A stretch of 64,000 nucleotides of DNA from Oceanospirillales bacterium. Its GTDB lineage: Bacteria > Pseudomonadota > Gammaproteobacteria > Pseudomonadales > Balneatricaceae. The DNA is taken from NCBI GenBank assembly GCA_018223185.1, contig JAAEYW010000001.1, positions 248,001 to 312,000 of the forward strand. The letters are read 5' to 3'. Below are positions 1-64,000 of the stretch, piece by piece. How positions within the stretch are numbered: the first letter of the stretch is position 1; every line of letters starts with the position of its first letter. Under the pieces are notes generated by a model. The model saw nothing but the letters and a program-made list of their open reading frames with translations, had not been told where the DNA came from and made no database searches. A program made the position numbers and the translations under genes.

Positions 1-461
1 TTGTAAGGTGCGTTGCGCATCAGATCGACGCCATTAGCGTTGCTGCGCTGACCCAGCGCCATCCCGGCAGGGTTCAGCAGGGGACAGAATAGCAGGCGCA
101 GGTGTTGTAGTTCATGGTTCAGTCCGCGGTCCCATTGTAATCGCTTTAAAAGTGAACTGAGAAAGGTGAGTAGCAGTCGGGTACCTATTCGTTCGACGCC
201 ATGTACGCCCCCCACAAATGCCAGCACAGGAGCATGCGGATCGTCCGATCCAAGGCGCAGGCTGTAGACCGGAAGCTGATGTCGCTGAGTGTCTGTCTCA
301 TGCTCTATCACGGCCAGCGTTGTGACTTTCAGCTGTTTGGTATGCTCGCTGATCAGTTGTTCCAGCAGCGCCATCTCTGGCAGACAGCTGGCGGTAAACC
401 CGGGGCTGACCCGGTGCATCGGCTCAGATGACAATTTTGCGGGTTGTCCAAGTTCTGTCAT
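1..461 (-). CDS. M14-family zinc carboxypeptidase-like protein (partial, runs off the left edge)
   Basis: The minus-strand reading frame opens with ATG at 461 and stays open to the window edge, giving about 153 residues. It contains FVGGVHGVERIG, whose HGxE core is the first zinc-binding motif of M14 peptidases. Further on, NPAGMALGQRSNANGVDLMRN matches the substrate-binding R/N segment of that family. No signal peptide is visible, so a cytoplasmic peptidase or amidase acting on short peptides or acyl amino acids is likely. The third zinc ligand and the catalytic Glu would lie beyond the edge. Family membership is well supported; the substrate is unknown. Confidence 0.75.
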   Translation of the reverse strand, partial: MTELGQPAKLSSEPMHRVSPGFTASCLPEMALLEQLISEHTKQLKVTTLAVIEHETDTQRHQLPVYSLRLGSDDPHAPVLAFVGGVHGVERIGTRLLLTFLSSLLKRLQWDRGLNHELQHLRLLFCPLLNPAGMALGQRSNANGVDLMRNAPY

Positions 462-596
462 CAATTAGTCCCCACTTGATTACAGGTTAAAGTGTAGTCG
501 GAAATAGTGGATCAGTTAGAACGATTATCGGACTTATTTCAGGCGGATTTCTATTTTAACGTCCCGGAAGGTTGTCAGTATCTCAAATAACAGACA

Positions 597-622
597 CAAA
601 AAAGGAGGCCAGAGCCTCCTTT
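597..622 (-). terminator. Intrinsic terminator of the AGCS symporter gene
   Basis: A perfect 9-bp stem (601-609 with 614-622, arm AAAGGAGGC) has a 4-nt loop. On the minus strand it is followed by a T run. It sits 18 bp after the symporter stop codon. Confidence 0.85.
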
Positions 623-639
623 AAGCATAATGACTAACG

Positions 640-1992
640 TTATTTGTTCTTTGCGAAGTATTCGCGGGTTAGTCTGAAGACGACCGGACTCAGCAATGCC
701 AGTGCGATCAGGTTGGGGATCGCCATCATCGCATTGAGGGTATCTGCCAGCAACCAGATGAAATCAAGGCTGACACCGGCACCGACAGGCACGGCGATAA
801 TCCATAGTACACGGTAAGGGACGATCGCTTTGACTCCGAAAAGGAACTCAACGCAGCGCTCACCATAGAATGACCAGCCAATGATGGTGGTAAAGGCGAA
901 AATAGCCAGCGCAATGGCGACCAGGTAGTTACCGATACCCGGTAGTGAGTGCGAGAATGCTGCCGATGTCAGAGCTGCACCCGAGGCACCCGAGGTCCAC
1001 TCTCCGGAGGTGATGATAACAAGTCCGGTAATTGAACAGATAACAATGGTGTCGATAAATGTACCCAGCATCGCTACCAGGCCCTGGCGAACAGGGTCTT
1101 TTGTCTGTGCTGCCGCATGCGCTATCGGCGCAGAACCAAGGCCTGCTTCGTTTGAGAAGATACCCCGGGCAACACCGAAGCGGATCGCCATCCAGATCGC
1201 CGCGCCGGCAAAGCCGCCTTCCGCTGCACTCTCAGTGAAAGCATACGTGAAAATCAGGTTCAGAGCGGTTGGGATAGCATCAGCATTGATCGCCAGAACC
1301 ACGAGGCCCGCTGCCAGGTATGCGATCGCCATCAGTGGCACCAGAGCACCCGCAACACTACCGATACGTTTGATACCACCAATCAGGACAGCGCCTACCA
1401 GAACCATCAGGATTGCACCGGTTACCCAGACATTCAGCCCGAAGTTGGAATGGATAACATCGGCAACGGAGTTTGATTGCACTGTGTTGCCAATACCGAA
1501 AGCGGCAATCGCACCGAAGATAGCGAATGCGGTGCCCAGCCAGGCCCAGTGTGTGCCCAGACCATTCTTGATGTAATACATCGGACCACCGACATGGTTG
1601 CCCTCTTCGTCGACTTCACGGTATTTCACTGCCAGCACTGCTTCAGCGTATTTGGTGGCCATACCCACAAGTGCGGTACACCACATCCAGAACAGTGCGC
1701 CGGGGCCGCCGAGAAAAACGGCTGTTGCAACACCTGCAATATTACCGGTGCCGACGGTGGCCGACAGTGCTGTCATCAGTGCCTGATATGGGGGGATTTC
1801 ACCCTCTTTGGCCTCTTCACCTTTAGCCGACCGGCCGCTCCAGAGCAGTTTAAAGCCAGTTCCCAGTCTGAGAATCGGCATCAGTTTCAGACCCAACATC
1901 AGAAACAGACCGACACCTAAGATCAGAACCAGCATCATCGGTCCCCAGACGATACCGTTAATCGTTTGGATTACTGACGTGATAGCTTCCAT
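640..1992 (-). CDS. Sodium:alanine/glycine symporter, AGCS family
   Basis: This 450-residue polytopic inner-membrane protein carries the AGCS signature: SATVGTGNIAGVA near residue 60 and NEAGLGSAPIAHAAAQTKDP near residue 280. About ten hydrophobic segments are visible. AGCS proteins import alanine, glycine or D-alanine with Na+. The ATG at 1992 has a good AAGGAG site 6-7 bases upstream. Gene neighbours for D-serine, D-alanine and glycine breakdown suggest it feeds those pathways (inference). The upstream leader can form hairpins (see 2028-2099). Confidence 0.92.
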   Translation of the reverse strand: MEAITSVIQTINGIVWGPMMLVLILGVGLFLMLGLKLMPILRLGTGFKLLWSGRSAKGEEAKEGEIPPYQALMTALSATVGTGNIAGVATAVFLGGPGALFWMWCTALVGMATKYAEAVLAVKYREVDEEGNHVGGPMYYIKNGLGTHWAWLGTAFAIFGAIAAFGIGNTVQSNSVADVIHSNFGLNVWVTGAILMVLVGAVLIGGIKRIGSVAGALVPLMAIAYLAAGLVVLAINADAIPTALNLIFTYAFTESAAEGGFAGAAIWMAIRFGVARGIFSNEAGLGSAPIAHAAAQTKDPVRQGLVAMLGTFIDTIVICSITGLVIITSGEWTSGASGAALTSAAFSHSLPGIGNYLVAIALAIFAFTTIIGWSFYGERCVEFLFGVKAIVPYRVLWIIAVPVGAGVSLDFIWLLADTLNAMMAIPNLIALALLSPVVFRLTREYFAKNK

Positions 1993-2027
1993 ATGAACTC
2001 CTTAATTATTGTATTTTTCCCCTCCGG

Positions 2028-2099
2028 CAGACTTTTGGTCTGTGTATCCGGCTGGGAACGTTGCCGTGAGTGACGGTCGTTTTTGAAGAATCCCGGATA
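2028..2099 (-). promoter_or_regulatory. Possible structured 5' leader of the symporter mRNA
   Basis: On the minus strand, arm TATCCGG (2099-2093) can pair with CCGGATA (2051-2045) around an inner CCGT/ACGG hairpin. A second hairpin, CAGAC/GTCTG (2042-2028), lies directly before the GGAGGGG-AT-rich stretch leading to the start codon. It does not show the glycine riboswitch core that I would recognise. Function is inferred only from position and pairing. Confidence 0.3.
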
Positions 2100-2291
2100 C
2101 ATACTCAGGCTGATATGCCCTTGTAATTTATATCCGGATTTCTGGAATATCGGCGATAATACGCCGCTAAAAAGTAAACCCAGCTAATGTCTCTGGTTGA
2201 AAACTTTTCTGACTAAACCCAGCCTGGTCAGGATTCTTCCGACTCAGGCCGCTTAAACCGGACCCGCTGAGCCGGTTAAAGGGTGCTGGTT

Positions 2292-3614
2292 TTACTGTGC
2301 AGAGAGTTGAGCGCCGCGTTGTTCAAATTTCTTCATCTCTTCTGCCGGTACAAACAGCCCTCCGGTAGTCCACAACAGATGAGTGGCGTTGTGCATTGAT
2401 GACTCCAGCTGGTGTTGTTGCTGGTACGCTTTACCCGGCTCGGTCTCTGTTAGCCAGGCGGGGCCTGAAAATCCCGCTGCGGCTGAGGGTTCAATCTCAA
2501 TACCTTCACTCTGGCAGAGCCGGAAGAGGTTAATGAACAGCTCATCATCGGTGACGGTAAAAACACCACTCAGCATTTTTTCAATCACTGAACAGACCCA
2601 GCCGGATGCCATACTAACTGCCAGACCGTCGGCTTCTGTGTCTACCCTGAGCCCAACCTGATAGACCGAATCCGGATGCGCCTTATCGTCTGCCAGCATG
2701 CCGATCAGTACGCAGGGGGCCTGAACCGGTTCAGCAAAGAAACAGTGCACATGGGCACCAAATACCTGTTTCAGTCCGAAGTTAATGCCGCCGGGCGCGC
2801 CCCCGACACCGCACGGGATATAAACAAAAAGGGGGTGTTCTGCATCAACAGGGATCTGCTGTTCGGTCAGTTGCTGTTGCAGACGAAGGGCGGCAACAGC
2901 GTAGCCAAGAAACAGTCGGGGTGAGTTTTCATCATCAACAAAATAGCTGGCAGGATCGGCGTTAGAAGCGGCCCTGCCTGCCGCGACGGCAGCGCTGTAA
3001 TCATCGCTGTGCTCGACAACGATAACGCCCCGGTCACGCAGTCGCTGTTTTTTCCACTGTTTTGCTTCAACCGACATATGTACTACTGATCTGAAGCCCA
3101 GAGCTGCACTGATGATGCCATTACTCAGTCCCAGATTTCCGGTGCTGCTGACGGCTATCTCATAGCGGCTGAAAAGTGCCTGAGCATCGGCATCGAGTAA
3201 TTTAAGATAGTCATCGTCATTGCTGCTGATGATGCCATGTTTCAGTGCCAGTTGTTCGGCATGGCAGAGTACTTCATGAATGCCGCCCCGGGCTTTGACT
3301 GATCCGGCGACAGGCAGTGCATGATCACCTTTTATCATTAGTCTGCCTGACAGGTCGGGGTAGTGCTGTTGTTGTAAGTTTGTCGCAGGAAGGAGCTCGG
3401 ATTCGATCAGTCCGTTGCTGCTGAGGAGTTCAGGAAAAAGCTGTTGTAGCAGTGCAGCAAAACGGCGCAGACGCTGGTCTGCCTGATGAATGTCAGAAAG
3501 CCTCAGATCACTGCTTTGAATGCCTTTGTCAGCCTGGAATTCAGGGTTCAGCCAGAGTATTGGCTTGCCGGTACTGAGAGTCTGTCCCAGCGGTGTCTCG
3601 ATAATATGACCCAT
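2292..3614 (-). CDS. dsdA: D-serine dehydratase (D-serine ammonia-lyase)
   Basis: This 440-residue fold-type II PLP enzyme converts D-serine to pyruvate and ammonia. The motif PVAGSVKARGGIHEV supplies the PLP-binding lysine (about K107). STGNLGLSNG is the substrate loop, and PCGVGGAPGG is the glycine-rich phosphate-binding loop. The length equals that of E. coli DsdA (about 442 residues). A LysR gene is divergently transcribed across a 131-bp gap, the same arrangement as dsdC/dsdA. With dadA and dadX close by, the area is rich in D-amino-acid catabolism. Confidence 0.93.
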   Translation of the reverse strand: MGHIIETPLGQTLSTGKPILWLNPEFQADKGIQSSDLRLSDIHQADQRLRRFAALLQQLFPELLSSNGLIESELLPATNLQQQHYPDLSGRLMIKGDHALPVAGSVKARGGIHEVLCHAEQLALKHGIISSNDDDYLKLLDADAQALFSRYEIAVSSTGNLGLSNGIISAALGFRSVVHMSVEAKQWKKQRLRDRGVIVVEHSDDYSAAVAAGRAASNADPASYFVDDENSPRLFLGYAVAALRLQQQLTEQQIPVDAEHPLFVYIPCGVGGAPGGINFGLKQVFGAHVHCFFAEPVQAPCVLIGMLADDKAHPDSVYQVGLRVDTEADGLAVSMASGWVCSVIEKMLSGVFTVTDDELFINLFRLCQSEGIEIEPSAAAGFSGPAWLTETEPGKAYQQQHQLESSMHNATHLLWTTGGLFVPAEEMKKFEQRGAQLSAQ

Positions 3615-3745
3615 AGATCGCTCTGCATTTTGTTATGTTTGTATAGCGCAGTGGGTGTATTCTGTGATCTAAACACGGGCTAAACAAACGATGATTTCTA
3701 TTGTATGGTTTAGTTTTACTATACTAAAATAAAAAAACAGAACCT
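3615..3745. promoter_or_regulatory. Divergent promoter region between dsdA and its LysR-type regulator
   Basis: This 131-bp AT-rich spacer contains an interrupted inverted repeat GTAT(3703-3706)...ATAC(3721-3724) with LysR-box-like spacing, and the half-site CTAAAC repeated near 3669 and 3680. The location is where a DsdC-like protein would bind. No site can be proven from sequence alone. Confidence 0.4.
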
Positions 3746-4651
3746 ATGCATATAAATAGTCAGATTCTTGCTGCCATGCGAACGTTTGAAGCTGCGGCAC
3801 GGTTGAACAGTTTCAGTCAGGCGGCCAGTGAGTTGTCGATTACGCCCGGGGCCGTCAGCCAGCAGATCAAAAACCTGGAAAGTCAGGTGGGTGTCATGCT
3901 CTTTACCCGCAAGATTCGTCAAGTGGAACTGACCGCTGAAGGGTTGCAGTTTTATGAGACAGTCAGGCCAGCGCTGGTGAGTATTGAAAACTGTCTCAGC
4001 CGTATCAAACGATCAGATCTGGAAGGTAATGTCAGGTTGCGTTCGATTCCCTCCTTTGTATTTAAGTGGCTAATCCCCCGTCTGGGTGCTTTTCAGAAGC
4101 GCTATCCCGATATTCGGATTGAGACGATAGCTGAAGGGAGTCTGCTTGATCTTAAAAACCGGGATTTCGATATAGCGATCGATTACGGCGTAGGCAGCTA
4201 TCCGGGTCTGAGTTGTTCATTGATGATGGATGAAAATCTGTTTCCGGTTGTCAGCCCTGAGTACTTCAGTGATATCGACTGGAGTACACCGGAAGCGCTG
4301 AGCCGGGTGCCACTGTTACATGATACCGCCCCCTGGGCCGATGCTGAGCCCGATGCCGAGTGGCGTTACTGGCTTAACGCCAGTGGTATGGATGATATCG
4401 AAACGGGCCGGGGACATTATTTCAATCGCGGAGATATGGCGATTAAGGCTGCCGAATCAGGGCTGGGTGTGGCCATAGCCCGTGAATCTCTGCTGACGGA
4501 TGAGATTATTCGTGGGCGCTTATTTGCGCCCTACGATAAGCAGAAGTGCCGCTGCCGTTACTATATTGTGTATGCCCATGGTGCCCTGAATAATCCAAGG
4601 ATTAAGGCTGTCCACGACTGGCTTATAGAGATTGGCAGTCAGCCTGGCTGA
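3746..4651 (+). CDS. LysR-family regulator, DsdC/GcvA-like, divergent to dsdA
   Basis: The protein has 301 residues. The N-terminal winged HTH (residues 8-65, with FSQAASELSITPGAVSQQIKNLE) is followed by a periplasmic-binding-like effector domain. The sequence style is that of the DsdC/GcvA subgroup. Divergence from dsdA suggests that it activates dsdA in response to D-serine (inference from context and from E. coli DsdC). The ATG at 3746 has no strong ribosome-binding site, but the HTH begins correctly from it. Confidence 0.85.
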   Translation: MHINSQILAAMRTFEAAARLNSFSQAASELSITPGAVSQQIKNLESQVGVMLFTRKIRQVELTAEGLQFYETVRPALVSIENCLSRIKRSDLEGNVRLRSIPSFVFKWLIPRLGAFQKRYPDIRIETIAEGSLLDLKNRDFDIAIDYGVGSYPGLSCSLMMDENLFPVVSPEYFSDIDWSTPEALSRVPLLHDTAPWADAEPDAEWRYWLNASGMDDIETGRGHYFNRGDMAIKAAESGLGVAIARESLLTDEIIRGRLFAPYDKQKCRCRYYIVYAHGALNNPRIKAVHDWLIEIGSQPG

Positions 4652-4675
4652 ACTGTACAGCCAGGATCTCAGTCG

Positions 4676-5173
4676 TTAACCCCGTGGATTGCTTGGATTA
4701 ATGGGCAGGCTGAGGGACTCTTTTACCTCTTCCATGACGATATAACTCTTGGAGTTCTTCACGCCGGGCAGTGTCAGCAGCATCTCACCCAGTAGCGCCC
4801 GGTATTCCGACATATCGGCAATGCGCGCTTTAATCAGGAAGTCTGCATCTCCTGAAACCAGGTGGCACTCGAGTACATAGGGCAGGGATGCCACGGCCTT
4901 ATTAAATTTAAGGAAGGCGTCCGGTGACTGATAGGAGAGCGAGATCTCAACAAAGACCAGCATTCCATAACCCATTGCGTGAGGGTCAATGCGTGCATAG
5001 TACCCCAGAATCAGCCCGTCTTTTTCCAGCCGTTTAACCCGTTCCATGCAAGGTGTCGTACTCAGGCCAACAATGTCTGCCAGGTCGACATAACTGATGC
5101 GGCCATTTTCCTGCAGGGTTTTCAGGATGTTCAGATCAATCTTATCCAGCTTACGTTTTTGTTTTGTATTCAT
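4676..5173 (-). CDS. Lrp/AsnC-family regulator of the dad cluster
   Basis: I place the start at the ATG at 5173 (MNTKQKRKLDKIDLNILK), giving 165 residues, the usual Lrp size. An upstream in-frame ATG at 5281 would add 36 atypical residues. The N-terminal HTH (DLADIVGLSTTPCMERVKRL) is followed by a RAM ligand domain. It is divergent from dadA. Pseudomonas has the same order with DadR/Lrp activating dadAX in response to L-alanine, so the same role is inferred. Confidence 0.88.
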   Translation of the reverse strand: MNTKQKRKLDKIDLNILKTLQENGRISYVDLADIVGLSTTPCMERVKRLEKDGLILGYYARIDPHAMGYGMLVFVEISLSYQSPDAFLKFNKAVASLPYVLECHLVSGDADFLIKARIADMSEYRALLGEMLLTLPGVKNSKSYIVMEEVKESLSLPINPSNPRG

Positions 5174-5346
5174 AGGGTTACTTTGCCCGTAATCTCCAGG
5201 GGAGGTAAAATTTATTATTGGCCCTGTTTTGTAGGGTAATAGTTTTGAAAATAGTTTAAATACAAAAAAATAATCTGTCAAAGATGCAATACACTAGCCA
5301 AATCATTTGTTGGTGATAAGTATAAAAACGGAGTAGGTATCTTTTA

Positions 5347-6606
5347 ATGAAGATTTTGATTTTGGGTAGTGGCGTTATCGGTGTAACCAGCGCCTGGTAT
5401 CTGGCTAAACAGGGCCATCAGGTTACCATAATCGATCGCCAGAGTGCTCCGGCGATGGAGACCAGTTTTGCAAATGCCGGTCAGATCTCGCCAGGCTATT
5501 CTGCGCCATGGGCCGCTCCCGGTGTTCCGTTAAAGGCGATCAAGTGGCTGATGCAGGATCTTGCACCACTGATGATCAACCCTAAAGTGAATGCAAACAC
5601 ACTGAAGTGGATGACCAAGATGCTGTCTAACTGCACTCAGGCCTCATACCACACCAACAAAGCACGTATGATGCGTCTTGCTGAGTATAGCCGTGATTGC
5701 TTCAAAGATCTGCGTTCTGAAATCGAAATTGACTATGAAGGCCGCACCGGAGGCACACTGCAGGTGTTCCGTACCCAGAAACAGGTGGATGCTGCAGCCA
5801 AAGATATCTCTGTACTTAAAGAGTGCGGCGTCAGTTATGAAGTGCTGGACCGTGAAGGCTGTGTATCCCGTGAACCTGCGCTGGGGTTTGTAAAAGAGAA
5901 AATCGTTGGCGGTCTGCGTCTGCCTGGCGATGAAACCGGTGACTGTTTTAAATTCACTAACGCCCTGGCTGACGAGTGTAAAAAGCTGGGGGTTGAGTTT
6001 AAGTTTGATGTCGAGATTGAAGGGCTGATCAGTGATGACAACGAGATTGTGGGTGTCAAAACCAAACAGGGCGTATTCACTGCTGACCGTTATCTGATGT
6101 GTCTGGGTAGCTACAGTACGCTGCTGCTGGCCAATGTCGGGGTTGTTGTACCGGTCTATCCGATTAAAGGCTATTCACTGACACTGCCGATTGTTGATGA
6201 AGCTAAAGCGCCGATTTCTACTGTGATGGATGAAACCTATAAGGTGGCGGTTACCCGATTTGACGACCGTATCCGTGTGGGTGGCACTGCTGAAATCACC
6301 TCCTACGACACCTCTTTGCAGGAGAAGCGCCGTAAAAATGTTGAGTTTACGGTGGGTGATCTGTTCCCCGGTGGTGGTGATATTGAAAAGGCTGAATTCT
6401 GGACCGGTTTACGACCAATGACTCCGGACGGCACACCGGTTCTCGGTGGCACCCGCTATCCGAATCTCTACCTGAATACCGGTCACGGCACTCTGGGCTG
6501 GACCATGTCTCTGGGATCAGGCAAGTTTGTTGCTGATGTTATCAGCGGCAATAAAACCGATATCGATCCTGAAGGGCTTTCCGTCGTCCGTTATGGCCAG
6601 AAGTAA
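5347..6606 (+). CDS. dadA: D-amino acid dehydrogenase (FAD)
   Basis: This 419-residue DAO-fold flavoprotein oxidises D-alanine and other D-amino acids to 2-oxo acids at the inner membrane, passing electrons to quinone. The N-terminal dinucleotide motif [16 protein letters not shown] (G7, G9, G12) binds FAD. The segments [19 protein letters not shown] and [14 protein letters not shown] are conserved in DadA. It is followed by ridA and dadX, so L-alanine can be racemised and then oxidised. The ATG at 5347 starts directly at the Rossmann strand. Confidence 0.95.
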
Positions 6607-6621
6607 GCAATAACGGTTTTT

Positions 6622-6688
6622 TGAGCACAGGGGTAATATGTACGCACCCCGTAAGCACCTTGTTATGCCTCTGTGCTCACTTTTTTTT
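6622..6688 (+). terminator. Terminator or attenuator between dadA and ridA
   Basis: Arms TGAGCACAG (6622-6630) and CTGTGCTCA (6671-6679) pair perfectly around a 40-nt loop that itself has GGGG/CCCC arms. Eight T residues follow at 6681-6688. It lies inside an otherwise co-directional cluster, so it may make dadA expression partly separate from ridA-dadX. Confidence 0.75.
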
Positions 6689-6818
6689 ACAGGCTATAAT
6701 TTGCAGCGCTCTGTCGCTGGAGATTGAATCAATCGAACAGCCTTGGCTGGCGGGCAGAGTATGCTCTCCGTCGACGCTTACAACTTATTTTAAGAATTTA
6801 ATACTGGGGATTTAAACC

Positions 6819-7205
6819 ATGCCAACTAAGACTATCATCGCCACTGAAAATGCACCTTCCGCTATCGGTACATACTCACAGGCAGTCAAAGTCGATAACA
6901 CTGTATATATGTCTGGTCAGATCCCACTGGTGCCAGCCACCATGGAGATGGTTACTGAGTCTTTTGAAGCGCAGGCGGTTCAGGTGTTTGATAACCTGAA
7001 AGCCGTTGCTGAAGCGGCGGGTGGCTCAATGAATGATCTGGTTAAAGTGACCATTCTGCTGACTGATCTGGCTAATTTCGCCACCGTAAACGAAGTAATG
7101 GCACGTTATTTTGAACAGCCTTACCCAGCCCGCGCCGCCTATGCGGTAAAAGCGCTACCTAAAGATGCGGATATTGAAGTTGAAGCCGTTATGGTTGTTG
7201 GCTAA
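6819..7205 (+). CDS. ridA: RidA-family enamine/imine deaminase
   Basis: The 128-residue protein is a standard-length YjgF/YER057c/UK114 member. [12 protein letters not shown] near the N-terminus, YMSGQIPL and the C-terminal [20 protein letters not shown] segment with its substrate-binding arginine are all present. RidA hydrolyses reactive 2-aminoacrylate and imines. That fits its place between an amino-acid dehydrogenase and a racemase, and the DsdA and SdaA enzymes nearby also release 2-aminoacrylate. A GGGGA site lies upstream of ATG 6819. Confidence 0.93.
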
Positions 7206-7226
7206 TACAGGTTTTTTGGGGTTTTA

Positions 7227-7247
7227 ATGCCTGCGTTTCGCGGGCAT
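7227..7247 (+). other. Small hairpin between ridA and dadX
   Basis: A stem ATGCC-GCG/CGC-GGCAT with one G-T wobble and a 3-nt loop lies in the 78-bp gap. There is no T run, so it is more likely an mRNA processing or stability element than a full terminator. Confidence 0.35.
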
Positions 7248-7283
7248 CTGTTATATAGAGTGAGAGCTTAAGGTAAGAGTTAG

Positions 7284-8366
7284 ATGAGTCGAGCAGCAAA
7301 AATAACGGTTGATCTGGATGCTATCCGGCATAACTACCGACTGGCACGTTCCCTGAATACAGCGGGTAATGCTGCAGCAATTATCAAGGCCAATGCGTAC
7401 GGACATAACGCCGTTAAGGTTGCCAGAGCGCTGGAAGCTGAAGCGGATGCATTTGGTGTTGCCTGCATTGAAGAAGGGGTCGAGCTGATTGACGCCGGTA
7501 TTAACAAACCGGTTTTGCTGCTGGAAGGTTTCTTTGAAGTCAGTGAACTGCCCTATATCAGTGAGCATGGTATGTGGTGTGCTGTGCACAGTCTGCATCA
7601 GATAGAGCAGATAGCCGAAGCGACACTGAGTAAACCGATCACTGTCTGGCTGAAAATGAATTCCGGTATGAATCGCTTAGGCGTCCATCCGGACGATTAT
7701 CAGACTGCGTATCAGCGTCTTAAGCAGCTGGATAATGTATCCGATATTGTCTTGATGACTCACTTTGCCCGTTCTGATGAGCTGGATAAAAACACGACTG
7801 AGGAGCAGCAGGCTGTTTTTAACCGGGCCAGTGAGGGATTGGATGCGCCGCACTGTCTGGCAAACTCTGCCGCTGTGCTGGCGTGGCAGGATGCCCGCCG
7901 TGACTGGATGCGTCCCGGACTGATGCTGTACGGAGCAACGCCTTTCCCTGACGCGCAGGAGCAGGCAGATAAGCTGATTCCGGCCATGACGCTGACCTCA
8001 GAAGTGATAGCTGTACGCGATGTTCAGCCGGGTGAGTGCGTAGGTTATGGCGGTCATTTCGTTGCCGATAAACCTACCCGTGTAGGCACGGTTGCGCTGG
8101 GTTATGCTGACGGTTATCCGCGTCATGCCGTGACCGGTACTCCGGTGTGGATAAACGGACAGCGTGCACGGATTATCGGTCGGGTATCGATGGATATGCT
8201 GGGTGTGGATCTGACCGATATTCCAGATGCCGGGATCGGTACAGAGGTCGAGTTCTGGGGACGTAATGTGACGGCTGCCGAGGTCGCTACCTATTGCGAT
8301 ACAATCCCTTACACGTTGTTCACCGGCATTACCCGTCGGGTACATAAGCGTTATATAAACGAATAA
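7284..8366 (+). CDS. dadX: Alanine racemase, catabolic type
   Basis: The protein has 360 residues. AIIKANAYGHN carries the PLP lysine (K35). The C-terminal beta domain contains GYGGHFVADKPTRVGTVALGYADGYPR, which includes the second catalytic tyrosine. It interconverts L- and D-alanine in the cytosol. Position after dadA-ridA indicates the catabolic DadX role rather than cell-wall Alr, though both are sequence homologues. A terminator follows. Confidence 0.92.
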   Translation: MSRAAKITVDLDAIRHNYRLARSLNTAGNAAAIIKANAYGHNAVKVARALEAEADAFGVACIEEGVELIDAGINKPVLLLEGFFEVSELPYISEHGMWCAVHSLHQIEQIAEATLSKPITVWLKMNSGMNRLGVHPDDYQTAYQRLKQLDNVSDIVLMTHFARSDELDKNTTEEQQAVFNRASEGLDAPHCLANSAAVLAWQDARRDWMRPGLMLYGATPFPDAQEQADKLIPAMTLTSEVIAVRDVQPGECVGYGGHFVADKPTRVGTVALGYADGYPRHAVTGTPVWINGQRARIIGRVSMDMLGVDLTDIPDAGIGTEVEFWGRNVTAAEVATYCDTIPYTLFTGITRRVHKRYINE

Positions 8367-8390
8367 TGTTTGTCTGATCAGACGCTATTA

Positions 8391-8420
8391 AAAAACCGGC
8401 CCAGTGCCGGTTTTTGCTTT
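8391..8420 (+). terminator. Terminator of the dad cluster
   Basis: A perfect stem AAAAACCGGC (8391-8400) / GCCGGTTTTT (8406-8415) with a 5-nt loop lies 24 bp after the dadX stop codon. Confidence 0.88.
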
Positions 8421-8503
8421 TATCCGTTCAGGCGGCGGTAATTTCTGTTGAGAGATGATATACAGGAACAGAGTGTTATCGATATTAATTCAGGGGTTTT
8501 GAT

Positions 8504-8791
8504 ATGTATGCAGTGATTTTTCGCGCTGAGATAGCCCGGACAGATGAAGAGTATAGTCAGATGGCTGCCAGACTGCGTGAGCTGGCGATACAGGAGTATG
8601 GCTGCCTGGAGTTCACCGCAGTAACAGAGGGAAACTCTGAGATAGCGATCTCATACTGGAGCAGTAAAGAGCAGATTCTTGCCTGGAAAGCGAATGCCAT
8701 ACACCTGGTTGCTCAGGAAAAAGGGCGGTCTCAGTGGTATTCCTCATATCGGGTTCAGATTGCCGAAGTTGTGCGGGAATACAGCGCATAG
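8504..8791 (+). CDS. Antibiotic biosynthesis monooxygenase (ABM) domain protein
   Basis: The 95-residue single-domain protein has the ABM ferredoxin-like fold pattern: MYAVIFRAEI at the first strand, then a helix with MAARLRELAIQEYGCLEF and a WSSKEQILAWKAN helix. These small dimers act as cofactor-free quinol or heme oxygenases, or as stress proteins of unknown substrate. It lies 23 bp upstream of the TraB/GumN gene and may share its transcript. Confidence 0.75.
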   Translation: MYAVIFRAEIARTDEEYSQMAARLRELAIQEYGCLEFTAVTEGNSEIAISYWSSKEQILAWKANAIHLVAQEKGRSQWYSSYRVQIAEVVREYSA

Positions 8792-8814
8792 CCGTTCACA
8801 GGAAGGAGAGGTTT

Positions 8815-9702
8815 ATGATGAAGTTTAAACAGGGAATATTGGGCTTTGTATCGCTGATTATCTTGTCTGTCGTTGCATTGCCTGCAGCGGCAGACAGCAG
8901 TGTCTGGAAGGTCAGTTCTGGCAAAAATCTGGTGTATGTTGGCGGCACACTTCATGTTTTGCGGCAGAGCGACTATCCGTTGCCCTCCGAGTTTGACCGG
9001 GCCTATAAGGGGGCCGATAAATTAGTTTTTGAAACAGATCTTGAAAAGCTGCATACCCCTGAAGTGATGCAGAGAATGCAACAGGCGGTCAGGTATCCTG
9101 AAGGGATCAGTGGGCTGGATAAGCGGGTTTCGGCTGCGCTTTATCAGCGCATTGTGAAGGTCTGGACGCAGTATGGCTTACCGGTAGAGGCTCTCAATGG
9201 TCTGCGTCCGTCAGGTATTGTTATCACCCTGACGATGCTTAATCTGAAGCAGGCTGGCGTGGATGCTCAGGGGATTGATGACTTTTACCATGGCCAGGCC
9301 TTTGCCGATGGAAAACCGGCCGGCGGCCTGGAGTCGGTGGATCAGCAGATCGGATTGCTGGCGGGTATGGGAGCGGGTGATGAAGAGACGTTTATGAGAA
9401 CGTCACTGGATGAACTGGAGGCATCGGACGGAATTTTGAATGAAATGGTTGATGCCTGGCGCAGGGGCAGTCTTGCCGATCTTGAACGTCTGGTGATTGA
9501 CGATATGCGACGCCAGTCGCCAGAAGCATTTCGTACTCTGATTGTTGATCGTAACCAGAAATGGTTGCCCCAGATCGACCTTATGTTGCAGGACCGGCCA
9601 GTTGAATTTGTGCTGGTGGGCAGCGGTCATCTGGCCGGCAACGAGGGGCTGATTGCTCAGTTGCAGCAGCGTGGTTACCGGGTTGAGCAGGTGCGTAACT
9701 GA
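8815..9702 (+). CDS. TraB/GumN-family protein, secreted
   Basis: I start at ATG 8815 because GGAAGGAG lies just upstream, giving 295 residues. A signal peptide (hydrophobic core GFVSLIILSVVALPAAA, cleavage near residue 25) sends it to the periplasm. VYVGGTLHVL and the C-terminal VLVGSGHLAG segment are the conserved GxxH-type motifs of the TraB/Tiki superfamily of metal-dependent hydrolases. The substrate is unknown. A related ChaN protein is encoded at 38335-39342. Confidence 0.85.
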   Translation: MMKFKQGILGFVSLIILSVVALPAAADSSVWKVSSGKNLVYVGGTLHVLRQSDYPLPSEFDRAYKGADKLVFETDLEKLHTPEVMQRMQQAVRYPEGISGLDKRVSAALYQRIVKVWTQYGLPVEALNGLRPSGIVITLTMLNLKQAGVDAQGIDDFYHGQAFADGKPAGGLESVDQQIGLLAGMGAGDEETFMRTSLDELEASDGILNEMVDAWRRGSLADLERLVIDDMRRQSPEAFRTLIVDRNQKWLPQIDLMLQDRPVEFVLVGSGHLAGNEGLIAQLQQRGYRVEQVRN

Positions 9703-9718
9703 CCGGACATCTAAAGCT

Positions 9719-10663
9719 TCAGCTTGCCATCTGCAGGTGTTGGTTCCCGCTCAGTAGTTGTAACAGTTGCAGTTTGCCCCGCGGGTCTTTGCGGGTGACC
9801 ACCTCACCCTCCTTGGGGAAGTGGATATCCCGCAGCCGGGACAGCCAGAAGCGCATCGCGGCAACCTGTAGCATGATGCTGAAACTTCTCTGCTCATCGT
9901 TATTGAGCGGACGAACAGACTGGTAGCTTTCGAGCATTATCAGTGCTTTGTTGAAATCATACTGAGACGTCTGCTCGTCATAACACCATGCATTGAGTGT
10001 GACACACAGATCGTACAGGTAGGGCGCAGAGCAGGCGTGATAGAAATCAATCAGTCCGCACAGTTTGTCACCTTCAAACAGCGCGTTGTCCGGAAACAGG
10101 TCTGCATGAATGGGGCCGCCCGGCAGGTTCAGCCAGGGGATCTGTCCGGCATCTATAAGGTTATGCTGCAGGGTCTGCTGATCGTCAGTTGGCAGATGAG
10201 GCATCAGTTTAGCCCCCAGATCTGAACACCACTGATGGATATCCACGCGTTGTATTTTTTCGAGTGGTTCTGACAGCAGATGCATCTGCCCCAGCGTTAG
10301 CCCCATAATACTCGCCTGCTGATCGTTAGGGGTCTGCAGGGGGCTGCCTGAGAGTCGTGACATCAGCACGGCAGGCCGTTGGTTCAGTTGTCCGAACAGC
10401 GTGTTGTCATTCAGATGGATCGGTCTGGCGCAGGCCATTCCCTGCTGTGTCAGATGCTCGATATAATCAAGAATAAAGGGTAGCTGGTCACTGCTGACGG
10501 ACTCTACCAGAGTCAGAACAAACTGTCCGTCAGTCGTCGTGACAAAATAGTTCGTATTTTCAACACCGGCTTCAATGCCCTGAAAATCGATCAGCTCACC
10601 GACGCTGTATTGCAGCAGGTAGTGCTCAAGTTGTTCCCGGGTGACTGGTGTATAAACAGACAT
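9719..10663 (-). CDS. thrB: Homoserine kinase, aminoglycoside-phosphotransferase fold
   Basis: The 314-residue protein is of the APH-fold ThrB type found in Pseudomonas and relatives, not the GHMP type of E. coli. GIEAGVENTNYFV and FVLTLVE form the nucleotide loop and lysine-equivalent region. GGPIHADLFPDNALFEGDKLCGLIDF holds the catalytic HxDxxxxN and DFG-like aspartates. It phosphorylates homoserine in threonine synthesis. It lies 157 bp downstream of lipA on the same strand. Confidence 0.9.
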   Translation of the reverse strand: MSVYTPVTREQLEHYLLQYSVGELIDFQGIEAGVENTNYFVTTTDGQFVLTLVESVSSDQLPFILDYIEHLTQQGMACARPIHLNDNTLFGQLNQRPAVLMSRLSGSPLQTPNDQQASIMGLTLGQMHLLSEPLEKIQRVDIHQWCSDLGAKLMPHLPTDDQQTLQHNLIDAGQIPWLNLPGGPIHADLFPDNALFEGDKLCGLIDFYHACSAPYLYDLCVTLNAWCYDEQTSQYDFNKALIMLESYQSVRPLNNDEQRSFSIMLQVAAMRFWLSRLRDIHFPKEGEVVTRKDPRGKLQLLQLLSGNQHLQMAS

Positions 10664-10731
10664 TGTCAGTTCCTTTACTCGTTCGGTTGTCGGTGACAGC
10701 CCTGTTAATCAGTGATCAGTTGTTGTGCTTT

Positions 10732-10759
10732 CAAAACCTGCTTTCAAAACCAGGTTTTG
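10732..10759 (-). other. Hairpin in the lipA-thrB gap
   Basis: Arms CAAAACCTG (10732-10740) and CAGGTTTTG (10751-10759) pair perfectly with a 10-nt loop. An overlapping alternative hairpin, CAAAACC/GGTTTTG (10745-10759), competes with it. There is no T run. Several CTTTTTTA-like tracts follow at 10785-10820. It may separate lipA and thrB expression. Confidence 0.4.
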
Positions 10760-10820
10760 ACAGCAGATTTTATGGCTGGTTTAAAAGCTTTTTTAAGCGC
10801 TTTTTTATTTCAGAGCTTTT

Positions 10821-11759
10821 TTATTTAAGTGCTTTGGCCTGAATGTCCGCATGATAAGAGGAGCGAACCATCGGGCCGCTGGCGACATTTTTGAAGCCCA
10901 GCTGATAGCCAATCTCTTCATACTCTTTAAACTCTTCTGGCGTGACATAGCGCTCTACGGCCAGATGGTGCTTAGAGGGTTGCAGATACTGGCCAATGGT
11001 AATCATATCGACATCGTTGGCTCTCAGATCACGCATAACCTTAATGACCTCCTCCTGTGTCTCACCCAGACCGACCATGATGCCGGATTTGGTGTCCACC
11101 TGAGGGTGCAGTTTTTTAAACTGATAGAGCAGGTTGAGAGACCAGAAGTAATCAGCGCCGGGTCGCACTTTGCTGTACAGCGAGGGTACTGTTTCCAGGT
11201 TATGATTGAGTACATCCGGTAGCTGCTCAGACAGCTTCTCAAGTGCTATCTCCATACGGCCGCGAAAATCCGGGACCAGTATTTCAATCTTAAGCTCTTC
11301 ATTCAGTGTCCGGGCTTCTTTAATGCATTCAGCAAAATGCCCGGCACCGCCATCCTTAAGGTCATCCCGGTCCACCGATGTAATCACGACGTAGCGTAAT
11401 CCCAGCTGGGCGATGTTGCGGGCAACATTTTTGGGCTCATCGGGATCCAGCTCCATTGGCCGGCCATGGGCGACATCACAAAACGGACAGCGTCGGGTAC
11501 AGATTGCACCCATGATCATCAGGGTGGCTGTTTTGTTGCTGAAGCACTCAGCCAGGTTGGGGCAGGAGGCTTCTTCGCATACTGTATGCAGCTTCAGTTC
11601 GCGCAGCTGTTGCTTAACCTTTTTAACATTGGCATTGGAGCGGGCATCGATGCGGATCCAGTCCGGCTTGCGCAGTCGTTCCCTGGTTGGGTCAGGCTTG
11701 TCCCGCAGACGGGACATTTTTGATTCGCCTTTCAGCTCTTTTAAAGGGATCATCTCCAT
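10821..11759 (-). CDS. lipA: Lipoyl synthase
   Basis: This 312-residue radical-SAM enzyme inserts two sulfurs into octanoyl groups on H-protein and E2 subunits. The auxiliary-cluster motif [12 protein letters not shown] and the radical-SAM motif [15 protein letters not shown] are intact, as is the C-terminal [10 protein letters not shown] with its conserved RSSY. GGAGG lies 8 bases before ATG 11759. It follows gcvT by 129 bp on the same strand. That is notable because GcvH, encoded in the same locus, is a LipA substrate. The usual partner lipB is not nearby. Confidence 0.95.
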
Positions 11760-11888
11760 CAGGGAGGCCTCCGCTGCGTCTAAATCTTTACTGTTTTCGG
11801 TTTAAGCCTGTTACGGAACACCTGCTTGTTATGCTCAGCAGGTGAATCCGTTATTGAGGCTGATTGAGTCTGTTTTACGGGCTTCAGA

Positions 11889-13004
11889 TCAGCCGCGATA
11901 ATAACGTTGTTCGATAAAGGGGGCTTTAGATACCACCATCGGTAACTGCTTACCGCGAACAAGAGCATATATTTCTGTTTCCAGTGCTGCATACTCAGAA
12001 GCGACATATCCCATCGCGATTGGTACGCCAACCGTCGGTCCAAAGCTGCCACTGGTCACTTCACCAATTTTTACGCCATCGGCGTTGACCAGCTCTGCGC
12101 CTTCGCGAATAGGGGCTTTGCCCTGAGCGATCAGTCCCACCCGTTTACGGGTGAAATTTTTGTTGGCGATCTGATCAAAAATCTTTTCAGCGCCAGGGAA
12201 GCCGCCTGCACGTTCGCCATCGGCACGACGACATTTACTGATTGCCCAGATCAGACTGCCCTCTATCGGGGTAGTGTCCTGATTAAGGTCGTGACCATAG
12301 AGACACAAGCCGGATTCCAGACGCAAAGAGTCGCGGGCGCCCAGACCGATACATTCAACTTCCGGCTGTGCAATAAACAGACGGCAGAGTCGTTCAGCTT
12401 CATCAGCAGGGATTGAGATTTCATAGCCATCTTCGCCGGTATAGCCTGAGCGGCTAACGAAGCATTCAACACCATCAATGGTGAGATGGCGGGAATCCAT
12501 AAAGACCATGTTGCTGGCTTCCGGGCAGATGCGTGAAAGCGCCTGAGCGGCTTCAGGACCCTGCAGGGCAACCAGAGCACGATCATCCAATACTTCCAGC
12601 TCTACGCCTTCACCAAGGTTCGCCTGCATATGGGCAATGTCCTGTGCTTTGCAGGCCGCGTTTACCACAACGTACAGATGATCTCCGTAGTTGGTGACCA
12701 TGAGGTCATCCATGATGCCGCCATTTTCGTTAGTGAAGAGGGCATAGCGCTGTTTGCCAACGGGCAGATCGATGATATCGACGGGGACCAGCTTCTCAAG
12801 TTCCGCGGCGGCATGCTCACCGGTCAGCTTTACCTGTCCCATATGAGACACATCAAACAAACCTGCGTGTTCGCGGGTGTGGATGTGTTCTTTTTTAACT
12901 CCCATCGGGTACTGAACCGGCATTTCAAAGCCTGCAAAGGGTACCATTTTGCCACCCAGCTCCAGATGCAGATTATACAGAGGTGTTTTGTTCAGTTCAG
13001 ACAT
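11889..13004 (-). CDS. gcvT: Glycine cleavage system T protein (aminomethyltransferase)
   Basis: I choose ATG 13004 (MSELNKTPLYNLH) because GGAGAC lies 7 bases ahead; an in-frame ATG 12 bases upstream sits in front of that site. The product has 371 residues. MGQVKLTG, SRSGYTGEDGYEI and GLGARDSLRLESGLCLYGHD are the folate and substrate motifs of GcvT. It transfers the methylene carbon of glycine from H protein to tetrahydrofolate and releases ammonia. It is transcribed away from sdaA-glyA-gcvH-gcvP, and an operator-like repeat is shared by both units (13101-13122). Confidence 0.95.
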   Translation of the reverse strand: MSELNKTPLYNLHLELGGKMVPFAGFEMPVQYPMGVKKEHIHTREHAGLFDVSHMGQVKLTGEHAAAELEKLVPVDIIDLPVGKQRYALFTNENGGIMDDLMVTNYGDHLYVVVNAACKAQDIAHMQANLGEGVELEVLDDRALVALQGPEAAQALSRICPEASNMVFMDSRHLTIDGVECFVSRSGYTGEDGYEISIPADEAERLCRLFIAQPEVECIGLGARDSLRLESGLCLYGHDLNQDTTPIEGSLIWAISKCRRADGERAGGFPGAEKIFDQIANKNFTRKRVGLIAQGKAPIREGAELVNADGVKIGEVTSGSFGPTVGVPIAMGYVASEYAALETEIYALVRGKQLPMVVSKAPFIEQRYYRG

Positions 13005-13100
13005 GGAAGTCTCCATAATTTATGTTCAGGTTACGTCAGTACTGTTGATCAGAAATTCTTAGTTTAGTCTGAAAAACAGGTGATAAATGTGTGTATCAAG

Positions 13101-13122
13101 GGAAAAGTTTCCAATAGGAAAC
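13101..13122. promoter_or_regulatory. Candidate operator upstream of gcvT
   Basis: GGAAAAGTTTCC, then AATA, then GGAAAC: the core GTTTCC (13107-13112) and GGAAAC (13117-13122) form a perfect inverted repeat. The same GGAAAAGTTTCC block with a GAAAC partner occurs upstream of sdaA at 14264-14289. This suggests one regulator, most simply the XRE-cupin protein encoded between them. Confidence 0.55.
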
Positions 13123-13218
13123 AAAGTTAAACGATCAGGAAATGTATTGCAATAGAAAAGTTTCGTGGAGGGGACAGAGAGTGTCGTAATTCAGCGTTTT
13201 TAAATACTGTCGCTCGTG

Positions 13219-13333
13219 GCTCGAGCGTCACAAAAGGCGTGACTGGTTTGTGGCTCGAAAAAGCAAAAGCGAAAAGAGTATTAAAACGCTAAAGGTCGTA
13301 GCACCTAGCTCGAGCGTCACGAAAGGCGTGACT
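13219..13333. repeat. Pair of 26-bp direct repeats
   Basis: Copy 1 (13219-13244) and copy 2 (13308-13333) match at 25 of 26 positions, starting GCTCGAGCGTCAC and ending AAAGGCGTGACT. Each copy can fold into a small GTCAC/GTGAC hairpin. The 63-bp spacer is not repetitive. Confidence 0.7.
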
Positions 13334-13364
13334 TACTGGCTGCTCGCAAGAGCCTTCTTTGTAT

Positions 13365-13433
13365 GGGTAGGAGCGGCTTCCAGCCGCGAATGAAAATAGT
13401 CAGATACTGCTCGCGGCTGGAAGTCGCTCCCAC
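13365..13433. repeat. REP-like inverted pair (BIME-type)
   Basis: GGTAGGAGCGGCTTCCAGCC near 13366 and its inverted copy ending near 13433 (starting TCGCGGCTGGAAGTCGCTCC) match over about 24 bp with two mismatches, separated by about 21 bp. This sequence type resembles REP elements widespread in Pseudomonas and related marine genomes, which are mobilised in trans by RAYT transposases (established for the family, not shown here). Confidence 0.7.
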
Positions 13434-13488
13434 AATAAACATTGTTGTGTTAATTGGGGGCAGACCAGCAGTTCACCACGAGCCAGGG

Positions 13489-14124
13489 CTAAGCTGTAAC
13501 CCAGAGCACCTCAGCATCTTTTTTGCTGGTTGAGACAAGTGCATGCCCCATTTCACAGTCGTAGTAGGCGCTGTCACCAGCGACCAGTTCGATCGGTTCA
13601 TAGAACTCGGTGTAGAACATGATGCTGCCACTGAGTACATAGAGAAACTCTTCCCCGTCATGACGAATCCAGTCTGCATACTCATCCCAGGAGTGGGTGC
13701 GTACAGTGGTTTTGAACGGAATCATTTTTTTACTGGACAGCTGCGTGGCCAGCAGTTCGTGTTCATAGGTGGCAGTCGGGTGTGGTTTGCCTTCCCCGCG
13801 GCGGGTTATATCGCGACGGCCCCCGCTGCCGGGGCTTTTCTGCTTGGGTTGCGTGAATAGCTGAGGGATATCGATACCCAGGCCTTTAACCAGTTTATTG
13901 ACCGCAGTAAAGGTGGGAGAGATCTGTTCATTTTCAATCTTAGACAGAGTTGAACGGGCGAGTCCTGTCAGTTTACTGGCTTCTTCCAGAGTCAGGTTCT
14001 GACTCAGGCGGATCTCACGCACCCGCTTGCCAAGCTCAAGAGGCTCTACTACTGCTTCTGCATTATCCCGGGTAACCGAGAAGAACTGTTGCTCTTCTTT
14101 GAGAAAGGATGGCTTGTCTGTCAT
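13489..14124 (-). CDS. XRE-cupin transcriptional regulator of the glycine/serine locus
   Basis: The protein has 211 residues. The N-terminal lambda-repressor-type HTH covers residues 31-90 (LGKRVREIRLSQNLTLEEAS, then TGLARSTLSKIENEQ). A C-terminal cupin_2 domain (about 125-205: WDEYADWIRHDGEEFLYVLSG and AGDSAYYDCEMGHALVSTS) likely senses a small metabolite. It is divergent from sdaA across 316 bp. Shared repeats at 13101 and 14264 point to control of both gcvT and sdaA-glyA-gcvHP. The ligand is unknown; serine or glycine is a reasonable guess. Confidence 0.85.
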   Translation of the reverse strand: MTDKPSFLKEEQQFFSVTRDNAEAVVEPLELGKRVREIRLSQNLTLEEASKLTGLARSTLSKIENEQISPTFTAVNKLVKGLGIDIPQLFTQPKQKSPGSGGRRDITRRGEGKPHPTATYEHELLATQLSSKKMIPFKTTVRTHSWDEYADWIRHDGEEFLYVLSGSIMFYTEFYEPIELVAGDSAYYDCEMGHALVSTSKKDAEVLWVTA

Positions 14125-14440
14125 CGGTTACTCCGCTGAACTCTGTGGTTTGTAGGTTAATACTTCTCGGTTGAGGAGTCCGCTCTCCCTGTTTCCGATA
14201 ATAGTACACAACCCCTCTGGGCATTGAAAGAATCTGTTATTTAGCGGATTAATGATAAATCAGGGAAAAGTTTCCTAAAAGAAACTTTTTGTTGATTTTA
14301 AGAAAATGCGCTGATAATCTGAGCCTCAATTGCTGTTTGGCCTGTTTGACGATGAGATTCGGTTTTATACGACTCAGATGTTTAAGCGGGTCCGGTTGCA
14401 GAGAGAATTAATCTCTATTATCAGGCTGGAGTAGTGGTCA
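14125..14440. promoter_or_regulatory. Divergent regulatory region between the XRE-cupin gene and sdaA
   Basis: This 316-bp spacer has a clear inverted repeat at 14266-14289 and no coding sequence. It must contain the promoters of both flanking genes. I could not assign -35/-10 boxes with confidence. Confidence 0.5.
14264..14289. promoter_or_regulatory. Candidate operator upstream of sdaA
   Basis: AAAAGTTTC (14266-14274) and GAAACTTTT (14281-14289) form a perfect 9-bp inverted repeat with a 6-bp spacer. The block GGGAAAAGTTTCC is identical to that upstream of gcvT (13100-13112). It lies about 150 bp before the sdaA start codon and about 140 bp from the XRE-cupin start. Confidence 0.6.
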
Positions 14441-15820
14441 GTGGCTTTAAGTATTTTCGATCTGTTCAAAGTAGGTATTGGTCCATCAAGCTCTCATACC
14501 GTGGGGCCGATGGTTGCTGCCAACCGTTTTCTGGATGAGCTGCAGCACCGTCAGCAATTTGATCAGGTTTTTAAAGTTAAAGTCGGACTCTATGGTTCAC
14601 TGGCGATGACCGGTAAAGGACACTCAACTGATGTGGCCGTGCTGATCGGTTTGATGGGTGAGAAGCCTGATCAGGTTGATCCGGATCTGGTGCCGGTTTT
14701 TGTTGCGCAGATTCATGAAACCGGTCAGCTCAAGCTGGCGGGTAAGCGGTTGATTGAGTTTCGGGTTGATGATCATCTGCCGTTCCATTTCGGTGAGTCT
14801 CTGCCTAAACACCCTAACGGTATGCGTTTTCAGGCGTTTGATGTCGCGGGAATCGTACTGCATGACGCTGTTTATTACTCTATTGGCGGTGGATTTGTCC
14901 TGAATGATGCGGAAGCAGATCAAACTGCAGCCGTTGACGATAGTGTGACGCTGCCCTATGAATTTAATAACGGTGCAGAGCTTCTGACACTGTGCAAAGA
15001 GAGCGGCATGAGCGTTGCGCAGCTCATGATGGAAAATGAGCGTGTATGGCGCAGTGAATCAGAGGTTAAAGCCGGATTGCGACATATCTGGCAGGTGATG
15101 GATCAATGTATTCGGCGCGGTTGCGGGGAGAAAGGCGAGTTGCCTGGTGGTCTGCGTATCAAACGCCGTGCCCATGAACTGTATGAAGAGCTGCGCAACA
15201 GTCCGGAAGCCTCGTTTAAAGATCAGCTCACCGTGATGGACTGGATAAATCTCTATGCCATGGCTGTGAATGAGGAAAATGCTGCCGGTGGGCGGGTTGT
15301 TACTGCGCCGACTAATGGGGCTGCGGGTGTTATTCCTGCTGTGCTGGCGTATTACGATCGCTTTGTCCACGGTTCCACTGAACAGGGTATCTTCGACTTT
15401 CTCGCCACTGCTGCGGCGATTGGCATGTTGTACAAGAAGAATGCGTCTATCTCGGCTGCCGAAGTGGGCTGTCAGGGTGAGATCGGTGTGGCTTGCTCAA
15501 TGGCAGCCGGAGCCCTGTGTGCGGTCATGGGGGGCACCATTGAGCAGGTCGAGAATGCTGCTGAAATTGGGATGGAACATAACCTGGGGCTGACCTGTGA
15601 TCCTGTGGGTGGTCTGGTGCAGGTGCCCTGTATTGAACGCAACACCATGGGGGCTGTTAAAGCGATTAATGCTGCCCGGCTGGCGATGCGGGGGGATGGT
15701 AAACACCATGTATCCCTTGATTCTGTCATAGAGACTATGCGTCAGACCGGTGTCGATATGCAGGATAAATATAAAGAAACCTCGCAGGGCGGGCTGGCGG
15801 TTAACGTCGTTGCTTGCTGA
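14441..15820 (+). CDS. sdaA: L-serine dehydratase (iron-sulfur)
   Basis: The 459-residue single-chain [4Fe-4S] L-serine ammonia-lyase makes pyruvate and ammonia. It begins with GTG ([24 protein letters not shown]), with GGAG 9 bases upstream. The SSSHT motif opens the beta domain. The cluster cysteines lie in the C-terminal alpha domain ([11 protein letters not shown] and [18 protein letters not shown]). It heads sdaA-glyA-gcvH-gcvP, so serine made from glycine by GlyA can be burned to pyruvate. The Pseudomonas gcs operons carry the same gene set. Confidence 0.95.
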
Positions 15821-15857
15821 TTTTGAACCGCTTGAATCTAAACAGAGAATAACAACC

Positions 15858-17162
15858 ATGAATAAAACAGAACTGTACCGTGGTGACACGGAGTGTGAAG
15901 CATTTTTTACTCAGAATCTGGCTGAGCGGGATGCTGAGCTGATGGCTGCGGTAAACGAAGAGTTCAACCGTCAGGAAACGCAGATTGAGTTGATCGCTTC
16001 TGAAAATATCGTTTCTAAAGCGGTGATGCAGGCACAGGGAACCGTTCTGACCAACAAGTATGCCGAAGGTTATCCCGGTCGTCGTTATTACGGTGGTTGT
16101 GAGTATGCAGATAAAGCAGAAGGGCTGGCAATTGAGCGTGCTAAGCAGCTGTTCAGCTGTGAATTTGCCAATGTTCAGCCACATTCCGGTGCTCAGGCCA
16201 ACGGGGCGGTTATGCTGGCACTGTTGCAGCCGGGCGATACCGTGATGGGAATGTCTCTCGATGCGGGTGGTCATCTGACCCACGGCGCGCGTCCGGCATT
16301 GTCGGGCAAGTGGTTTAATGCAGTTCAGTATGGTGTGTCTAAAGTAGATAACCGTATCGATTATGATGAAGTGGAAGCGCTGGCCGTTGAGTGTCAGCCA
16401 AAGATGATTATCGCCGGTGGTTCTGCCATTCCCCGCGTAATCGATTTCGCCCGGTTCCGTGAGATCGCCGATAAAGTGGGTGCCTATCTGTTTGTTGATA
16501 TGGCACATATCGCCGGACTGGTTGCTACTGGCGTACATCCGAGCCCACTGCCATATGCTGATGTGGTTACAACCACAACACATAAAACACTGCGGGGGCC
16601 CCGCGGTGGAATGATCCTGTCTAATAATGCGGAGATCGGTAAAAAGATTAACTCAGCTGTTTTCCCCGGGCTGCAGGGCGGCCCCCTGATGCATGTTATC
16701 GCTGCGAAGGCCGTGGCTTTTGGCGAAGCACTGCGCCCGGAATTCAAAACCTATATTGACCGGGTTGTTGAGAATGCCAAGGTGCTGGCCGGGGTTATGG
16801 TTGAGCGGGGCTGCGATATTGTTACCGGAGGTACTGACACCCATCTGATGCTGGTCGATCTGCGACCAAAAGGGCTTAAAGGCAATGTTGTCGATGAAGC
16901 GCTGGAGCGTGCCGGGATTACCTGCAACAAAAACGGTATTCCGTTTGACCCTGAAAAACCAATGGTGACCTCTGGTATCCGTCTGGGTACCCCTGCGGGA
17001 ACCAGTCGCGGTTTTGGCACCGAAGAGTTTCGCCTGATTGGTAATCTGATCAGCGATGTTCTGGATGGTCTGGTTGCCAACCCGGATGATAATTCAAAAG
17101 TTGAAGCAGAGGTGCTTGCTCAGGTTGAAACCCTGTGCAAACGCTTTCCACTTTATAAATAA
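15858..17162 (+). CDS. glyA: Serine hydroxymethyltransferase, probable catabolic paralogue
   Basis: I start at ATG 15858, giving 434 residues; the open frame upstream overlaps sdaA and is not conserved in style. [34 protein letters not shown] and [15 protein letters not shown] (with the PLP lysine) are all intact. It converts glycine plus methylene-THF to serine. The block [24 protein letters not shown] differs from the usual gammaproteobacterial housekeeping form and resembles alphaproteobacterial GlyA. The N-terminal extension [17 protein letters not shown] is also unusual. I infer a paralogue dedicated to this locus. Confidence 0.93.
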
Positions 17163-17241
17163 CCCTATTATTGAACAAACGCTATTCCGGTGCTGAGTTT
17201 GCGCCTGTGTGCCGGCGTTAATTTTTAAAGGACATACAATT

Positions 17242-17625
17242 ATGAGCATTCCATCTAACTACCGTTTCGCTTCAAGCCACGAATGGGTTCTGGATAATGG
17301 TGACGGTACCATCACTATGGGTATTTCAGACCATGCCCAGGAGCTACTGGGTGACGTGGTTTTTGTTGAGCTGCCAGAAGTGGGTCGTGAAGTTGATGCC
17401 GGAGAAGAGTTCTCTCTGGTTGAATCGGTAAAAGCCGCATCCGATATCTATTCACCAGTGACGGGTGAAGTTGTTGCCATCAATGAAGCGCTGGAAGATC
17501 AGCCTGAAACGGTGAATAACGCGCCTTACGATGGTGGCTGGATTGCTAAGATTAAACTGGCTGATGCGTCTCAGCTGGATGAGTTGCTGGACGCTGAGTC
17601 CTATGCAGCTTCGATTGCAGAATAG
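17242..17625 (+). CDS. gcvH: Glycine cleavage system H protein
   Basis: The ATG at 17242 follows an AAAGGA site and gives 127 residues, the normal H-protein size. SSHEWV near the N-terminus and [17 protein letters not shown] place the lipoylated lysine at K64. It shuttles the aminomethyl group between GcvP, GcvT and the L protein. The L protein (dihydrolipoyl dehydrogenase) is not in the window and is presumably shared with the 2-oxoacid dehydrogenases. Confidence 0.96.
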
Positions 17626-17701
17626 ATCTGATGTATGCTGATAGTTGTTATCAAGTGAGATAATGACTGTCATTGTCCCCCGATCAGGTCTTTTCGCAAA
17701 C

Positions 17702-17764
17702 GCGGGATGGTCAGCAGAACCATCCCGCACCCTTTATTTTAGATCAGCAGCCCTGCTGCTGATC
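17702..17764 (+). other. Two adjacent hairpins between gcvH and gcvP
   Basis: The first stem, GCGGGATGGT (17702-17711) / ACCATCCCGC (17719-17728), is perfect with a 7-nt loop and only a weak T tract after it. The second, GATCAGCAG (17742-17750) / CTGCTGATC (17756-17764), has a 5-nt loop and ends 20 bases before the gcvP start. The first looks like a leaky terminator or 3' stabiliser for gcvH. Confidence 0.65.
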
Positions 17765-17784
17765 AGTTTAAACAGGTTATTGTA

Positions 17785-20694
17785 ATGGCTACTGATATAT
17801 CTACTCCTGTTGCTTCCCTGAGCACGCTTCAGCAGACTAAAGAGTTTACCCGGCGACATATTGGCCCGGACGCCAATCAGACTGCAGCGATGCTGGCTGA
17901 ACTGGGCCTGGGTTCTATTGAGGAACTGATGGTTCAGACCGTGCCGGATTCCATCCGTCTGGATGATGCTCTGGCGATGGACGATGCGCTGTCTGAAGCC
18001 GATGCGCTGGCAATGCTGCGCGGTCTCGCTGATCAGAATAAGGTGAACCGGTCTTATATCGGTATGGGCTATCACAATACCCTGGTACCCAATGTTATTT
18101 TGCGTAACGTCATGGAAAATCCAGGCTGGTATACCGCGTATACGCCATATCAGCCGGAGATCTCTCAGGGGCGTCTGGAATCATTGCTGAACTATCAGCA
18201 GGTGGTGATGGATCTGACTGGTATGGATCTGGCCAATGCTTCATTGCTGGATGAAGCCACAGCTGCGGCTGAAGCGATGACCCTGTGTAAGCGTTCTAAT
18301 CGTAAGAAAAGCGACACTTTTTTTGTTGCGGATGATGTTCATCCCCAGACTATCGACGTAATCAGAACCCGCGCAGAATATTTTGGTTTTGAAATTGTTG
18401 TTGGCAACCCGCTGACTGATCTGGATGAGTGTGATGCCTTTGGTGTTCAGCTGCAATATCCTGGCAGCTACGGTGATATTACCGATATCAAAACACTGAT
18501 CGAAAAAGCGAAAGGGCAGCAGGCGATGGTCTCTGTTGCTGCTGATCCCCTGGCGCTGGTGTTGCTGAAATCCCCGGGTGAACTGGGTGCTGATGTGGTG
18601 TTGGGATCGTCCCAGCGTTTTGGTGTGCCAATGGGCTTTGGCGGCCCGCACGCGGCGTTTTTTGCTGCCAGTGAAAAACTGAAACGCTCGGTTCCCGGCC
18701 GGATTATAGGTGTCTCTATCGATGCCAACGGTAACCAGGCGCTGCGGATGGCGATGCAGACCCGTGAACAGCATATCCGTCGTGAGAAAGCGACCTCTAA
18801 CATCTGTACCGCTCAGGCCCTGCTGGCAAATATGGCTTCGTTCTTCTGTGTTTATCACGGTCCTGAAGGCCTTAAAACCATTGCTGAGCGGGTTCATCGT
18901 CTGACTGCGATTCTGGCTAATGGTCTGAAATCGAAAGGCGTTACGGTTAACGACAGTTATTTTGATACCCTGACGCTGACCTTGCCGGAAACCGCTGCAG
19001 AGGTATATCAGCGCGCGCTGGATGCCGGTTGTAACCTGCGCCAGACCGCTGCAGATAAGCTGGGTATATCGCTGGATGAAACCACCCGTCCATCTGATGT
19101 TGCCGATCTGTTTGATATTGTTCTGGGTGAGGGGCATGGTCTGTCGGTTGCTGACCTGGACGCAGAGATCGTCGCGGGCGCTGCAACGGGTATTACCGCT
19201 GAGATGCGTCGTGACGACGCTATTCTGAGCCACCCGACATTCAACAGCTATCACAGCGAAACCGATATGCTGCGTTACATGAAAAAGCTGGAGAACAAGG
19301 ACTACTCGCTGGTACATGGCATGATTCCGCTAGGGTCCTGCACCATGAAGCTGAATGCGACCTCCGAGATGATTCCGGTCACCTGGCCTGAGTTTTCCAG
19401 TATTCACCCCTTCGCACCGGCAGATCAGGTGCAGGGCTATCATACGATGCTTCACCAGCTGGAGCAGCAACTGGTGGAAATTACCGGTTATGATAAGGTC
19501 TCGCTGCAGCCAAACTCGGGTGCCTCCGGGGAATATGCCGGTTTGCTGGCAATCCGTAAGTATCAGGAGTCTGTCGGTGAAGGACATCGTAATGTCTGTC
19601 TGATCCCATCTTCTGCGCACGGTACTAATCCAGCTTCGGCTGCGATGATGGATATGAAGATTATCGTCACCCGCTGTGATGAAAAGGGTAACGTCGATGT
19701 TGCCGATCTGCGTGCACAGGCCGAGCTGCATAAGGATAATCTGTCCTGTCTGATGATCACCTATCCGTCCACCCATGGGGTGTATGAAGAGGATATCGTT
19801 GACATCTGTAACATCATCCACAAAAACGGTGGGCAGGTGTATATGGATGGTGCCAACATGAATGCTCAGGTCGGGATCTCAAAACCGGGTCTGATCGGGT
19901 CTGATGTGTCTCACCTGAACCTGCACAAAACGTTTGCTATTCCTCATGGCGGCGGTGGCCCGGGCATGGGACCTATCGGTGTTAAGAGCCATCTGGCGCC
20001 GTTCCTTGCCAGTCATAAAGTCTCTCCGGTCGAGGGTGTTAACCCTGATAACGGAGCGGTTGCTGCAACCCCTTATGGTTCGGCCTCTATCCTGCCGATC
20101 ACCTGGATGTACAACCTGATGCTGGGTAAGTCAGGTCTTAAACGTTCAACTCAGATAGCGATTCTGAATGCTAACTATATGGCGGAGAAACTGTCAGGGC
20201 ATTATCCGATTCTCTATCGGGGCCGTAACAACAAAGTAGCCCATGAGTGTATCGTAGATATCCGTCCGCTTAAGGAGGCCTCCGGTGTGACTGAGGAGGA
20301 TATAGCCAAGCGACTGATGGATTACGGTTTCCATGCGCCGACTATGTCGTTTCCGGTCGCCGGTACGCTGATGATCGAGCCGACTGAGTCGGAGTCCAGA
20401 GTTGAGATCGATCGTTTTATTGATGCGATGGTGCAGATTAAGGGAGAGATCGATAAGGTGCAGAGTGGTATCTGGCCTGCCGACAATAACCCTCTATGTA
20501 AGGCTCCACATACTCAGGCGGATATTATGGCTGAAGAGTGGGATCGTCCTTATTCGAGAGAAGAGGCTGTCTTTCCGAGCCAGGCAACCCGGGACAATAA
20601 GTTCTGGCCAACCTCAAACCGTATCGATAACGTCTATGGTGACCGGAACTTTATCTGTTCCTGTCCTGCTATCGAAACCTACATGGAAGACTGA
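17785..20694 (+). CDS. gcvP: Glycine dehydrogenase (decarboxylating), P protein
   Basis: The 969-residue single-chain P protein decarboxylates glycine and loads the aminomethyl group on lipoyl-GcvH. [17 protein letters not shown] is the typical N-terminus. The PLP lysine is K715 in [20 protein letters not shown]. The length matches the long homodimeric form (E. coli 957). It is the last gene of the unit and a strong terminator follows. Confidence 0.97.
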
Positions 20695-20711
20695 AATTAT
20701 TGTCTATCAAT

Positions 20712-20766
20712 AATTAAGATTGTGACTAGCTGAATTAAGATTGTGACTGTAATTAAGTTTGTGACT
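20712..20766. repeat. Three tandem copies of a 16-bp repeat
   Basis: AATTAAGATTGTGACT occurs at 20712-20727 and 20733-20748, and with one change at 20751-20766. Spacing is 21 and 18 bp. Multiple short end repeats of this sort are typical of some transposon ends, such as IS21-type elements, but no transposase is adjacent. Confidence 0.7.
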
Positions 20767-20780
20767 TGATCATACGAAAA

Positions 20781-20803
20781 ACGGGCCTAGTGCCCGTTTT
20801 TTT
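20781..20803 (+). terminator. Terminator after gcvP
   Basis: ACGGGC (20781-20786) pairs with GCCCGT (20792-20797), followed by seven T residues. Confidence 0.85.
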
Positions 20804-21576
20804 GTGAATTCGATTACAGATATCTGCCATGATAATTATCTACACAGAGCAAACGGAGGAACCGGGCTCCCCATAGCCAAAAGCGGATATAAGGAAACGC
20901 CACTCTGATTACGAGGATGCGTTTTTCGTAAGGCTGCAAGCGTTTTACTCCAGCTGATATTCTCTTTCAATAAACAGATGCTGCAAAAGAGACCGGAGTG
21001 AGTTGCGAAATACTTTGTACATCCGGCTATCAGCTACACATTTTGAATGTATTTGTCCGCCGATTTAATAGCATTGCACCTGCCAATCCTCAGTTCAAAT
21101 AGCGGACGCTGAATGTTTACCTATCCGAGCTTCAGCTTGCCTCTCCAGTTGATAGAAAGCGACCACTTGAAGTACCGATTATCTATAACTTTGCCACTAA
21201 TCGCCCCCTGAAGCACGATCATTCCGTATCGGTTTCAAGGGGCTTAGCTGTTTTTCCTACCTTATAAATTACAACTCCATCATGATGACTAATCTTGTGA
21301 TTATTAATGCAGAAAAACTGATATATATCCTGATCTAAGTAAATGACTAAGCGTAAATTTGGATGTTGAACAAAATTATCAACTATATTTTAAATACTGG
21401 ATAGAATTTGAGTCCTCGGTAATTTTCAAGCCAATCTCAATTCCGGCACTGTGCCTGCTGCCTAAGTTAAGAGCACTATAGAGGGCCGTAATTTAATGGT
21501 TTTGAATGCGATTTAGCCTGGAATGATGGTGGTGGCAGAACTATTCATGACGAGCTTTAAATTAGGTCGAACTATC

Positions 21577-22479
21577 ATGAAGAAAATATTCGGGCTTGTT
21601 TCCATGAGTATTATGTCAACGTCTCTACTACTCACCGGGTGTGGTGGAGGTGAGGTTGTTGTTTCATCCATACCTTTCACATCATTTTCAGAAATTACTC
21701 CGCCAGAAGCAGTTACGGCATCGGGCCTCTCCTCTGAGGCTGAATATACTGCACCCGCACCTGCATTTGCTGTAACAACAGTTGCTGATCTGGGTGTGAG
21801 CCAGACATCCTCAGCTACTCTTACGTATGGCTCCAGTGGAACCTTGGATAAGGTGGCTATCAACACGCCTAATTCAACGATTACCTGGAGCACCGCTACT
21901 GGCGATTCTATCGACACCTCCTCCGGTGTAGTCATAGCTGTTCAAAATCCGACGGGAGCTAATGTCGGTATTTTCATGGATGCTATTGGCGTTGGTTGGA
22001 ACTATCAGACGTTTGGCAGCTGGGCGACGGGGCTTGGAACAGGTTCTGGTAATGTTGGCGCTATCAGTATAGGGGCCCCAACGACAGCAAGCACAATCCC
22101 CGTAACTGGTATTGCGGTCTTTACAGGCTTGGCCGCAGGAGCTTATTTTGATTCTGTTGGTGATGGCTACTTTGCAACAGGAGAGCTGACGGTAGGGGCT
22201 GATTTTTCTAACCGTAGTTTATCCTTTACTACCAGTAATACGGAAAAGGTCAATCTCAATACTGCACTCTCATCGACTGCCAGCAACCTGAATATGATAG
22301 GAACGCTGACATACAGCCCCGGTGTAAATTCGTTTTCAGGTACAGTAAATGCTACCGGCCTTACTGGCACAGCTGAAGGCCTTTTCTATGGACCTGTTGC
22401 GCAAGAGCTGGGGGGAGTGTTCAACCTGACAGGCTCCGGTGTAGAGACATATTCCGGTGCATTTGGAGCAAAACAGTAA
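21577..22479 (+). CDS. TbpB-like (Slam-dependent) surface lipoprotein
   Basis: I start at ATG 21577, giving 300 residues. The N-terminus MKKIFGLVSMSIMSTSLLLTGC is a lipoprotein signal with lipobox LTGC (C22 lipidated). The C-terminus (GLFYGPVAQELGGVFNLTGS, then a YSGAFGAK tail) is the hallmark of the transferrin-binding-protein-B beta-barrel domain. The next gene, 6 bp on, is Slam, the transporter that moves such cargo to the cell surface. The ligand (transferrin, heme, other) cannot be told from sequence, and no TonB-dependent receptor is nearby. Confidence 0.85.
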   Translation: MKKIFGLVSMSIMSTSLLLTGCGGGEVVVSSIPFTSFSEITPPEAVTASGLSSEAEYTAPAPAFAVTTVADLGVSQTSSATLTYGSSGTLDKVAINTPNSTITWSTATGDSIDTSSGVVIAVQNPTGANVGIFMDAIGVGWNYQTFGSWATGLGTGSGNVGAISIGAPTTASTIPVTGIAVFTGLAAGAYFDSVGDGYFATGELTVGADFSNRSLSFTTSNTEKVNLNTALSSTASNLNMIGTLTYSPGVNSFSGTVNATGLTGTAEGLFYGPVAQELGGVFNLTGSGVETYSGAFGAKQ

Positions 22480-22485
22480 AGCCAC

Positions 22486-23715
22486 ATGAGTCGAAAACTT
22501 AGCATTTGTTCAGCACTCTCCGTGTGTTTCGCAGTGGGAAGTTCTTTACCTGCTTTGGCGGATTCCGAATCGTCTCAACTTTTCATTAACAACCAAAAAA
22601 TTATCGCTCAAGATTCATTGCAGGCTCAATTTATATTGGGTGGTATTGCGCTCAATAATAGGGATTATGAAGCGGCGGTTGCAATTTTCGGTGATCTGCT
22701 GCGTAAAACAAACAGCCCTCGAGTGAAGTTGGAATTAGCTAGGGCCCTTTTTCTGGCTCGCCGTTTCAAAGAAGCCCAACAAGTATTCCAGGAGGTGCTT
22801 TCAGAGAGGAACGTGCCTTGGGCTGTACAGCAGAATGTCAGACTTTACCTTGATGAGATCGATGGCACCTTAGGTTTTGTTAAGTTTGGACTGTCATTTG
22901 TCAGCGACTCGAATCCACGCAATTTCACTTCCAGCAAAGAGGTAATAATCACGGGTCAAATATTAAACGTGGTCCCCCCGGAAGATAACCGTGAAGTAAG
23001 AGGGCTCCGCTATAAAATGACCACTGGTAAACCCTTCTCTGATGATGGCAGGATGTTAGGGTTCTTTAATCTCTCGTTTACTGATTTTGAGCAAAGTCAG
23101 TTTGATCGGTGGACTGGTGATACTGGCTTTATTTACGCATTCGAGTCATTGCCGCAACTGAAAAGCCGCACAGGTATCGAGTATTCCGAACAGGGCGGCA
23201 CCAAACAGTATGACTTTCCATATACCAGTTTGCTGTACACCCCAGATCCGGTACAGCAATTCAGGCTGAATCATGAGTTCAAAATAGGAAGGTTGCATGT
23301 ACCAACCGCCCCTCACCTTGATGCCAATAACTACACACTATCAACCAATTTCACCAGGCCGCTTGAGAGTGGAGTATTAGTTAAAGGTTATCTCAGCATT
23401 GAAAAATCCAGCACTAAGGAGGATCCACACTCCTATCATGGCGGATCAATTGGATTAGGGGTCGACCTTCCACTAAGTTCGTTTGGCTTTGAGCTCTCTG
23501 GATCAGTAGGTAAGCGCTTATTTGGGGGGATAGATCCTTTTTTTGGTGGCAAGCGAGATGATACGACTAAGAAATACGGTTTGATAGTAAGTAACAAAAA
23601 TATCCAGTTCTTTAGCTTCATGCCTAAAGTAGGTGTTATATACGAGCAGAATGACTCTTCTTTAGATTTCTTTAGTTACGATAAAATCAGCTTTGTTTTC
23701 AGTCTTGAGGAGTGA
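22486..23715 (+). CDS. Slam, surface lipoprotein assembly modifier (type XI secretion outer-membrane protein)
   Basis: The protein has 409 residues. A signal peptide ends near ALA-D (residue 25). Residues 40-125 form TPR-like helices (ALNNRDYEAAVAIFGDLL and VKLELARALFLARRFKEAQQVFQEVL). From about 130 onward there is a DUF560-type beta-barrel with alternating aromatic strands, ending YDKISFVFSLEE. Slam proteins translocate TbpB-like cargo across the outer membrane. It is probably translationally coupled to the cargo gene because there is no ribosome-binding site in the 6-bp gap. Confidence 0.87.
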   Translation: MSRKLSICSALSVCFAVGSSLPALADSESSQLFINNQKIIAQDSLQAQFILGGIALNNRDYEAAVAIFGDLLRKTNSPRVKLELARALFLARRFKEAQQVFQEVLSERNVPWAVQQNVRLYLDEIDGTLGFVKFGLSFVSDSNPRNFTSSKEVIITGQILNVVPPEDNREVRGLRYKMTTGKPFSDDGRMLGFFNLSFTDFEQSQFDRWTGDTGFIYAFESLPQLKSRTGIEYSEQGGTKQYDFPYTSLLYTPDPVQQFRLNHEFKIGRLHVPTAPHLDANNYTLSTNFTRPLESGVLVKGYLSIEKSSTKEDPHSYHGGSIGLGVDLPLSSFGFELSGSVGKRLFGGIDPFFGGKRDDTTKKYGLIVSNKNIQFFSFMPKVGVIYEQNDSSLDFFSYDKISFVFSLEE

Positions 23716-23796
23716 TATGTCAGCGAAAGCCCTATTTATTTATTGAACAGAATTAGGCGAACGTCCTGGCTGCTGCTTCGTTTTCACACGGCCTGT

Positions 23797-23813
23797 GCCA
23801 AAAGCGGACATTC
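23797..23813. repeat. Copy of a recurrent GCCAAAAGCGGACATT motif
   Basis: This is the best-preserved copy of a short sequence also seen, decayed or inverted, at 20876-20890, 57187-57200 and 57287-57300. All copies lie in gene-free accessory DNA. Confidence 0.45.
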
Positions 23814-24005
23814 AAAAACGGCCATACCGCTATTAACAACCTATTTGAATTTCACATCTGGCAACTGCTAGCAAAGCGAGCCCTGGCTGCAAAGCGGCGA
23901 TCCGGCTATTGGCTGGTATTGGGTCGCATTCTCTGGACTATAATTGGCATATTAACGACTATTAAATTCGTCAACAGCAGGATCATCAGCCTGGAGGCTC
24001 GCGTA

Positions 24006-25940
24006 ATGCAATATCATCTGAATGGGTTCAAGCCCGGCAATTACGAGGTTCCCGATGAGGCTAGAGAGCCTTATCCCGATCCACCGATTGTGGATCTGCC
24101 TAATGAAGTCGATGTTCTGATCATCGGCACCGGTCCTGCGGGTTTGACTATGGCGCGGCAGTTGTCTGAGTTCACCGATATTAAAACATGTATTGTTGAC
24201 ATGGCACCCGGCCCCTTGCTGTTTGGGCGTGCGGACGGTATCTCCTGTCGCACCATAGAGATCATGGAGGCTTTTAACAGTAGCGAGATGGTGGTGAAAG
24301 AGGCCTACCAGCTGAAACAAAACACATTCTGGGAGCCAGACGAGGACAACCCCGAGAACATCAGGCTCACGCACAAGATCGCCGATGCCCGTGCCGGGCT
24401 TTCTGAGTTTACACACGGCATTGTTAACCAAGCGCGCCTGCATGAGCTGCTGGTTGATGGTATGGAAAGGTCGGTCACCCACCTTAGCCCTCATTATAGC
24501 CGTGAATTGGTTGAGATGAATATTGACGATAACCTCACCCAGAATCTTGATGCCTATCCCATAACGGCAACTTTCAAGAGAACCGACGATGCGGGAGCAG
24601 GAAAGACTGAAACGGTTAGAGCGCGTTATGTCGTGGGCTGCGATGGTGCCAGAAGCAAGGTTCGAAAGAGCATGAACATCCCTCTACAAGGCGATTCTGC
24701 CAACAAAGCGTGGGGCGTCATGGATATTCTGCTGATTACGGATTTCCCGGACATCCGTGTTAAGAGCTTTATCCAGTCCAAAGACCACGGCGCTGTCATG
24801 ACCATCCCTCGCGAGGGTGGCTACCTGTGTCGGTTCTATGTAGAGCTGGATCTGCTCGACAAAGACAAGCGCGCAGCGGATGTCAGAATGAACGAGCACG
24901 ATATCATCGCTAAAGCCCAGAAGATTTTTCATCCTTACACATTGGATGTGAAAGAAGTGGCCTGGTGGTCAATCTATGAGGTGGGCCAGCGCATTGCAGA
25001 ACGTTTTGATAACCGACCAGCGGGCAGCTCTGAAGATATCATACCCCGTGCATTTGTTGCCGGTGATGCCTGTCACACGCACAGCCCTAAAGGCGGCTGG
25101 GGCTTGAACACCTCATTGCCTGACACCTTTAATCTGGGCTGGAAGCTTGCTGCTGTTCTCCAGGGCAGAAGCGATCCCAGGTTGCTGAGCACCTACTGTA
25201 CGGAACGACGCAAAGTGGCACAGCAGTTGATTGAAGCCGACCGTGAGCTGTCCAGGCTGGTCGCCACCCGACCAACCGCAGGCGATGACTCCGAACAGGT
25301 AAAAGTCGACACGGCCAGGATCGAATCCTTTATGAAGCGACAAAGCGGTTTTGTCTCCGGGACATCGATCGAATATTACCCGTCGTATATCTGTACAGGT
25401 CAGGAAAACCAACATCTGGCCACTGGCTTTAACATTGGGCAACGCTTCCATTCGGCTGAAGCTACTCGCGTGGCTGATGGCAGAAGCCAACACCTGGGAC
25501 ATCTGGTAAAAGCTGATGGTCGCTGGCGTATTTTCCTCTTTGGCGACACACAAACACCCACTGATCCCTCTTCAGCAGCGTATCAATTCATCGATTTTCT
25601 GGCCAGCGACGCGTCCTCACCGGTGCAGAAATACACACCGAAGGGCTCAGACATTGACTCGGTCTTTGACACCTATGCTGTATTCCAGCAACAGGACTTG
25701 TCGATGCACGATCTGCATGATTACTTGTGGCCGGCAAAAGGAAAGTACGGTCTGCGGGACTATGAAAAGGTATTCCATGCTGAAGAGAGCAATGACATCT
25801 ATGACCTGCGTGGAATTGACCGTTCCGCAGGCTGTGTAGTGATAGTAAGACCTGACCAGCATATCGCCACTATCCTGCCTGTTACTGCACACGAGGAGCT
25901 TACAAAGTTCTTTGATGTCTTTATGATTAAACAGAGGTAA
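24006..25940 (+). CDS. FAD aromatic hydroxylase, 3-hydroxybenzoate 4-monooxygenase-like
   Basis: ATG 24006 follows GGAGG by 8 bases and gives 644 residues. GTGPAGL (residues 41-47), VVGCDGARSKVRKS (DG motif) and AFVAGDACHTHSPKGG (GD motif) define a class A flavoprotein monooxygenase. The C-terminal thioredoxin-like phenol-hydroxylase dimerisation domain is present. Overall it resembles MobA of Comamonas (3-hydroxybenzoate to protocatechuate) throughout. The flavin loop reads GGWGLNTSLPD where relatives have AGQGMNVSMQD. No ring-cleavage genes are nearby. Confidence 0.82.
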   Translation: MQYHLNGFKPGNYEVPDEAREPYPDPPIVDLPNEVDVLIIGTGPAGLTMARQLSEFTDIKTCIVDMAPGPLLFGRADGISCRTIEIMEAFNSSEMVVKEAYQLKQNTFWEPDEDNPENIRLTHKIADARAGLSEFTHGIVNQARLHELLVDGMERSVTHLSPHYSRELVEMNIDDNLTQNLDAYPITATFKRTDDAGAGKTETVRARYVVGCDGARSKVRKSMNIPLQGDSANKAWGVMDILLITDFPDIRVKSFIQSKDHGAVMTIPREGGYLCRFYVELDLLDKDKRAADVRMNEHDIIAKAQKIFHPYTLDVKEVAWWSIYEVGQRIAERFDNRPAGSSEDIIPRAFVAGDACHTHSPKGGWGLNTSLPDTFNLGWKLAAVLQGRSDPRLLSTYCTERRKVAQQLIEADRELSRLVATRPTAGDDSEQVKVDTARIESFMKRQSGFVSGTSIEYYPSYICTGQENQHLATGFNIGQRFHSAEATRVADGRSQHLGHLVKADGRWRIFLFGDTQTPTDPSSAAYQFIDFLASDASSPVQKYTPKGSDIDSVFDTYAVFQQQDLSMHDLHDYLWPAKGKYGLRDYEKVFHAEESNDIYDLRGIDRSAGCVVIVRPDQHIATILPVTAHEELTKFFDVFMIKQR

Positions 25941-26078
25941 TAGCCCTTTTGAGTGACCAAATGCATCTCTAAGCCTGCCGGGCTTTTTAAGCCTTCGCCG
26001 GAGAAAACCAGTATCACGACACCGCGCTTTTATCCTGAAACAGCTTAAATCACCTGCAAACATGATTCGATGTTCTGA

Positions 26079-26402
26079 GCGGGTATCAATCTGAGAAAGC
26101 CTGAGCCCGGCCTGATTCACTACTCAGGTCGAGGTCAGCGGTACCAGAAACTGTTGAAGCAGCGAGGTCCCGTTACGTCAATGAGCCGCAAAGGTAATGG
26201 TTGGGACAACGCGCTGGTAGAATGGTTTTTTAGTCGCTTGAAGCGAGAATGGCTCAGCGATCATCTTTATCGTAAGCGGCAGGAAGCGATTCCGGATGTT
26301 CGGGAACATATAGCGGTTTATGACAGGCTGTATTCAACGCCGGGTTATCGGACACCGATAATCTACCAGAAAATGATTAACTCAGTGTCCCGAAAGGGTT
26401 GA
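26079..26402 (+). pseudogene. IS3-family transposase (OrfB) remnant
   Basis: Only the C-terminal third of an rve-type integrase core is left, following a stop at 26076. The sequence LRKPEPGLIHYSGRG aligns with the LRKPEPGLIHHSDRG motif of OrfB. The catalytic Asp is replaced by Gly, while SMSRKGNGWDNALVEWFF keeps the final Glu. There is no orfA and I see no matching terminal inverted repeats, so it is dead. Confidence 0.82.
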
Positions 26403-26501
26403 CCATAACACAGCTCTCCTGGTGAAAGATGCCTGTGGTGACCAGTGTGGTTGTCTTCTCAAAAGCCACTAGCGAAGAGTTATCTTCCGAACAGGTGCCC
26501 G

Positions 26502-26531
26502 GGCGGATCAGGAAGCTGATCCGCCTTTTTT
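26502..26531 (+). terminator. Orphan intrinsic terminator
   Basis: GGCGGATCAG/CTGATCCGCC is a perfect 10-bp stem with a GAAG loop and at least six T residues. No intact gene ends here on the plus strand; the nearest is the transposase remnant, so the original gene has probably been lost. Confidence 0.85.
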
Positions 26532-26748
26532 ATGGTTCTTCGCGTGTTATGAGGAAGGATATAGAAACATCGATACCTTCATGGTTAAGCCCGGTTGACG
26601 AGCTCTCCAGGCAAGAACCCCTGCAGAGCGATTTTTCATTGGGGATACCCTATCGTTGCATGACGCCGCGCCAAAACCAACTGGCAGAGGTCTGAACGCT
26701 TGACGCTAAAAAGCGTTTTACCACAGTACCCAAAGGGCATGCTAAGTG

Positions 26749-26818
26749 CACAGAGGACACGGAGAAGCCCTATTAATCAGGTTTTCTCTGTGCCTCTGTG
26801 CTCTCCGTGTCCTCTGTG
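26749..26818. repeat. 17-bp perfect inverted repeat element
   Basis: CACAGAGGACACGGAGA (26749-26765) is inverted at 26802-26818 with a 36-bp spacer containing a further TCTCTGTGCCTCTGTG copy. A related single copy occurs at 48391-48410. This looks like a small dispersed palindromic element. Confidence 0.6.
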
Positions 26819-27015
26819 GTGAGTCTGTTTTAGATTCTAAGGGCCCCTCCAATATATAGCTCCACTACTATCTACCACGATGGAATTCTTTCCCGGTAAA
26901 GCGCGATGAACCTTTTTTACAGGCGCCTGCAGGGCGCCAGTCGACCATAATAAAGCGGTAACATCAGTTTAATATCTCTCAGGCATCTTGGTTGATATAA
27001 CCTGTGGAGGCTAAT

Positions 27016-27549
27016 ATGACTGATATCTTTAGTAAGATCGATAAGATCTACAACGAGGCGGGCCATAATCATTATGGCGAAGGGGTCAGCCAGATTGAAC
27101 ATGCGGTGCAATGCGCCAGGCTGGCGGTAGAGGAGGGTGAACGATCTGATATGGTTGTCGCTGCTTTGCTACATGATATCGGGCACCTTATTGGCGAGGT
27201 GAATTCGGATCATGGTAACTTCAGCCACGATCACGCAGGCGCTGAGTTTCTCAGTCGTTATTTCCCGCCGGGTGTGACTGAGCCGGTGCGTCTGCACGTG
27301 AGTGCAAAGCGGTATCTGTGTACCACTGAGGCTGGTTATATCGATAGCCTTTCAGAGGCTTCGCGGTATTCTCTTGAACATCAGGGCGGCCTGATGACAG
27401 AAGATGAGGTCACTGCTTTTCGGGCAGAGCCTTTTTATGAGCAGGCGATACGTTTACGTCGCTGGGATGATGAAGGGAAAGACGAGACGCTTGCATCGAC
27501 ACCGTTTAACAGCTTCAGTCGTTATGTAGAGGATGTGTGTAATGTCTGA
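27016..27549 (+). CDS. phnZ: PhnZ-like HD-domain mixed-valent diiron oxygenase
   Basis: ATG 27016 follows GTGGAGG by 5 bases; the product has 177 residues. Residues 15-60 have HNHYGEGVSQIEHAVQCA and AALLHDIGHL, which carry the Tyr/Glu lid and HD metal ligands of PhnZ. NFSHDHAGAEFL and RLHVSAKRYLC (ligand His and substrate Lys) follow. PhnZ cleaves the C-P bond of hydroxylated aminoethylphosphonates to give glycine and phosphate. Its hydroxylase partner PhnY is absent here, so the substrate may differ. Confidence 0.85.
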   Translation: MTDIFSKIDKIYNEAGHNHYGEGVSQIEHAVQCARLAVEEGERSDMVVAALLHDIGHLIGEVNSDHGNFSHDHAGAEFLSRYFPPGVTEPVRLHVSAKRYLCTTEAGYIDSLSEASRYSLEHQGGLMTEDEVTAFRAEPFYEQAIRLRRWDDEGKDETLASTPFNSFSRYVEDVCNV

Positions 27550-27590
27550 GGTCAGCTGGCGCTGATTGAAGGGCGCCTGCAGATACAAAA

Positions 27591-27614
27591 AAACCGCCAG
27601 TAGGCGGTTTTTTT
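27591..27614 (+). terminator. Terminator after the phnZ-like gene
   Basis: AAACCGCC (27591-27598) pairs with GGCGGTTT (27603-27610), with a T run after it and an A run before it. It could work in both directions. Confidence 0.85.
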
Positions 27615-28042
27615 GTAAGTTTATTACTTCAGCCGAAACACCCTAATCATCAGGCAAAATGGGGGGGAGCTCAACTTTCGGATGGTATCAGCCGAAATAA
27701 TAATTCTAAATATACAAGTTTGATGCCTGAAAGTTATAAGTATATATATATCAATAGCTTATGAGTTTCTTGTGGTTTTTTGGCTAATCATTTTTGAATC
27801 AACCTTCTTAAAACCGTTACCGATCAGATACATAATATTTAGAATAATAACTATTCTTATATAAATCAGATAGTTATCGTGTATCTGATTTGAGTCACTC
27901 CTTTGAAATCAATAGATTATTTGTCTTTTCATATATTGAGTTTCAGTTGTATGCGGTCAGTGAATGCAACGCTAATGACGGGCCTGAGTATCTATTTTCT
28001 TTTCTGTCGAATAGTGCCGGTCAGTGGGAGAGGGGCAGTAAG

Positions 28043-28112
28043 AGAGCACTTAAAACAGAGCACTTAAAACAGAGCACTTAAAACAGAGTACTTTAAATAG
28101 AGCACTGAATAC
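28043..28112. repeat. 14-bp tandem repeat
   Basis: AGAGCACTTAAAAC is repeated three times without change (28043-28084), followed by two degenerate copies (28085-28112). Confidence 0.8.
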
Positions 28113-28165
28113 AGAGTCAGAAAATGAAAGTATAAACCTTGAGAAGGGAAAGGTGGTGTTTAAAC

Positions 28166-28190
28166 AAAAAAAAACAGGCCAGAGGCCTGT
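28166..28190 (-). terminator. Strong terminator for the small minus-strand gene
   Basis: On the minus strand, ACAGGCC/GGCCTGT with a 3-nt loop is followed by nine T residues. Confidence 0.88.
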
Positions 28191-28198
28191 GAAAATAA

Positions 28199-28248
28199 GA
28201 GCGATATAACATTACCGGCCAGTCTTAAGCCGGTAATACGCTCTTTAG
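28199..28248 (-). other. Extended hairpin in the 3' region of the small gene
   Basis: Inner arms ATTACCGGC and GCCGGTAAT pair perfectly. Outer AGAGCG/CGCTCT arms can extend the stem. It lies between the stop codon of the small protein and its terminator, so the transcript has a structured 3' end. Confidence 0.55.
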
Positions 28249-28259
28249 AGAGAATCGTT

Positions 28260-28463
28260 TCAGACAGCGGCAGTATCTTTGTCCATCGCTTGCATGGACA
28301 TTTTGTAGTCTGTGCGGCTGGATAGTGGGCCGAAAGCCGGTACAGTTGATTTAACGCGGCCTTTAATGAATGCAAAAGCACTCAGAATAAGTTCTGCCTG
28401 AACCTGAGAGCGCATGTTTGCTGCTTGCTTATAGATACTGTTACTGGTTTGGGGAATTGCCAT
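28260..28463 (-). CDS. Small protein of unknown function (67 residues)
   Basis: The best start is ATG 28463 with GGTGAG 5 bases ahead; an in-frame ATG at 28475 would add four residues. The sequence MAIPQTSNSIYKQAANMRSQ is followed by QVQAELILSAFAFIKGRV. It has no membrane segment or signal peptide and I do not recognise the family. Support for a real gene comes from the ribosome-binding site, a well-placed strong terminator and an inverted repeat in its upstream region (28481-28538). Confidence 0.6.
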   Translation of the reverse strand: MAIPQTSNSIYKQAANMRSQVQAELILSAFAFIKGRVKSTVPAFGPLSSRTDYKMSMQAMDKDTAAV

Positions 28464-28774
28464 TTTACTCACCATAATTCGAATTCAGTTCAGAGAATAT
28501 ACTCAGTCGATCAGGTTTGATCTGTCAGAACTGAATTCAGGAAACAGAAAGGGATCACCCTTCGGAATATGTGGCGCATTCTAGACTTTAGTATCAGTCG
28601 TGTTAACTGATCAATTTTCAGATAAATGGTGAGTTAAATTCATCATACGGTTAAGTATCTGCTTTATATAAAGAGATCTTTCAGGTTTGAGTTAACAATC
28701 TGTATTTACCGGGCCTTTTGGCCTGAGTATAGTTGATCAGTTTTTTTGAAATGGTCCACCTCAGAGGATTTACC
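28464..28774. promoter_or_regulatory. Divergent intergenic region with an 11-bp inverted repeat
   Basis: GAATTCAGTTC (28481-28491) and GAACTGAATTC (28528-28538) form a perfect inverted repeat with a 36-bp spacer directly upstream of the small gene. It could be an operator or the arms of a 5' leader hairpin. The rest is AT-rich and shows nothing further. Confidence 0.45.
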
Positions 28775-28927
28775 ATGAAAATACTGGCGCTATCGGGAAG
28801 TCCCAGAGCTGAACCCATTAACCGCAGATTGCCTGATATAGCTGTCGCAGGAGCCTGGCAGGCTGCAGACGCTTTGGCTGCTGATCTGTTTGATCTTTTG
28901 CAGAAACAATCTGACGGGTTTAACTGA
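28775..28927 (+). pseudogene. Remnant of an NADPH-dependent FMN reductase (50 residues)
   Basis: ATG 28775 has a GAGG site. The start MKILALSGSPRAEPINRRLPDIAVAG is the flavin-binding N-terminus of FMN reductases, normally about 180 residues long. It runs directly into LAADLFDLLQKQ, which resembles the C-terminal helix of the same family. A large internal deletion is the simplest explanation. Its stop codon overlaps the next start (TGATG), so it may still help translate the methyltransferase. Confidence 0.55.
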
Positions 28928-29544
28928 TGGCGGTTGGTGAGAGTGGTTTTATCGGTTTTTCTCTGGCATCGGCGCGTAATTGCACACCTATCTTTAAGGA
29001 GCTAGCCGTTCTTCTGAGGGGGGATGAGTCTGTTTTGGAGATTGGTAGTGGTAGCGGCCAGCATGCTGTTTATTTCTCGGAACAGCTATCGGGCCTTACC
29101 TGGTTGCCCTCTGAAATTGCGCTGCAGCTAACGGTGTTGCAGGCCAACCTTGATATTCATGGCCGTGCCAACATAAAGGCCCCGCTGTTGTTGGATCTGC
29201 GGGATAAAAACTGGGGGGCTGGATTGCCTGGTGTTGATCTGATATTCAGTGCCAATACACTGCATATTATCAGCTGGGCTGAGGTTGTTTCTCTGTTCTG
29301 TTGCTTGGAAACGGTACTTAAGCCTGGTGGCCGGCTCATTCTGTATGGTCCATTCCGATATGACGATAACTTTACCAGTGATAGCAATGCTGAATTTGAT
29401 GGTTGGCTGAAAGCCCGCGATCCGGACAGCGGTATCCGCGACTTCGAACAGGTTAGTTCACTGGCTTCTGAGGCGGGTTTGATGCTGGAGTGCGATATCA
29501 GTATGCCGGCTAATAATCAGTTGCTGGTCTGGAAGCAGGGATAA
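28927..29544 (+). CDS. DUF938 (METTL26-like) SAM-dependent methyltransferase
   Basis: The 205-residue class I methyltransferase has SAM motif I VLEIGSGSGQHAVYFSEQL near residue 38, an LDLRDKNWG segment and LKPGGRLILYGPF (motif III region). The N-terminal SARNCTPIFKELAVLL fits the DUF938 pattern of S-A-R-N-x-x-P-I. The substrate is unknown for the family. It overlaps the preceding remnant by a base. Confidence 0.85.
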   Translation: MAVGESGFIGFSLASARNCTPIFKELAVLLRGDESVLEIGSGSGQHAVYFSEQLSGLTWLPSEIALQLTVLQANLDIHGRANIKAPLLLDLRDKNWGAGLPGVDLIFSANTLHIISWAEVVSLFCCLETVLKPGGRLILYGPFRYDDNFTSDSNAEFDGWLKARDPDSGIRDFEQVSSLASEAGLMLECDISMPANNQLLVWKQG

Positions 29545-29654
29545 CCGGATACGGTTGTTTCGGTATGTTTTAAGAACGGTATATCTGAGCTGATTGTGTG
29601 TTCTGATGGGGGAATGTAATAGCGGTTGTGCAGAGGTAAAACGTTGGAGGATAA

Positions 29655-29678
29655 GGCTGTAACCCGGAGGTTACAGCC
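29655..29678 (-). terminator. Hairpin after the cold-shock gene
   Basis: GGCTGTAAC/GTTACAGCC is a perfect 9-bp stem with a 6-nt loop about 14 bp beyond the stop codon. There is no T run, so it may act as an mRNA 3' stabiliser. Confidence 0.55.
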
Positions 29679-29691
29679 GGGCGGTTAAACA

Positions 29692-29898
29692 TTACAGGAT
29701 AGTAACGTTCTCTGCCTGTGGACCTTTCTGGCCCTGAGTGACTTCGAAAGAAACTTGCTGTCCTTCGTTCAGAGTCTTAAAACCATCGGAGTTGATAGCA
29801 CGGAAGTGAACGAATACGTCAGGACCGTTATCCTGTTCGATAAAACCATAGCCTTTATCGGCATTGAACCATTTAACGGTACCAGTAGATGTAGACAT
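29692..29898 (-). CDS. Cold-shock domain protein
   Basis: The start is ATG 29898 ([20 protein letters not shown]), giving 68 residues, the CspA size. Both RNA-binding motifs, KGYGFI and DVFVHF, are intact. It is an RNA chaperone that binds single-stranded nucleic acid. The frame extends upstream only into non-conserved sequence. A long AT-rich leader precedes it, as is common for csp genes. Confidence 0.95.
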
Positions 29899-30397
29899 AA
29901 TTGTATTCCCTACAATAGTTTTTTTTTTGAATAATTGCGCTCTGAATATAGTCAGATACACGGGTTAAGCTAAGAATGCAGGAACTACATTTATGACGAA
30001 GGGACACACAGGTTAATCTGATGGACTCTTTGGTGCATAAAAATCGGGCCGTACTTTCAAGCTGATTTAATTCTAAGACATTTGCCAAAATAGTAAAAGA
30101 GTTATTTTTAAGTCGTTTTTTTGTTTTAACTTGTTGTAATTTAAGAGGTTGTTTGTTTTTTGGTGAGTCTGTTAAACGCCGCATAATCGCTCATGATTAT
30201 TTTATCCTGCTTTTTTTACACTGAAGTTAAGGCTGACAAATGCTGTTCAGGGATGTGATAACAGCCTGTATCGGGCCTGTTGAGGATGTTCATATCTGCA
30301 CAGAGGCGTGGTTTGTATTTTAAAGATGAGGGGCTGAAGAGAGCATTCAGGAGTGGGGGACTGCGGTGCTGGCGACACGGTAATCTTCTGATGCAGA
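29899..30397. other. Long csp leader and intergenic DNA
   Basis: About 500 bp lie between the csp start and the hairpin after the DUF2058 gene. The first 250 bp, rich in A/T tracts, are the likely long 5' leader of csp mRNA. I see no gene. Confidence 0.4.
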
Positions 30398-30424
30398 CCC
30401 TTCCTCAGGTTGTCTGAGGAAGGG
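30398..30424 (-). terminator. Hairpin after the DUF2058 gene
   Basis: CCCTTCCTCAG (30398-30408) pairs perfectly with CTGAGGAAGGG (30414-30424) with a 5-nt loop. No T run follows on the minus strand. Confidence 0.6.
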
Positions 30425-30472
30425 GTATGATCGGTTTTATGAAAAAGCGGTTATGCTGAGTGAATCCTGTCA

Positions 30473-31030
30473 TTACCACATAAGGTCATCAGGGATCTGG
30501 AAGTCTGCATAAGGGTCATCCGGGTCGATCTCTTCCACTTTTTGACGGCTGATAATCAGCTCTGGACGACGCTCACTTATCTTTTCAGCAACGCCTGCCG
30601 GAATCAGGGTATAACCGCTCTTGCCTGAGGCGATGGCCAGGTTGCCTTTAGCCAGCTGTTCCTGCAGGTCTTTAGTGACATAGAGTTTCTTGATGGTCGT
30701 TCCATCTGCGAAGTTATACTCAATATCTCCATCAGCGGGCATGTGAACGCTATTCTGCTGCAGCATCTGCAGGCATGATGCATCAATAGAGCGACGGGTG
30801 AGTTCATCTTCCCGCTGGCGATTCAGCTCCCGGTCCCGCTTTAGTTTTTCCTCTTTTGCAGCGGCGATCGACTGTTCCCGCTCCAGCTGCTCCTGATCTT
30901 TAAAGACTTCGCCTTTTTTAACGGCTTTTGCCTGTTTAGTTTTCTTGCGCTTTTCGGCTTTTGCTTTGTTAGCCTGTTGCTTGTTTGCCAGACCCGCTTT
31001 TAGAAGCTGATCCTGTAGAGATCCTGCCAT
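30473..31030 (-). CDS. DUF2058 (YaiL-like) protein
   Basis: The protein has 185 residues. It starts MAGSLQDQLLKAGLANKQQANKAKAEKRKKTKQAKA, the typical basic start of the family, followed by a charged coiled-coil (EQLEREQSIAAAKEEKLKRD). The C-terminal globular part has NFADGTTIKKLYVT and GYTLIPAGVAEKI. The family is widespread in gammaproteobacteria; a nucleoprotein role is suspected but not established. Confidence 0.85.
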   Translation of the reverse strand: MAGSLQDQLLKAGLANKQQANKAKAEKRKKTKQAKAVKKGEVFKDQEQLEREQSIAAAKEEKLKRDRELNRQREDELTRRSIDASCLQMLQQNSVHMPADGDIEYNFADGTTIKKLYVTKDLQEQLAKGNLAIASGKSGYTLIPAGVAEKISERRPELIISRQKVEEIDPDDPYADFQIPDDLMW

Positions 31031-31339
31031 GTTGTTTACCCTGCTTATATCGCATTCAGGGTGTGAACTATATCGGACATCGGGTTTTAGCTCCAGATCA
31101 ACAGTTGATTAGATCGCTCTCGGGGCGTGTTGAATAGATCTTAATTCCTGTTTGAGATGGGACCTGTCTGTTACGAAAAATACAGGTGCTTCTTGAAAAT
31201 TTCCCAGAGAGCGGGCCGGGCTTATTCACACCTTCTATTACCACCTGAGATCATTCATCGGCGTTTTTTTGCTTTAAACTCTCAGCGCACTGTTGTTGAA
31301 TAGTGATACCGACAACCCGAATCTGTGCAGATGATTAAT
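31031..31339. other. Intergenic region, nothing distinct
   Basis: This 309-bp divergent gap lies between the DUF2058 and LOG genes. It must hold both promoters, but I could not assign any box with confidence. Confidence 0.4.
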
Positions 31340-31891
31340 ATGAGAATTGCCGTTTACTGTGGAGCTTCATCAGGGCCTGAAAAGGGACCCTATAAAAGTG
31401 AAGCACGAAATCTGGGACGTCTGATGGCCCGGAAAAATATTCAACTGGTGTATGGTGGTTCAAGTATCGGCCTGATGGGAAGTGTTGCCGATGGTGTGCT
31501 GGAAGGCGGTGGCCATGTGTGTGGTGTGATGCCTCAGGTGCTGGTTGACCGTGAACAGGTTCATGTGGGTCTGAGTGAGCTGCATGTCGTTGAGGATATG
31601 CATCAGCGAAAGGCCGTGATGATGGAACTGGCCGATGCGTTTATTGCGCTGCCGGGTGGCACCGGCACTCTGGAAGAGCTGTTCGAGGTCTGGGCCTGGC
31701 GGCAGATCGGTATTCATCATAAGCCGTTTGGTTTGTTGAACATTCAGAATTACTTCGATAATCTTCTGGCTTTTATTGCCCATGCAGCAGACCAGGAGTT
31801 TATCCGGGATGAGTACCGGGACTTTTTACTGGTTGATAGTCATCCTGAGGGGCTGCTTACCCGGCTGTCTGATAAACTGAATCAGGCCTGA
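31340..31891 (+). CDS. LOG-family Rossmann-fold nucleotide hydrolase
   Basis: I take ATG 31340 (MRIAVYCGASSG), giving 183 residues. In-frame starts at 31331 (ATG) and 31325 (GTG) are also possible because no site decides. VYGGSSIGLMGSVADG and ALPGGTGTLEELFEV (PGGxGTxxE) are the signature of LOG phosphoribohydrolases. These enzymes release free bases from cytokinin or nucleoside monophosphates. The bacterial role is often nucleotide salvage. Confidence 0.88.
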   Translation: MRIAVYCGASSGPEKGPYKSEARNLGRLMARKNIQLVYGGSSIGLMGSVADGVLEGGGHVCGVMPQVLVDREQVHVGLSELHVVEDMHQRKAVMMELADAFIALPGGTGTLEELFEVWAWRQIGIHHKPFGLLNIQNYFDNLLAFIAHAADQEFIRDEYRDFLLVDSHPEGLLTRLSDKLNQA

Positions 31892-31989
31892 CATGTTAGT
31901 CTTCTGTATCGTGCCTGCTTATATCTTGCTTTAATATCGGTTTAATAGCGGCGGACCATTCTGTCTGCCAGTGTAATTTTGGAGTCAGC

Positions 31990-32376
31990 ATGTCAAAAAT
32001 GCCGGAAGGGCGGCCTTCACTCAGGACCATTGCAATGCCGGGAGATGCCAATCCGGATGGTGATATCTTCGGCGGCTGGATTATGGCACAGATGGATCTG
32101 GCCAGTGGCAGCTTCGCTTCACAGGAGACAAAGTGCAGGGTCGTTACCGTTGCGGTTGATGCGATGACTTTTCATAAGCCGGTGTATATCGGTGATGATG
32201 TCAGTTGTTTCTGTAAAATGGTTCGCTACGGCAATACATCACTGGTTGTTCATGTGGAAACCTGGGTGCAACGGCATCATAGTGAGATGATTGAAAAGGT
32301 GACTGAAGGCAATTTCACTTTTGTGGCGATTGGCAGCGATGGTCGTCCCCGGCCGGTAAAAAGCCAGAGCATTTAA
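31990..32376 (+). CDS. yciA: Acyl-CoA thioesterase, YciA type
   Basis: The 128-residue hotdog-fold protein has GDANPDGDIFGGWIMAQMDLASG, with the catalytic Asp region, and FHKPVYIGDDVSCFCKMV. GGAG lies 7 bases before ATG 31990. YciA hydrolyses a wide range of acyl-CoA esters in the cytosol. Confidence 0.9.
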   Translation: MSKMPEGRPSLRTIAMPGDANPDGDIFGGWIMAQMDLASGSFASQETKCRVVTVAVDAMTFHKPVYIGDDVSCFCKMVRYGNTSLVVHVETWVQRHHSEMIEKVTEGNFTFVAIGSDGRPRPVKSQSI

Positions 32377-32419
32377 AAACATGTTCTGTGACAGGTATGG
32401 TTATCTTTCTGCTCCATAC

Positions 32420-32445
32420 TGACAGGCGACGCGGGTTGCCTGTCA
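32420..32445. other. Hairpin between convergent genes
   Basis: TGACAGGC (32420-32427) pairs with GCCTGTCA (32438-32445) in the short gap between yciA and the flavodoxin-like gene. There is no T run. Confidence 0.4.
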
Positions 32446-32459
32446 TCCGGCTTCAGGTG

Positions 32460-33035
32460 TTACTGTTTCCAGCGTTTAGCTGCAGTTGCAACCCGCGCAC
32501 CCAGTGCCTGAGCGGTATCGCGGTCACATTGAGGAGGCGTCACATCAGAACCTTCGTCAGCATTGCTCTGTGCCATCGCTCCCAGGTAGCTGCCAATCCG
32601 GTTGAGACTTTGCGGATCACCCTGGCTGCTGTTGTTGCTGTTTGCAACCGCCAGATTAATCCAGTTCATTCCATGTTGTGCAGCGAAAATCGTCATCTGA
32701 ATCAGGGTGTTCAGTTTATCTCCGCTCAGGCTGGCTGAGTTGGTAAAACCGGCGGCCAGTTTATCTTTCCAGCCCTGTTCAGCCCAGATTTTTGAACTGG
32801 CGTCCATGAAGGTTTTAAACGGACCGCTAACTGAACCCATATAGGTTGGTGAGCCAAAGATAATTGCATCGGCATCAGCCAGTGCATCCCAGTTAACGGC
32901 ATCCAGATCAGCGACAGAGACTGTTATAGCAACTGCGCCCGCATTTTCTACGCCAGCCGCAACTGCCTGGGCCAGCACTTCAGTGTGCCCGTAACCGCTG
33001 TGATATGCGATTGCTACTTTTACCTGATCAGACAT
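32460..33035 (-). CDS. Flavodoxin-like NAD(P)H:quinone/FMN reductase
   Basis: The 191-residue flavodoxin-fold protein has phosphate loop YHSGYGHTEVLAQAV and second loop FGSPTYMGSVSGPFKTFMD. It resembles WrbA-type and related quinone reductases. A LysR gene is divergent 105 bp away, a common pair in which the regulator responds to a quinone or electrophile (inference). Confidence 0.85.
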   Translation of the reverse strand: MSDQVKVAIAYHSGYGHTEVLAQAVAAGVENAGAVAITVSVADLDAVNWDALADADAIIFGSPTYMGSVSGPFKTFMDASSKIWAEQGWKDKLAAGFTNSASLSGDKLNTLIQMTIFAAQHGMNWINLAVANSNNSSQGDPQSLNRIGSYLGAMAQSNADEGSDVTPPQCDRDTAQALGARVATAAKRWKQ

Positions 33036-33140
33036 AAATAATACCTCGTTAAATTGTGTTGCCGGGCTGTGTTTCCCGTAGTCATGGCTACTTTAATGAT
33101 TCATAATGAATTCATCTAATGCATTGTTGTGATAATTGTT

Positions 33141-34052
33141 ATGCGCGAAGTGAATCTAAGGTCCATCGATCTGAATCTGTTAGTGATAATGCAGCAGTTG
33201 CTGGAAACACGGCATGTTACCCGCGCTTCAGAATTGTTAAATATGAGTCAGCCTGCGGTCAGCCGTGCATTGCAACGACTGCGGGACACCTTTGATGATC
33301 CGTTGCTGGTGAGAACGGCTCACGGTTTTGATCTGAGTGCCCGGGGGGCCGATATTCTTCCCCGGTTGCAGGTGCTTATCAGTGGTGTGGAGCAGCTTAT
33401 CGCTGAGCCGCAATTTATACCCTCTGAAGCGGAAGATGTGGTGCGGGTCTACGGCCTGGATCTGGAAGTGGCGTGTTTTGTCTCGCCGCTGATGAAAGTG
33501 CTGCGCTCGGAAGCGCCCAAAATGCGTCTGGAAGTGCGTTCTGAGCCGCGCAACCATTTTGAGTTGCTGGAAAACGGTGAGGTACAGTTTTCTCTGACAG
33601 GGATGGTGCCGCAAACAGGGGAGGGTCAATACCGGCGTTTGTTAATTGCCCAGTCTGGAGTCGTCTGTATGATGGCGGCGGATCACCCGCTGGCAGCAGA
33701 AGAGCTGACACTTGATAACTATCTCTCCGCCAGCCATGGCCTGGTGTCGATGACAGGGCAGGGGCCTGGGCATTTAGATGAGCGGCTGGAACAGATGGGG
33801 CGGAAACGGCATCTGGCGCTGCGTCTGTCTAACTTTATGACCGCAGCGGATTTCTGTGAAACATCTGATCTGTTGTTCTATCTGCCGCAGATAGTTGCTC
33901 AGCGAATCGCTCAGGGACGGAATATTATTTTTAAACCTGCCCCCGTTGAACTGCAGTCTGCACCGATCAGTTTCTATCTTTACTGGCATGAAAGGCATCA
34001 CCGTGACCCGATGTGTCGCTGGATCCGGCAGCGGATTTTGCAGGTGATCTGA
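33141..34052 (+). CDS. LysR-family regulator divergent to the flavodoxin-like gene
   Basis: I take ATG 33141, giving 303 residues; a GTG 12 bases upstream is possible. The HTH (residues 8-65) has ITRASELL-type spacing with NMSQPAVSRALQRLRDTFDDPLLVRT, the NodD/PA-type LysR subgroup. It probably controls the adjacent reductase gene. Confidence 0.86.
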   Translation: MREVNLRSIDLNLLVIMQQLLETRHVTRASELLNMSQPAVSRALQRLRDTFDDPLLVRTAHGFDLSARGADILPRLQVLISGVEQLIAEPQFIPSEAEDVVRVYGLDLEVACFVSPLMKVLRSEAPKMRLEVRSEPRNHFELLENGEVQFSLTGMVPQTGEGQYRRLLIAQSGVVCMMAADHPLAAEELTLDNYLSASHGLVSMTGQGPGHLDERLEQMGRKRHLALRLSNFMTAADFCETSDLLFYLPQIVAQRIAQGRNIIFKPAPVELQSAPISFYLYWHERHHRDPMCRWIRQRILQVI

Positions 34053-34157
34053 GGTTAAGCGTCTGACGCTAAAGTAGTAGATTAAACAGACGCAAAGTAC
34101 TATGGTTGAAAAAAAGAACTTTACGGATTATTGAAAGTTGATCCGTGGAGTGCCTCT

Positions 34158-36272
34158 ATGCCATTTTATGCCTTTCTCAGAACAGTGTTGCTTCTCTGTC
34201 TGCTGCTTCCGAGCTGTATTGCACTGGCACAGGTATCTGAAACCGAGATCCGTACAATCTTCCCCAAACTGACCCGTATTGGCGACCCGCTTGAAACCCC
34301 CTCAGTTATACCTGTTTACCAGCTTGATCAGTTGTTAGGCTATGTCTTTGAAACCAATGATCTGACCAACCTTCCCGGCTTCTCGGGGGAACGGATCAAT
34401 CTTCTGATCGGCCTGGATGCCACAGGTAAAATAGTCAGGATCAAAGTACTCAACCACCATGAACCGATATTTATGCATGGCCTGGGCGAGCAACCGATGA
34501 TTGAGTTTATCCGTCAGTATGAGGGATTAACGGTTGATAAACGGGTTATTGTGGATAGTCGTCATAGCGGACAGGATCAGGACGGTTCCGGGACGGTCTA
34601 TATCGATGGTGTTACCAAAGCAACCGTTTCTGTGCTGGTGATGAATGACACGGTGTTATCTGCCGCGCTGCAGGTTGCCCGGGCTTATCTGGAGGGCTTT
34701 GAACGCCCGCCTACCGTTACTGTCAGAGAGGATATTTTTCAGCCCTATAGCTGGCAGCAGCTAGAGAACAGCGGTTTATTGCGTTACTGGATGGTCTCTG
34801 AAGATCAGCTACAACAGGGCTTTCCGTTACCGCTGGAGGATTATCAGGATCCGGAGCTACAGCAGGCTCTGGCGGAGTCCGATCTGCCGGGACGTTATTA
34901 TTATGCTTATCTCAACACCCCGGTAACCGGTAAAAATATACTCGGTCAGCAGGAATATGAACGCTTGTTGTCGGTATTGCGTCCCGGCGAACATGCGTTG
35001 CTGGTTGCGTCGGTGGGGGAGTATGGTTTTCTTGAACCTGAGTTTCGCCGGGGCACTGTGCCCAGCCGGCTGGGAATGTCCCAGAACGGTTTGCCCGTGG
35101 ATATCCGCGATCTGGATTTTTTTGATAATACACAGCCGCAGCTGCCTGCCGATGCCCCCGCCTTTGAAGAGCTGAGGGTATTCAGAATTAAAGCCCAGTC
35201 GGGGTTTGATCCATCACAACCGATGAGACTGAATCTGGACCTTAATCTGCCCCGAAATCACCTGATTCGTGATCAGGCCCAGTTTGAAGACAGCTACCAA
35301 CTGCCTGCAGAGTTGTTTGATATTACCGTGACAGAGGAGGTTGAGCCCATGCCGTTATGGCAACGGTTATGGCTGGATCGCTGGGTGCAGATCACCGGGC
35401 TGGTGCTGACTCTGCTGGTGGTGACTGCTGCGTTTATCTGGCAGCACCGTTTGTCGGCGCACAGTCGGTTATTTCACCAGGTTCGCTGGGGCGTTATGCT
35501 GTTTACGCTGGGCTTTATTGGCATCTACGCTCAGGGTCAGCTATCGGTCGTCAATATATATACCCTGTTGCTGCAGCTGGTAAAAGGCTTTGATATTGAG
35601 GTGTTTCTGTTAGATCCGGTGCTTTTTGTGCTGTGGACCTATGTGTTTGTTACGCTCTTCCTCTGGGGACGGGGTGTCTTCTGTGGCTGGCTCTGTCCCT
35701 TTGGTGTGCTGCAGGAGATCGCAGCTAAAGCCGGCAGCCTGCTGAAACTGAAGCAGGTGAAGATTCCTCCGGCGTTGCATCACACACTGCAAAAACTGAA
35801 GTATCTGTTGCTGCTGGTGCTGGTGGGCAGTGCGTTCTGGTCAGTCAGTCTGGCGGAACGACTGGCGGAACTTGAACCCTTTAAAACCGCGATCACCCTG
35901 ACTTTTATCCGCAGCTGGCCTTTTGTTGTTTATGCGCTGCTGCTGTTAGTCACGGGGATGTTTATCCATAAGTTTTTCTGTCGCTATCTGTGTCCGCTGG
36001 GGGCCGGTTTAGCAGTGCTGGGCAGGTTCAGCCTGTTCCGCTGGTTGCACCGCAGGGCTGAGTGCGGCAGTCCATGCCAGCTCTGCAAAGTGCGGTGTGG
36101 AATCGACTCCATCAACCGGGACGGCAGTGTTGATTACGATGAGTGTATTCAGTGTATGGAGTGCATCGTTATTCTGAATAACGATGATCAGTGTGCCATT
36201 GAGCTTTCTCAGAGTAAGCAGAGGGCTAAAGCGGCTCTGGAGCAGCACGGGATTCCTGTGCAGCAAATTTAA
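34158..36272 (+). CDS. NosR/NirI-like membrane FMN and iron-sulfur protein
   Basis: ATG 34158 with TGGAG upstream gives 704 residues. A signal sequence (LRTVLLLCLLLPSCIALA) leads to a periplasmic FMN-binding domain with GVTKATVS; T156 is the likely covalent flavin site. Transmembrane segments start near residue 415. Two CP motifs, CGWLCPFG and CRYLCPLG, lie between helices. The C-terminus has ferredoxin-like cysteines (ECGSPCQLCKVRCG and CIQCMEC). NosR feeds electrons to N2O reductase, but no nos gene is present. Confidence 0.85.
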   Translation: MPFYAFLRTVLLLCLLLPSCIALAQVSETEIRTIFPKLTRIGDPLETPSVIPVYQLDQLLGYVFETNDLTNLPGFSGERINLLIGLDATGKIVRIKVLNHHEPIFMHGLGEQPMIEFIRQYEGLTVDKRVIVDSRHSGQDQDGSGTVYIDGVTKATVSVLVMNDTVLSAALQVARAYLEGFERPPTVTVREDIFQPYSWQQLENSGLLRYWMVSEDQLQQGFPLPLEDYQDPELQQALAESDLPGRYYYAYLNTPVTGKNILGQQEYERLLSVLRPGEHALLVASVGEYGFLEPEFRRGTVPSRLGMSQNGLPVDIRDLDFFDNTQPQLPADAPAFEELRVFRIKAQSGFDPSQPMRLNLDLNLPRNHLIRDQAQFEDSYQLPAELFDITVTEEVEPMPLWQRLWLDRWVQITGLVLTLLVVTAAFIWQHRLSAHSRLFHQVRWGVMLFTLGFIGIYAQGQLSVVNIYTLLLQLVKGFDIEVFLLDPVLFVLWTYVFVTLFLWGRGVFCGWLCPFGVLQEIAAKAGSLLKLKQVKIPPALHHTLQKLKYLLLLVLVGSAFWSVSLAERLAELEPFKTAITLTFIRSWPFVVYALLLLVTGMFIHKFFCRYLCPLGAGLAVLGRFSLFRWLHRRAECGSPCQLCKVRCGIDSINRDGSVDYDECIQCMECIVILNNDDQCAIELSQSKQRAKAALEQHGIPVQQI

Positions 36273-36303
36273 AGCGGGGTGTGCTGGCGGGGTGGTGATC
36301 CGT

Positions 36304-36900
36304 TCAGCCCAGGCCCAGTTTAATGCCCAGAAGTACCAGTCCGCCACCGATCAGTCTTTCGATTCTTACCCGTACCCGTTTAAGCCAGTGCTGAATGGCG
36401 GGGCGGCTGAGTAGCATGATAATCAGACTCAGCCAGCTCAGCTCGACAAGCATTGGTGTGACACAGTATAAAAACTGCATTGCAGTACTTTGAACCTCTG
36501 CCACGACGTGACTGAATATAGCCACAAACATAATCAGAATTTTCGGGTTAAACAGGCTGACCATCATTCCGGCGATAAACGGATGCCCACTGTTTTTCCC
36601 GGAATGTTCTGTTTGCGTGTCGGGTCGGGTTGCCAGATATACAACACCCAGATAGATCAGATAAGCACTGCCAAGCCAGCGGATCGCTGTATAAAGCGCA
36701 GGGATGCTTTCAATCAGGGCTGCCAGTCCAATCACCGAAAGAATGACGTGAATTGTCAGCGCGGTTGTCAGCCCAAGGGCTGTGATAAACCCGCTGCGCC
36801 GTGAGCCTTGCAGGGTGTTGCGTAAAATAATTGCGGTATTCGCCCCCGGAAGCATCGCTCCCAGCAGCATCACCCCGGCGAAGATCAGCCATTCAGTCAT
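36304..36900 (-). CDS. LysE/RhtB-family amino acid exporter
   Basis: The protein has 198 residues and about six membrane segments. MLPGANTAIILRNTLQGSRRSG is the typical start of the family (GPGP/N-loop region), and ISLFNPKILIMFVAIF-like sequence (SLFNPKILIMFVAIFSH) matches the conserved NPK motif. It lies downstream of a LysR gene on the same strand. The substrate is not predictable. Confidence 0.85.
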   Translation of the reverse strand: MTEWLIFAGVMLLGAMLPGANTAIILRNTLQGSRRSGFITALGLTTALTIHVILSVIGLAALIESIPALYTAIRWLGSAYLIYLGVVYLATRPDTQTEHSGKNSGHPFIAGMMVSLFNPKILIMFVAIFSHVVAEVQSTAMQFLYCVTPMLVELSWLSLIIMLLSRPAIQHWLKRVRVRIERLIGGGLVLLGIKLGLG

Positions 36901-37041
36901 CAGATTGTTCCATCGGTTAATGGCGTGGATTTTAGGGGCGAGGCCGGGGATAAGCGAATACCGATTCTGGATAAAGGTTATCAGTTTTAGTTATGACTTG
37001 GTGTGAAGGTTGAAGCAGCGGTTCTTCGGCTGGGTGGATAA

Positions 37042-37944
37042 CTATCCGGCCAGGCTGTGCAGCATCCGTTCCCGCAAATAGCGGTGAGCCGGATCACCCT
37101 GAAGCCGCTGGTGCCAGATCAGATAATAGTTGCTGGCGGGAATTGTCAGTTGTTCCGGCAGCGCTTTGACAATAAGCCCGTATACCGGACCAAGCTGAAG
37201 TGCGATGCGGGTGGGCAGAGTCAGGATATAACTGGCGCGGCTGGTTATCGCCATCGCTGAGTGGATAAAGGGGACTGTCAGTTTCATCTTTCGCTGCTGG
37301 TTCAGCTGATTCAGCGCCTCATCAACCGCGCGAATCTTATCGCCGCCAGCACTGATGCCTATGTGTTCAGCACCGATATAGTCTGACAGTGATAATGTCT
37401 GCTCAGCCAGCGGGTGGTTCTGGTTTATCAGGCAACTATAACTATCACTGCCAAGCTGTTTACCGTAGATATCATCGGGCACCGTATCCAGGATGCAGGC
37501 AGCCAGATCCATCCGGCCCTGGCGCAGGCTTTCCATCATTCCTGAGTGCCACAGATGAAAGTGCAGGCTGATCCCGGGGGCGTCCTGTTGCAGTTCAGCC
37601 ATCAGCGGCGGCAGCAGGTCGTGGGTGATAAAGTCGGTGGTGGCTATATTGAATTCACCGATATAACCCGCCGGTTCAAACTGCCCGGTGGTCAGCAGGC
37701 TTTCAAGGTGGTTGAGTGCTTCGGGAAGCTCACGCCAGAGCTGTTCTCCCCGGGGCGTCAGGTGCATAGTGTTACCCACCCGAACCATCAGCTGATCGCT
37801 GAAGATCTCCCGCAGTTGGCTCAGGTTCCGGCTCATGGCCGGTTGACTGATATGCTGGGCAGCGGCAGCGGCTGTGACACTTTTGCTGTGCAAAAGATAG
37901 TACAGTGATATCAGCAGATTGAGATTGATTCGGGCCAGTTCCAT
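37042..37944 (-). CDS. LysR-family regulator
   Basis: The protein has 300 residues. The N-terminal HTH INLNLLISLYYLLHSKSVTA, then QHISQPAMSRNLSQLR, and the effector domain are complete. It belongs to the same subgroup as the regulator at 33141. It lies 141 bp upstream of lysE on the same strand and is divergent from ppiC. The target is unknown; the LysE exporter is the best guess. Confidence 0.87.
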   Translation of the reverse strand: MELARINLNLLISLYYLLHSKSVTAAAAAQHISQPAMSRNLSQLREIFSDQLMVRVGNTMHLTPRGEQLWRELPEALNHLESLLTTGQFEPAGYIGEFNIATTDFITHDLLPPLMAELQQDAPGISLHFHLWHSGMMESLRQGRMDLAACILDTVPDDIYGKQLGSDSYSCLINQNHPLAEQTLSLSDYIGAEHIGISAGGDKIRAVDEALNQLNQQRKMKLTVPFIHSAMAITSRASYILTLPTRIALQLGPVYGLIVKALPEQLTIPASNYYLIWHQRLQGDPAHRYLRERMLHSLAG

Positions 37945-38056
37945 TGGGCAAGCATATCAGTATTACTGATAACGTCAATCGTCGCTCAGGGGTTGCAGAG
38001 GATACTGAAAAAAGGGATCCTGTGCGGACTATCAATTGAACTATAGGATTTTATTT

Positions 38057-38338
38057 ATGGCACGCGCAACGGCCCGACATATTCTGGTAAGCAGTGAGAC
38101 TCAGTGCGCTGATCTGAAATCACAAATTGAGGCGGGCGCTGAATTCGCTGACCTGGCTAAAAAGCACTCCAGCTGCCCATCCGGCGCACAGGGTGGTGAT
38201 CTGGGCAGCTTTGGTCCCGGTCAGATGGTTGCTGAGTTTGATAAAGTTGTGTTCTCAGCACCTGTCGGTGAAGTGCAGGGACCTGTCCGTACTCAGTTCG
38301 GCTATCATCTGCTGGAAGTCACCAGCCGCGAAGACTAA
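38057..38338 (+). CDS. ppiC: Parvulin-type peptidyl-prolyl isomerase
   Basis: ATG 38057 with AGGA upstream gives 93 residues, the size of E. coli Ppi[43 protein letters not shown] and [10 protein letters not shown] are the conserved parvulin motifs. It is a cytosolic single-domain isomerase. Its stop overlaps the stop of the convergent ChaN gene. Confidence 0.94.
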
Positions 38339-39342
38339 TCGTCTTTCTTATGAGACTGCTGTTGCAATGCTGCGCAGTAGTCTTGTTCCTCTGATCTGGA
38401 TGTAAACCAGACATAATCGGCAACATCAGCGTTATGCTTAACAGCCTCCTGAACGGTTTTGATTGCATCATCGGTCTCGGCCAGTAGGATTGAGACAACC
38501 GCGTCAGAGGTGAGCTTTTGCAGATGCTGCGCTACCCCGGTGTCTTTTCTTGCATGGTATGCCCCGGTTATCAGAATCGCCTGCATCTGTTCATCCAGTA
38601 GATGGCTTAATGCATATGCCATGCTGGCATCCCGGCTGATCTGAATATCAGTCATAGGCCCCATTTTATCTATCGGCATAGTCCTGCAGTGGCTTTCATA
38701 GACCTGTTGCTGAATTGTTGATCGGATGCTTTCTGGAATCTCACTGACTGTACTCAGGCGTGGCTGGTGCGGCACTCCGCTCTGGTAAATCTGCATCAAT
38801 ACCGGTTTGCTCAGGTTGCCTGTTCTGAGCTGGTTGCTATCTTTCAGGGCAGCGATGATCAGCGGGCCATAATCCTGCCAGGGCCAGTTACGATCATTCC
38901 AGTTCAGCTGTTCGCGGATTCGCGTGTCTCGGCTTTCGCCGGATAATGCGTTTATATTTCCGCTCTGTTGTTCATCCAGCATCTCCAGCACCAGTCTTGT
39001 CCTGGGACCGTTCTGAAGGGCCTGCAGCAGTTGTAGCTCACGTAAGTGGTGTTCAGGGTTGTCGTGCTTCTCTCCGACAAGAATAAAACGGCTTTGACGC
39101 AGTTTTTCGAGGAGTTCAGTCTGGCTGATCTGTTTGCCCGTGGCGATGGAGAGAATTTTACCCTTGAGAGGGTGGGTTTCAGTTGGTATTGAGCGCGTTA
39201 TCTGCTGCCCGGAGTCTCCGTCATTGTTGGGCTGATTTATCTGAGGGGTTTTGGCAATATGATAACACCCGCTGCTTAAGAGTATTAAATTGACCAGAAT
39301 CAGGATAAATAGCCGGTTGAGAGTCCGTTCTTTTAGCTGCAT
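38335..39342 (-). CDS. ChaN-family lipoprotein
   Basis: I start at ATG 39342, giving 335 residues; the frame upstream of it overlaps a plus-strand gene and is not real. [16 protein letters not shown] is a lipoprotein signal with Cys at about residue 26. [24 protein letters not shown] and [19 protein letters not shown] carry the conserved GExH and GxxHxR elements of the PF04187-type (haem-binding uptake, Tiki superfamily) domain. An iron or haem role is known for Campylobacter ChaN only. Confidence 0.85.
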
Positions 39343-39417
39343 TGTAATCTGCCCCTTTTCAGTTGCTGAGTGCTGGGGTAACGTAATAGAAAATAGAGTG
39401 CGAAGGAGAAACATATC

Positions 39418-39654
39418 ATGAAACCGGGAATTAAAGTTAGCATCCGTAAAAAAGGTGAGCGGGACGCTGGTGTGGATGCGCAGATGCAGCAGCGGATTGA
39501 TGAGGCGGTGCATTTTGTGCAGGGGCTGCGTAAGAAGGGAGACAATGTAAAGCAGATGATGGAAAAGCTTAATGAGCATGACCATAAACATCCTGACGGT
39601 AGCGACTGGAGCTATGATTCACTGCACGACTTTATCGCAGAACATCATATTTAA
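39418..39654 (+). CDS. Small protein of unknown function (78 residues)
   Basis: GAAGGAGA lies 6-7 bases before ATG 39418, a strong ribosome-binding site. The protein is charged and soluble: basic start (MKPGIKVSIRKKGERDAG), a helical middle (QRIDEAVHFVQGLRKKGDNV) and a His/Asp-rich end (NEHDHKHPDGSDW). I do not recognise the family. It is divergent from chaN across 75 bp. Confidence 0.7.
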   Translation: MKPGIKVSIRKKGERDAGVDAQMQQRIDEAVHFVQGLRKKGDNVKQMMEKLNEHDHKHPDGSDWSYDSLHDFIAEHHI

Positions 39655-39670
39655 GGTTATTGCAGGTCAC

Positions 39671-40102
39671 TTATTGCAGCTGCCCGATGGCGGGGAAATC
39701 TGCCGCGTGTAGCCTGATCCATTCAACGGCCGCCTGTTCATCTGAGAGTTGGCGGCCACTCCGAAGTTGCTTCAGCCGGTAGCTTTCAATCTGGCAGATC
39801 TGCTCTATCATTCTGACACTGTAGGCCTGATCCGGGTCATCGAAACCGATTCCAAGAATAAAACCAGACTGTTCCTGCTGGCACCAGATGACATGACCGG
39901 ACGCTGACAGGCCGGGGAGCGAAAGCCTGATGCTGATGTCGATTGCGGAACCCGGTGTTATATACGCATCTGAAAAGCAGCTTAGCCCTCCAGGACTGAA
40001 ATCTCTGTTGAGCTGCCTGTGCAGATTGAAAGGCTGAGACTCTTGTTTGGTACAAAGCAGGATTGGAATCTCTGCCGGGTGACGTAAGTAGTGTTCAGGC
40101 AT
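39671..40102 (-). CDS. PilZ-domain-like protein
   Basis: The protein has 143 residues. RHPAEIPI near the N-terminus stands in place of the RxxxR arm. NRDFSPGGLSCFSDAYITPG matches the D/NxSxxG c-di-GMP motif, followed by a beta-barrel (GHVIWCQQEQSGFILGIGF) and a C-terminal helix. With RHPAE only one arginine of the RxxxR pair is evident, so cyclic-di-GMP binding is likely but uncertain. Confidence 0.78.
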   Translation of the reverse strand: MPEHYLRHPAEIPILLCTKQESQPFNLHRQLNRDFSPGGLSCFSDAYITPGSAIDISIRLSLPGLSASGHVIWCQQEQSGFILGIGFDDPDQAYSVRMIEQICQIESYRLKQLRSGRQLSDEQAAVEWIRLHAADFPAIGQLQ

Positions 40103-40571
40103 GGTGCACCTCGAAGCCGATCGTAAAACCTGCCGGAGCTTGCGTAATCCCTAACTAAACTGATTCAGGCCTCCCTGACTATTAGCCATGTTATCGGCGT
40201 ATGCTCCGCAGTATTTAGTGTCTTATCTGAAACCATTCTTATGCGATCGGCCTGACTCTCAGCTGAACCGTTTGCACCGCTTTTATTTCGCTGAGGTAGT
40301 GTTCCGTAATAGCCGGATATTTTGCTTCTGTTTCAGTATCTGTCAGTTGATTAAGACGCAGGAGTATCCGGGGTCAGCCCATAGTTGTAGTACGCAGAGT
40401 CTTTGTCAAAAATGTCATTTAGTTTGATATATATGGCATTTTTTAAGGTTGAAAAGGGTGCTGGTTGGTTTGTTTATTTATTTTAAATGTATGATATTTA
40501 ATGATTTTATTGAGTTGGCCCTGTTCCTGCTATGTAAGGTGTAACGCAAAAACATATCTGGAGAGTTACTC
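40103..40571. other. 469-bp intergenic region
   Basis: I see no gene on either strand. A hairpin AAAAATGTCAT (40408-40418) / ATGGCATTTTT (40433-40443), followed by T residues, could be a terminator. It has no obvious upstream gene. Confidence 0.4.
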
Positions 40572-40694
40572 ATGGTACATGAAGAGCAAGGTGTTGAGGT
40601 TATTGGTATTGTTTCAACTGTTCTGATGGTGGTGGTCGGTCTGGTGATCGGTATATCGCCCATGCTGGTGCATTTAGGTATGCTGATTTCCTGA
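40572..40694 (+). CDS. 40-residue single-pass membrane protein
   Basis: ATG 40572 follows GGAGAG by 7 bases. The translation is an acidic start (MVHEEQGVEV) followed by one long hydrophobic helix with IGIVSTVLMVVVGLVIGISP and a short tail ending MLIS. A clear terminator 55 bp downstream (40749) makes this a complete small transcription unit. It resembles small subunits of membrane complexes in general form only; I cannot name it. Confidence 0.55.
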   Translation: MVHEEQGVEVIGIVSTVLMVVVGLVIGISPMLVHLGMLIS

Positions 40695-40748
40695 TCTTTT
40701 TTAAAGCTGGCAGGTCAGGCTCTCTTTCTGCAATCACTCAATTCTTCC

Positions 40749-40771
40749 GGGGATGCACAATCCCCTTTTTT
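40749..40771 (+). terminator. Terminator after the 40-residue membrane protein gene
   Basis: GGGGAT (40749-40754) pairs with ATCCCC (40760-40765) around a 5-nt loop and is followed by six T residues. Confidence 0.85.
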
Positions 40772-40777
40772 ATAGTA

Positions 40778-40801
40778 AATTACGTAACCGGTTACGTAAT
40801 T
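40778..40801. promoter_or_regulatory. 24-bp perfect palindrome, probable MarR operator
   Basis: AATTACGTAACC (40778-40789) is followed directly by its exact reverse complement (40790-40801). It lies 38 bp before the MarR-GNAT start, the expected place for autoregulation. Perfect palindromes of this length are characteristic of MarR-type sites. Confidence 0.75.
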
Positions 40802-40839
40802 GGTTTTTTTTGTTGTCTTGATCGTCAGGGTTGGGTTAT

Positions 40840-41811
40840 ATGGATTACATGAAAAGTTTTGGCAGCCTGTCACTGGGAAGCCGGTTGAAACGGTTGTCAG
40901 ATCGTCTGGTTCACGATGTTATTCGTCTGTATCAGAGCCAGGGCATAGAGCTGAACCCGACTTTTTTTCCGTTGTTTAATATGCTCCATCAGCAGGGTGC
41001 GATGACGGTGACTGATGCGGCTGAAAGGCTGGGTGTCACACATCCGGCTATCAGCAAGATCGCCCGAAAAATGCAACAGGAGGAATGGCTGAGTAAAACC
41101 GCTGATCCTGCCGATGAAAGGCGCCAGTTGCTGGCATTAACACTGAAGAGTAAGCGGTTGTTGGAACGGATTGCACCGGTCTGGGCGGCGATTCAGGCGC
41201 AGCTTGATGCGCTGATAAGCTCTCAGCGGCATCCTCTCCTGGAGTCACTCGCAGAGTTTGAGGCTTTGCTGCAAGAGCAAGGGTTTTATACGCCGGTAGT
41301 ACAACAGCTTGAGCGTCGTAATGAGGGGCAGCAGATCGTGATTCAGGGATGGAATGCTGAACTGCGGGCGGACTTCCGGCGTTTGAATATGGCCTGGCTG
41401 AACCGCTATTTTGACGGCGAGCTGACAGAAAGGGACCAGGAAGCGCTGAATAATCCTGAGGGATATTATCTTGCCCGGGGAGGCTATATCTGGTTTGCCC
41501 GTAACCCTGCAGATAATCAGGTGGTTGGCTGCGTGGCGCTGGCCAGGCATGCCAATGATCGTTTTGAAATTGCAAAAATGGGCGTAGATGAGGCCTGGCA
41601 AACCGTTGGTGTCGGGCGTCGCTTGCTGATGGCTGCGCTGGATAAAGCGCGGGAGATAGGTGCCTCTGAAGTGTTTCTTGAAAGTTCGGGTAAGCTTGAG
41701 CGGGCGCTGCAGTTATATCGGAACCTGGGATTCAGACAGGTGCCTCATCCCCAAGGTTCCTCCTACTATGAACGGGCTGATATTTATATGACACTGAGTT
41801 TGAAGCCATGA
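40840..41811 (+). CDS. MarR-GNAT fusion protein
   Basis: ATG 40840 gives 323 residues; a TTG at 40831 is an alternative. Residues 1-150 are a MarR winged HTH (TVTDAAERLGVTHPAISKIARKM and ADPADERRQLLALT). Residues 165-323 are a GNAT acetyltransferase with GVDEAWQTVGVGRRLLMAALDKA as the acetyl-CoA loop and YRNLGFRQV. Fusions of this kind are known. The target may be an amino acid exported by the coupled AzlCD (inference). Its stop overlaps the azlC start as ATGA. Confidence 0.9.
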   Translation: MDYMKSFGSLSLGSRLKRLSDRLVHDVIRLYQSQGIELNPTFFPLFNMLHQQGAMTVTDAAERLGVTHPAISKIARKMQQEEWLSKTADPADERRQLLALTLKSKRLLERIAPVWAAIQAQLDALISSQRHPLLESLAEFEALLQEQGFYTPVVQQLERRNEGQQIVIQGWNAELRADFRRLNMAWLNRYFDGELTERDQEALNNPEGYYLARGGYIWFARNPADNQVVGCVALARHANDRFEIAKMGVDEAWQTVGVGRRLLMAALDKAREIGASEVFLESSGKLERALQLYRNLGFRQVPHPQGSSYYERADIYMTLSLKP

Positions 41812-42560
41812 GTTGCACAGCTATCGGCCAGGACAGCCGTTCTATCAAACGCCGGGAGATGCTGGATGGTGCCCGAGCGACCCTGCCATTAATTATCGGC
41901 GCTGTCCCTTTTGGGATTATCTTTGGCACCCTTGCCGGGCCAAGCGGTTTATCGCCACTGGGTGCGCTGGCGATGTCGGTGTTTGTTTACGCCGGTTCTG
42001 CACAGTTTATCGCGCTCGGGTTGCTGGCAGCAGGGGCTGCGGTTCCTGTGATTATAGCGACCACCTTTGTGGTCAACCTGCGTCATATTCTCTATGCGGC
42101 TAACCTGGTACCTAAAGTCGGTCATCTGCCGCATCGCTGGCGGATAATGATGGCGTTCGGGCTGACCGATGAAACCTTTGCGGCGGTCAGCAACCGTTTT
42201 CTGCTGCAGGAAAACACCGATTATGCTCACTGGTTTTATCTGGGATCAATGCTGGCGATGTATGGTAACTGGGTTCTCTGCACCGGTTTAGGGATCGCTC
42301 TGGGTGAGCTGTTCCCTGATATGACCGACTGGGGACTGGATTTTGCTATGTCGGTCACCTTTATCGGGATGGTGGTTCCCTACCTGAAGAGTAAGCCTAT
42401 GTGGGGGGCGGTTATTGTGTCTGGTGCCATTGCAATGGCAACCATCGCTATGCCTCATAAGCTGGGCCTGATGGTGGCTGCGCTGTGTGGGATTGCCACG
42501 GGTTTATCGCTGCATCTGTTGCTAAAGCGCCAGTTAGCCCGGGAGGCGGCCCATGACTGA
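41808..42560 (+). CDS. azlC: AzlC-family branched-chain amino acid exporter, large subunit
   Basis: The 250-residue membrane protein has GARATLPLIIGAVPFGIIFG and MSVFVYAGSAQFIALGLL, the conserved first helices of AzlC/YgaZ. NLRHILYAAN is also diagnostic. It overlaps the MarR-GNAT gene by 4 bases and azlD by 8 bases, so the three are translationally coupled. Confidence 0.93.
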   Translation: MSCTAIGQDSRSIKRREMLDGARATLPLIIGAVPFGIIFGTLAGPSGLSPLGALAMSVFVYAGSAQFIALGLLAAGAAVPVIIATTFVVNLRHILYAANLVPKVGHLPHRWRIMMAFGLTDETFAAVSNRFLLQENTDYAHWFYLGSMLAMYGNWVLCTGLGIALGELFPDMTDWGLDFAMSVTFIGMVVPYLKSKPMWGAVIVSGAIAMATIAMPHKLGLMVAALCGIATGLSLHLLLKRQLAREAAHD

Positions 42561-42873
42561 GTTGCTTCTGATTCCGGGTATGTTTCTGGTGACCTTCAGT
42601 GTTCGCTATCTGTTGTTCGGCGTTGCGGGAAAGGTGCGCTTTCCCCCCTGGCTGACGAGTGCCCTGAACTTTGTTCCTCCGGCCGTGCTGACAGCGATTA
42701 TTGTACCTGCGCTGCTGCTCCCCCGGGGCGAGTTATGGTTGCAAGCGGATAATCCATGGCTGTTATCCGGAGTATTTGCTGCCCTGGTCTCTTTCTGGCG
42801 CAGGGATCTGCTGACCACGATTGTTACGGGGATGTTGTTCTTTATGCTGTTAAGGTTTGGTTTCGGTTTATAA
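42553..42873 (+). CDS. azlD: AzlD-family exporter subunit
   Basis: The 106-residue protein has four hydrophobic segments. LIPGMFLVTFSVRYLLF and LNFVPPAVLTAIIVPALL are typical AzlD/YgaH motifs. It forms the heterodimeric exporter with AzlC. Confidence 0.92.
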   Translation: MTELLLIPGMFLVTFSVRYLLFGVAGKVRFPPWLTSALNFVPPAVLTAIIVPALLLPRGELWLQADNPWLLSGVFAALVSFWRRDLLTTIVTGMLFFMLLRFGFGL

Positions 42874-42892
42874 CGCCTCTTTTATCTAACGC

Positions 42893-43016
42893 ACTTTTCT
42901 GAATGGACTTTCCTGAAGGGACTTTTCTCAAAGCGTTTTTTGTTACAGTGTTTATTGATAATGCTGTCTGTGATAGCCGTTCCTTTGATAGTCGTTCCAT
43001 TGATAGATAGTCCCTG
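42893..43016. repeat. Two imperfect tandem repeat sets before hypF
   Basis: Three 14-bp units of the form ACTTTTCTGAATGG (42893-42934) are followed, 36 bp later, by 15-bp units of the form TGATAGTCGTTCCAT (42971-43000 plus a degenerate copy). They fill the azlD-hypF gap. Confidence 0.5.
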
Positions 43017-43093
43017 TGATAATTAGTGCTGTTGCCGTATACCGGATAAACTGATATCAAAGTCAGGTCAGGTGTGAGCAGAGGCGGGTTATC

Positions 43094-45400
43094 ATTATTT
43101 CAGCAATCAGTATCAGGATAGGCGGGCAGGTACAGGGGGTTGGTTTTCGTCCCTTTGTGTATAATCTTGCCCGCCGGCTTGGTCTGAACGGCACCGTTGC
43201 CAACTCTGCTGCCGGTGTGGAAATATTTGCTGAGGGCTCTGCCTCTGATCTGGTGCTGTTCCGGCAGCTGCTTGAGCAGGAACAACCGCCGATGTCTCTG
43301 ATTGATACGGTGAAGGTGAAGCCTGCAGACCCACAGCAGATGTCCGGTTTTAGTATCATTTCAAGCCGTCATGGCGCTTTGCAGGTGGGGGCGACACCCG
43401 ATGCTGCCGTCTGCCCGGATTGCCTGCTCGAGCTGTTTGATCCGGGTGACCGGCGCTATCTGTATCCTTTTATCAACTGCACCAACTGTGGTCCCCGCTA
43501 CAGTATTATCCGGGCACTGCCCTATGATCGTCATCAGACGACGATGTCAGGTTTTACGCTCTGTTCTGCCTGTGATCGTGAATACTCTGATTCCTCGGAT
43601 CGTCGTTTTCATGCTCAGCCAAATGCCTGTGCTGAATGTGGCCCCGGGCTGAGCTTTGCTGATGTGGCAGGCGAGGCCCGGGAAGGTGATCCGTTAACCG
43701 CAGCGGTGGAGCTGATTCAGCAGGGGATGATTGTTGCCGTTAAAGGGATCGGTGGATTTCATCTGCTGTGTGATGCGCGAAACCCTGCAGCGGTTGCGCG
43801 ACTGCGGCTGCGTAAGAACCGACCGGTGAAGCCCTTTGCGATGATGGGGCTGAATACTCAGTCGCTGGCTTCAATTGTGTTGCTGAACGAGGCTCGTGAA
43901 CAGCGCCTACAGTCGCAGGACGCGCCGGTTTTGCTTTGCCCGGCAAACAACGGAATTCCTGAGGGTATTGCCCCGGGATTGGCGTGGTGTGGTGTGATGC
44001 TGCCCCACACGCCATTGCACTACCTTTTGTTGCACCGTTTATGCGGCAGCCCTGCAGGAATTCGCTGGCTTAACCAGCCTCAGCCCCCTCTGCTGGTGAT
44101 GACCAGTGCTAACCGCAGTGGCAACCCTCTGGTCACTGATAATCAGCTCGCGATCACCGGGTTGCAGGGGATCGCCGATGGCTTTTTGCTGCATAACCGT
44201 GATATCCGGATCCGTTGTGATGACTCAGTGGTAAATGGATTATCGGATACGATGCCTCTGATTCGCCGGGGCCGGGGGCTGGCACCTCAGGTGATCCGTC
44301 TGCCACAGAGTGGTCCCTCAACTCTGGCGGTTGGTGCGTTTTTTAAGAACACCCTCTGTGTCACTCTGGGAGACCGTGCTTATGTCTCCCAGTATATTGG
44401 TGATCTGGATAATCCGGATTGCTGTCAGTCACTGGTTGAGATGGCCGGACACCTGACCGCTTTGCTTGGCATAGAACCAGAGCAGGTTGTATGTGATCTG
44501 CATCCTGATTTTTATAGCAGCCGTTTTGCCCGGGACTATGCACAGCAGAACGCGATCCCCCTGTACCCTGTTCAGCATCACCATGCGCATATTGCTTCGG
44601 TAATGGCTGAGCAGGGCATTACTGAACCGGTGCTGGGGCTGGCATTAGATGGCCTCGGGCTGGGTCCCGATAGCCAGTTATGGGGTGGTGAACTGCTGCT
44701 GGTGGAGGGTCACCAATACCGTCGTTTAAGCCATCTGCCTCTGCTGGCGCTGCCCGGCGGCGACCGTGCTGCCAGCGAACCGTGGCGTTCAGCGGCCGCT
44801 GTTTTACACCGTTTAGGGCGCACTGATGAGATTGCCAGCCGTTTCCGTCAGCCGGCAGCGAATACCGTGCAACAGATGCTGCAGCAGAATTTTAACTGCC
44901 CGCACACCAGCAGCAGCGGCCGTCTGTTTGATGCGGTCGCATCGCTGTTGGGAATCTGTCATATCAACAGTTTTGAGGCGGATGCTGCGATGCAGCTGGA
45001 GGCCAGTGCATACCGTTATCTGCAACGGCACTCTCTTCGGGACGAGAACCGGATGATCGATTTCAGTGAGTCCGGCCAGCCCGTGCTGGACCGGCTGCTT
45101 AATTGGATTGCCGAGACCGGCGACCCTGAACTGGGGGCGGCGCGGTTTCACCATCAGCTGATTGATGGTCTGAGTCGCTGGGTCATAGGTCAGAGTCAGA
45201 CGACTAAGGTAAAGATTGTTGTGCTGGGAGGCGGTTGTTTCCTTAATCAGTTATTGTTACAAGGGGTCACTGAAACGTTGAGGGTTGCAGGGATGACCGT
45301 CTATAGTGCCTCAGAGTTACCCTGCAATGATGCCGGTATCAGCCTTGGTCAGGCGCAGATTGCCCATTGGCTGGCGATGCAGAATAAAAACGATAAATAA
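43094..45400 (+). CDS. hypF: Carbamoyltransferase HypF (hydrogenase maturation), non-canonical start
   Basis: The frame is open from 43055 but has no ATG, GTG or TTG until GTG 43157. That GTG would cut off the acylphosphatase motif GGQVQGVGFRPFVYNLARR, whose arginine is catalytic. I therefore place the start at ATT 43094 (ATC 43091 is equally possible) with AGAGG 9 bases ahead, giving about 768 residues. Zinc-finger motifs (CPDCLLE, NCTNCGPRYSI, LCSACDREY, NACAECGP), a YrdC-like domain and a Kae1-like domain (HHHAHIASVMAEQG) are intact. HypF makes the carbamoyl group for Fe-CN ligands. Confidence 0.9.
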   Translation: MISAISIRIGGQVQGVGFRPFVYNLARRLGLNGTVANSAAGVEIFAEGSASDLVLFRQLLEQEQPPMSLIDTVKVKPADPQQMSGFSIISSRHGALQVGATPDAAVCPDCLLELFDPGDRRYLYPFINCTNCGPRYSIIRALPYDRHQTTMSGFTLCSACDREYSDSSDRRFHAQPNACAECGPGLSFADVAGEAREGDPLTAAVELIQQGMIVAVKGIGGFHLLCDARNPAAVARLRLRKNRPVKPFAMMGLNTQSLASIVLLNEAREQRLQSQDAPVLLCPANNGIPEGIAPGLAWCGVMLPHTPLHYLLLHRLCGSPAGIRWLNQPQPPLLVMTSANRSGNPLVTDNQLAITGLQGIADGFLLHNRDIRIRCDDSVVNGLSDTMPLIRRGRGLAPQVIRLPQSGPSTLAVGAFFKNTLCVTLGDRAYVSQYIGDLDNPDCCQSLVEMAGHLTALLGIEPEQVVCDLHPDFYSSRFARDYAQQNAIPLYPVQHHHAHIASVMAEQGITEPVLGLALDGLGLGPDSQLWGGELLLVEGHQYRRLSHLPLLALPGGDRAASEPWRSAAAVLHRLGRTDEIASRFRQPAANTVQQMLQQNFNCPHTSSSGRLFDAVASLLGICHINSFEADAAMQLEASAYRYLQRHSLRDENRMIDFSESGQPVLDRLLNWIAETGDPELGAARFHHQLIDGLSRWVIGQSQTTKVKIVVLGGGCFLNQLLLQGVTETLRVAGMTVYSASELPCNDAGISLGQAQIAHWLAMQNKNDK

Positions 45401-45419
45401 TCGGTAAAGGGGGTTCCCA

Positions 45420-45659
45420 ATGTGTTTAGCAATTCCCGTAGAGGTGGTTGAAATACTCGATAGCGACACCGCGATTGCCGATATCGGCGGTGTGCGTAAA
45501 GAGATAAATATTGCCCTGATTGAGGATCTGATAGTCGGTGATTATGTGATTCTGCATGTGGGCTATGCGTTGAATAAGATCGATCCGCACGAGGCCCGGA
45601 AAACTCTGGAGCTGTTTGCTGAGTTGGGTGAGCTGCAAGCGACAATCGACGATAATTAG
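45420..45659 (+). CDS. hypC: Hydrogenase maturation chaperone HypC
   Basis: The protein has 79 residues. It starts [12 protein letters not shown], where Cys2 is the essential iron ligand of HypC. It carries the Fe(CN)2CO unit together with HypD. It lies 19 bp after hypF and 11 bp before hypD. Confidence 0.95.
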
Positions 45660-45670
45660 CAGGCGCTCTC

Positions 45671-46819
45671 ATGAAATATGTAGATGAATACCGTGATGGC
45701 AAGCTGGCCCGGGAGATCGCCGAACGTATCCGCAATGAGGCGTCGCCGCAGCGGGTGTATCATCTGATGGAGTTTTGTGGCGGTCACACCCATGCGATCT
45801 TCCGCTATGGTATCCCGGATCTGCTGCCGGATAATGTCAAAATGATTCACGGGCCGGGATGCCCGGTGTGTGTTCTGCCGATCAGCCGTCTGGACACCGC
45901 AATTGAGCTGGCGGTAACCCATGGCGTTATTCTCTGCTCCTACGGGGATATGATGCGGGTGCCAGGCTCGCGCAGGCGTAGTCTGCTGAAAGCCCGCGCT
46001 GAGGGCGCGGATGTTCGAATGGTCTACTCCTCTATGGATGCACTGAAACTGGCTCAGGATCATCCGGACCGGGAGGTGGTGTTCTTTGCCATCGGTTTTG
46101 AAACCACCACCCCTCCGACTGCGCTGGTAATCCATCAGGCCCGCAAGCTGGGGCTGAAAAACTTCTCTGTTTTTTGTAACCACGTACTCACCCCGGCCGC
46201 TATTGGCAGTATTCTCGATTCTCCTGAAGCGGGAGAGCTGGGCTTGTTAACACTGGACGGTTTTGTCGGTCCGGCCCATGTCAGTACCGTGATCGGCAGT
46301 CAGCCCTATGAGCGGTTTGCCGATGAATACAGTAAGCCTATTGTTATCGCCGGCTTTGAGCCTCTGGATCTGCTGCAGGCGATTCTGATGCTGATCCGCC
46401 AGGTGAATGATGGCCGCTCAGAGGTTGAGAATGAGTTTTCCCGTGCGGTAACCCGACAGGGTAATGAGCGTGCTAAACAGATCGTGGATGAAACCTTTGA
46501 GGTGCGAGACACGTTTGAATGGCGGGGCTTAGGCTTCGTGCCTCTGAGTGCGCTGCAGATCAGGCCGGAATTTGCCGACCAGGATGCTGAAAAGCGCTTC
46601 CCGGTGGAATACCGCAGCTCAGCGGAAAACTCCGCCTGTGAGTGCGGTCCTATTTTGCACGGAGTGAAATCCCCCCGGGACTGTACGCTGTTTGGCAGAG
46701 CCTGTACCCCTGAAAACCCGTTGGGCCCCTGCATGGTTTCCAGTGAGGGGGCCTGCGCTGCCTATTATAGCTATGGTCGTCATCAGGAGTCGCTGATTGC
46801 CTCTGATAATAGCGAATAA
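45671..46819 (+). CDS. hypD: Hydrogenase maturation protein HypD
   Basis: The 382-residue iron-sulfur protein has MEFCGGHTHAIFRYG, HGPGCPVCVLP and a C-terminal cysteine set in CGPILHGVKSPRDC, FGRACTP and GPCMVSSEGAC. It is the scaffold on which HypC-bound iron receives cyanide. All conserved cysteines that I know of are present. Confidence 0.96.
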   Translation: MKYVDEYRDGKLAREIAERIRNEASPQRVYHLMEFCGGHTHAIFRYGIPDLLPDNVKMIHGPGCPVCVLPISRLDTAIELAVTHGVILCSYGDMMRVPGSRRRSLLKARAEGADVRMVYSSMDALKLAQDHPDREVVFFAIGFETTTPPTALVIHQARKLGLKNFSVFCNHVLTPAAIGSILDSPEAGELGLLTLDGFVGPAHVSTVIGSQPYERFADEYSKPIVIAGFEPLDLLQAILMLIRQVNDGRSEVENEFSRAVTRQGNERAKQIVDETFEVRDTFEWRGLGFVPLSALQIRPEFADQDAEKRFPVEYRSSAENSACECGPILHGVKSPRDCTLFGRACTPENPLGPCMVSSEGACAAYYSYGRHQESLIASDNSE

Positions 46820-46876
46820 ACACGACACATAATGACTGCTAAATAAGCCGCTGAGATAGATAAGGGTTTACACACA

Positions 46877-47923
46877 ATGACCAAGCGAACTGAATACAGC
46901 CATGCGCTGGATCTGCAGAATGGCCGGGTAGAGATGGCGCACGGCAGTGGTGGCAAAGCGATGGCTCAGTTGATCGATGAGCTGTTTCTGCAGGCGTTTT
47001 CCAATCCCTGGCTGGAGCAGATGAACGATCAGGCCTGCTTTAACCTTCCGCCTGGTCGGGTCGTGATGGCGACTGACAGTCATGTTATTTCACCGTTGTT
47101 TTTCCCCGGTGGCGATATCGGTGCTCTGTCTGTACACGGCACGGTCAACGATGTGGCGATGTCCGGGGCGCAACCAAAATACCTCTCTGCTGGTTTTATT
47201 CTGGAAGAGGGTTTTCCGCTGGCTGATCTGCAACGTATTGTTCAATCGATGGCCGCTGCGGCAGAGGAGGCCGGTGTAGCGATTGTCACTGGCGACACCA
47301 AAGTGGTAGAGCGGGGCAAAGGTGATGGCTGCTTTATCAATACAACCGGTATTGGTGTGCTGCCGGATCAGCTGAACCTCTCCGGTAACCGGGTGCAACC
47401 GGGTGATAAAGTCCTGCTCTCCGGTACTTTGGGAGATCACGGGGTTGCCATTATGTCTCTGCGAGAAGGGCTGACCTTTGAAACCACCGTAGAGTCCGAT
47501 AGCCAGTCACTGCATGATCTGGTTGCCGCAATGGTGGCAGCGGTTCCACAGATTAATTGCATGCGCGATCCAACCCGTGGCGGACTGGCCGCTACCCTGA
47601 ATGAGATAGCCCAGAGCAGCGGTGTCGGGATCTCAATCTATGAAGCCAGTATACCGGTCAAAGCCCAGGTCAGTGCTGCCTGTGAGTTTCTGGGACTGGA
47701 CCCTCTGTATGTTGCCAATGAAGGCAAGCTGGTAGCGTTTTGTCCGGCAGACAAGGCAGAACAGCTATTGGCCGTGATGCAACAGCATCCGAAAGGAAAA
47801 CAAGCCGCGATTATTGGAGAAGTCACTGCCGATCCGCTGAAGTTTGTGCAGATGGAAACAGTGTTTGGTGGACGGCGGATGGTGGATTGGATATCGGCTG
47901 AGCAACTCCCCCGCATCTGCTGA
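46877..47923 (+). CDS. hypE: Hydrogenase maturation protein HypE
   Basis: The protein has 348 residues. It ends LPRIC, the universal HypE C-terminus whose cysteine is carbamoylated by HypF and dehydrated to thiocyanate. MAHGSGGKAMAQLIDELF and ATDSHVISPLFFPGGDIG are the ATP-binding motifs. It is the last gene of the hypFCDE set; no hypA, hypB or structural hydrogenase genes follow. Confidence 0.96.
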   Translation: MTKRTEYSHALDLQNGRVEMAHGSGGKAMAQLIDELFLQAFSNPWLEQMNDQACFNLPPGRVVMATDSHVISPLFFPGGDIGALSVHGTVNDVAMSGAQPKYLSAGFILEEGFPLADLQRIVQSMAAAAEEAGVAIVTGDTKVVERGKGDGCFINTTGIGVLPDQLNLSGNRVQPGDKVLLSGTLGDHGVAIMSLREGLTFETTVESDSQSLHDLVAAMVAAVPQINCMRDPTRGGLAATLNEIAQSSGVGISIYEASIPVKAQVSAACEFLGLDPLYVANEGKLVAFCPADKAEQLLAVMQQHPKGKQAAIIGEVTADPLKFVQMETVFGGRRMVDWISAEQLPRIC

Positions 47924-48024
47924 GGCTTCCCATGGAAACGTCATGCTGCGTTTACGCTCACTCGTGTAAGAGAGCTACACGTCGCTCGCTAAGCCTTGCC
48001 TGACATTCCCATGAGAAGCCTCAG
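47920..48024. repeat. Nested palindromic element after hypE
   Basis: CTGAGGCTTC, starting at the hypE stop (47920-47929), is exactly inverted at 48015-48024. Inside lies CGTGTA (47963-47968) / TACACG (47976-47981). The whole looks like a compact REP or MITE-like element that may also work as the 3' end of the hyp mRNA. Confidence 0.5.
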
Positions 48025-48114
48025 TGTTGTTGGTAGGGGAGGTCTTAAGCTATGTAATACTCTTGATAAATTAATGGGTTGTTCGGCAGCGGTTATGAAT
48101 AATGAGGACGTTTG

Positions 48115-48360
48115 ATGAAATTAATCGTAATGATGATTGCGCTACTGATCATCGGACTTCTGACGATTAAACAGATGGCTCCAGACCCTGAGGCACCTGC
48201 GGGGTCGGTTGATCTCAATGCTTTGAATTCAGCGCCGGATACGCCAAAAGTTCCTGTCCGTGCCAACGGGGTTAAGCAGTTTGGCAAAGATATGAGTGAT
48301 TACATTCAGAGTGAGGCGGCGAAAAGAGCGGCGGCGTTGGAAGAGGCACAGAAACAATAA
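48115..48360 (+). CDS. Small membrane-anchored protein of unknown function
   Basis: ATG 48115 has GAGGA 8 bases ahead and gives 81 residues. The N-terminus MKLIVMMIALLIIGLLTIKQM is one membrane anchor, with a 60-residue soluble tail ending in a charged helix (SEAAKRAAALEEAQKQ). I do not recognise the family. It stands alone, 90 bp after the palindromic element. Confidence 0.65.
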   Translation: MKLIVMMIALLIIGLLTIKQMAPDPEAPAGSVDLNALNSAPDTPKVPVRANGVKQFGKDMSDYIQSEAAKRAAALEEAQKQ

Positions 48361-48390
48361 TTTATTAAGACCCTGTAAATATCTCTCATA

Positions 48391-48410
48391 CTCTGTGTTC
48401 TCTGTGGTGA
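48391..48410. repeat. Solo copy of the 26.7-kb repeat motif
   Basis: CTCTGTGTTCTCTGTGGTGA matches 18 of 20 bases of the right arm at 26803-26822. Confidence 0.45.
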
Positions 48411-48545
48411 ATATTTCCTTCCGGGTTAGCTTTATTGTTTGTTTGGTCTGCTACTCTTCCCTTATAGCTCGAAATACCGGATGATCCGGGTTCTATGTTG
48501 TTCTGTATAACCAGGCACTCAATAACATCTTTGCAGGTAACTATT

Positions 48546-49019
48546 ATGATTCAAGTAGGTGATAAAATTCCGGCCATCAGTGTGAGTACTATCTTCGCTG
48601 GTGTAACCGCTGCAGTGAGTACTGAAGATCTTTTTGCCGATAAAAAAGTAGTGCTGTTTGCGCTGCCGGGCGCTTTTACGCCAACCTGTTCTGCCTCCCA
48701 TCTGCCAGGGTATATCGTTAAAGCGGATGATATCTTCAGTAAAGGCGTTGATATGATTGCCTGCCTTTCTGTGAATGATGCGTTTGTCATGAAGGCATGG
48801 GCCGACAGTCAGAATGCTGAACAGATCACCATGATTGCCGATGGCGGGGCTGACCTGACTAAGGCGATGGGCCTTGATATGGACAGCGGTTCATTTGGTG
48901 GGATTCGTTCACGTCGTTATGCAATGATTATTGAAGATGGCGTAGTGACTGCGTTGAACGTCGAAGAACCGAAGAGCTTTGAAGTGAGTAGCGCTGAAGC
49001 TATGCTTGAGTTGCTCTGA
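48546..49019 (+). CDS. Peroxiredoxin, Prx5 type
   Basis: ATG 48546 gives 157 residues, the family size. VLFALPGAFTPTCSASHLPGY contains the peroxidatic cysteine in PxxxTxxC form. MKAWADSQ and FGGIRSRRYAMIIEDG (conserved Arg) are typical. It reduces peroxides in the cytosol. Confidence 0.93.
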   Translation: MIQVGDKIPAISVSTIFAGVTAAVSTEDLFADKKVVLFALPGAFTPTCSASHLPGYIVKADDIFSKGVDMIACLSVNDAFVMKAWADSQNAEQITMIADGGADLTKAMGLDMDSGSFGGIRSRRYAMIIEDGVVTALNVEEPKSFEVSSAEAMLELL

Positions 49020-49062
49020 TATAATCGGTTTCCTTTAAGTCAGTGAGTAATGTAGGACACGT

Positions 49063-49464
49063 ATGCAAGATGTAATTGATGCACTGCGCGATGCCAATAT
49101 CGATGTCGTAACCCCTTTGGATCTGCCGGATTTCGATGATGTTGTCGCAGCGGAGGAGGAGATCTGCGTACCGCTATATCCCGACTTTAAAGAGTTTCTG
49201 CTCACAGTAAGCGATGTGATCTGCGGTTCAATGGAGCCGGTCACGGTGGCTGATCCATCCTCTCACACTCATCTGCCAGAAGTTGCGGCTTACGCCTGGT
49301 CGATCGGGTTGTCCCGTGAGCAGACGCCTATCTGTGCTCATGATGGCGGTTTTTATGCGGTGACCATTGAAGGCTCAGTGGTTTACTGGACACCGGAGAG
49401 TGGCGAGGTTGAAGAGTGGACCACTGTCTGGGAGTGGGCGCGGGAGGTCTGGTTAGTCAGTTAA
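49063..49464 (+). CDS. SMI1/KNR4-family protein
   Basis: The protein has 133 residues. VPLYPDFKEFLLTVSDVICGSMEPV and GFYAVTIEGSVVYWTPESGEVEEW follow the SUKH pattern of a helix with P-x-D-[FY]-K-x-[FL], then an acidic W-rich strand. Many family members are immunity proteins, but no toxin is nearby and this solitary form is common in marine bacteria. It lies 43 bp after the peroxiredoxin gene. Confidence 0.75.
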   Translation: MQDVIDALRDANIDVVTPLDLPDFDDVVAAEEEICVPLYPDFKEFLLTVSDVICGSMEPVTVADPSSHTHLPEVAAYAWSIGLSREQTPICAHDGGFYAVTIEGSVVYWTPESGEVEEWTTVWEWAREVWLVS

Positions 49465-49482
49465 CCCTGGTAGGTATTAGAA

Positions 49483-49507
49483 AACGGCTCTGTTGAGCCG
49501 TTTTTTT
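49483..49507. terminator. Terminator between the SMI1 gene and the convergent MFS gene
   Basis: AACGGCTC/GAGCCGTT with a TGTT loop and a T run on the plus strand. It overlaps the end of the MFS gene. Confidence 0.85.
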
Positions 49508-50699
49508 ATACCGTTTTCAGTGCCTGTTCCCGTTGTTCACCGGCTTTTAGTATCAGAATCATACCGGCGCCCAACACTGAGATTGCGGCTGCAATGTAAA
49601 GAGAGTCGGCATAACTGCCACCCCGGTCGGCGATAATTCCGGCAATGGCAGGGGCGCCGATCTGGGCGATACCGTAGAGCAGTGTCAGCCTGCCCATCAG
49701 CTTTGCCGGTTTGGTAGGATAGAAACGGCCCGCCATTGCCAGTACCAGGCTGACAATACCAATAAAACTGCCGCCGTATAGCGCGGCGCTGGTTAACACC
49801 ACTGCGAGGTTATCGTTTAGCGCAGGCATTATGATACCGACAATCTGAATCAGAAACGCGATCAGCAGAGCGTTGAGGTCTCCCAGTTTCCGAGCGATTC
49901 TGTCCCACAGAATAACAGCCGGGGTCGCACTGAGCCCGACAAAGATCCAGACGATCTGGCCATCGCCCTGTAATGCTGGCTGGGCTTCAACAATCGCCAC
50001 CAGAAAGGTGGCACTGATGACATAGGCATAGCCGGCGCAGAAATACATGACTCCCAGTAATAAAAACCAGCGCCGGCTGGGGGGATTATCCTGTAACCGC
50101 TGGCCGGATGTGGTCTGGTGGCTGGTATCCGGGCGGGGTAGCCAGCGCCACGCGGGGATAGCAATCAGTGATCCGATCAGGCCCACTGCCAGCCATTGCT
50201 CTCTCCAGTCGAGGTGACCGATCATCAGTTCGGCGGCTAAACCGCTGACAATGATACCCAGGCCCGCGCCGGCATAGTGGATACCCAGCTCAGGCCTGTG
50301 ACCATGGCGTAACAGCCAGTTCATAATCAGACCGGCACTGATCAGCATGCCACTGGCACTGCTCAGGCCTGAGAAAAAACGCAACACGCCCCAGAGCCAG
50401 ATATTGTCTGTCAACGCCATACCGATAGTGGTAATCACCGCCGTTATGAGGCCCGCACGGTAGAGCATATCCTTGGTTTTAAGGTTGCCAATAGTTGCAG
50501 CCAGCAGAGCCCCGCACATATAACCGATATAGTTAATAGTGGCCAGATAACCTCCGGCCAGATCGCTGAGTCCCGCTTCTGCCTGCATCGCCGGAAGCAG
50601 GGTGGTGTAGCAGAAACGGGCGATGCCAATGGTCAGAATCAGGCCGAGCAGACCAGAGCCCAGCACTTTAAGATGTTGTCTGTTATTGCGTATTTCCAT
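49506..50699 (-). CDS. YbfB/YjiJ-family MFS transporter
   Basis: The 397-residue protein has 12 predicted membrane segments. LTIGIARFCYTTLLPAMQAE and GGYLATINYIGYMCGALLAA are typical of the YbfB/YjiJ group. The substrate is unknown. A LysR gene is divergent across 124 bp. Confidence 0.88.
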   Translation of the reverse strand: MEIRNNRQHLKVLGSGLLGLILTIGIARFCYTTLLPAMQAEAGLSDLAGGYLATINYIGYMCGALLAATIGNLKTKDMLYRAGLITAVITTIGMALTDNIWLWGVLRFFSGLSSASGMLISAGLIMNWLLRHGHRPELGIHYAGAGLGIIVSGLAAELMIGHLDWREQWLAVGLIGSLIAIPAWRWLPRPDTSHQTTSGQRLQDNPPSRRWFLLLGVMYFCAGYAYVISATFLVAIVEAQPALQGDGQIVWIFVGLSATPAVILWDRIARKLGDLNALLIAFLIQIVGIIMPALNDNLAVVLTSAALYGGSFIGIVSLVLAMAGRFYPTKPAKLMGRLTLLYGIAQIGAPAIAGIIADRGGSYADSLYIAAAISVLGAGMILILKAGEQREQALKTV

Positions 50700-50823
50700 A
50701 GAACTCTGGCTTTCTTTATGTTGATTTATAAGCGTATATATTAATATTATTCGTTACAAACGAATTATTTAGAATAAAATGTTCTTAAATTAAGAATGGT
50801 TGGCCGGCTTGTAGGAGATCAAC

Positions 50824-51684
50824 GTGGAACTGATAGCACTGAAAACCTTTGAAAAGGTCGCTAAAGAGGGGGGCATTCTGGCCGCAGCAAAGCAGATGAA
50901 TACTGTCCAGTCTAATGTCTCCACACGGATTCAGCGGTTGGAAGAGGAGTTGGGTGCCAAACTGTTTTCCCGTAAGGGAAGGGGGCTTGAGTTAACCCGT
51001 CCGGGCATGATTCTGCTGGAGTATACCGAACAGATTCTGCAACTGGAGCGACAGGCTGGCATGGCGGTCCGACTGGCGGATAAAGGTGCTGCTGAGATTA
51101 AAATCGGCGCAATGGAGTCTTTTACAGCAACCCATCTGCCGCAGTTACTCGGTGCACTGAGAGAGTGTTGTCCAAAGCTGAAACCGCACGTCACCGCAAC
51201 AACTACTGCCGAGTTGCTCAGAGCGGTGCTGGAGCATAATATCGACTGTGCCTTTGTGGGCGGGCCGATCAGTCATCCCGATCTGATCAGTGTGGATGTG
51301 ATGAGTCAGGAACTGGTGCTGGTTAAACCGAAAACAGTGATCGCTGCCGATAACCTGGTGCTGTTCCGGGAGGGCTGCGTGTATCGCAACAAAGCATTGC
51401 AGTGGTCCCGTGACTATCAGAATAACCGCTACGGTCTGAGTGAGTTGGGCACCCTTGAGGGGATTCTCGGCTGTGTGGCTCAGGGACTGGGTGTGACCCT
51501 GATGCCTCGTAATGTGGTAGCGCTATCCATTTATCGCGACAGCCTGATCTTCGAAACCCTGCCCAATGATGTTGCAATGGTGCCGACCCAGTTTATCCGT
51601 CATCGCAGTACTCCCAGGCTGAAAGTGATTGAGGCTCTGTTTGATTCACTGCGCTGGTTGCCGGAGCGGGCAGAGGCTGTTTAA
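50824..51684 (+). CDS. LysR-family regulator divergent to the MFS transporter
   Basis: The GTG start at 50824 follows GGAGATCAAC and gives 286 residues. The HTH (MELIALKTFEKVAKEGGILA, then NTVQSNVSTRIQRLEEELG) and effector domain are complete. The position suggests control of the MFS gene, as in many LysR-MFS pairs. Confidence 0.88.
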   Translation: MELIALKTFEKVAKEGGILAAAKQMNTVQSNVSTRIQRLEEELGAKLFSRKGRGLELTRPGMILLEYTEQILQLERQAGMAVRLADKGAAEIKIGAMESFTATHLPQLLGALRECCPKLKPHVTATTTAELLRAVLEHNIDCAFVGGPISHPDLISVDVMSQELVLVKPKTVIAADNLVLFREGCVYRNKALQWSRDYQNNRYGLSELGTLEGILGCVAQGLGVTLMPRNVVALSIYRDSLIFETLPNDVAMVPTQFIRHRSTPRLKVIEALFDSLRWLPERAEAV

Positions 51685-51995
51685 ACACTGCGGTACGGTT
51701 TATAGCTGATTCGCTTTGCGGTAGTCTCTTAGATCCAATGATCCTGCACCATTCAGGGCTACGGCCTGTCAGATGAGAGCAAAACTGTTAGTGCGTGAAA
51801 TTCTGCAACAGGTTAACTCATCATTACATGGATATCACCCTTCACCGTCATCCATTATTGATATAAGGTTATGCCGCAGATCGAGCAACGGAGGTAAGCA
51901 AAGAATCATTAATGAAATAATACTCGGGAGGAAAGGCCATTCCCATAAATATGACAGACTAGCATTGGAGATCATCAGTTGCGCAACTTCAGCAT
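51685..51995. other. Intergenic region between convergent genes
   Basis: This 311-bp stretch is free of recognisable features. A 91-codon plus-strand frame at 51773-52048 runs into the HTH gene on the other strand and is not convincing. Confidence 0.4.
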
Positions 51996-52805
51996 TTACT
52001 CTCCCTGTGCGTAGAAAAGAGGGTCGTCTGGATCTTTGTTGTTATTAATGGATTTGATGATTTTGGCATCGACTTCGGAGCTTTCATAGAGACCGCAGTG
52101 CTTGAAGGCTCTTTTGAAATTGATACTTTTACCAACGAAATCATACAGAACTCTTGTGCAGGCCGGAAATCGGAGGCTTCTGGAGGATACACCTAGCTTC
52201 AGGCCATGGAGCTGTTTTATCTGACTGCGGTAGGAGGGGAAGAGGATGGTTTGGGTGATCTCATTTTCGGTCAATGACTCAACGTCGAGCAGAAAAATTC
52301 GGTCGCAAAGGTTGATCACAATACCGTCATACAGGCAGTGAGTGACTTGTTCTTTCTTCTTTATGATTGGAATTAAACGTTCATAGCGTTTGTAGGTTAA
52401 TCCGTCATCGCCCGGCCTGATCTCTATAAGAGATTGAAATACTTTTCCCGGGTAGCCAAGAGAATAATAGTATTCATAATACCAGCCGACATAACGCGTT
52501 AGCGTACCTGAAGAGGCGCGTCTTAGTTTAATTGCTTTTTCAAAGAAGGGGGCTAGGTTACTGCGTAATGACTTTTCAGATGAAGCCGGAAGAATCTGCT
52601 GTCTGAATTGGTTATGCGGCATCATTATCTCGAACTCTTCAACGCCAAAAAAATCGCAGATAATCCGAATATTAGATTTTGATGGATGCACCTGTCCGTT
52701 CAGATATTTATTAAACTGAGTGCGGTTGATGTCAATCTTACGGCACACCTCCGCAATTGAACTGTAATGGTTACAAAGTAACTTCAGGTTGTCTACAAAG
52801 TCCAA
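51996..52805 (-). CDS. HTH (XRE-like) regulator, divergent to the TRAP operon
   Basis: I prefer TTG 52805 with AGGA 9 bases upstream, giving 269 residues starting at LDFVDNLKLLCNHY. An ATG at 52901 and a TTG-class start at 52991 in the same frame add low-complexity, non-conserved residues. The HTH is SSIAEVCRKIDINRTQFNKYLNG, then VHPSKSNIRIICDFFGVEE. The long C-terminal domain is of unknown fold and probably binds a ligand. Context suggests control of dctPQM and the PuuD-like gene. Confidence 0.75.
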   Translation of the reverse strand: MDFVDNLKLLCNHYSSIAEVCRKIDINRTQFNKYLNGQVHPSKSNIRIICDFFGVEEFEIMMPHNQFRQQILPASSEKSLRSNLAPFFEKAIKLRRASSGTLTRYVGWYYEYYYSLGYPGKVFQSLIEIRPGDDGLTYKRYERLIPIIKKKEQVTHCLYDGIVINLCDRIFLLDVESLTENEITQTILFPSYRSQIKQLHGLKLGVSSRSLRFPACTRVLYDFVGKSINFKRAFKHCGLYESSEVDAKIIKSINNNKDPDDPLFYAQGE

Positions 52806-53137
52806 ACGTCTTTTTCCTGTTTTTTCAGCACTGCAACGAGTCTTGACTGGTGCCTGACTAAATATACACCCCCCTGATATTGGCGACAATCGAATAGTCA
52901 TTTGGGTCGCTAAAGGGATGGTTATGGCAATGTTGGTGGCGATTATACTGCCTGTGCAGGCATATAAAACATGACGCAAAGGGTGCGTCATTGAGATGCA
53001 CCTGGTGCGCCATAATGGTCTTTCTGCGAAATGTTCAGGCGTATATCCATTTGATCTAATGGTTATCAGTCACCGCGTCCTTGTCGGTATTACTGATACT
53101 TACATGGCGCGATCTAACAACAATAAAGGTTTATGCC
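52806..53137. promoter_or_regulatory. Divergent regulatory region of the TRAP operon
   Basis: This 332-bp spacer contains ATGACGC (52971-52977) inverted at 52985-52991. A GGTGCGTCA...TGCACC repeat overlaps its right half at 52982-53002. This cluster is a candidate operator for the HTH regulator. Confidence 0.5.
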
Positions 53138-54154
53138 ATGACACTTAAAAAACACCTCAAGAAGCTTTCTGGCCTCACCCTTGCAACCTCTTTGGCGCTG
53201 ACTTCGATGTCTACGATGTCTGCCGAAATGATGCGTTTATCTGCAATTGAGCCACCGGCTTCAACGGTTGTTCAGTTTGCCAATGAGTTTTCCGAGCGTG
53301 TGAAATCAGCGACTAATAATGAGATTGCGATAAAAGTATATCCGTCCAGCCAGCTGGGTGACTGGGTAGAAGTGCATGAGCAAGTAATGGAAGGCACTAT
53401 CGATCTGGCAGTACAACCGCTCTCCAACAGCTTTAACGAAGTACTGGCGCTGCAATGGTTCCCATATGCTGCCTTGGATTTTGAATCAGGAAAAAAAGCC
53501 TTCTCAGAGGGCGGTGTCATCTACGAAACCATTAATGAAGCGCTGGCAGAGCAGGATATTAAGATTCTTGGTGCTTTTGTTTCCGGTATGGGCGGCATCG
53601 TTTATACCACGGCGGCACCCAAACCGCGTGACCCGAACAGTGATCAGGGCCTGAAAATTCGTGTTTGGCCAGGTGGTACGACCCACCAGGCGTTGCTAGA
53701 TCGACTCGGCTATCAGACGGCTCCGATTCCATGGTCTGATCTATACACCGCCATGCAGACCGGTGTGGTCGATGGCGCAATTGGTGCGACACCTGAGCTG
53801 GCGATGAATAACTTTGCCGATGTCGCCAAGATGTGGGTGCAGAACAATGACCACTTCGAGGTGTCCTTTATCGCAGTAAACAAGCCTCGTTTTGAAAGTT
53901 TGCCGGCTGAGCAGCAGGCGGCAATGGCTAGGGTTGCATCAGAATTGTCTGCTGAGCGTTTTGACGTAGCGGAGCGGGAACACCAGAAATACCTGCAACA
54001 GATGCGTGATAAAGGCATTGAAGTCGTTGAACTGAGCAAATCGGAGCTGGAAATCGTAGCCAATGCAGTTCGTAAGGATGTATGGCCAAAAATTCAAGGT
54101 GAAATCGGTGCAGATAATATGATGAAGCTGAAGCAGAGCCTGGGTATCAAATAA
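53138..54154 (+). CDS. dctP: TRAP transporter solute-binding protein DctP
   Basis: ATG 53138 has AAAGG upstream; the product has 338 residues. The signal peptide ends near SMSTMSA-EM. KVYPSSQLGDWVEVHEQVMEG and GLKIRVWPGGTTHQALLDRLG, then AMQTGVVDGAIG, are the DctP signature with the ligand arginine in KIRV. The ligand is an organic acid of unknown identity. The PuuD-like enzyme in the operon suggests a nitrogenous or gamma-glutamyl compound. Confidence 0.93.
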   Translation: MTLKKHLKKLSGLTLATSLALTSMSTMSAEMMRLSAIEPPASTVVQFANEFSERVKSATNNEIAIKVYPSSQLGDWVEVHEQVMEGTIDLAVQPLSNSFNEVLALQWFPYAALDFESGKKAFSEGGVIYETINEALAEQDIKILGAFVSGMGGIVYTTAAPKPRDPNSDQGLKIRVWPGGTTHQALLDRLGYQTAPIPWSDLYTAMQTGVVDGAIGATPELAMNNFADVAKMWVQNNDHFEVSFIAVNKPRFESLPAEQQAAMARVASELSAERFDVAEREHQKYLQQMRDKGIEVVELSKSELEIVANAVRKDVWPKIQGEIGADNMMKLKQSLGIK

Positions 54155-54174
54155 GCGTTTTATTCCGTCTTAAT

Positions 54175-54209
54175 ACCTCGCTCCCCATCGTTCCTCATAG
54201 GAGCGGGGT
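54175..54209 (+). other. Hairpin between dctP and dctQ
   Basis: ACCTCGCTCC (54175-54184) pairs with GGAGCGGGGT (54200-54209) with one G-T pair and a 15-nt loop. No T run is present. Such intergenic stems often protect the dctP message and give more binding protein than membrane subunits. Confidence 0.6.
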
Positions 54210-54288
54210 GTTCCGGCCTTGATGCGTCGAATAAAGCATAGAAAGAAACGGTAGCTATCAACAATTATTAATAATAGGGAGTCATCTC

Positions 54289-54846
54289 ATGGCTCAGAAC
54301 GCCTTTACGTCTATTCATAGGGGACTACTGCTTATACAGCGCTATGTGATGGGTGTTACAACCGTCCTCATCTCGGTACTGATTTTTGTACAAGTCTTTA
54401 TTCGCTATTTTCTGGATATACCGCTCTACGGAGTAGAAGAGATCGCAGCCTACCTGGCCGTCTGGCTTTACTTTATTGGTGCTGGCTACGGTATCTACAG
54501 AGGTAATCATATATCTGCCAGTGTGATGGATCTGGTGTTACTTACATCGAAAAGTAAGGATCTGTTTCACGCCTTTGTTTCAATTATAACGCTGGCGCTG
54601 ATCTGTTGGATGTTTTCCCTTTGTCTGGATTATTTACAGTGGAGCATTAAACGTACGCCTAAATCGCCAGAGCTGAGATTACCGCTTTATTATGTTCACG
54701 TAGGGATGGTTATCGGTCTGGGATTAATGGCTTTTTACTCGCTTTTTGAAGTTATCAGGCGTTTTATTTTTATTGTTAAAGGTGAAGGGTATGTATCCAT
54801 CGCTGTGGCAGACGATAAGAAAAATAAAGCTGTCTGGTTCAGGTAA
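54289..54846 (+). CDS. dctQ: TRAP transporter small membrane subunit DctQ
   Basis: The 185-residue protein has four hydrophobic segments. FIRYFLDIPLYGVEEIAAYL matches the Q-subunit motif R-Y-x-x-x-x-x-x-x-x-E-E. A GGGAG site precedes ATG 54289. It is 6 bp from dctM. Confidence 0.92.
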   Translation: MAQNAFTSIHRGLLLIQRYVMGVTTVLISVLIFVQVFIRYFLDIPLYGVEEIAAYLAVWLYFIGAGYGIYRGNHISASVMDLVLLTSKSKDLFHAFVSIITLALICWMFSLCLDYLQWSIKRTPKSPELRLPLYYVHVGMVIGLGLMAFYSLFEVIRRFIFIVKGEGYVSIAVADDKKNKAVWFR

Positions 54847-54852
54847 ATTCTA

Positions 54853-56172
54853 ATGAATGTAGAAATTCTGATTGATGCCATTATTCTGGTAGGTTTACTC
54901 TTTATTGGTGTCCCTGCTCCACTGTGTTTTGCGGCGGCAGCATTATTCCTGTTTGTGATGGGGGACTTTCCCAACGCAAACTTTCTTGTCTCGTCCGGTT
55001 TCACCAAACTGTCGTCTTTGATACTGCTGGCCATTCCGCTTTACATTTTTGCTGGCGGTCTGATGACCGAGGGTAAAATCGCAACCCGCCTGATTGATCT
55101 CGCTGAGAGTATGATGGCGAGGGTCAAAGGTGGGCTTGGCATTGTTGTGGTGTTTTCTACTGCAATTTTTGGTGCCATTTCAGGAATGTCTACCGCAGCA
55201 GTAGCCGCCATTGGCTCGATAATGATTCCAAAGATGGTAGAGCGAGGTTACGACCGGGGCTACGCGACAGCGCTTGTGGCCGCTTCTTCGGTCTTAGCGT
55301 TATTGATTCCGCCAAGCTCTTCGATGATTCTGTACGGTTGGGTGACGAATACATCTATTACTGCGATGTTTCTTGCGCCAATCGTTCCTGCATTTTTACT
55401 GATCAGTTGCTTTACCGTATTGAACTACTTCCTTACCCGTAAAATGCCATTACTCGAGTTGCCTGAACGTACCTTCAAAGAAGGAACGCTTGATGTGTGG
55501 TTTAAAACCAAACGTGCAGCTTTTGGTCTGGCGATGCCGATTATTATTCTCGGTTGTATTTATGGCGGTATCACTACGCCAACAGAGGCGGCAGCGATTG
55601 CGGTTATATACTCTATCCCGGTGGCGGTTTTTATCTACCGCGGCATGAATTTCCGGACATTCTCTGACGTGGCCTGGAAAACCGGGCAGATCGCTGCAGT
55701 GCTGATGATTTTGGTGTTCTTCTCGTCGATGCTGGCGCGTGTCTGGACCATGGAAAATGTACCGCAGACGGTGCTTGAATTCATGCTTGGGATCAGTGAT
55801 AACAAAATTGTTTTATTGCTGCTAATCAATCTGTTTTTGCTCGTGATTGGCATGTTCCTTGATGATATTAGTGGCGTACTACTAGCCTCACCGATGTTGC
55901 TACCGGTAGCGATGAGTTTGGGGATAGACCCGGTTCATTTTGGGACCATTGTCGGTGTCAATCTGGGAATGGGGCTGATCACACCTCCTACAGCGCCAAT
56001 TCTCTATTTCGCGGGGCTGATCGGTAATACCACGTTGCCGAAGATGATTGGTTACACGCTGGTACTGATTGGCTTTGGATATGTACCCGTTCTGATACTC
56101 ACCACATTTATTCCAGAACTTTCCTTGTATCTACCTGAACTTATTCTCGGCTATCAGCCAATAACCCAGTAG
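54853..56172 (+). CDS. dctM: TRAP transporter large membrane subunit DctM
   Basis: The 439-residue protein has about 12 membrane segments. GAISGMSTAAVAAIGSIMIP and LIPPSSSMILYG, then GLITPPTAPILYFAGLI, are the conserved DctM motifs. It performs Na+-driven uptake with DctP and DctQ. Confidence 0.94.
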   Translation: MNVEILIDAIILVGLLFIGVPAPLCFAAAALFLFVMGDFPNANFLVSSGFTKLSSLILLAIPLYIFAGGLMTEGKIATRLIDLAESMMARVKGGLGIVVVFSTAIFGAISGMSTAAVAAIGSIMIPKMVERGYDRGYATALVAASSVLALLIPPSSSMILYGWVTNTSITAMFLAPIVPAFLLISCFTVLNYFLTRKMPLLELPERTFKEGTLDVWFKTKRAAFGLAMPIIILGCIYGGITTPTEAAAIAVIYSIPVAVFIYRGMNFRTFSDVAWKTGQIAAVLMILVFFSSMLARVWTMENVPQTVLEFMLGISDNKIVLLLLINLFLLVIGMFLDDISGVLLASPMLLPVAMSLGIDPVHFGTIVGVNLGMGLITPPTAPILYFAGLIGNTTLPKMIGYTLVLIGFGYVPVLILTTFIPELSLYLPELILGYQPITQ

Positions 56173-56228
56173 CCGACGATTCTTATTATTACACAAAATT
56201 AATATATCGATTTATATGGAGTACCTAC

Positions 56229-56954
56229 ATGAGTACTAAGCCTGTTATTGGAATCACCCTGGATATTGAAAATATTCCGACCTATGCCCATGAGCCTTGG
56301 TATGCCCTGAGAGAAAACTACTGTTCGTCTATTCGAAAAGCAGGTGGGTTACCGGTCGGCCTGGCGCATGAAATTGATGTGGTGGATAATTATCTTGATA
56401 TGGTTGATGGATTGGTAATTAGCGGTGGCATGTATGACATTCACCCTGAATTGTACGGAGAAGCCAAAATAGAGGGCGAGTTGGTGACAAAAGACTCGCG
56501 TACCCAGTTTGAATTTGCACTGGTACGTGGCGCGTTGGCGCGTGATATTCCTTTGATAGGAATCTGTGGCGGTATGCAGGTACTGGCTGTCATCAATGGT
56601 GCTAAGCTGGTTCAGGATATCAGAACTGAGGTGCAGGACAGTCTGAATCATATGCAACCATTGCCCCATAATGAGCCTTCACATACGGTGAGTTTTATGC
56701 CGGGTTCGCTGATCTGCAAATTGTTTGGCAAGGAGAAGGTTGGTGTTAACAGCGTACATCATCAGTCTGTTAAAGATCTTCCTCCAAAAATCATGGTCAG
56801 TGCAGTGGCTGAAGATCAGGTAATAGAAGCGATAGAAATTCCTGGGCAGACATTTTGTCTCGGCTTCCAATGGCATCCTGAATATCTTATCAGTAAAGGG
56901 GAGTTTAATGTCTTTGAGGCTTTTATCGCTGCTGCCAGAAATACACGCGATTGA
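56229..56954 (+). CDS. PuuD-like peptidase C26 / gamma-glutamyl hydrolase
   Basis: The 241-residue class-I glutamine-amidotransferase fold has the nucleophile C113 in LIGICGGMQVLAVINGA. Its His/Glu dyad lies in FCLGFQWHPEYL. PuuD hydrolyses gamma-glutamyl-GABA; the exact substrate here is unknown. It is the last gene of the TRAP operon (57 bp after dctM) and probably acts on the imported compound or a gamma-glutamylated form of it. Confidence 0.87.
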   Translation: MSTKPVIGITLDIENIPTYAHEPWYALRENYCSSIRKAGGLPVGLAHEIDVVDNYLDMVDGLVISGGMYDIHPELYGEAKIEGELVTKDSRTQFEFALVRGALARDIPLIGICGGMQVLAVINGAKLVQDIRTEVQDSLNHMQPLPHNEPSHTVSFMPGSLICKLFGKEKVGVNSVHHQSVKDLPPKIMVSAVAEDQVIEAIEIPGQTFCLGFQWHPEYLISKGEFNVFEAFIAAARNTRD

Positions 56955-57563
56955 TTAAACCCGATCGTAATGGGTTGACGATTTTTTTTATGTCAATATG
57001 CAGTTGCAAATGCTTACGGTTTCTTTTTTTTAGCTAGCGCGTTTAGCTTGAGTTATGGCGAATATGGAATTGCACTATACAAGGACGTTCAATTTTTCGG
57101 CTCTGTCGCTAACCAGGACAGAGCTTTAACCAGCCAGCCTCATTACTTCTGTTTGTCTAGTTTTTGCTTGAATAGCCTGCAAACAAGTGACCGCTTTTGG
57201 AGCTGGGGTTGGCAGATTCAATGCTATATTAGCGGACTCTAAAGCCCAGGTTTGGCACATAGAGTCCGGTCTCTGCTAACGAAGTCAGTGTCCGCTTATG
57301 AGGATTTTGGTCAATGAGGTTTAGAGCTCTGGATGGTAGATTTAATACGTGTGTTACGACGATGTATTGAAATAATAGTTATTAGCGACCAAAGCTGAAG
57401 CTCATCGAACTGGTCGTTATGTGCCAGTAGCTGACTCTGTAGGCCCTTTGGACGTTCTGTGCCAGAAGTGACAACATTGCTACTGCAAAGTCAGACTTTT
57501 TCTCCTGCCGCAGCTGTTCTCCAGCGAGGCGTCCTGCAAGGTAAAGCCGAAGGCGCTCTGCTC
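56955..57563. other. 609-bp gene-free accessory stretch
   Basis: The stretch is AT-rich near 56970-57040. It holds two inverted decayed copies of the CAAAAGCGGAC motif (57187-57200, 57287-57300). Small frames at 57048 and 57382 lack family resemblance and good ribosome-binding sites. Confidence 0.45.
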
Positions 57564-59318
57564 TCAATACGCTTTACGATAGTTCCCCTGATAATCAAAG
57601 ATCCGTTCCTGCACCTGCCAGTAGTGCTTCTGTTTCCGGGCGATAACAAAGTCAGGTGCTGGCAGCAGAGGTTGGTAACTCAGCACCTCATCAGGACTAC
57701 TGAAATTCTGCGGGGCCTGACTGTTGGCAACACGCCGTCCGAACAGTTGATTGAAGACCCGGCGCTGCGGTTGTCTACTGAAATCGAATGATTCGCTTAG
57801 CTCTTCACCATCCTCACCGTGATAGGTGATTTTCAGTTTGCTTTCATTGCGGGTAAGGGTTATGCCGGCGCAGCGGATGACCATAGCATCTTTAAGCTTA
57901 AGGGCTGCTTTCAGCTGATCATCAGGGTCAATAATGGCGTGGCCGCACTGGTGACAGTTACGCGCCGCAATATCGTTCTCCGCATTGCACTGAGGGCACT
58001 CTTTAAACCGGAAGCGGTAACTGCACTGCGCCACTTTATCCTGAGACCGGCCGTTATTCTCCGGATGTACAGTCCCCTGACAACGCCGGCCATAGTGCTC
58101 AAGAATAGTGCCCTCCTCATCGGTCTTGCCCCAGAAAATATTGGCAAACTCACACTGGGGGCAGAATACCTGCACCGGTACACTGCTGCTATCCGGTCTG
58201 GGTTGTCCCACTTCGGGTGAGAAAAGATCGAAACCGTTACCGGCGTAGTCCATGACCAGGCAGTCTTTTTTGCCCTCAGCGAGTCTGAGCCCCCGGCCTG
58301 TGATCTGTTGAAACAGGGAGACGGACTGGGTGGGCCTCAGAATCGCGATGAAATCCACATGGGGGGCATCGAAACCGGTAGTCAGAACCGCGACATTGAC
58401 CAGATATTTTATCTTCTTCTCTTTATACCGGCGGATCAGCAGGTCCCGTTCAGCACTGGCGGTGGCCCCGGTGATCAGCGCTGTTTGTCCATCGGGAAGG
58501 TAGCCGCATATCTCTTGGGCATGTCTGACGGTTGCCGCAAACACCATCACCCCGGAGCGTTCTGCAGCCAGCTCCATGATCTGTTCACAAATAGCCCGGG
58601 TGACCCGGGGGTGACTCACCAGTAGCTGGTTAACTTCTGCTTCTGCATAGTCGCCAGACTTATTGGCGTTCAGCGCAGAAAAATCATACTGGGCGATGGG
58701 TGCGTCTACCATCTTCGGCGGTGTAAGAAAGCCCCGCCTGATCATATATTGCAGGGGAAGCTCATAGATGCAGTGTTCAAATGGTCGCGGATCACTGCTA
58801 CGGCAGAACCCCCGGTAGTGATAACGATAGATCCAGCCCATCCCCATACGGTAGGGCGTTGCGGTTAAACCGAGCAGTTTCAGCGCGGGGTTATACTCTC
58901 TGAGCTGGGCAAAGATCTGTTGGTACTGACTGTTTTCATCGTCGCTGATCCGGTGGCATTCATCGATAATCACCAGGGAGTGTTCAGTGGCAAAGTCTTT
59001 GAGGTTGCGGGCGACAGACTGAACGCTGGCGAAAGTGACCTGGTGATGACTCTGTTTTTGTTTCAGCCCGGCGGAATAGAGTCCACCTTCCAGGCCGTAG
59101 CTAAGGTATTTGTTGTGATTCTGCTCAACCAGCTCTTTGACATGAGCCAGCACCAGAATTTTGCGTCGGGCCAGCCGGGCAAGTTCGGCAATAACCAGAC
59201 TTTTCCCCGCACCTGTTGGCAGGACGATAACGGCTGCTGCATCGCTTTTACGGAAATGTTTCAGGGTTGCTTCCACTGCATCCCGTTGATAATCACGCAG
59301 TTGAAAGCTACCCGGCAT
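57564..59318 (-). CDS. radD: DNA repair helicase RadD (YejH)
   Basis: The 584-residue superfamily 2 protein has the length of E. coli RadD (586). Motif I is [15 protein letters not shown], motif II is VIIDECHRI, motif III is LGLTATPYR and motif VI is QITGRGLR. C-terminal zinc fingers are FCPQCEF and [10 protein letters not shown], then NCHQCGH. RadD helps resolve recombination intermediates and double-strand breaks. Confidence 0.93.
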
Positions 59319-59558
59319 ATAAATGATCCGGTTGAAATTCAGTGTCAGTAAAGGATTCAGCTGATTTAAGGAGGAATGTCATAGACCTATTTTAGCGTGG
59401 AAATGGCTGATTTAAACGGGCTTTTTAGCTGATATTATGAGATATTTCTGCCAATGGATAAGGGGCGCTCAGTATTGTTTAGATTACTGAGCGAATTACC
59501 TCTATTCTGAGACAATATTTTTTTAAATGCAGTGTCTATGACAAAAGAGGAAATGGAA

Positions 59559-60368
59559 ATGGATCTATCTTTTTTCGATGTTTACGTATTGCCCTGGGCG
59601 ATTAATATAGCTCTGGCGGCGGCTATTTTTATAGTCGGTCGGATGGTTGCAAAAGTGTTGGTGAACCTGCTGGGTAAAGCGCTCCGTAAAGGGAAAATGG
59701 AGGAGATCCTGGTTAACTTTATCTCCTCTATTGCCAATATATTGCTGTTGCTGGTGGTGATTGTTGCGTCACTTGACCGGTTGGGTGTAGATACCACCTC
59801 TCTGATCGCTCTGGTGGGTGCTGCCGGTCTGGCAGTGGGTCTGGCACTGCAGGGCTCTTTGCAGAACTTTGCTGCGGGAGTCATGCTGATTGTATTCCGT
59901 CCATTCAAGGAGGGGGATTTCATCGAAGCTGCCGGTGTCGCCGGTGTTGTTGAACATATCAGTATTTTCAATACGATTATGCGTACCGGCGATAACAAAG
60001 AGGTGATTGTACCGAATGGTAATATCTACAGCGGTGTTATCACAAACTACTCTGCCCGTGATACCCGTCGTGTTGATATGGTTTTTGGTATCGGATATGA
60101 CGATGACCTGAAAAAAGCTAAAGCGTTGCTGCAAGAGATAGTCACCAGTGATGAGCGGGTTCTGCAGGATCCTGCACCGGTAATCGCTGTTTCTGAACTG
60201 GCGGATAGCAGTGTTAACTTCGTGGTACGTCCCTGGGTTAAGTCCGGTGATTACTGGGCGGTGAAGTTTGATACCACTGAAAGCGTTAAGCTGCGTTTTG
60301 ATCAGGAAGGTATCTCTATTCCTTACCCTCAGATGGATGTTCACCAGTACAAGCACGAAAGCAACTGA
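59559..60368 (+). CDS. mscS: Small-conductance mechanosensitive channel, MscS family
   Basis: I choose ATG 59559 (MDLSFFDVYVLPW) because AGAGGA lies 7 bases ahead; in-frame ATGs at 59538 and 59553 would precede or overlap that site. The product has 269 residues, with three membrane segments. The pore helix is GAAGLAVGLALQGSLQNFAAGVMLI and the beta domain is VPNGNIYSGVITNYS. It releases solutes on hypo-osmotic shock. Confidence 0.95.
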   Translation: MDLSFFDVYVLPWAINIALAAAIFIVGRMVAKVLVNLLGKALRKGKMEEILVNFISSIANILLLLVVIVASLDRLGVDTTSLIALVGAAGLAVGLALQGSLQNFAAGVMLIVFRPFKEGDFIEAAGVAGVVEHISIFNTIMRTGDNKEVIVPNGNIYSGVITNYSARDTRRVDMVFGIGYDDDLKKAKALLQEIVTSDERVLQDPAPVIAVSELADSSVNFVVRPWVKSGDYWAVKFDTTESVKLRFDQEGISIPYPQMDVHQYKHESN

Positions 60369-60382
60369 ATTTGTTTACGTTA

Positions 60383-60411
60383 AAACAGCCGCTTTTGCGG
60401 CTGTTTTTTTT
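60383..60411. terminator. Terminator between convergent mscS and the SLC5-STAC gene
   Basis: AAACAGCCGC (60383-60392) pairs with GCGGCTGTTT (60397-60406) and the T run continues to 60411. Confidence 0.9.
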
Positions 60412-60413
60412 AT

Positions 60414-62642
60414 CTATTTTTTAAACGGCGGCACGTCAGCATCTAACGGTTTTTCAATCATCAGACTGTTTTCAATCTGCAGTTTGAGCATCTCGTTTTC
60501 CTGCCGTACCTTCTGGGTTTCAAGGCGGGTGCGGAACACCTCCTGATAACGGGTTTCAAGCCGGGCCTCCAGGTCTTCAATCTGCTTGTCCTGCATTCTG
60601 ATCGTCTGTTCATGCTTTTTGATCTTATTCTGCAGATTGTTGATCAGTCCGTAGCTCTGACTGCCTGTTTCAGAATCGTTGAAGTCTTCATGCCCGGGCA
60701 TCCGTTGCTGAGTAAGTTCGACGGCCAGATGACTGTAGAGCGCCTTAAGGTCGGCGGCCTCACGGGGATTATAGCGAATACCGCTCTCCATCGCCTTGTG
60801 GGCGCTGGCAGCGCCAATAGAGCCTGCGAGGACATGCTCGAGCATGCGATGGAATTCCAGCAGCTCAATAATGGCAATATGGCTTTTACCCGTGACCTGC
60901 AGGTCCTCAGTGATTTGCAGCAAGGCGTCCTTGGTTTTGTCTATGTTCAGATAAGTTTCCAGCAGCGTCTGAGCTTCATTCAGCTTATCATCCAGCGGGA
61001 TATAACGGTCCAGACCTGTTGGCCGGGCTCTTTGAGTGGGCGCGGGCTTCATCGAACAGAGAAACTCGGTGGACAGGTTTCGCTCTGCCTTATGCGGGCT
61101 GTAAAGGAGTGAACCGAAGATATAGAAACTGATATTAACCAGCAGGGTCCAGAACACACTGTGAGGTATCGAGCCGATCTCGTCAAAGCCAAACAGTGCT
61201 TCAGGCCGTAACAGAGAAAAGCCAAACAGGCCCTCATTAAGAATGGATTCCGGTAGCCAGCCATGACTGATAACGGCAGGAACCATCAGCGTATATATCC
61301 ACATCAGGAAACCTGCAAGTAAACCCGCCAGGGCACCGGCACTATTTCCCCGATTCCAGAACAGCCCGCCAAGCAGCGCCGGGGTAAATTGCAGAACAGC
61401 GACAAATGAAATCAGTCCTATCGCCACCAGGATGTAGGAGTCTGTGAACTCAATGGCAAAACCATAACTACCCAACAGGATCATAGCGGCCAGCAACCAG
61501 CGGATCTGCAGAAGAAAGGGTTTAATAAAGCGGCAAGCTGGCATTCTTTCCAGTACCGGCAGAATCAGGTGATTCGAAGCCATGGTGGAGAGGGTCATGG
61601 TGGTGACAATGATCATCCCCGTGGCCGCGGAAAAGCCGCCAATAAACGCCAGCAGCGTCAGCGCGTTATTCCCCGCCAGCTGTGGCAGTAGCAGAACATA
61701 GTAATCGGCCGATTCCTGTGGCAATCCCATCAGCAGGCCCCCGGCGGCAATCGGTACCACGAACAGGTTGATCAGGATCATATACAGCGGCAGCACCCAG
61801 ATAGCCGTTTTAATATGCTTATGATCCGCATTTTCAACCACCGCAACATGGAACATACGGGGGAGATTCTGGATTGCCGCAAAGCTGAGGATGATCAGTG
61901 TCAGCCACATGGCACCTGAATTTGAGGTGCCACTGACCTGTACTACCCGTTCGAAACCCTGATCAAACAGACGTTCGGTAATATCATCAAAACCATCAAA
62001 CAGGCTGAAACTGACAAACAGTCCGATGGTAATAAAGGCAACCAGCTTCACCAGACATTCCGCCGCCAGTGCTGTCATCATACCCTGATGTCGTTCGGTG
62101 GGGTCTAAGCGGCGCATGCCAAACATGATAGTAAAGGCGACCATGAACAGTGTTATCAGTAAACCGGATAATCCCCAGCCCATAGGCGAACTATCATTAT
62201 CGGTAATCAGCTGGAATGAGGCGACCACGGCTTTCAGTTGCAGGGCGATATAGGGGAGAACACCCAGCAGTGCAATCAGCGTTACCAGTGCGGCGATGGT
62301 TTCGGAGCGGTTATACCGGGTGGAGATAAAGTCGGCGATACTGGTAATGCGGAAAATTTCTTTTGCAAACACCATGCGTCGCAGGGTGATCCACCAGAAT
62401 GCAATTCCCAGTATCGCACCAAGATAGACCCCCAGAAACTGCAGGCCGGAACTGGCAGCAAAGCCGACACTGCCGTAAAAGGTCCAGGAGGTATGATAGA
62501 CCGCCAGAGACAGGCAGTAGACCCAGGGGCTCTTAAAACCCTCCCCGCGAGTCTCTATACGTCTTTCAACTAATTGTGCGATACCAAAAAGGACCGCCAT
62601 ATACAAAGTAATGGTGAGAATAACAGTAAGAGAGCTAAACAT
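60414..62642 (-). CDS. SLC5 (sodium:solute symporter)-STAC protein lacking a kinase
   Basis: The protein has 742 residues. Residues 1-530 are an SLC5 symporter core of about 13 helices (YHTSWTFYGSVGFAASSGLQ, SIADFISTRYNRS, FSAATGMIIVTTMTLSTMASNH), as in the N-terminal half of CbrA-type sensor kinases. Residues 570-680 look like the STAC domain (LETYLNIDKTKDALLQITEDL). Instead of PAS and histidine-kinase domains it ends in a coiled coil (NKIKKHEQTIRMQDKQIEDL, then LETRYQEVFRTRLETQKVRQ). Either transporter or sensor function is possible. Confidence 0.82.
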   Translation of the reverse strand: MFSSLTVILTITLYMAVLFGIAQLVERRIETRGEGFKSPWVYCLSLAVYHTSWTFYGSVGFAASSGLQFLGVYLGAILGIAFWWITLRRMVFAKEIFRITSIADFISTRYNRSETIAALVTLIALLGVLPYIALQLKAVVASFQLITDNDSSPMGWGLSGLLITLFMVAFTIMFGMRRLDPTERHQGMMTALAAECLVKLVAFITIGLFVSFSLFDGFDDITERLFDQGFERVVQVSGTSNSGAMWLTLIILSFAAIQNLPRMFHVAVVENADHKHIKTAIWVLPLYMILINLFVVPIAAGGLLMGLPQESADYYVLLLPQLAGNNALTLLAFIGGFSAATGMIIVTTMTLSTMASNHLILPVLERMPACRFIKPFLLQIRWLLAAMILLGSYGFAIEFTDSYILVAIGLISFVAVLQFTPALLGGLFWNRGNSAGALAGLLAGFLMWIYTLMVPAVISHGWLPESILNEGLFGFSLLRPEALFGFDEIGSIPHSVFWTLLVNISFYIFGSLLYSPHKAERNLSTEFLCSMKPAPTQRARPTGLDRYIPLDDKLNEAQTLLETYLNIDKTKDALLQITEDLQVTGKSHIAIIELLEFHRMLEHVLAGSIGAASAHKAMESGIRYNPREAADLKALYSHLAVELTQQRMPGHEDFNDSETGSQSYGLINNLQNKIKKHEQTIRMQDKQIEDLEARLETRYQEVFRTRLETQKVRQENEMLKLQIENSLMIEKPLDADVPPFKK

Positions 62643-62735
62643 CCTGATCCTTACTCTGATAGCTTAGTTTATAAATCAGATAGTTAAGCTATAGCTGGCT
62701 TAGCTTCTCAGGTCAATTAAAGGTTACCCAAAATG

Positions 62736-63008
62736 TTATTCCGGTGGTGCTGTATGATTATCAGGGCCGGTTTTATTTGCACTGCAACATGCTGGTGGTA
62801 CCGGGTCGAACCCGCCCGGATGGCCCGGATGGCATTTGCCAAGGCGTTTTATACCCAGCCAGCAGCCTTTTATAACACCGTGAGTTTCGATCGCCTCGAC
62901 CGTATAGGCTGAACAGGTTGGATAGAACCGGCAATTAGGCCCCAGAAATGGGCTGATCAGGTATTGATAGGTGCGGATCAGAAAGATAAAGCAGCGTCGT
63001 AGAATCAT
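62736..63008 (-). CDS. yidD: Membrane protein insertion efficiency factor YidD
   Basis: I start at ATG 63008 ([20 protein letters not shown]), giving 90 residues; an upstream start at 63044 is less like the family. [22 protein letters not shown] and [20 protein letters not shown] are the invariant YidD motifs. The gene is usually between rnpA and yidC; here it stands alone. Confidence 0.92.
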
Positions 63009-63045
63009 GCCGTAAGTGTAGCGCTGCCGGGGAGTGTGAGACAAG

Positions 63046-63070
63046 AAAAAGCCGCGGACAGTCGCGGCTT
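63046..63070 (-). terminator. Terminator of the PhoH-like gene
   Basis: AAGCCGCG/CGCGGCTT with a 6-nt loop; on the minus strand it is followed by a T run. Confidence 0.88.
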
Positions 63071-63093
63071 TAATTAAGTGTCTGTTTAACGAG

Positions 63094-64000
63094 TCAGAGA
63101 TGCTCTTCGGCGTACTCTGCCAGTCTGGAACGGAAAATACCTTCTAAGTGAATGGTTGCGGACCCTTCAAAGCCCTTAAATCGCTCTACCACATAGGTCA
63201 GACCCGAGGTCAGTGCAGTCAGATAGTTAGAATCGATCTGTGCCAGGTTACCCAGGCAGATCATCTTACTGTCCTTACCGCAGCGGGTGAGGATGGTTTT
63301 CAACTGCTGTGGTGTCAGGTTCTGTGCTTCATCAATCAGCACTACCGCGTTCTGAATGCTTCGGCCGCGAATAAAGTTAAGTGATTTAAACTGTATGTTG
63401 GCTTTCTCAATCGCATACTTAACACTGCTCTGTGGGCGTTCATCACCTTCGTGCATCGCTTCCAGGTTGTCGTGGATAGAACTAAGCCAGGGTGTCATCT
63501 TCTCCTCTTCGGTGCCTGGCAGGAAGCCGATATCTTCTGCCACCGGAGGGGTAGAGCGGGTGACGATAATCTTATTGTAACGTCCCTCTTCAATTACCAT
63601 TTCCAGGGCGCAGGCCAGGGCGATCAGAGTCTTACCGGAGCCCGCTGCACCGTTTAGCAGGCAAAGGTCGATATCGGGATCCTGAATCGACTGCATGGCA
63701 AATGCCTGATAGATATTGATCGGATGAATACCCCAGCACTCCTGCTGCATCAGCTTATCGTAGCCAAGGTCCAGCAGAATGATCTCGTCAAAGCTGACAG
63801 ACACGACCCGCGCTGCGAAGTCTTTAGAGTCATCATAGATATACTGGCAGGGATAGGTGTCCGGTAGCACATCAGAACTGATTTTATGATAGGTGTTAGC
63901 GCCTTCCTGATAACTTTTGACTTTATCGACTTTTTCCCAGAAATTGCCTTCGATATGGTAGTGTCCGGAAGGCAGAAGCTCCAGGTCGGAGACCAGCTGG
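63094..64000 (-). CDS. PhoH-family ATPase (partial, runs off the right edge)
   Basis: The frame remains open upstream of the GTG at 63870 and through to the window edge, so the true start lies outside. In the visible 301 residues, [19 protein letters not shown] is Walker A and [21 protein letters not shown] is Walker B. The N-terminal part ([20 protein letters not shown]) fits the linker of YlaK/PhoH2-type proteins that also carry an N-terminal PIN nuclease. RNA helicase/nuclease activity is known for PhoH2; it is inferred here. Confidence 0.88.

Follow-up and report, generated by a model that had tools for sequence, protein, structure and literature searches.

In the window, by which we mean the whole 64,000-nucleotide stretch of DNA analysed, a gene for a putative lipoprotein is followed 6 bp later, on the same + strand, by a gene for a Slam-like outer-membrane protein, with no gene for a TonB-dependent receptor nearby. 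Do the two genes form a type 11 (Slam) secretion system, and what could the cargo do by itself? The reading that we favour, with a probability of about 0.7, is a self-contained type 11 surface-display cassette whose stand-alone lipoprotein serves adhesion, capture or shielding, and not TonB-coupled uptake.

The gene pair and its predicted products

The genes and domains of the pair are as follows:
21577..22479, + strand, cargo lipoprotein gene (300 aa, lipobox LLLTGC)
21640..21642, + strand, codon of Cys22, the Cys of LLLTGC and presumed lipidation site
22096..22476, + strand, C-terminal TbpB_B_D eight-stranded barrel of the cargo (residues 174-300; PF01298, AlphaFold2, Foldseek), presumed Slam-targeting domain
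22486..23715, + strand, Slam-like outer-membrane protein gene (SlipAM/DUF560, 409 aa; PF04575 and AlphaFold2 model)
22591..22872, + strand, TPR region of Slam (residues 36-129, five helices; family models, AlphaFold2), presumed periplasmic
22876..23709, + strand, 14-strand barrel of Slam (residues 131-408; AlphaFold2 model)

The cargo reading frame opens mechanically at 21523, and the lipoprotein start is at 21577. The lipobox was recognised by eye and with a simple pattern, and the residues C22-G23-G24 are invariant across six aligned cargos (alignment A2). The mature cargo (residues 22-300) has no His, a single Cys, presumably the lipidated one, and a pI of 4.1. It scored 39.5 bits against PF01298 (TbpB_B_D, cut-off 26) over residues 174-300, the only match to this family in the genome. 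An AlphaFold2 model built from six cargos (the window and five others) reached a pLDDT of 84.8 and a pTM of 0.82, with residues 1-32 below 50 and the barrel strands spanning residues 179 to 299. The 50 Foldseek matches listed comprised TbpB, LbpB, the C-terminus of NHBA, hemophilin/HphA, fHbp and one unnamed surface lipoprotein, with a best E-value of 1.5e-7 and modest TM-scores over the query (0.35-0.47). The cargo thus combines a signal peptide, here SPII by the lipobox pattern, with the C-terminal eight-stranded barrel (PF01298 and model) that characterize T11SS cargos. It does not fall into narrower families: it scored 42.4 bits against slam_lipo (NF041636, Slam-dependent surface lipoprotein, equivalog; cut-off 80) and 17.9 bits against FHBP_C (gathering score 28.1), which leaves it outside fHbp, and it has a single barrel domain in place of the two-lobe architecture of TbpB/LbpB. 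It is not a hemophilin/HphA either, since the mature protein lacks a His heme ligand and the HphA domains PF22828/PF22829 (HphA_N, HphA_C) gave no match at E up to 1; the control cargo of locus L067 matched them.

The downstream protein scored 42.6 bits against PF04575 (SlipAM, cut-off 22) and 28.2 bits against TPR_19 (cut-off 25), and stayed under the cut-off of the Slam-specific TPR model PF24575 (21.7 against 35.2 bits). Its AlphaFold2 model, built from seven sequences (pLDDT 80.6), has five helices in the TPR region and 14 long strands, as many as Slam is predicted to have (PMC5449769, PMC7857515). The N-terminal TPR plus DUF560/SlipAM barrel of a T11SS is thus present by PF04575, TPR_19 and the model, PF24575 being below cut-off. 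The original prediction, made from the letters alone, had named a lipobox protein with a TbpB-type C-terminal barrel and, 6 bp downstream, a DUF560/TPR outer-membrane protein; both descriptions were borne out by the family scores, and structure prediction of the two proteins, set beforehand as a test, gave a TbpB-type barrel for the one and TPR plus 14 strands for the other.

Could the second protein be an ordinary porin or an exopolysaccharide exporter that happens to lie beside an unrelated lipoprotein? Its Foldseek matches in the PDB were exopolysaccharide exporters with TPR and barrel (BcsC, the best at 2.6e-5, and PelB, with PelBC at rank 15), porins such as the sucrose porin, and other barrels including OmpT, with no Slam among the 50 matches listed. 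SlipAM also matches another barrel of the same genome (G000:C17:35875-36276, locus L002), which we took as an exopolysaccharide barrel. Judging from the models, it takes family scores and linkage, beyond the fold, to tell Slam apart from other TPR barrels. The score of 42.6 bits, the linkage to a cargo relative in 15 of 16 family loci and the co-divergence of the two genes (see below) all argue against this alternative, no polysaccharide gene was noticed beside the pair in the window, and we regard it as very improbable. The L002 barrel itself is a 403-aa frame (22.1 bits with its neighbours in frame), followed by a polysaccharide-export protein, read by eye.

Relatives of the pair and the Slam tree

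We then looked at the distribution of the pair. The family of the relatives is one that we take to be Nitrincolaceae; the tree labels of named records give Oceanospirillaceae. The window comes from an Amphritea genome; the pair is also present in Amphritea pacifica, and one locus (G125) is identical to that of Neptunomonas qingdaonensis. PF04575 matched in 33 of 95 relatives and PF01298 in 13 of 95; both numbers take in the window's genome as well as SlipAM or TbpB_B_D proteins of other types. Searching with the cargo alignment gave matches in 14 of 116 family genomes, 9 of 390 in a draw from the order and 6 of 369 in a draw from the class; the own genome is counted each time, and matches beyond the family are mostly weak or partial. 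A Slam-like neighbour stands beside the cargo in 15 of the 16 family loci, among them one that is divergent and two where the cargo is far larger; only L100, a second cargo in G123, is without an adjoining Slam. This linkage, together with the single PF01298 match in the genome, indicates that the pair is more than a chance association. In one of the family loci, L106, a 1130-aa protein with VWA_4 and a C-terminal TbpB_B_D (9710-13102) lies beside a Slam-like gene and is possibly a very large T11SS cargo.

Outside the family, the pair occurs in a metagenome-assembled genome (MAG) labelled Thiobacillus denitrificans, and cargo relatives were found in 5 of 72,556 plasmid records, two of them from Salipiger, two from Alloyangia and one from Sinorhizobium, all Alphaproteobacteria. 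In all five a TbpB-like protein is annotated and then a Slam or TPR protein, and the domains were verified in four. With Slam as the query no plasmid record was matched at E 1e-5, though these five cargo-bearing records have Slam-like neighbours; viral contigs contained no Slam relative.

In a tree of 36 Slam-like proteins, all 19 from receptor-less lipoprotein pairs (14 of the family, the MAG and four of the five plasmid pairs) were separated from the rest by a branch whose support was 95/93, or 90/87 without the plasmid rows. The other groups were hemophilin Slams (6), barrels linked to FecR/CHASE2 (9) and two large-cargo Slams; L081, a near-copy, was left out. The tree was read without a fixed root, the long branches of L103 and L150 are placed with doubt, and the rows were hand-chosen from fetched loci and not random. 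Distances between cargos and between Slams were correlated across 14 pairs (Mantel r 0.83, none of 10000 permutations as high), a result that linkage alone can yield. Receptor absence is common to the whole Slam branch in this sample, which, as far as sequence comparison goes, points away from TonB-coupled uptake.

The FecR/CHASE2-linked group consists of a second SlipAM-matching barrel (~440 aa, with TPR) at a syntenic locus in L059, L060, L061, L062, L068, L070, L071 (genus relatives), L072 and L073. A FecR-domain protein and a CHASE2 adenylate/guanylate cyclase accompany it in nine of nine loci and a cAMP-phosphodiesterase-like MBL protein in eight; TbpB_B_D was not found there, and the domains were verified in L059 alone.

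Receptors, heme and the charge of the cargo

The original prediction held that known pairs work with a TonB-dependent receptor. This is not general: of 185 Slam-lipoprotein clusters, Hooda 2017 reports a receptor gene in 120, which by subtraction leaves 65 without (PMC5449769), and NHBA and fHbp are described as Slam-dependent lipoproteins acting via heparin and Factor H binding (PMC7857515). A receptor-less pair is thus not anomalous. Receptor-less lipoprotein-Slam loci of roseobacters have moreover been published (PMC12282271), and the window pair is another of a type already in print.

The predicted absence of a TonB receptor nearby was confirmed. BLAST with 11 receptor queries (six from the own genome, five from hemophilin loci) found none among the window ORFs of at least 80 aa, and none of the six PF00593 receptors of the genome is on the window contig. 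The same search found no receptor ORF of at least 80 aa in any of the 16 distinct lipoprotein loci (the window, one locus of 5.6 kb and others of 17-21 kb). As a control, it matched 7 of 7 hemophilin loci, which is partly circular since five of them had supplied queries; independent matches were those of L069 (59.5% identity), L081 (98% to L080) and L063, beside a large-cargo Slam (25%). Near the five plasmid pairs no receptor is annotated within 6 kb, in gene tables that are incomplete. The original proposal, type XI secretion of a TbpB-like cargo with no adjacent receptor, finds support in family and structure models as well as in synteny and phylogeny.

The cargo could nevertheless capture heme, metal, cobalamin or siderophore on behalf of a TonB-coupled importer, with the receptor gene lying away from the pair in the genome; TbpB, LbpB, HpuA and HphA are described as capture halves of this kind (PMC7857515, PMC8560813). 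The rest-of-genome search suggested beforehand did find six PF00593 receptors. By best NCBIfam match, two of them go to B12 models (570 and 441 bits against 600), one to Fiu (325 against 686), one to a copper model (535.5 against 472.45, the only one of the six over its cut-off) and two, fitting no model well, to the TOL_0244 type (134 and 183 against 645). None of the six reached the cut-off of the heme and heme/transferrin/lactoferrin models, but the control receptor of hemophilin locus L067 fell below as well, and the heme-model test is therefore weak. The five hemophilin-locus receptors matched the own six weakly (best E 4.5e-6 over 275 aa), which, like the absence of a linked receptor from the 16 lipoprotein loci and of an HphA domain match from the cargo, speaks against an importer. 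HphA is reported to bind heme through H43 and H106, and hemophilin through one His (PMC8560813). His is absent from the mature window cargo, other mature cargos have 0-2, and no column in the alignment of 14 cargos holds three or more. Tyr-ligated heme or another small ligand may be bound by the cargo. For Fur, we scanned with what we take to be the consensus box: none of the 14 cargo upstream regions contained a Fur-like box (at the lowest rate, 9 of 100 mononucleotide shuffles were as good), whereas 4 of 8 upstream regions in hemophilin loci reached at most 3 of 100 shuffles, all of them preceding receptors (4 of 5), and the three upstream of non-receptor genes had none. With this evidence we consider a TonB-coupled importer unlikely.

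The composition of the mature cargo (18 Asp/Glu against 4 Lys/Arg in 279 residues) suggests yet another role, that of an anionic shield in which an acidic surface protein binds cationic peptides or polycations, as described for the anionic regions of LbpB (PMC11022072). However, five of six hemophilin-type controls have an equally low pI (4.1-4.6), so the charge of the cargo is not specific, and shielding of this kind seems to us decidedly unlikely as the function.

We thus return to the self-contained display cassette. A Sec/SPII signal would direct export of the cargo, Cys22 would receive the lipid, and the lipoprotein would then travel to the outer membrane. There the adjacent TPR/14-strand barrel protein would recognise the TbpB-type barrel at the C-terminus of the cargo, and this Slam would pass the cargo to the outer leaflet. 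Once displayed, the cargo would act by itself: the N-terminal half, which is the more variable one, would contact something extracellular (adhesion, ligand capture or shielding), and the protein would not serve a TonB-coupled importer of heme or transferrin as its capture half.

Apparent movement of the cassette and comparison with known systems

Comparison with relatives delimits two further features:
21173..23716, + strand, cassette of ~400 bp upstream region, cargo and Slam, ending one base past the Slam stop codon
20850..26421, no strand, insertion between gcvP and an HD gene, relative to G009, with the cassette, a FAD monooxygenase and an integrase-core remnant

The 2.5-kb cassette is 80.2% identical over 2552 columns (blastn) to positions 8507-11053 of the 20-kb pair locus L056 of G009, a genome of the same genus, and is the sole blastn match between that locus and window positions 19500-32000. 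At gcvP, similarity to G009 (L141) ends at 20849 and resumes at 26422, and similarity to G016 (L142) ends at 20691 and resumes at 26489. None of the seven genus (Amphritea) relatives examined has the pair behind gcvP; the distance from gcvP to the HD gene is ~150 bp in G016, 290 bp in G008 and 1.15 kb in G009, the other four having a different layout. An integrase-core remnant (rve_3, 82 aa, 26154-26402) lies 2.4 kb downstream of the pair, a 269-aa integrase-core ORF 0.5 kb from the G009 pair, and an annotated IS3 transposase upstream of one Salipiger plasmid pair. Shared flanks are confined to two groups, A. atlantica/A. pacifica/G015 and the Neptunomonas-type L101, L102 and L104. From these alignments, the two genes and their upstream region appear to have been inherited and moved together between genomes. 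Of the island with repeats and a dead IS originally described, the insertion and the rve_3 remnant stand; the 14-bp tandem repeats (28040-28123, five register copies, before an ORF at 28733) lie outside the insertion. A proximity of T11SS to one-carbon genes is reported (PMC12282271), but the position behind gcvP is a poor clue because relatives of the pair occupy other sites.

Several other elements were seen in this region. The insertion also holds a phenol-hydroxylase-like FAD monooxygenase (FAD_binding_3 and Phe_hydrox_dim, 23919-25940). Just behind gcvP, at 20712-20766, there are three copies of AATTAAGWTTGTGACT, a number reached in none of the window shuffles; G009 has one copy there, by eye. 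Between 20690 and 24000, scans gave 6 promoter-like sites against 5.8 in shuffles and 5 terminator-like sites against 3.5 (sd 1.8). In an Rfam scan of 20500-29000 (E up to 0.5) nothing reached its gathering score, the single weaker match being a Phe leader outside the pair (27584-27730, - strand, 32.8 bits against a threshold of 55).

Within the cassette, the cargo varies more in its N-terminal half than in the barrel, with mean column entropies of 1.83 and 1.41 bits, respectively, across 15 cargos. When loci with shared flanks were compared, the cargo was the most divergent gene in three of four pairs. Identities were 58% for the cargo and 91% for Slam in L101/L104 (other ORFs 86-100%, save one 113-aa ORF at 79%), 51% and 68% in L101/L102, where many genes are saturated, and 72% and 84% in L076/L078; in L057/L076 Slam was the most divergent instead (61%, cargo 76%). 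The cargo also had the highest dS in L101/L104 (1.26 against 0.01-0.69) and L076/L078 (1.22 against 0.05-0.81), which would fit allele exchange. We do not claim positive selection on the cargo: dN/dS was 0.15-0.36 in the four pairs, below 1, and the cargo was more divergent than Slam in just 21 of 91 pairs.

More tentatively, and at slightly less than even odds, the pair may belong to a receptor-free T11SS branch, in which a two-gene display cassette with its own upstream region is mobile among Gamma- and Alphaproteobacteria, also on plasmids, and in which the cargo serves changeable recognition at the cell surface and does not act as a nutrient receptor. A single branch sets the receptor-less Slams of our sample apart, so it may be possible to predict the role from the sequence of Slam. 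With its short Slam, one-barrel cargo and no receptor, the compact pair offers a clean system for asking what the cargo barrel alone tells Slam, and is also suited to asking what a cargo does where nutrient import is not the task. Among the papers listed in a literature search, none deals, by its title and abstract opening, with Slam pairs of Amphritea, Neptunomonas or the family to which they belong. A strain related to Amphritea has been described from sea-cucumber larvae (PMC9365125), a hint that the group is not solely free-living.

Among known systems, Neisseria Slam1/Slam2 with TbpB, LbpB, HpuA and fHbp resemble the pair in the TPR and 14-strand DUF560 barrel, in the lipidated cargo with a C-terminal eight-stranded barrel and in genes that are often adjacent (PMC5449769, PMC7857515). 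Neisseria TbpB differs in having two lobes where the window cargo has a single barrel, and the window pair is without a TonB receptor. As to family score, the 42.6 bits of the window Slam compare with 126-192 bits for four hemophilin-type Slams of relatives (G047, G039, G073, G048), a comparison with kin and not with Neisseria. The hemophilin/HphA-HphR-Slam heme loci share with the window cargo a handle plus barrel, a similar size and a Foldseek match; their cargos, however, are secreted, bind heme via His and go with a TonB receptor, whereas the window cargo has a lipobox and neither His nor receptor, and the Slams of the two fall on different sides of the tree. By description, the pair can also be likened to PmSLP-Slam of Pasteurella multocida, a Slam-adjacent surface lipoprotein of unknown ligand with divergent variants (PMC10075479), whose host is an animal pathogen, and to NilB/NilC of Xenorhabdus, a Slam-type protein and surface lipoprotein that provide a precedent for a role in surface interaction (PMC9100927); NilC had no match among the cargo clusters given in PMC12282271. 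We also liken the pair to the 'cluster 3' hybrid T11SS of Roseobacter, by its description (PMC12282271), and to the plasmid pairs of Salipiger, Alloyangia and Sinorhizobium. Unlike the Roseobacter loci, the plasmid pairs have no thyX, glyoxalase or DUF1194 annotation in their 6-kb flanks; like the window pair, they consist of a lipoprotein cargo of ~290 aa followed directly by a Slam of 389-435 aa, with no receptor annotated nearby.
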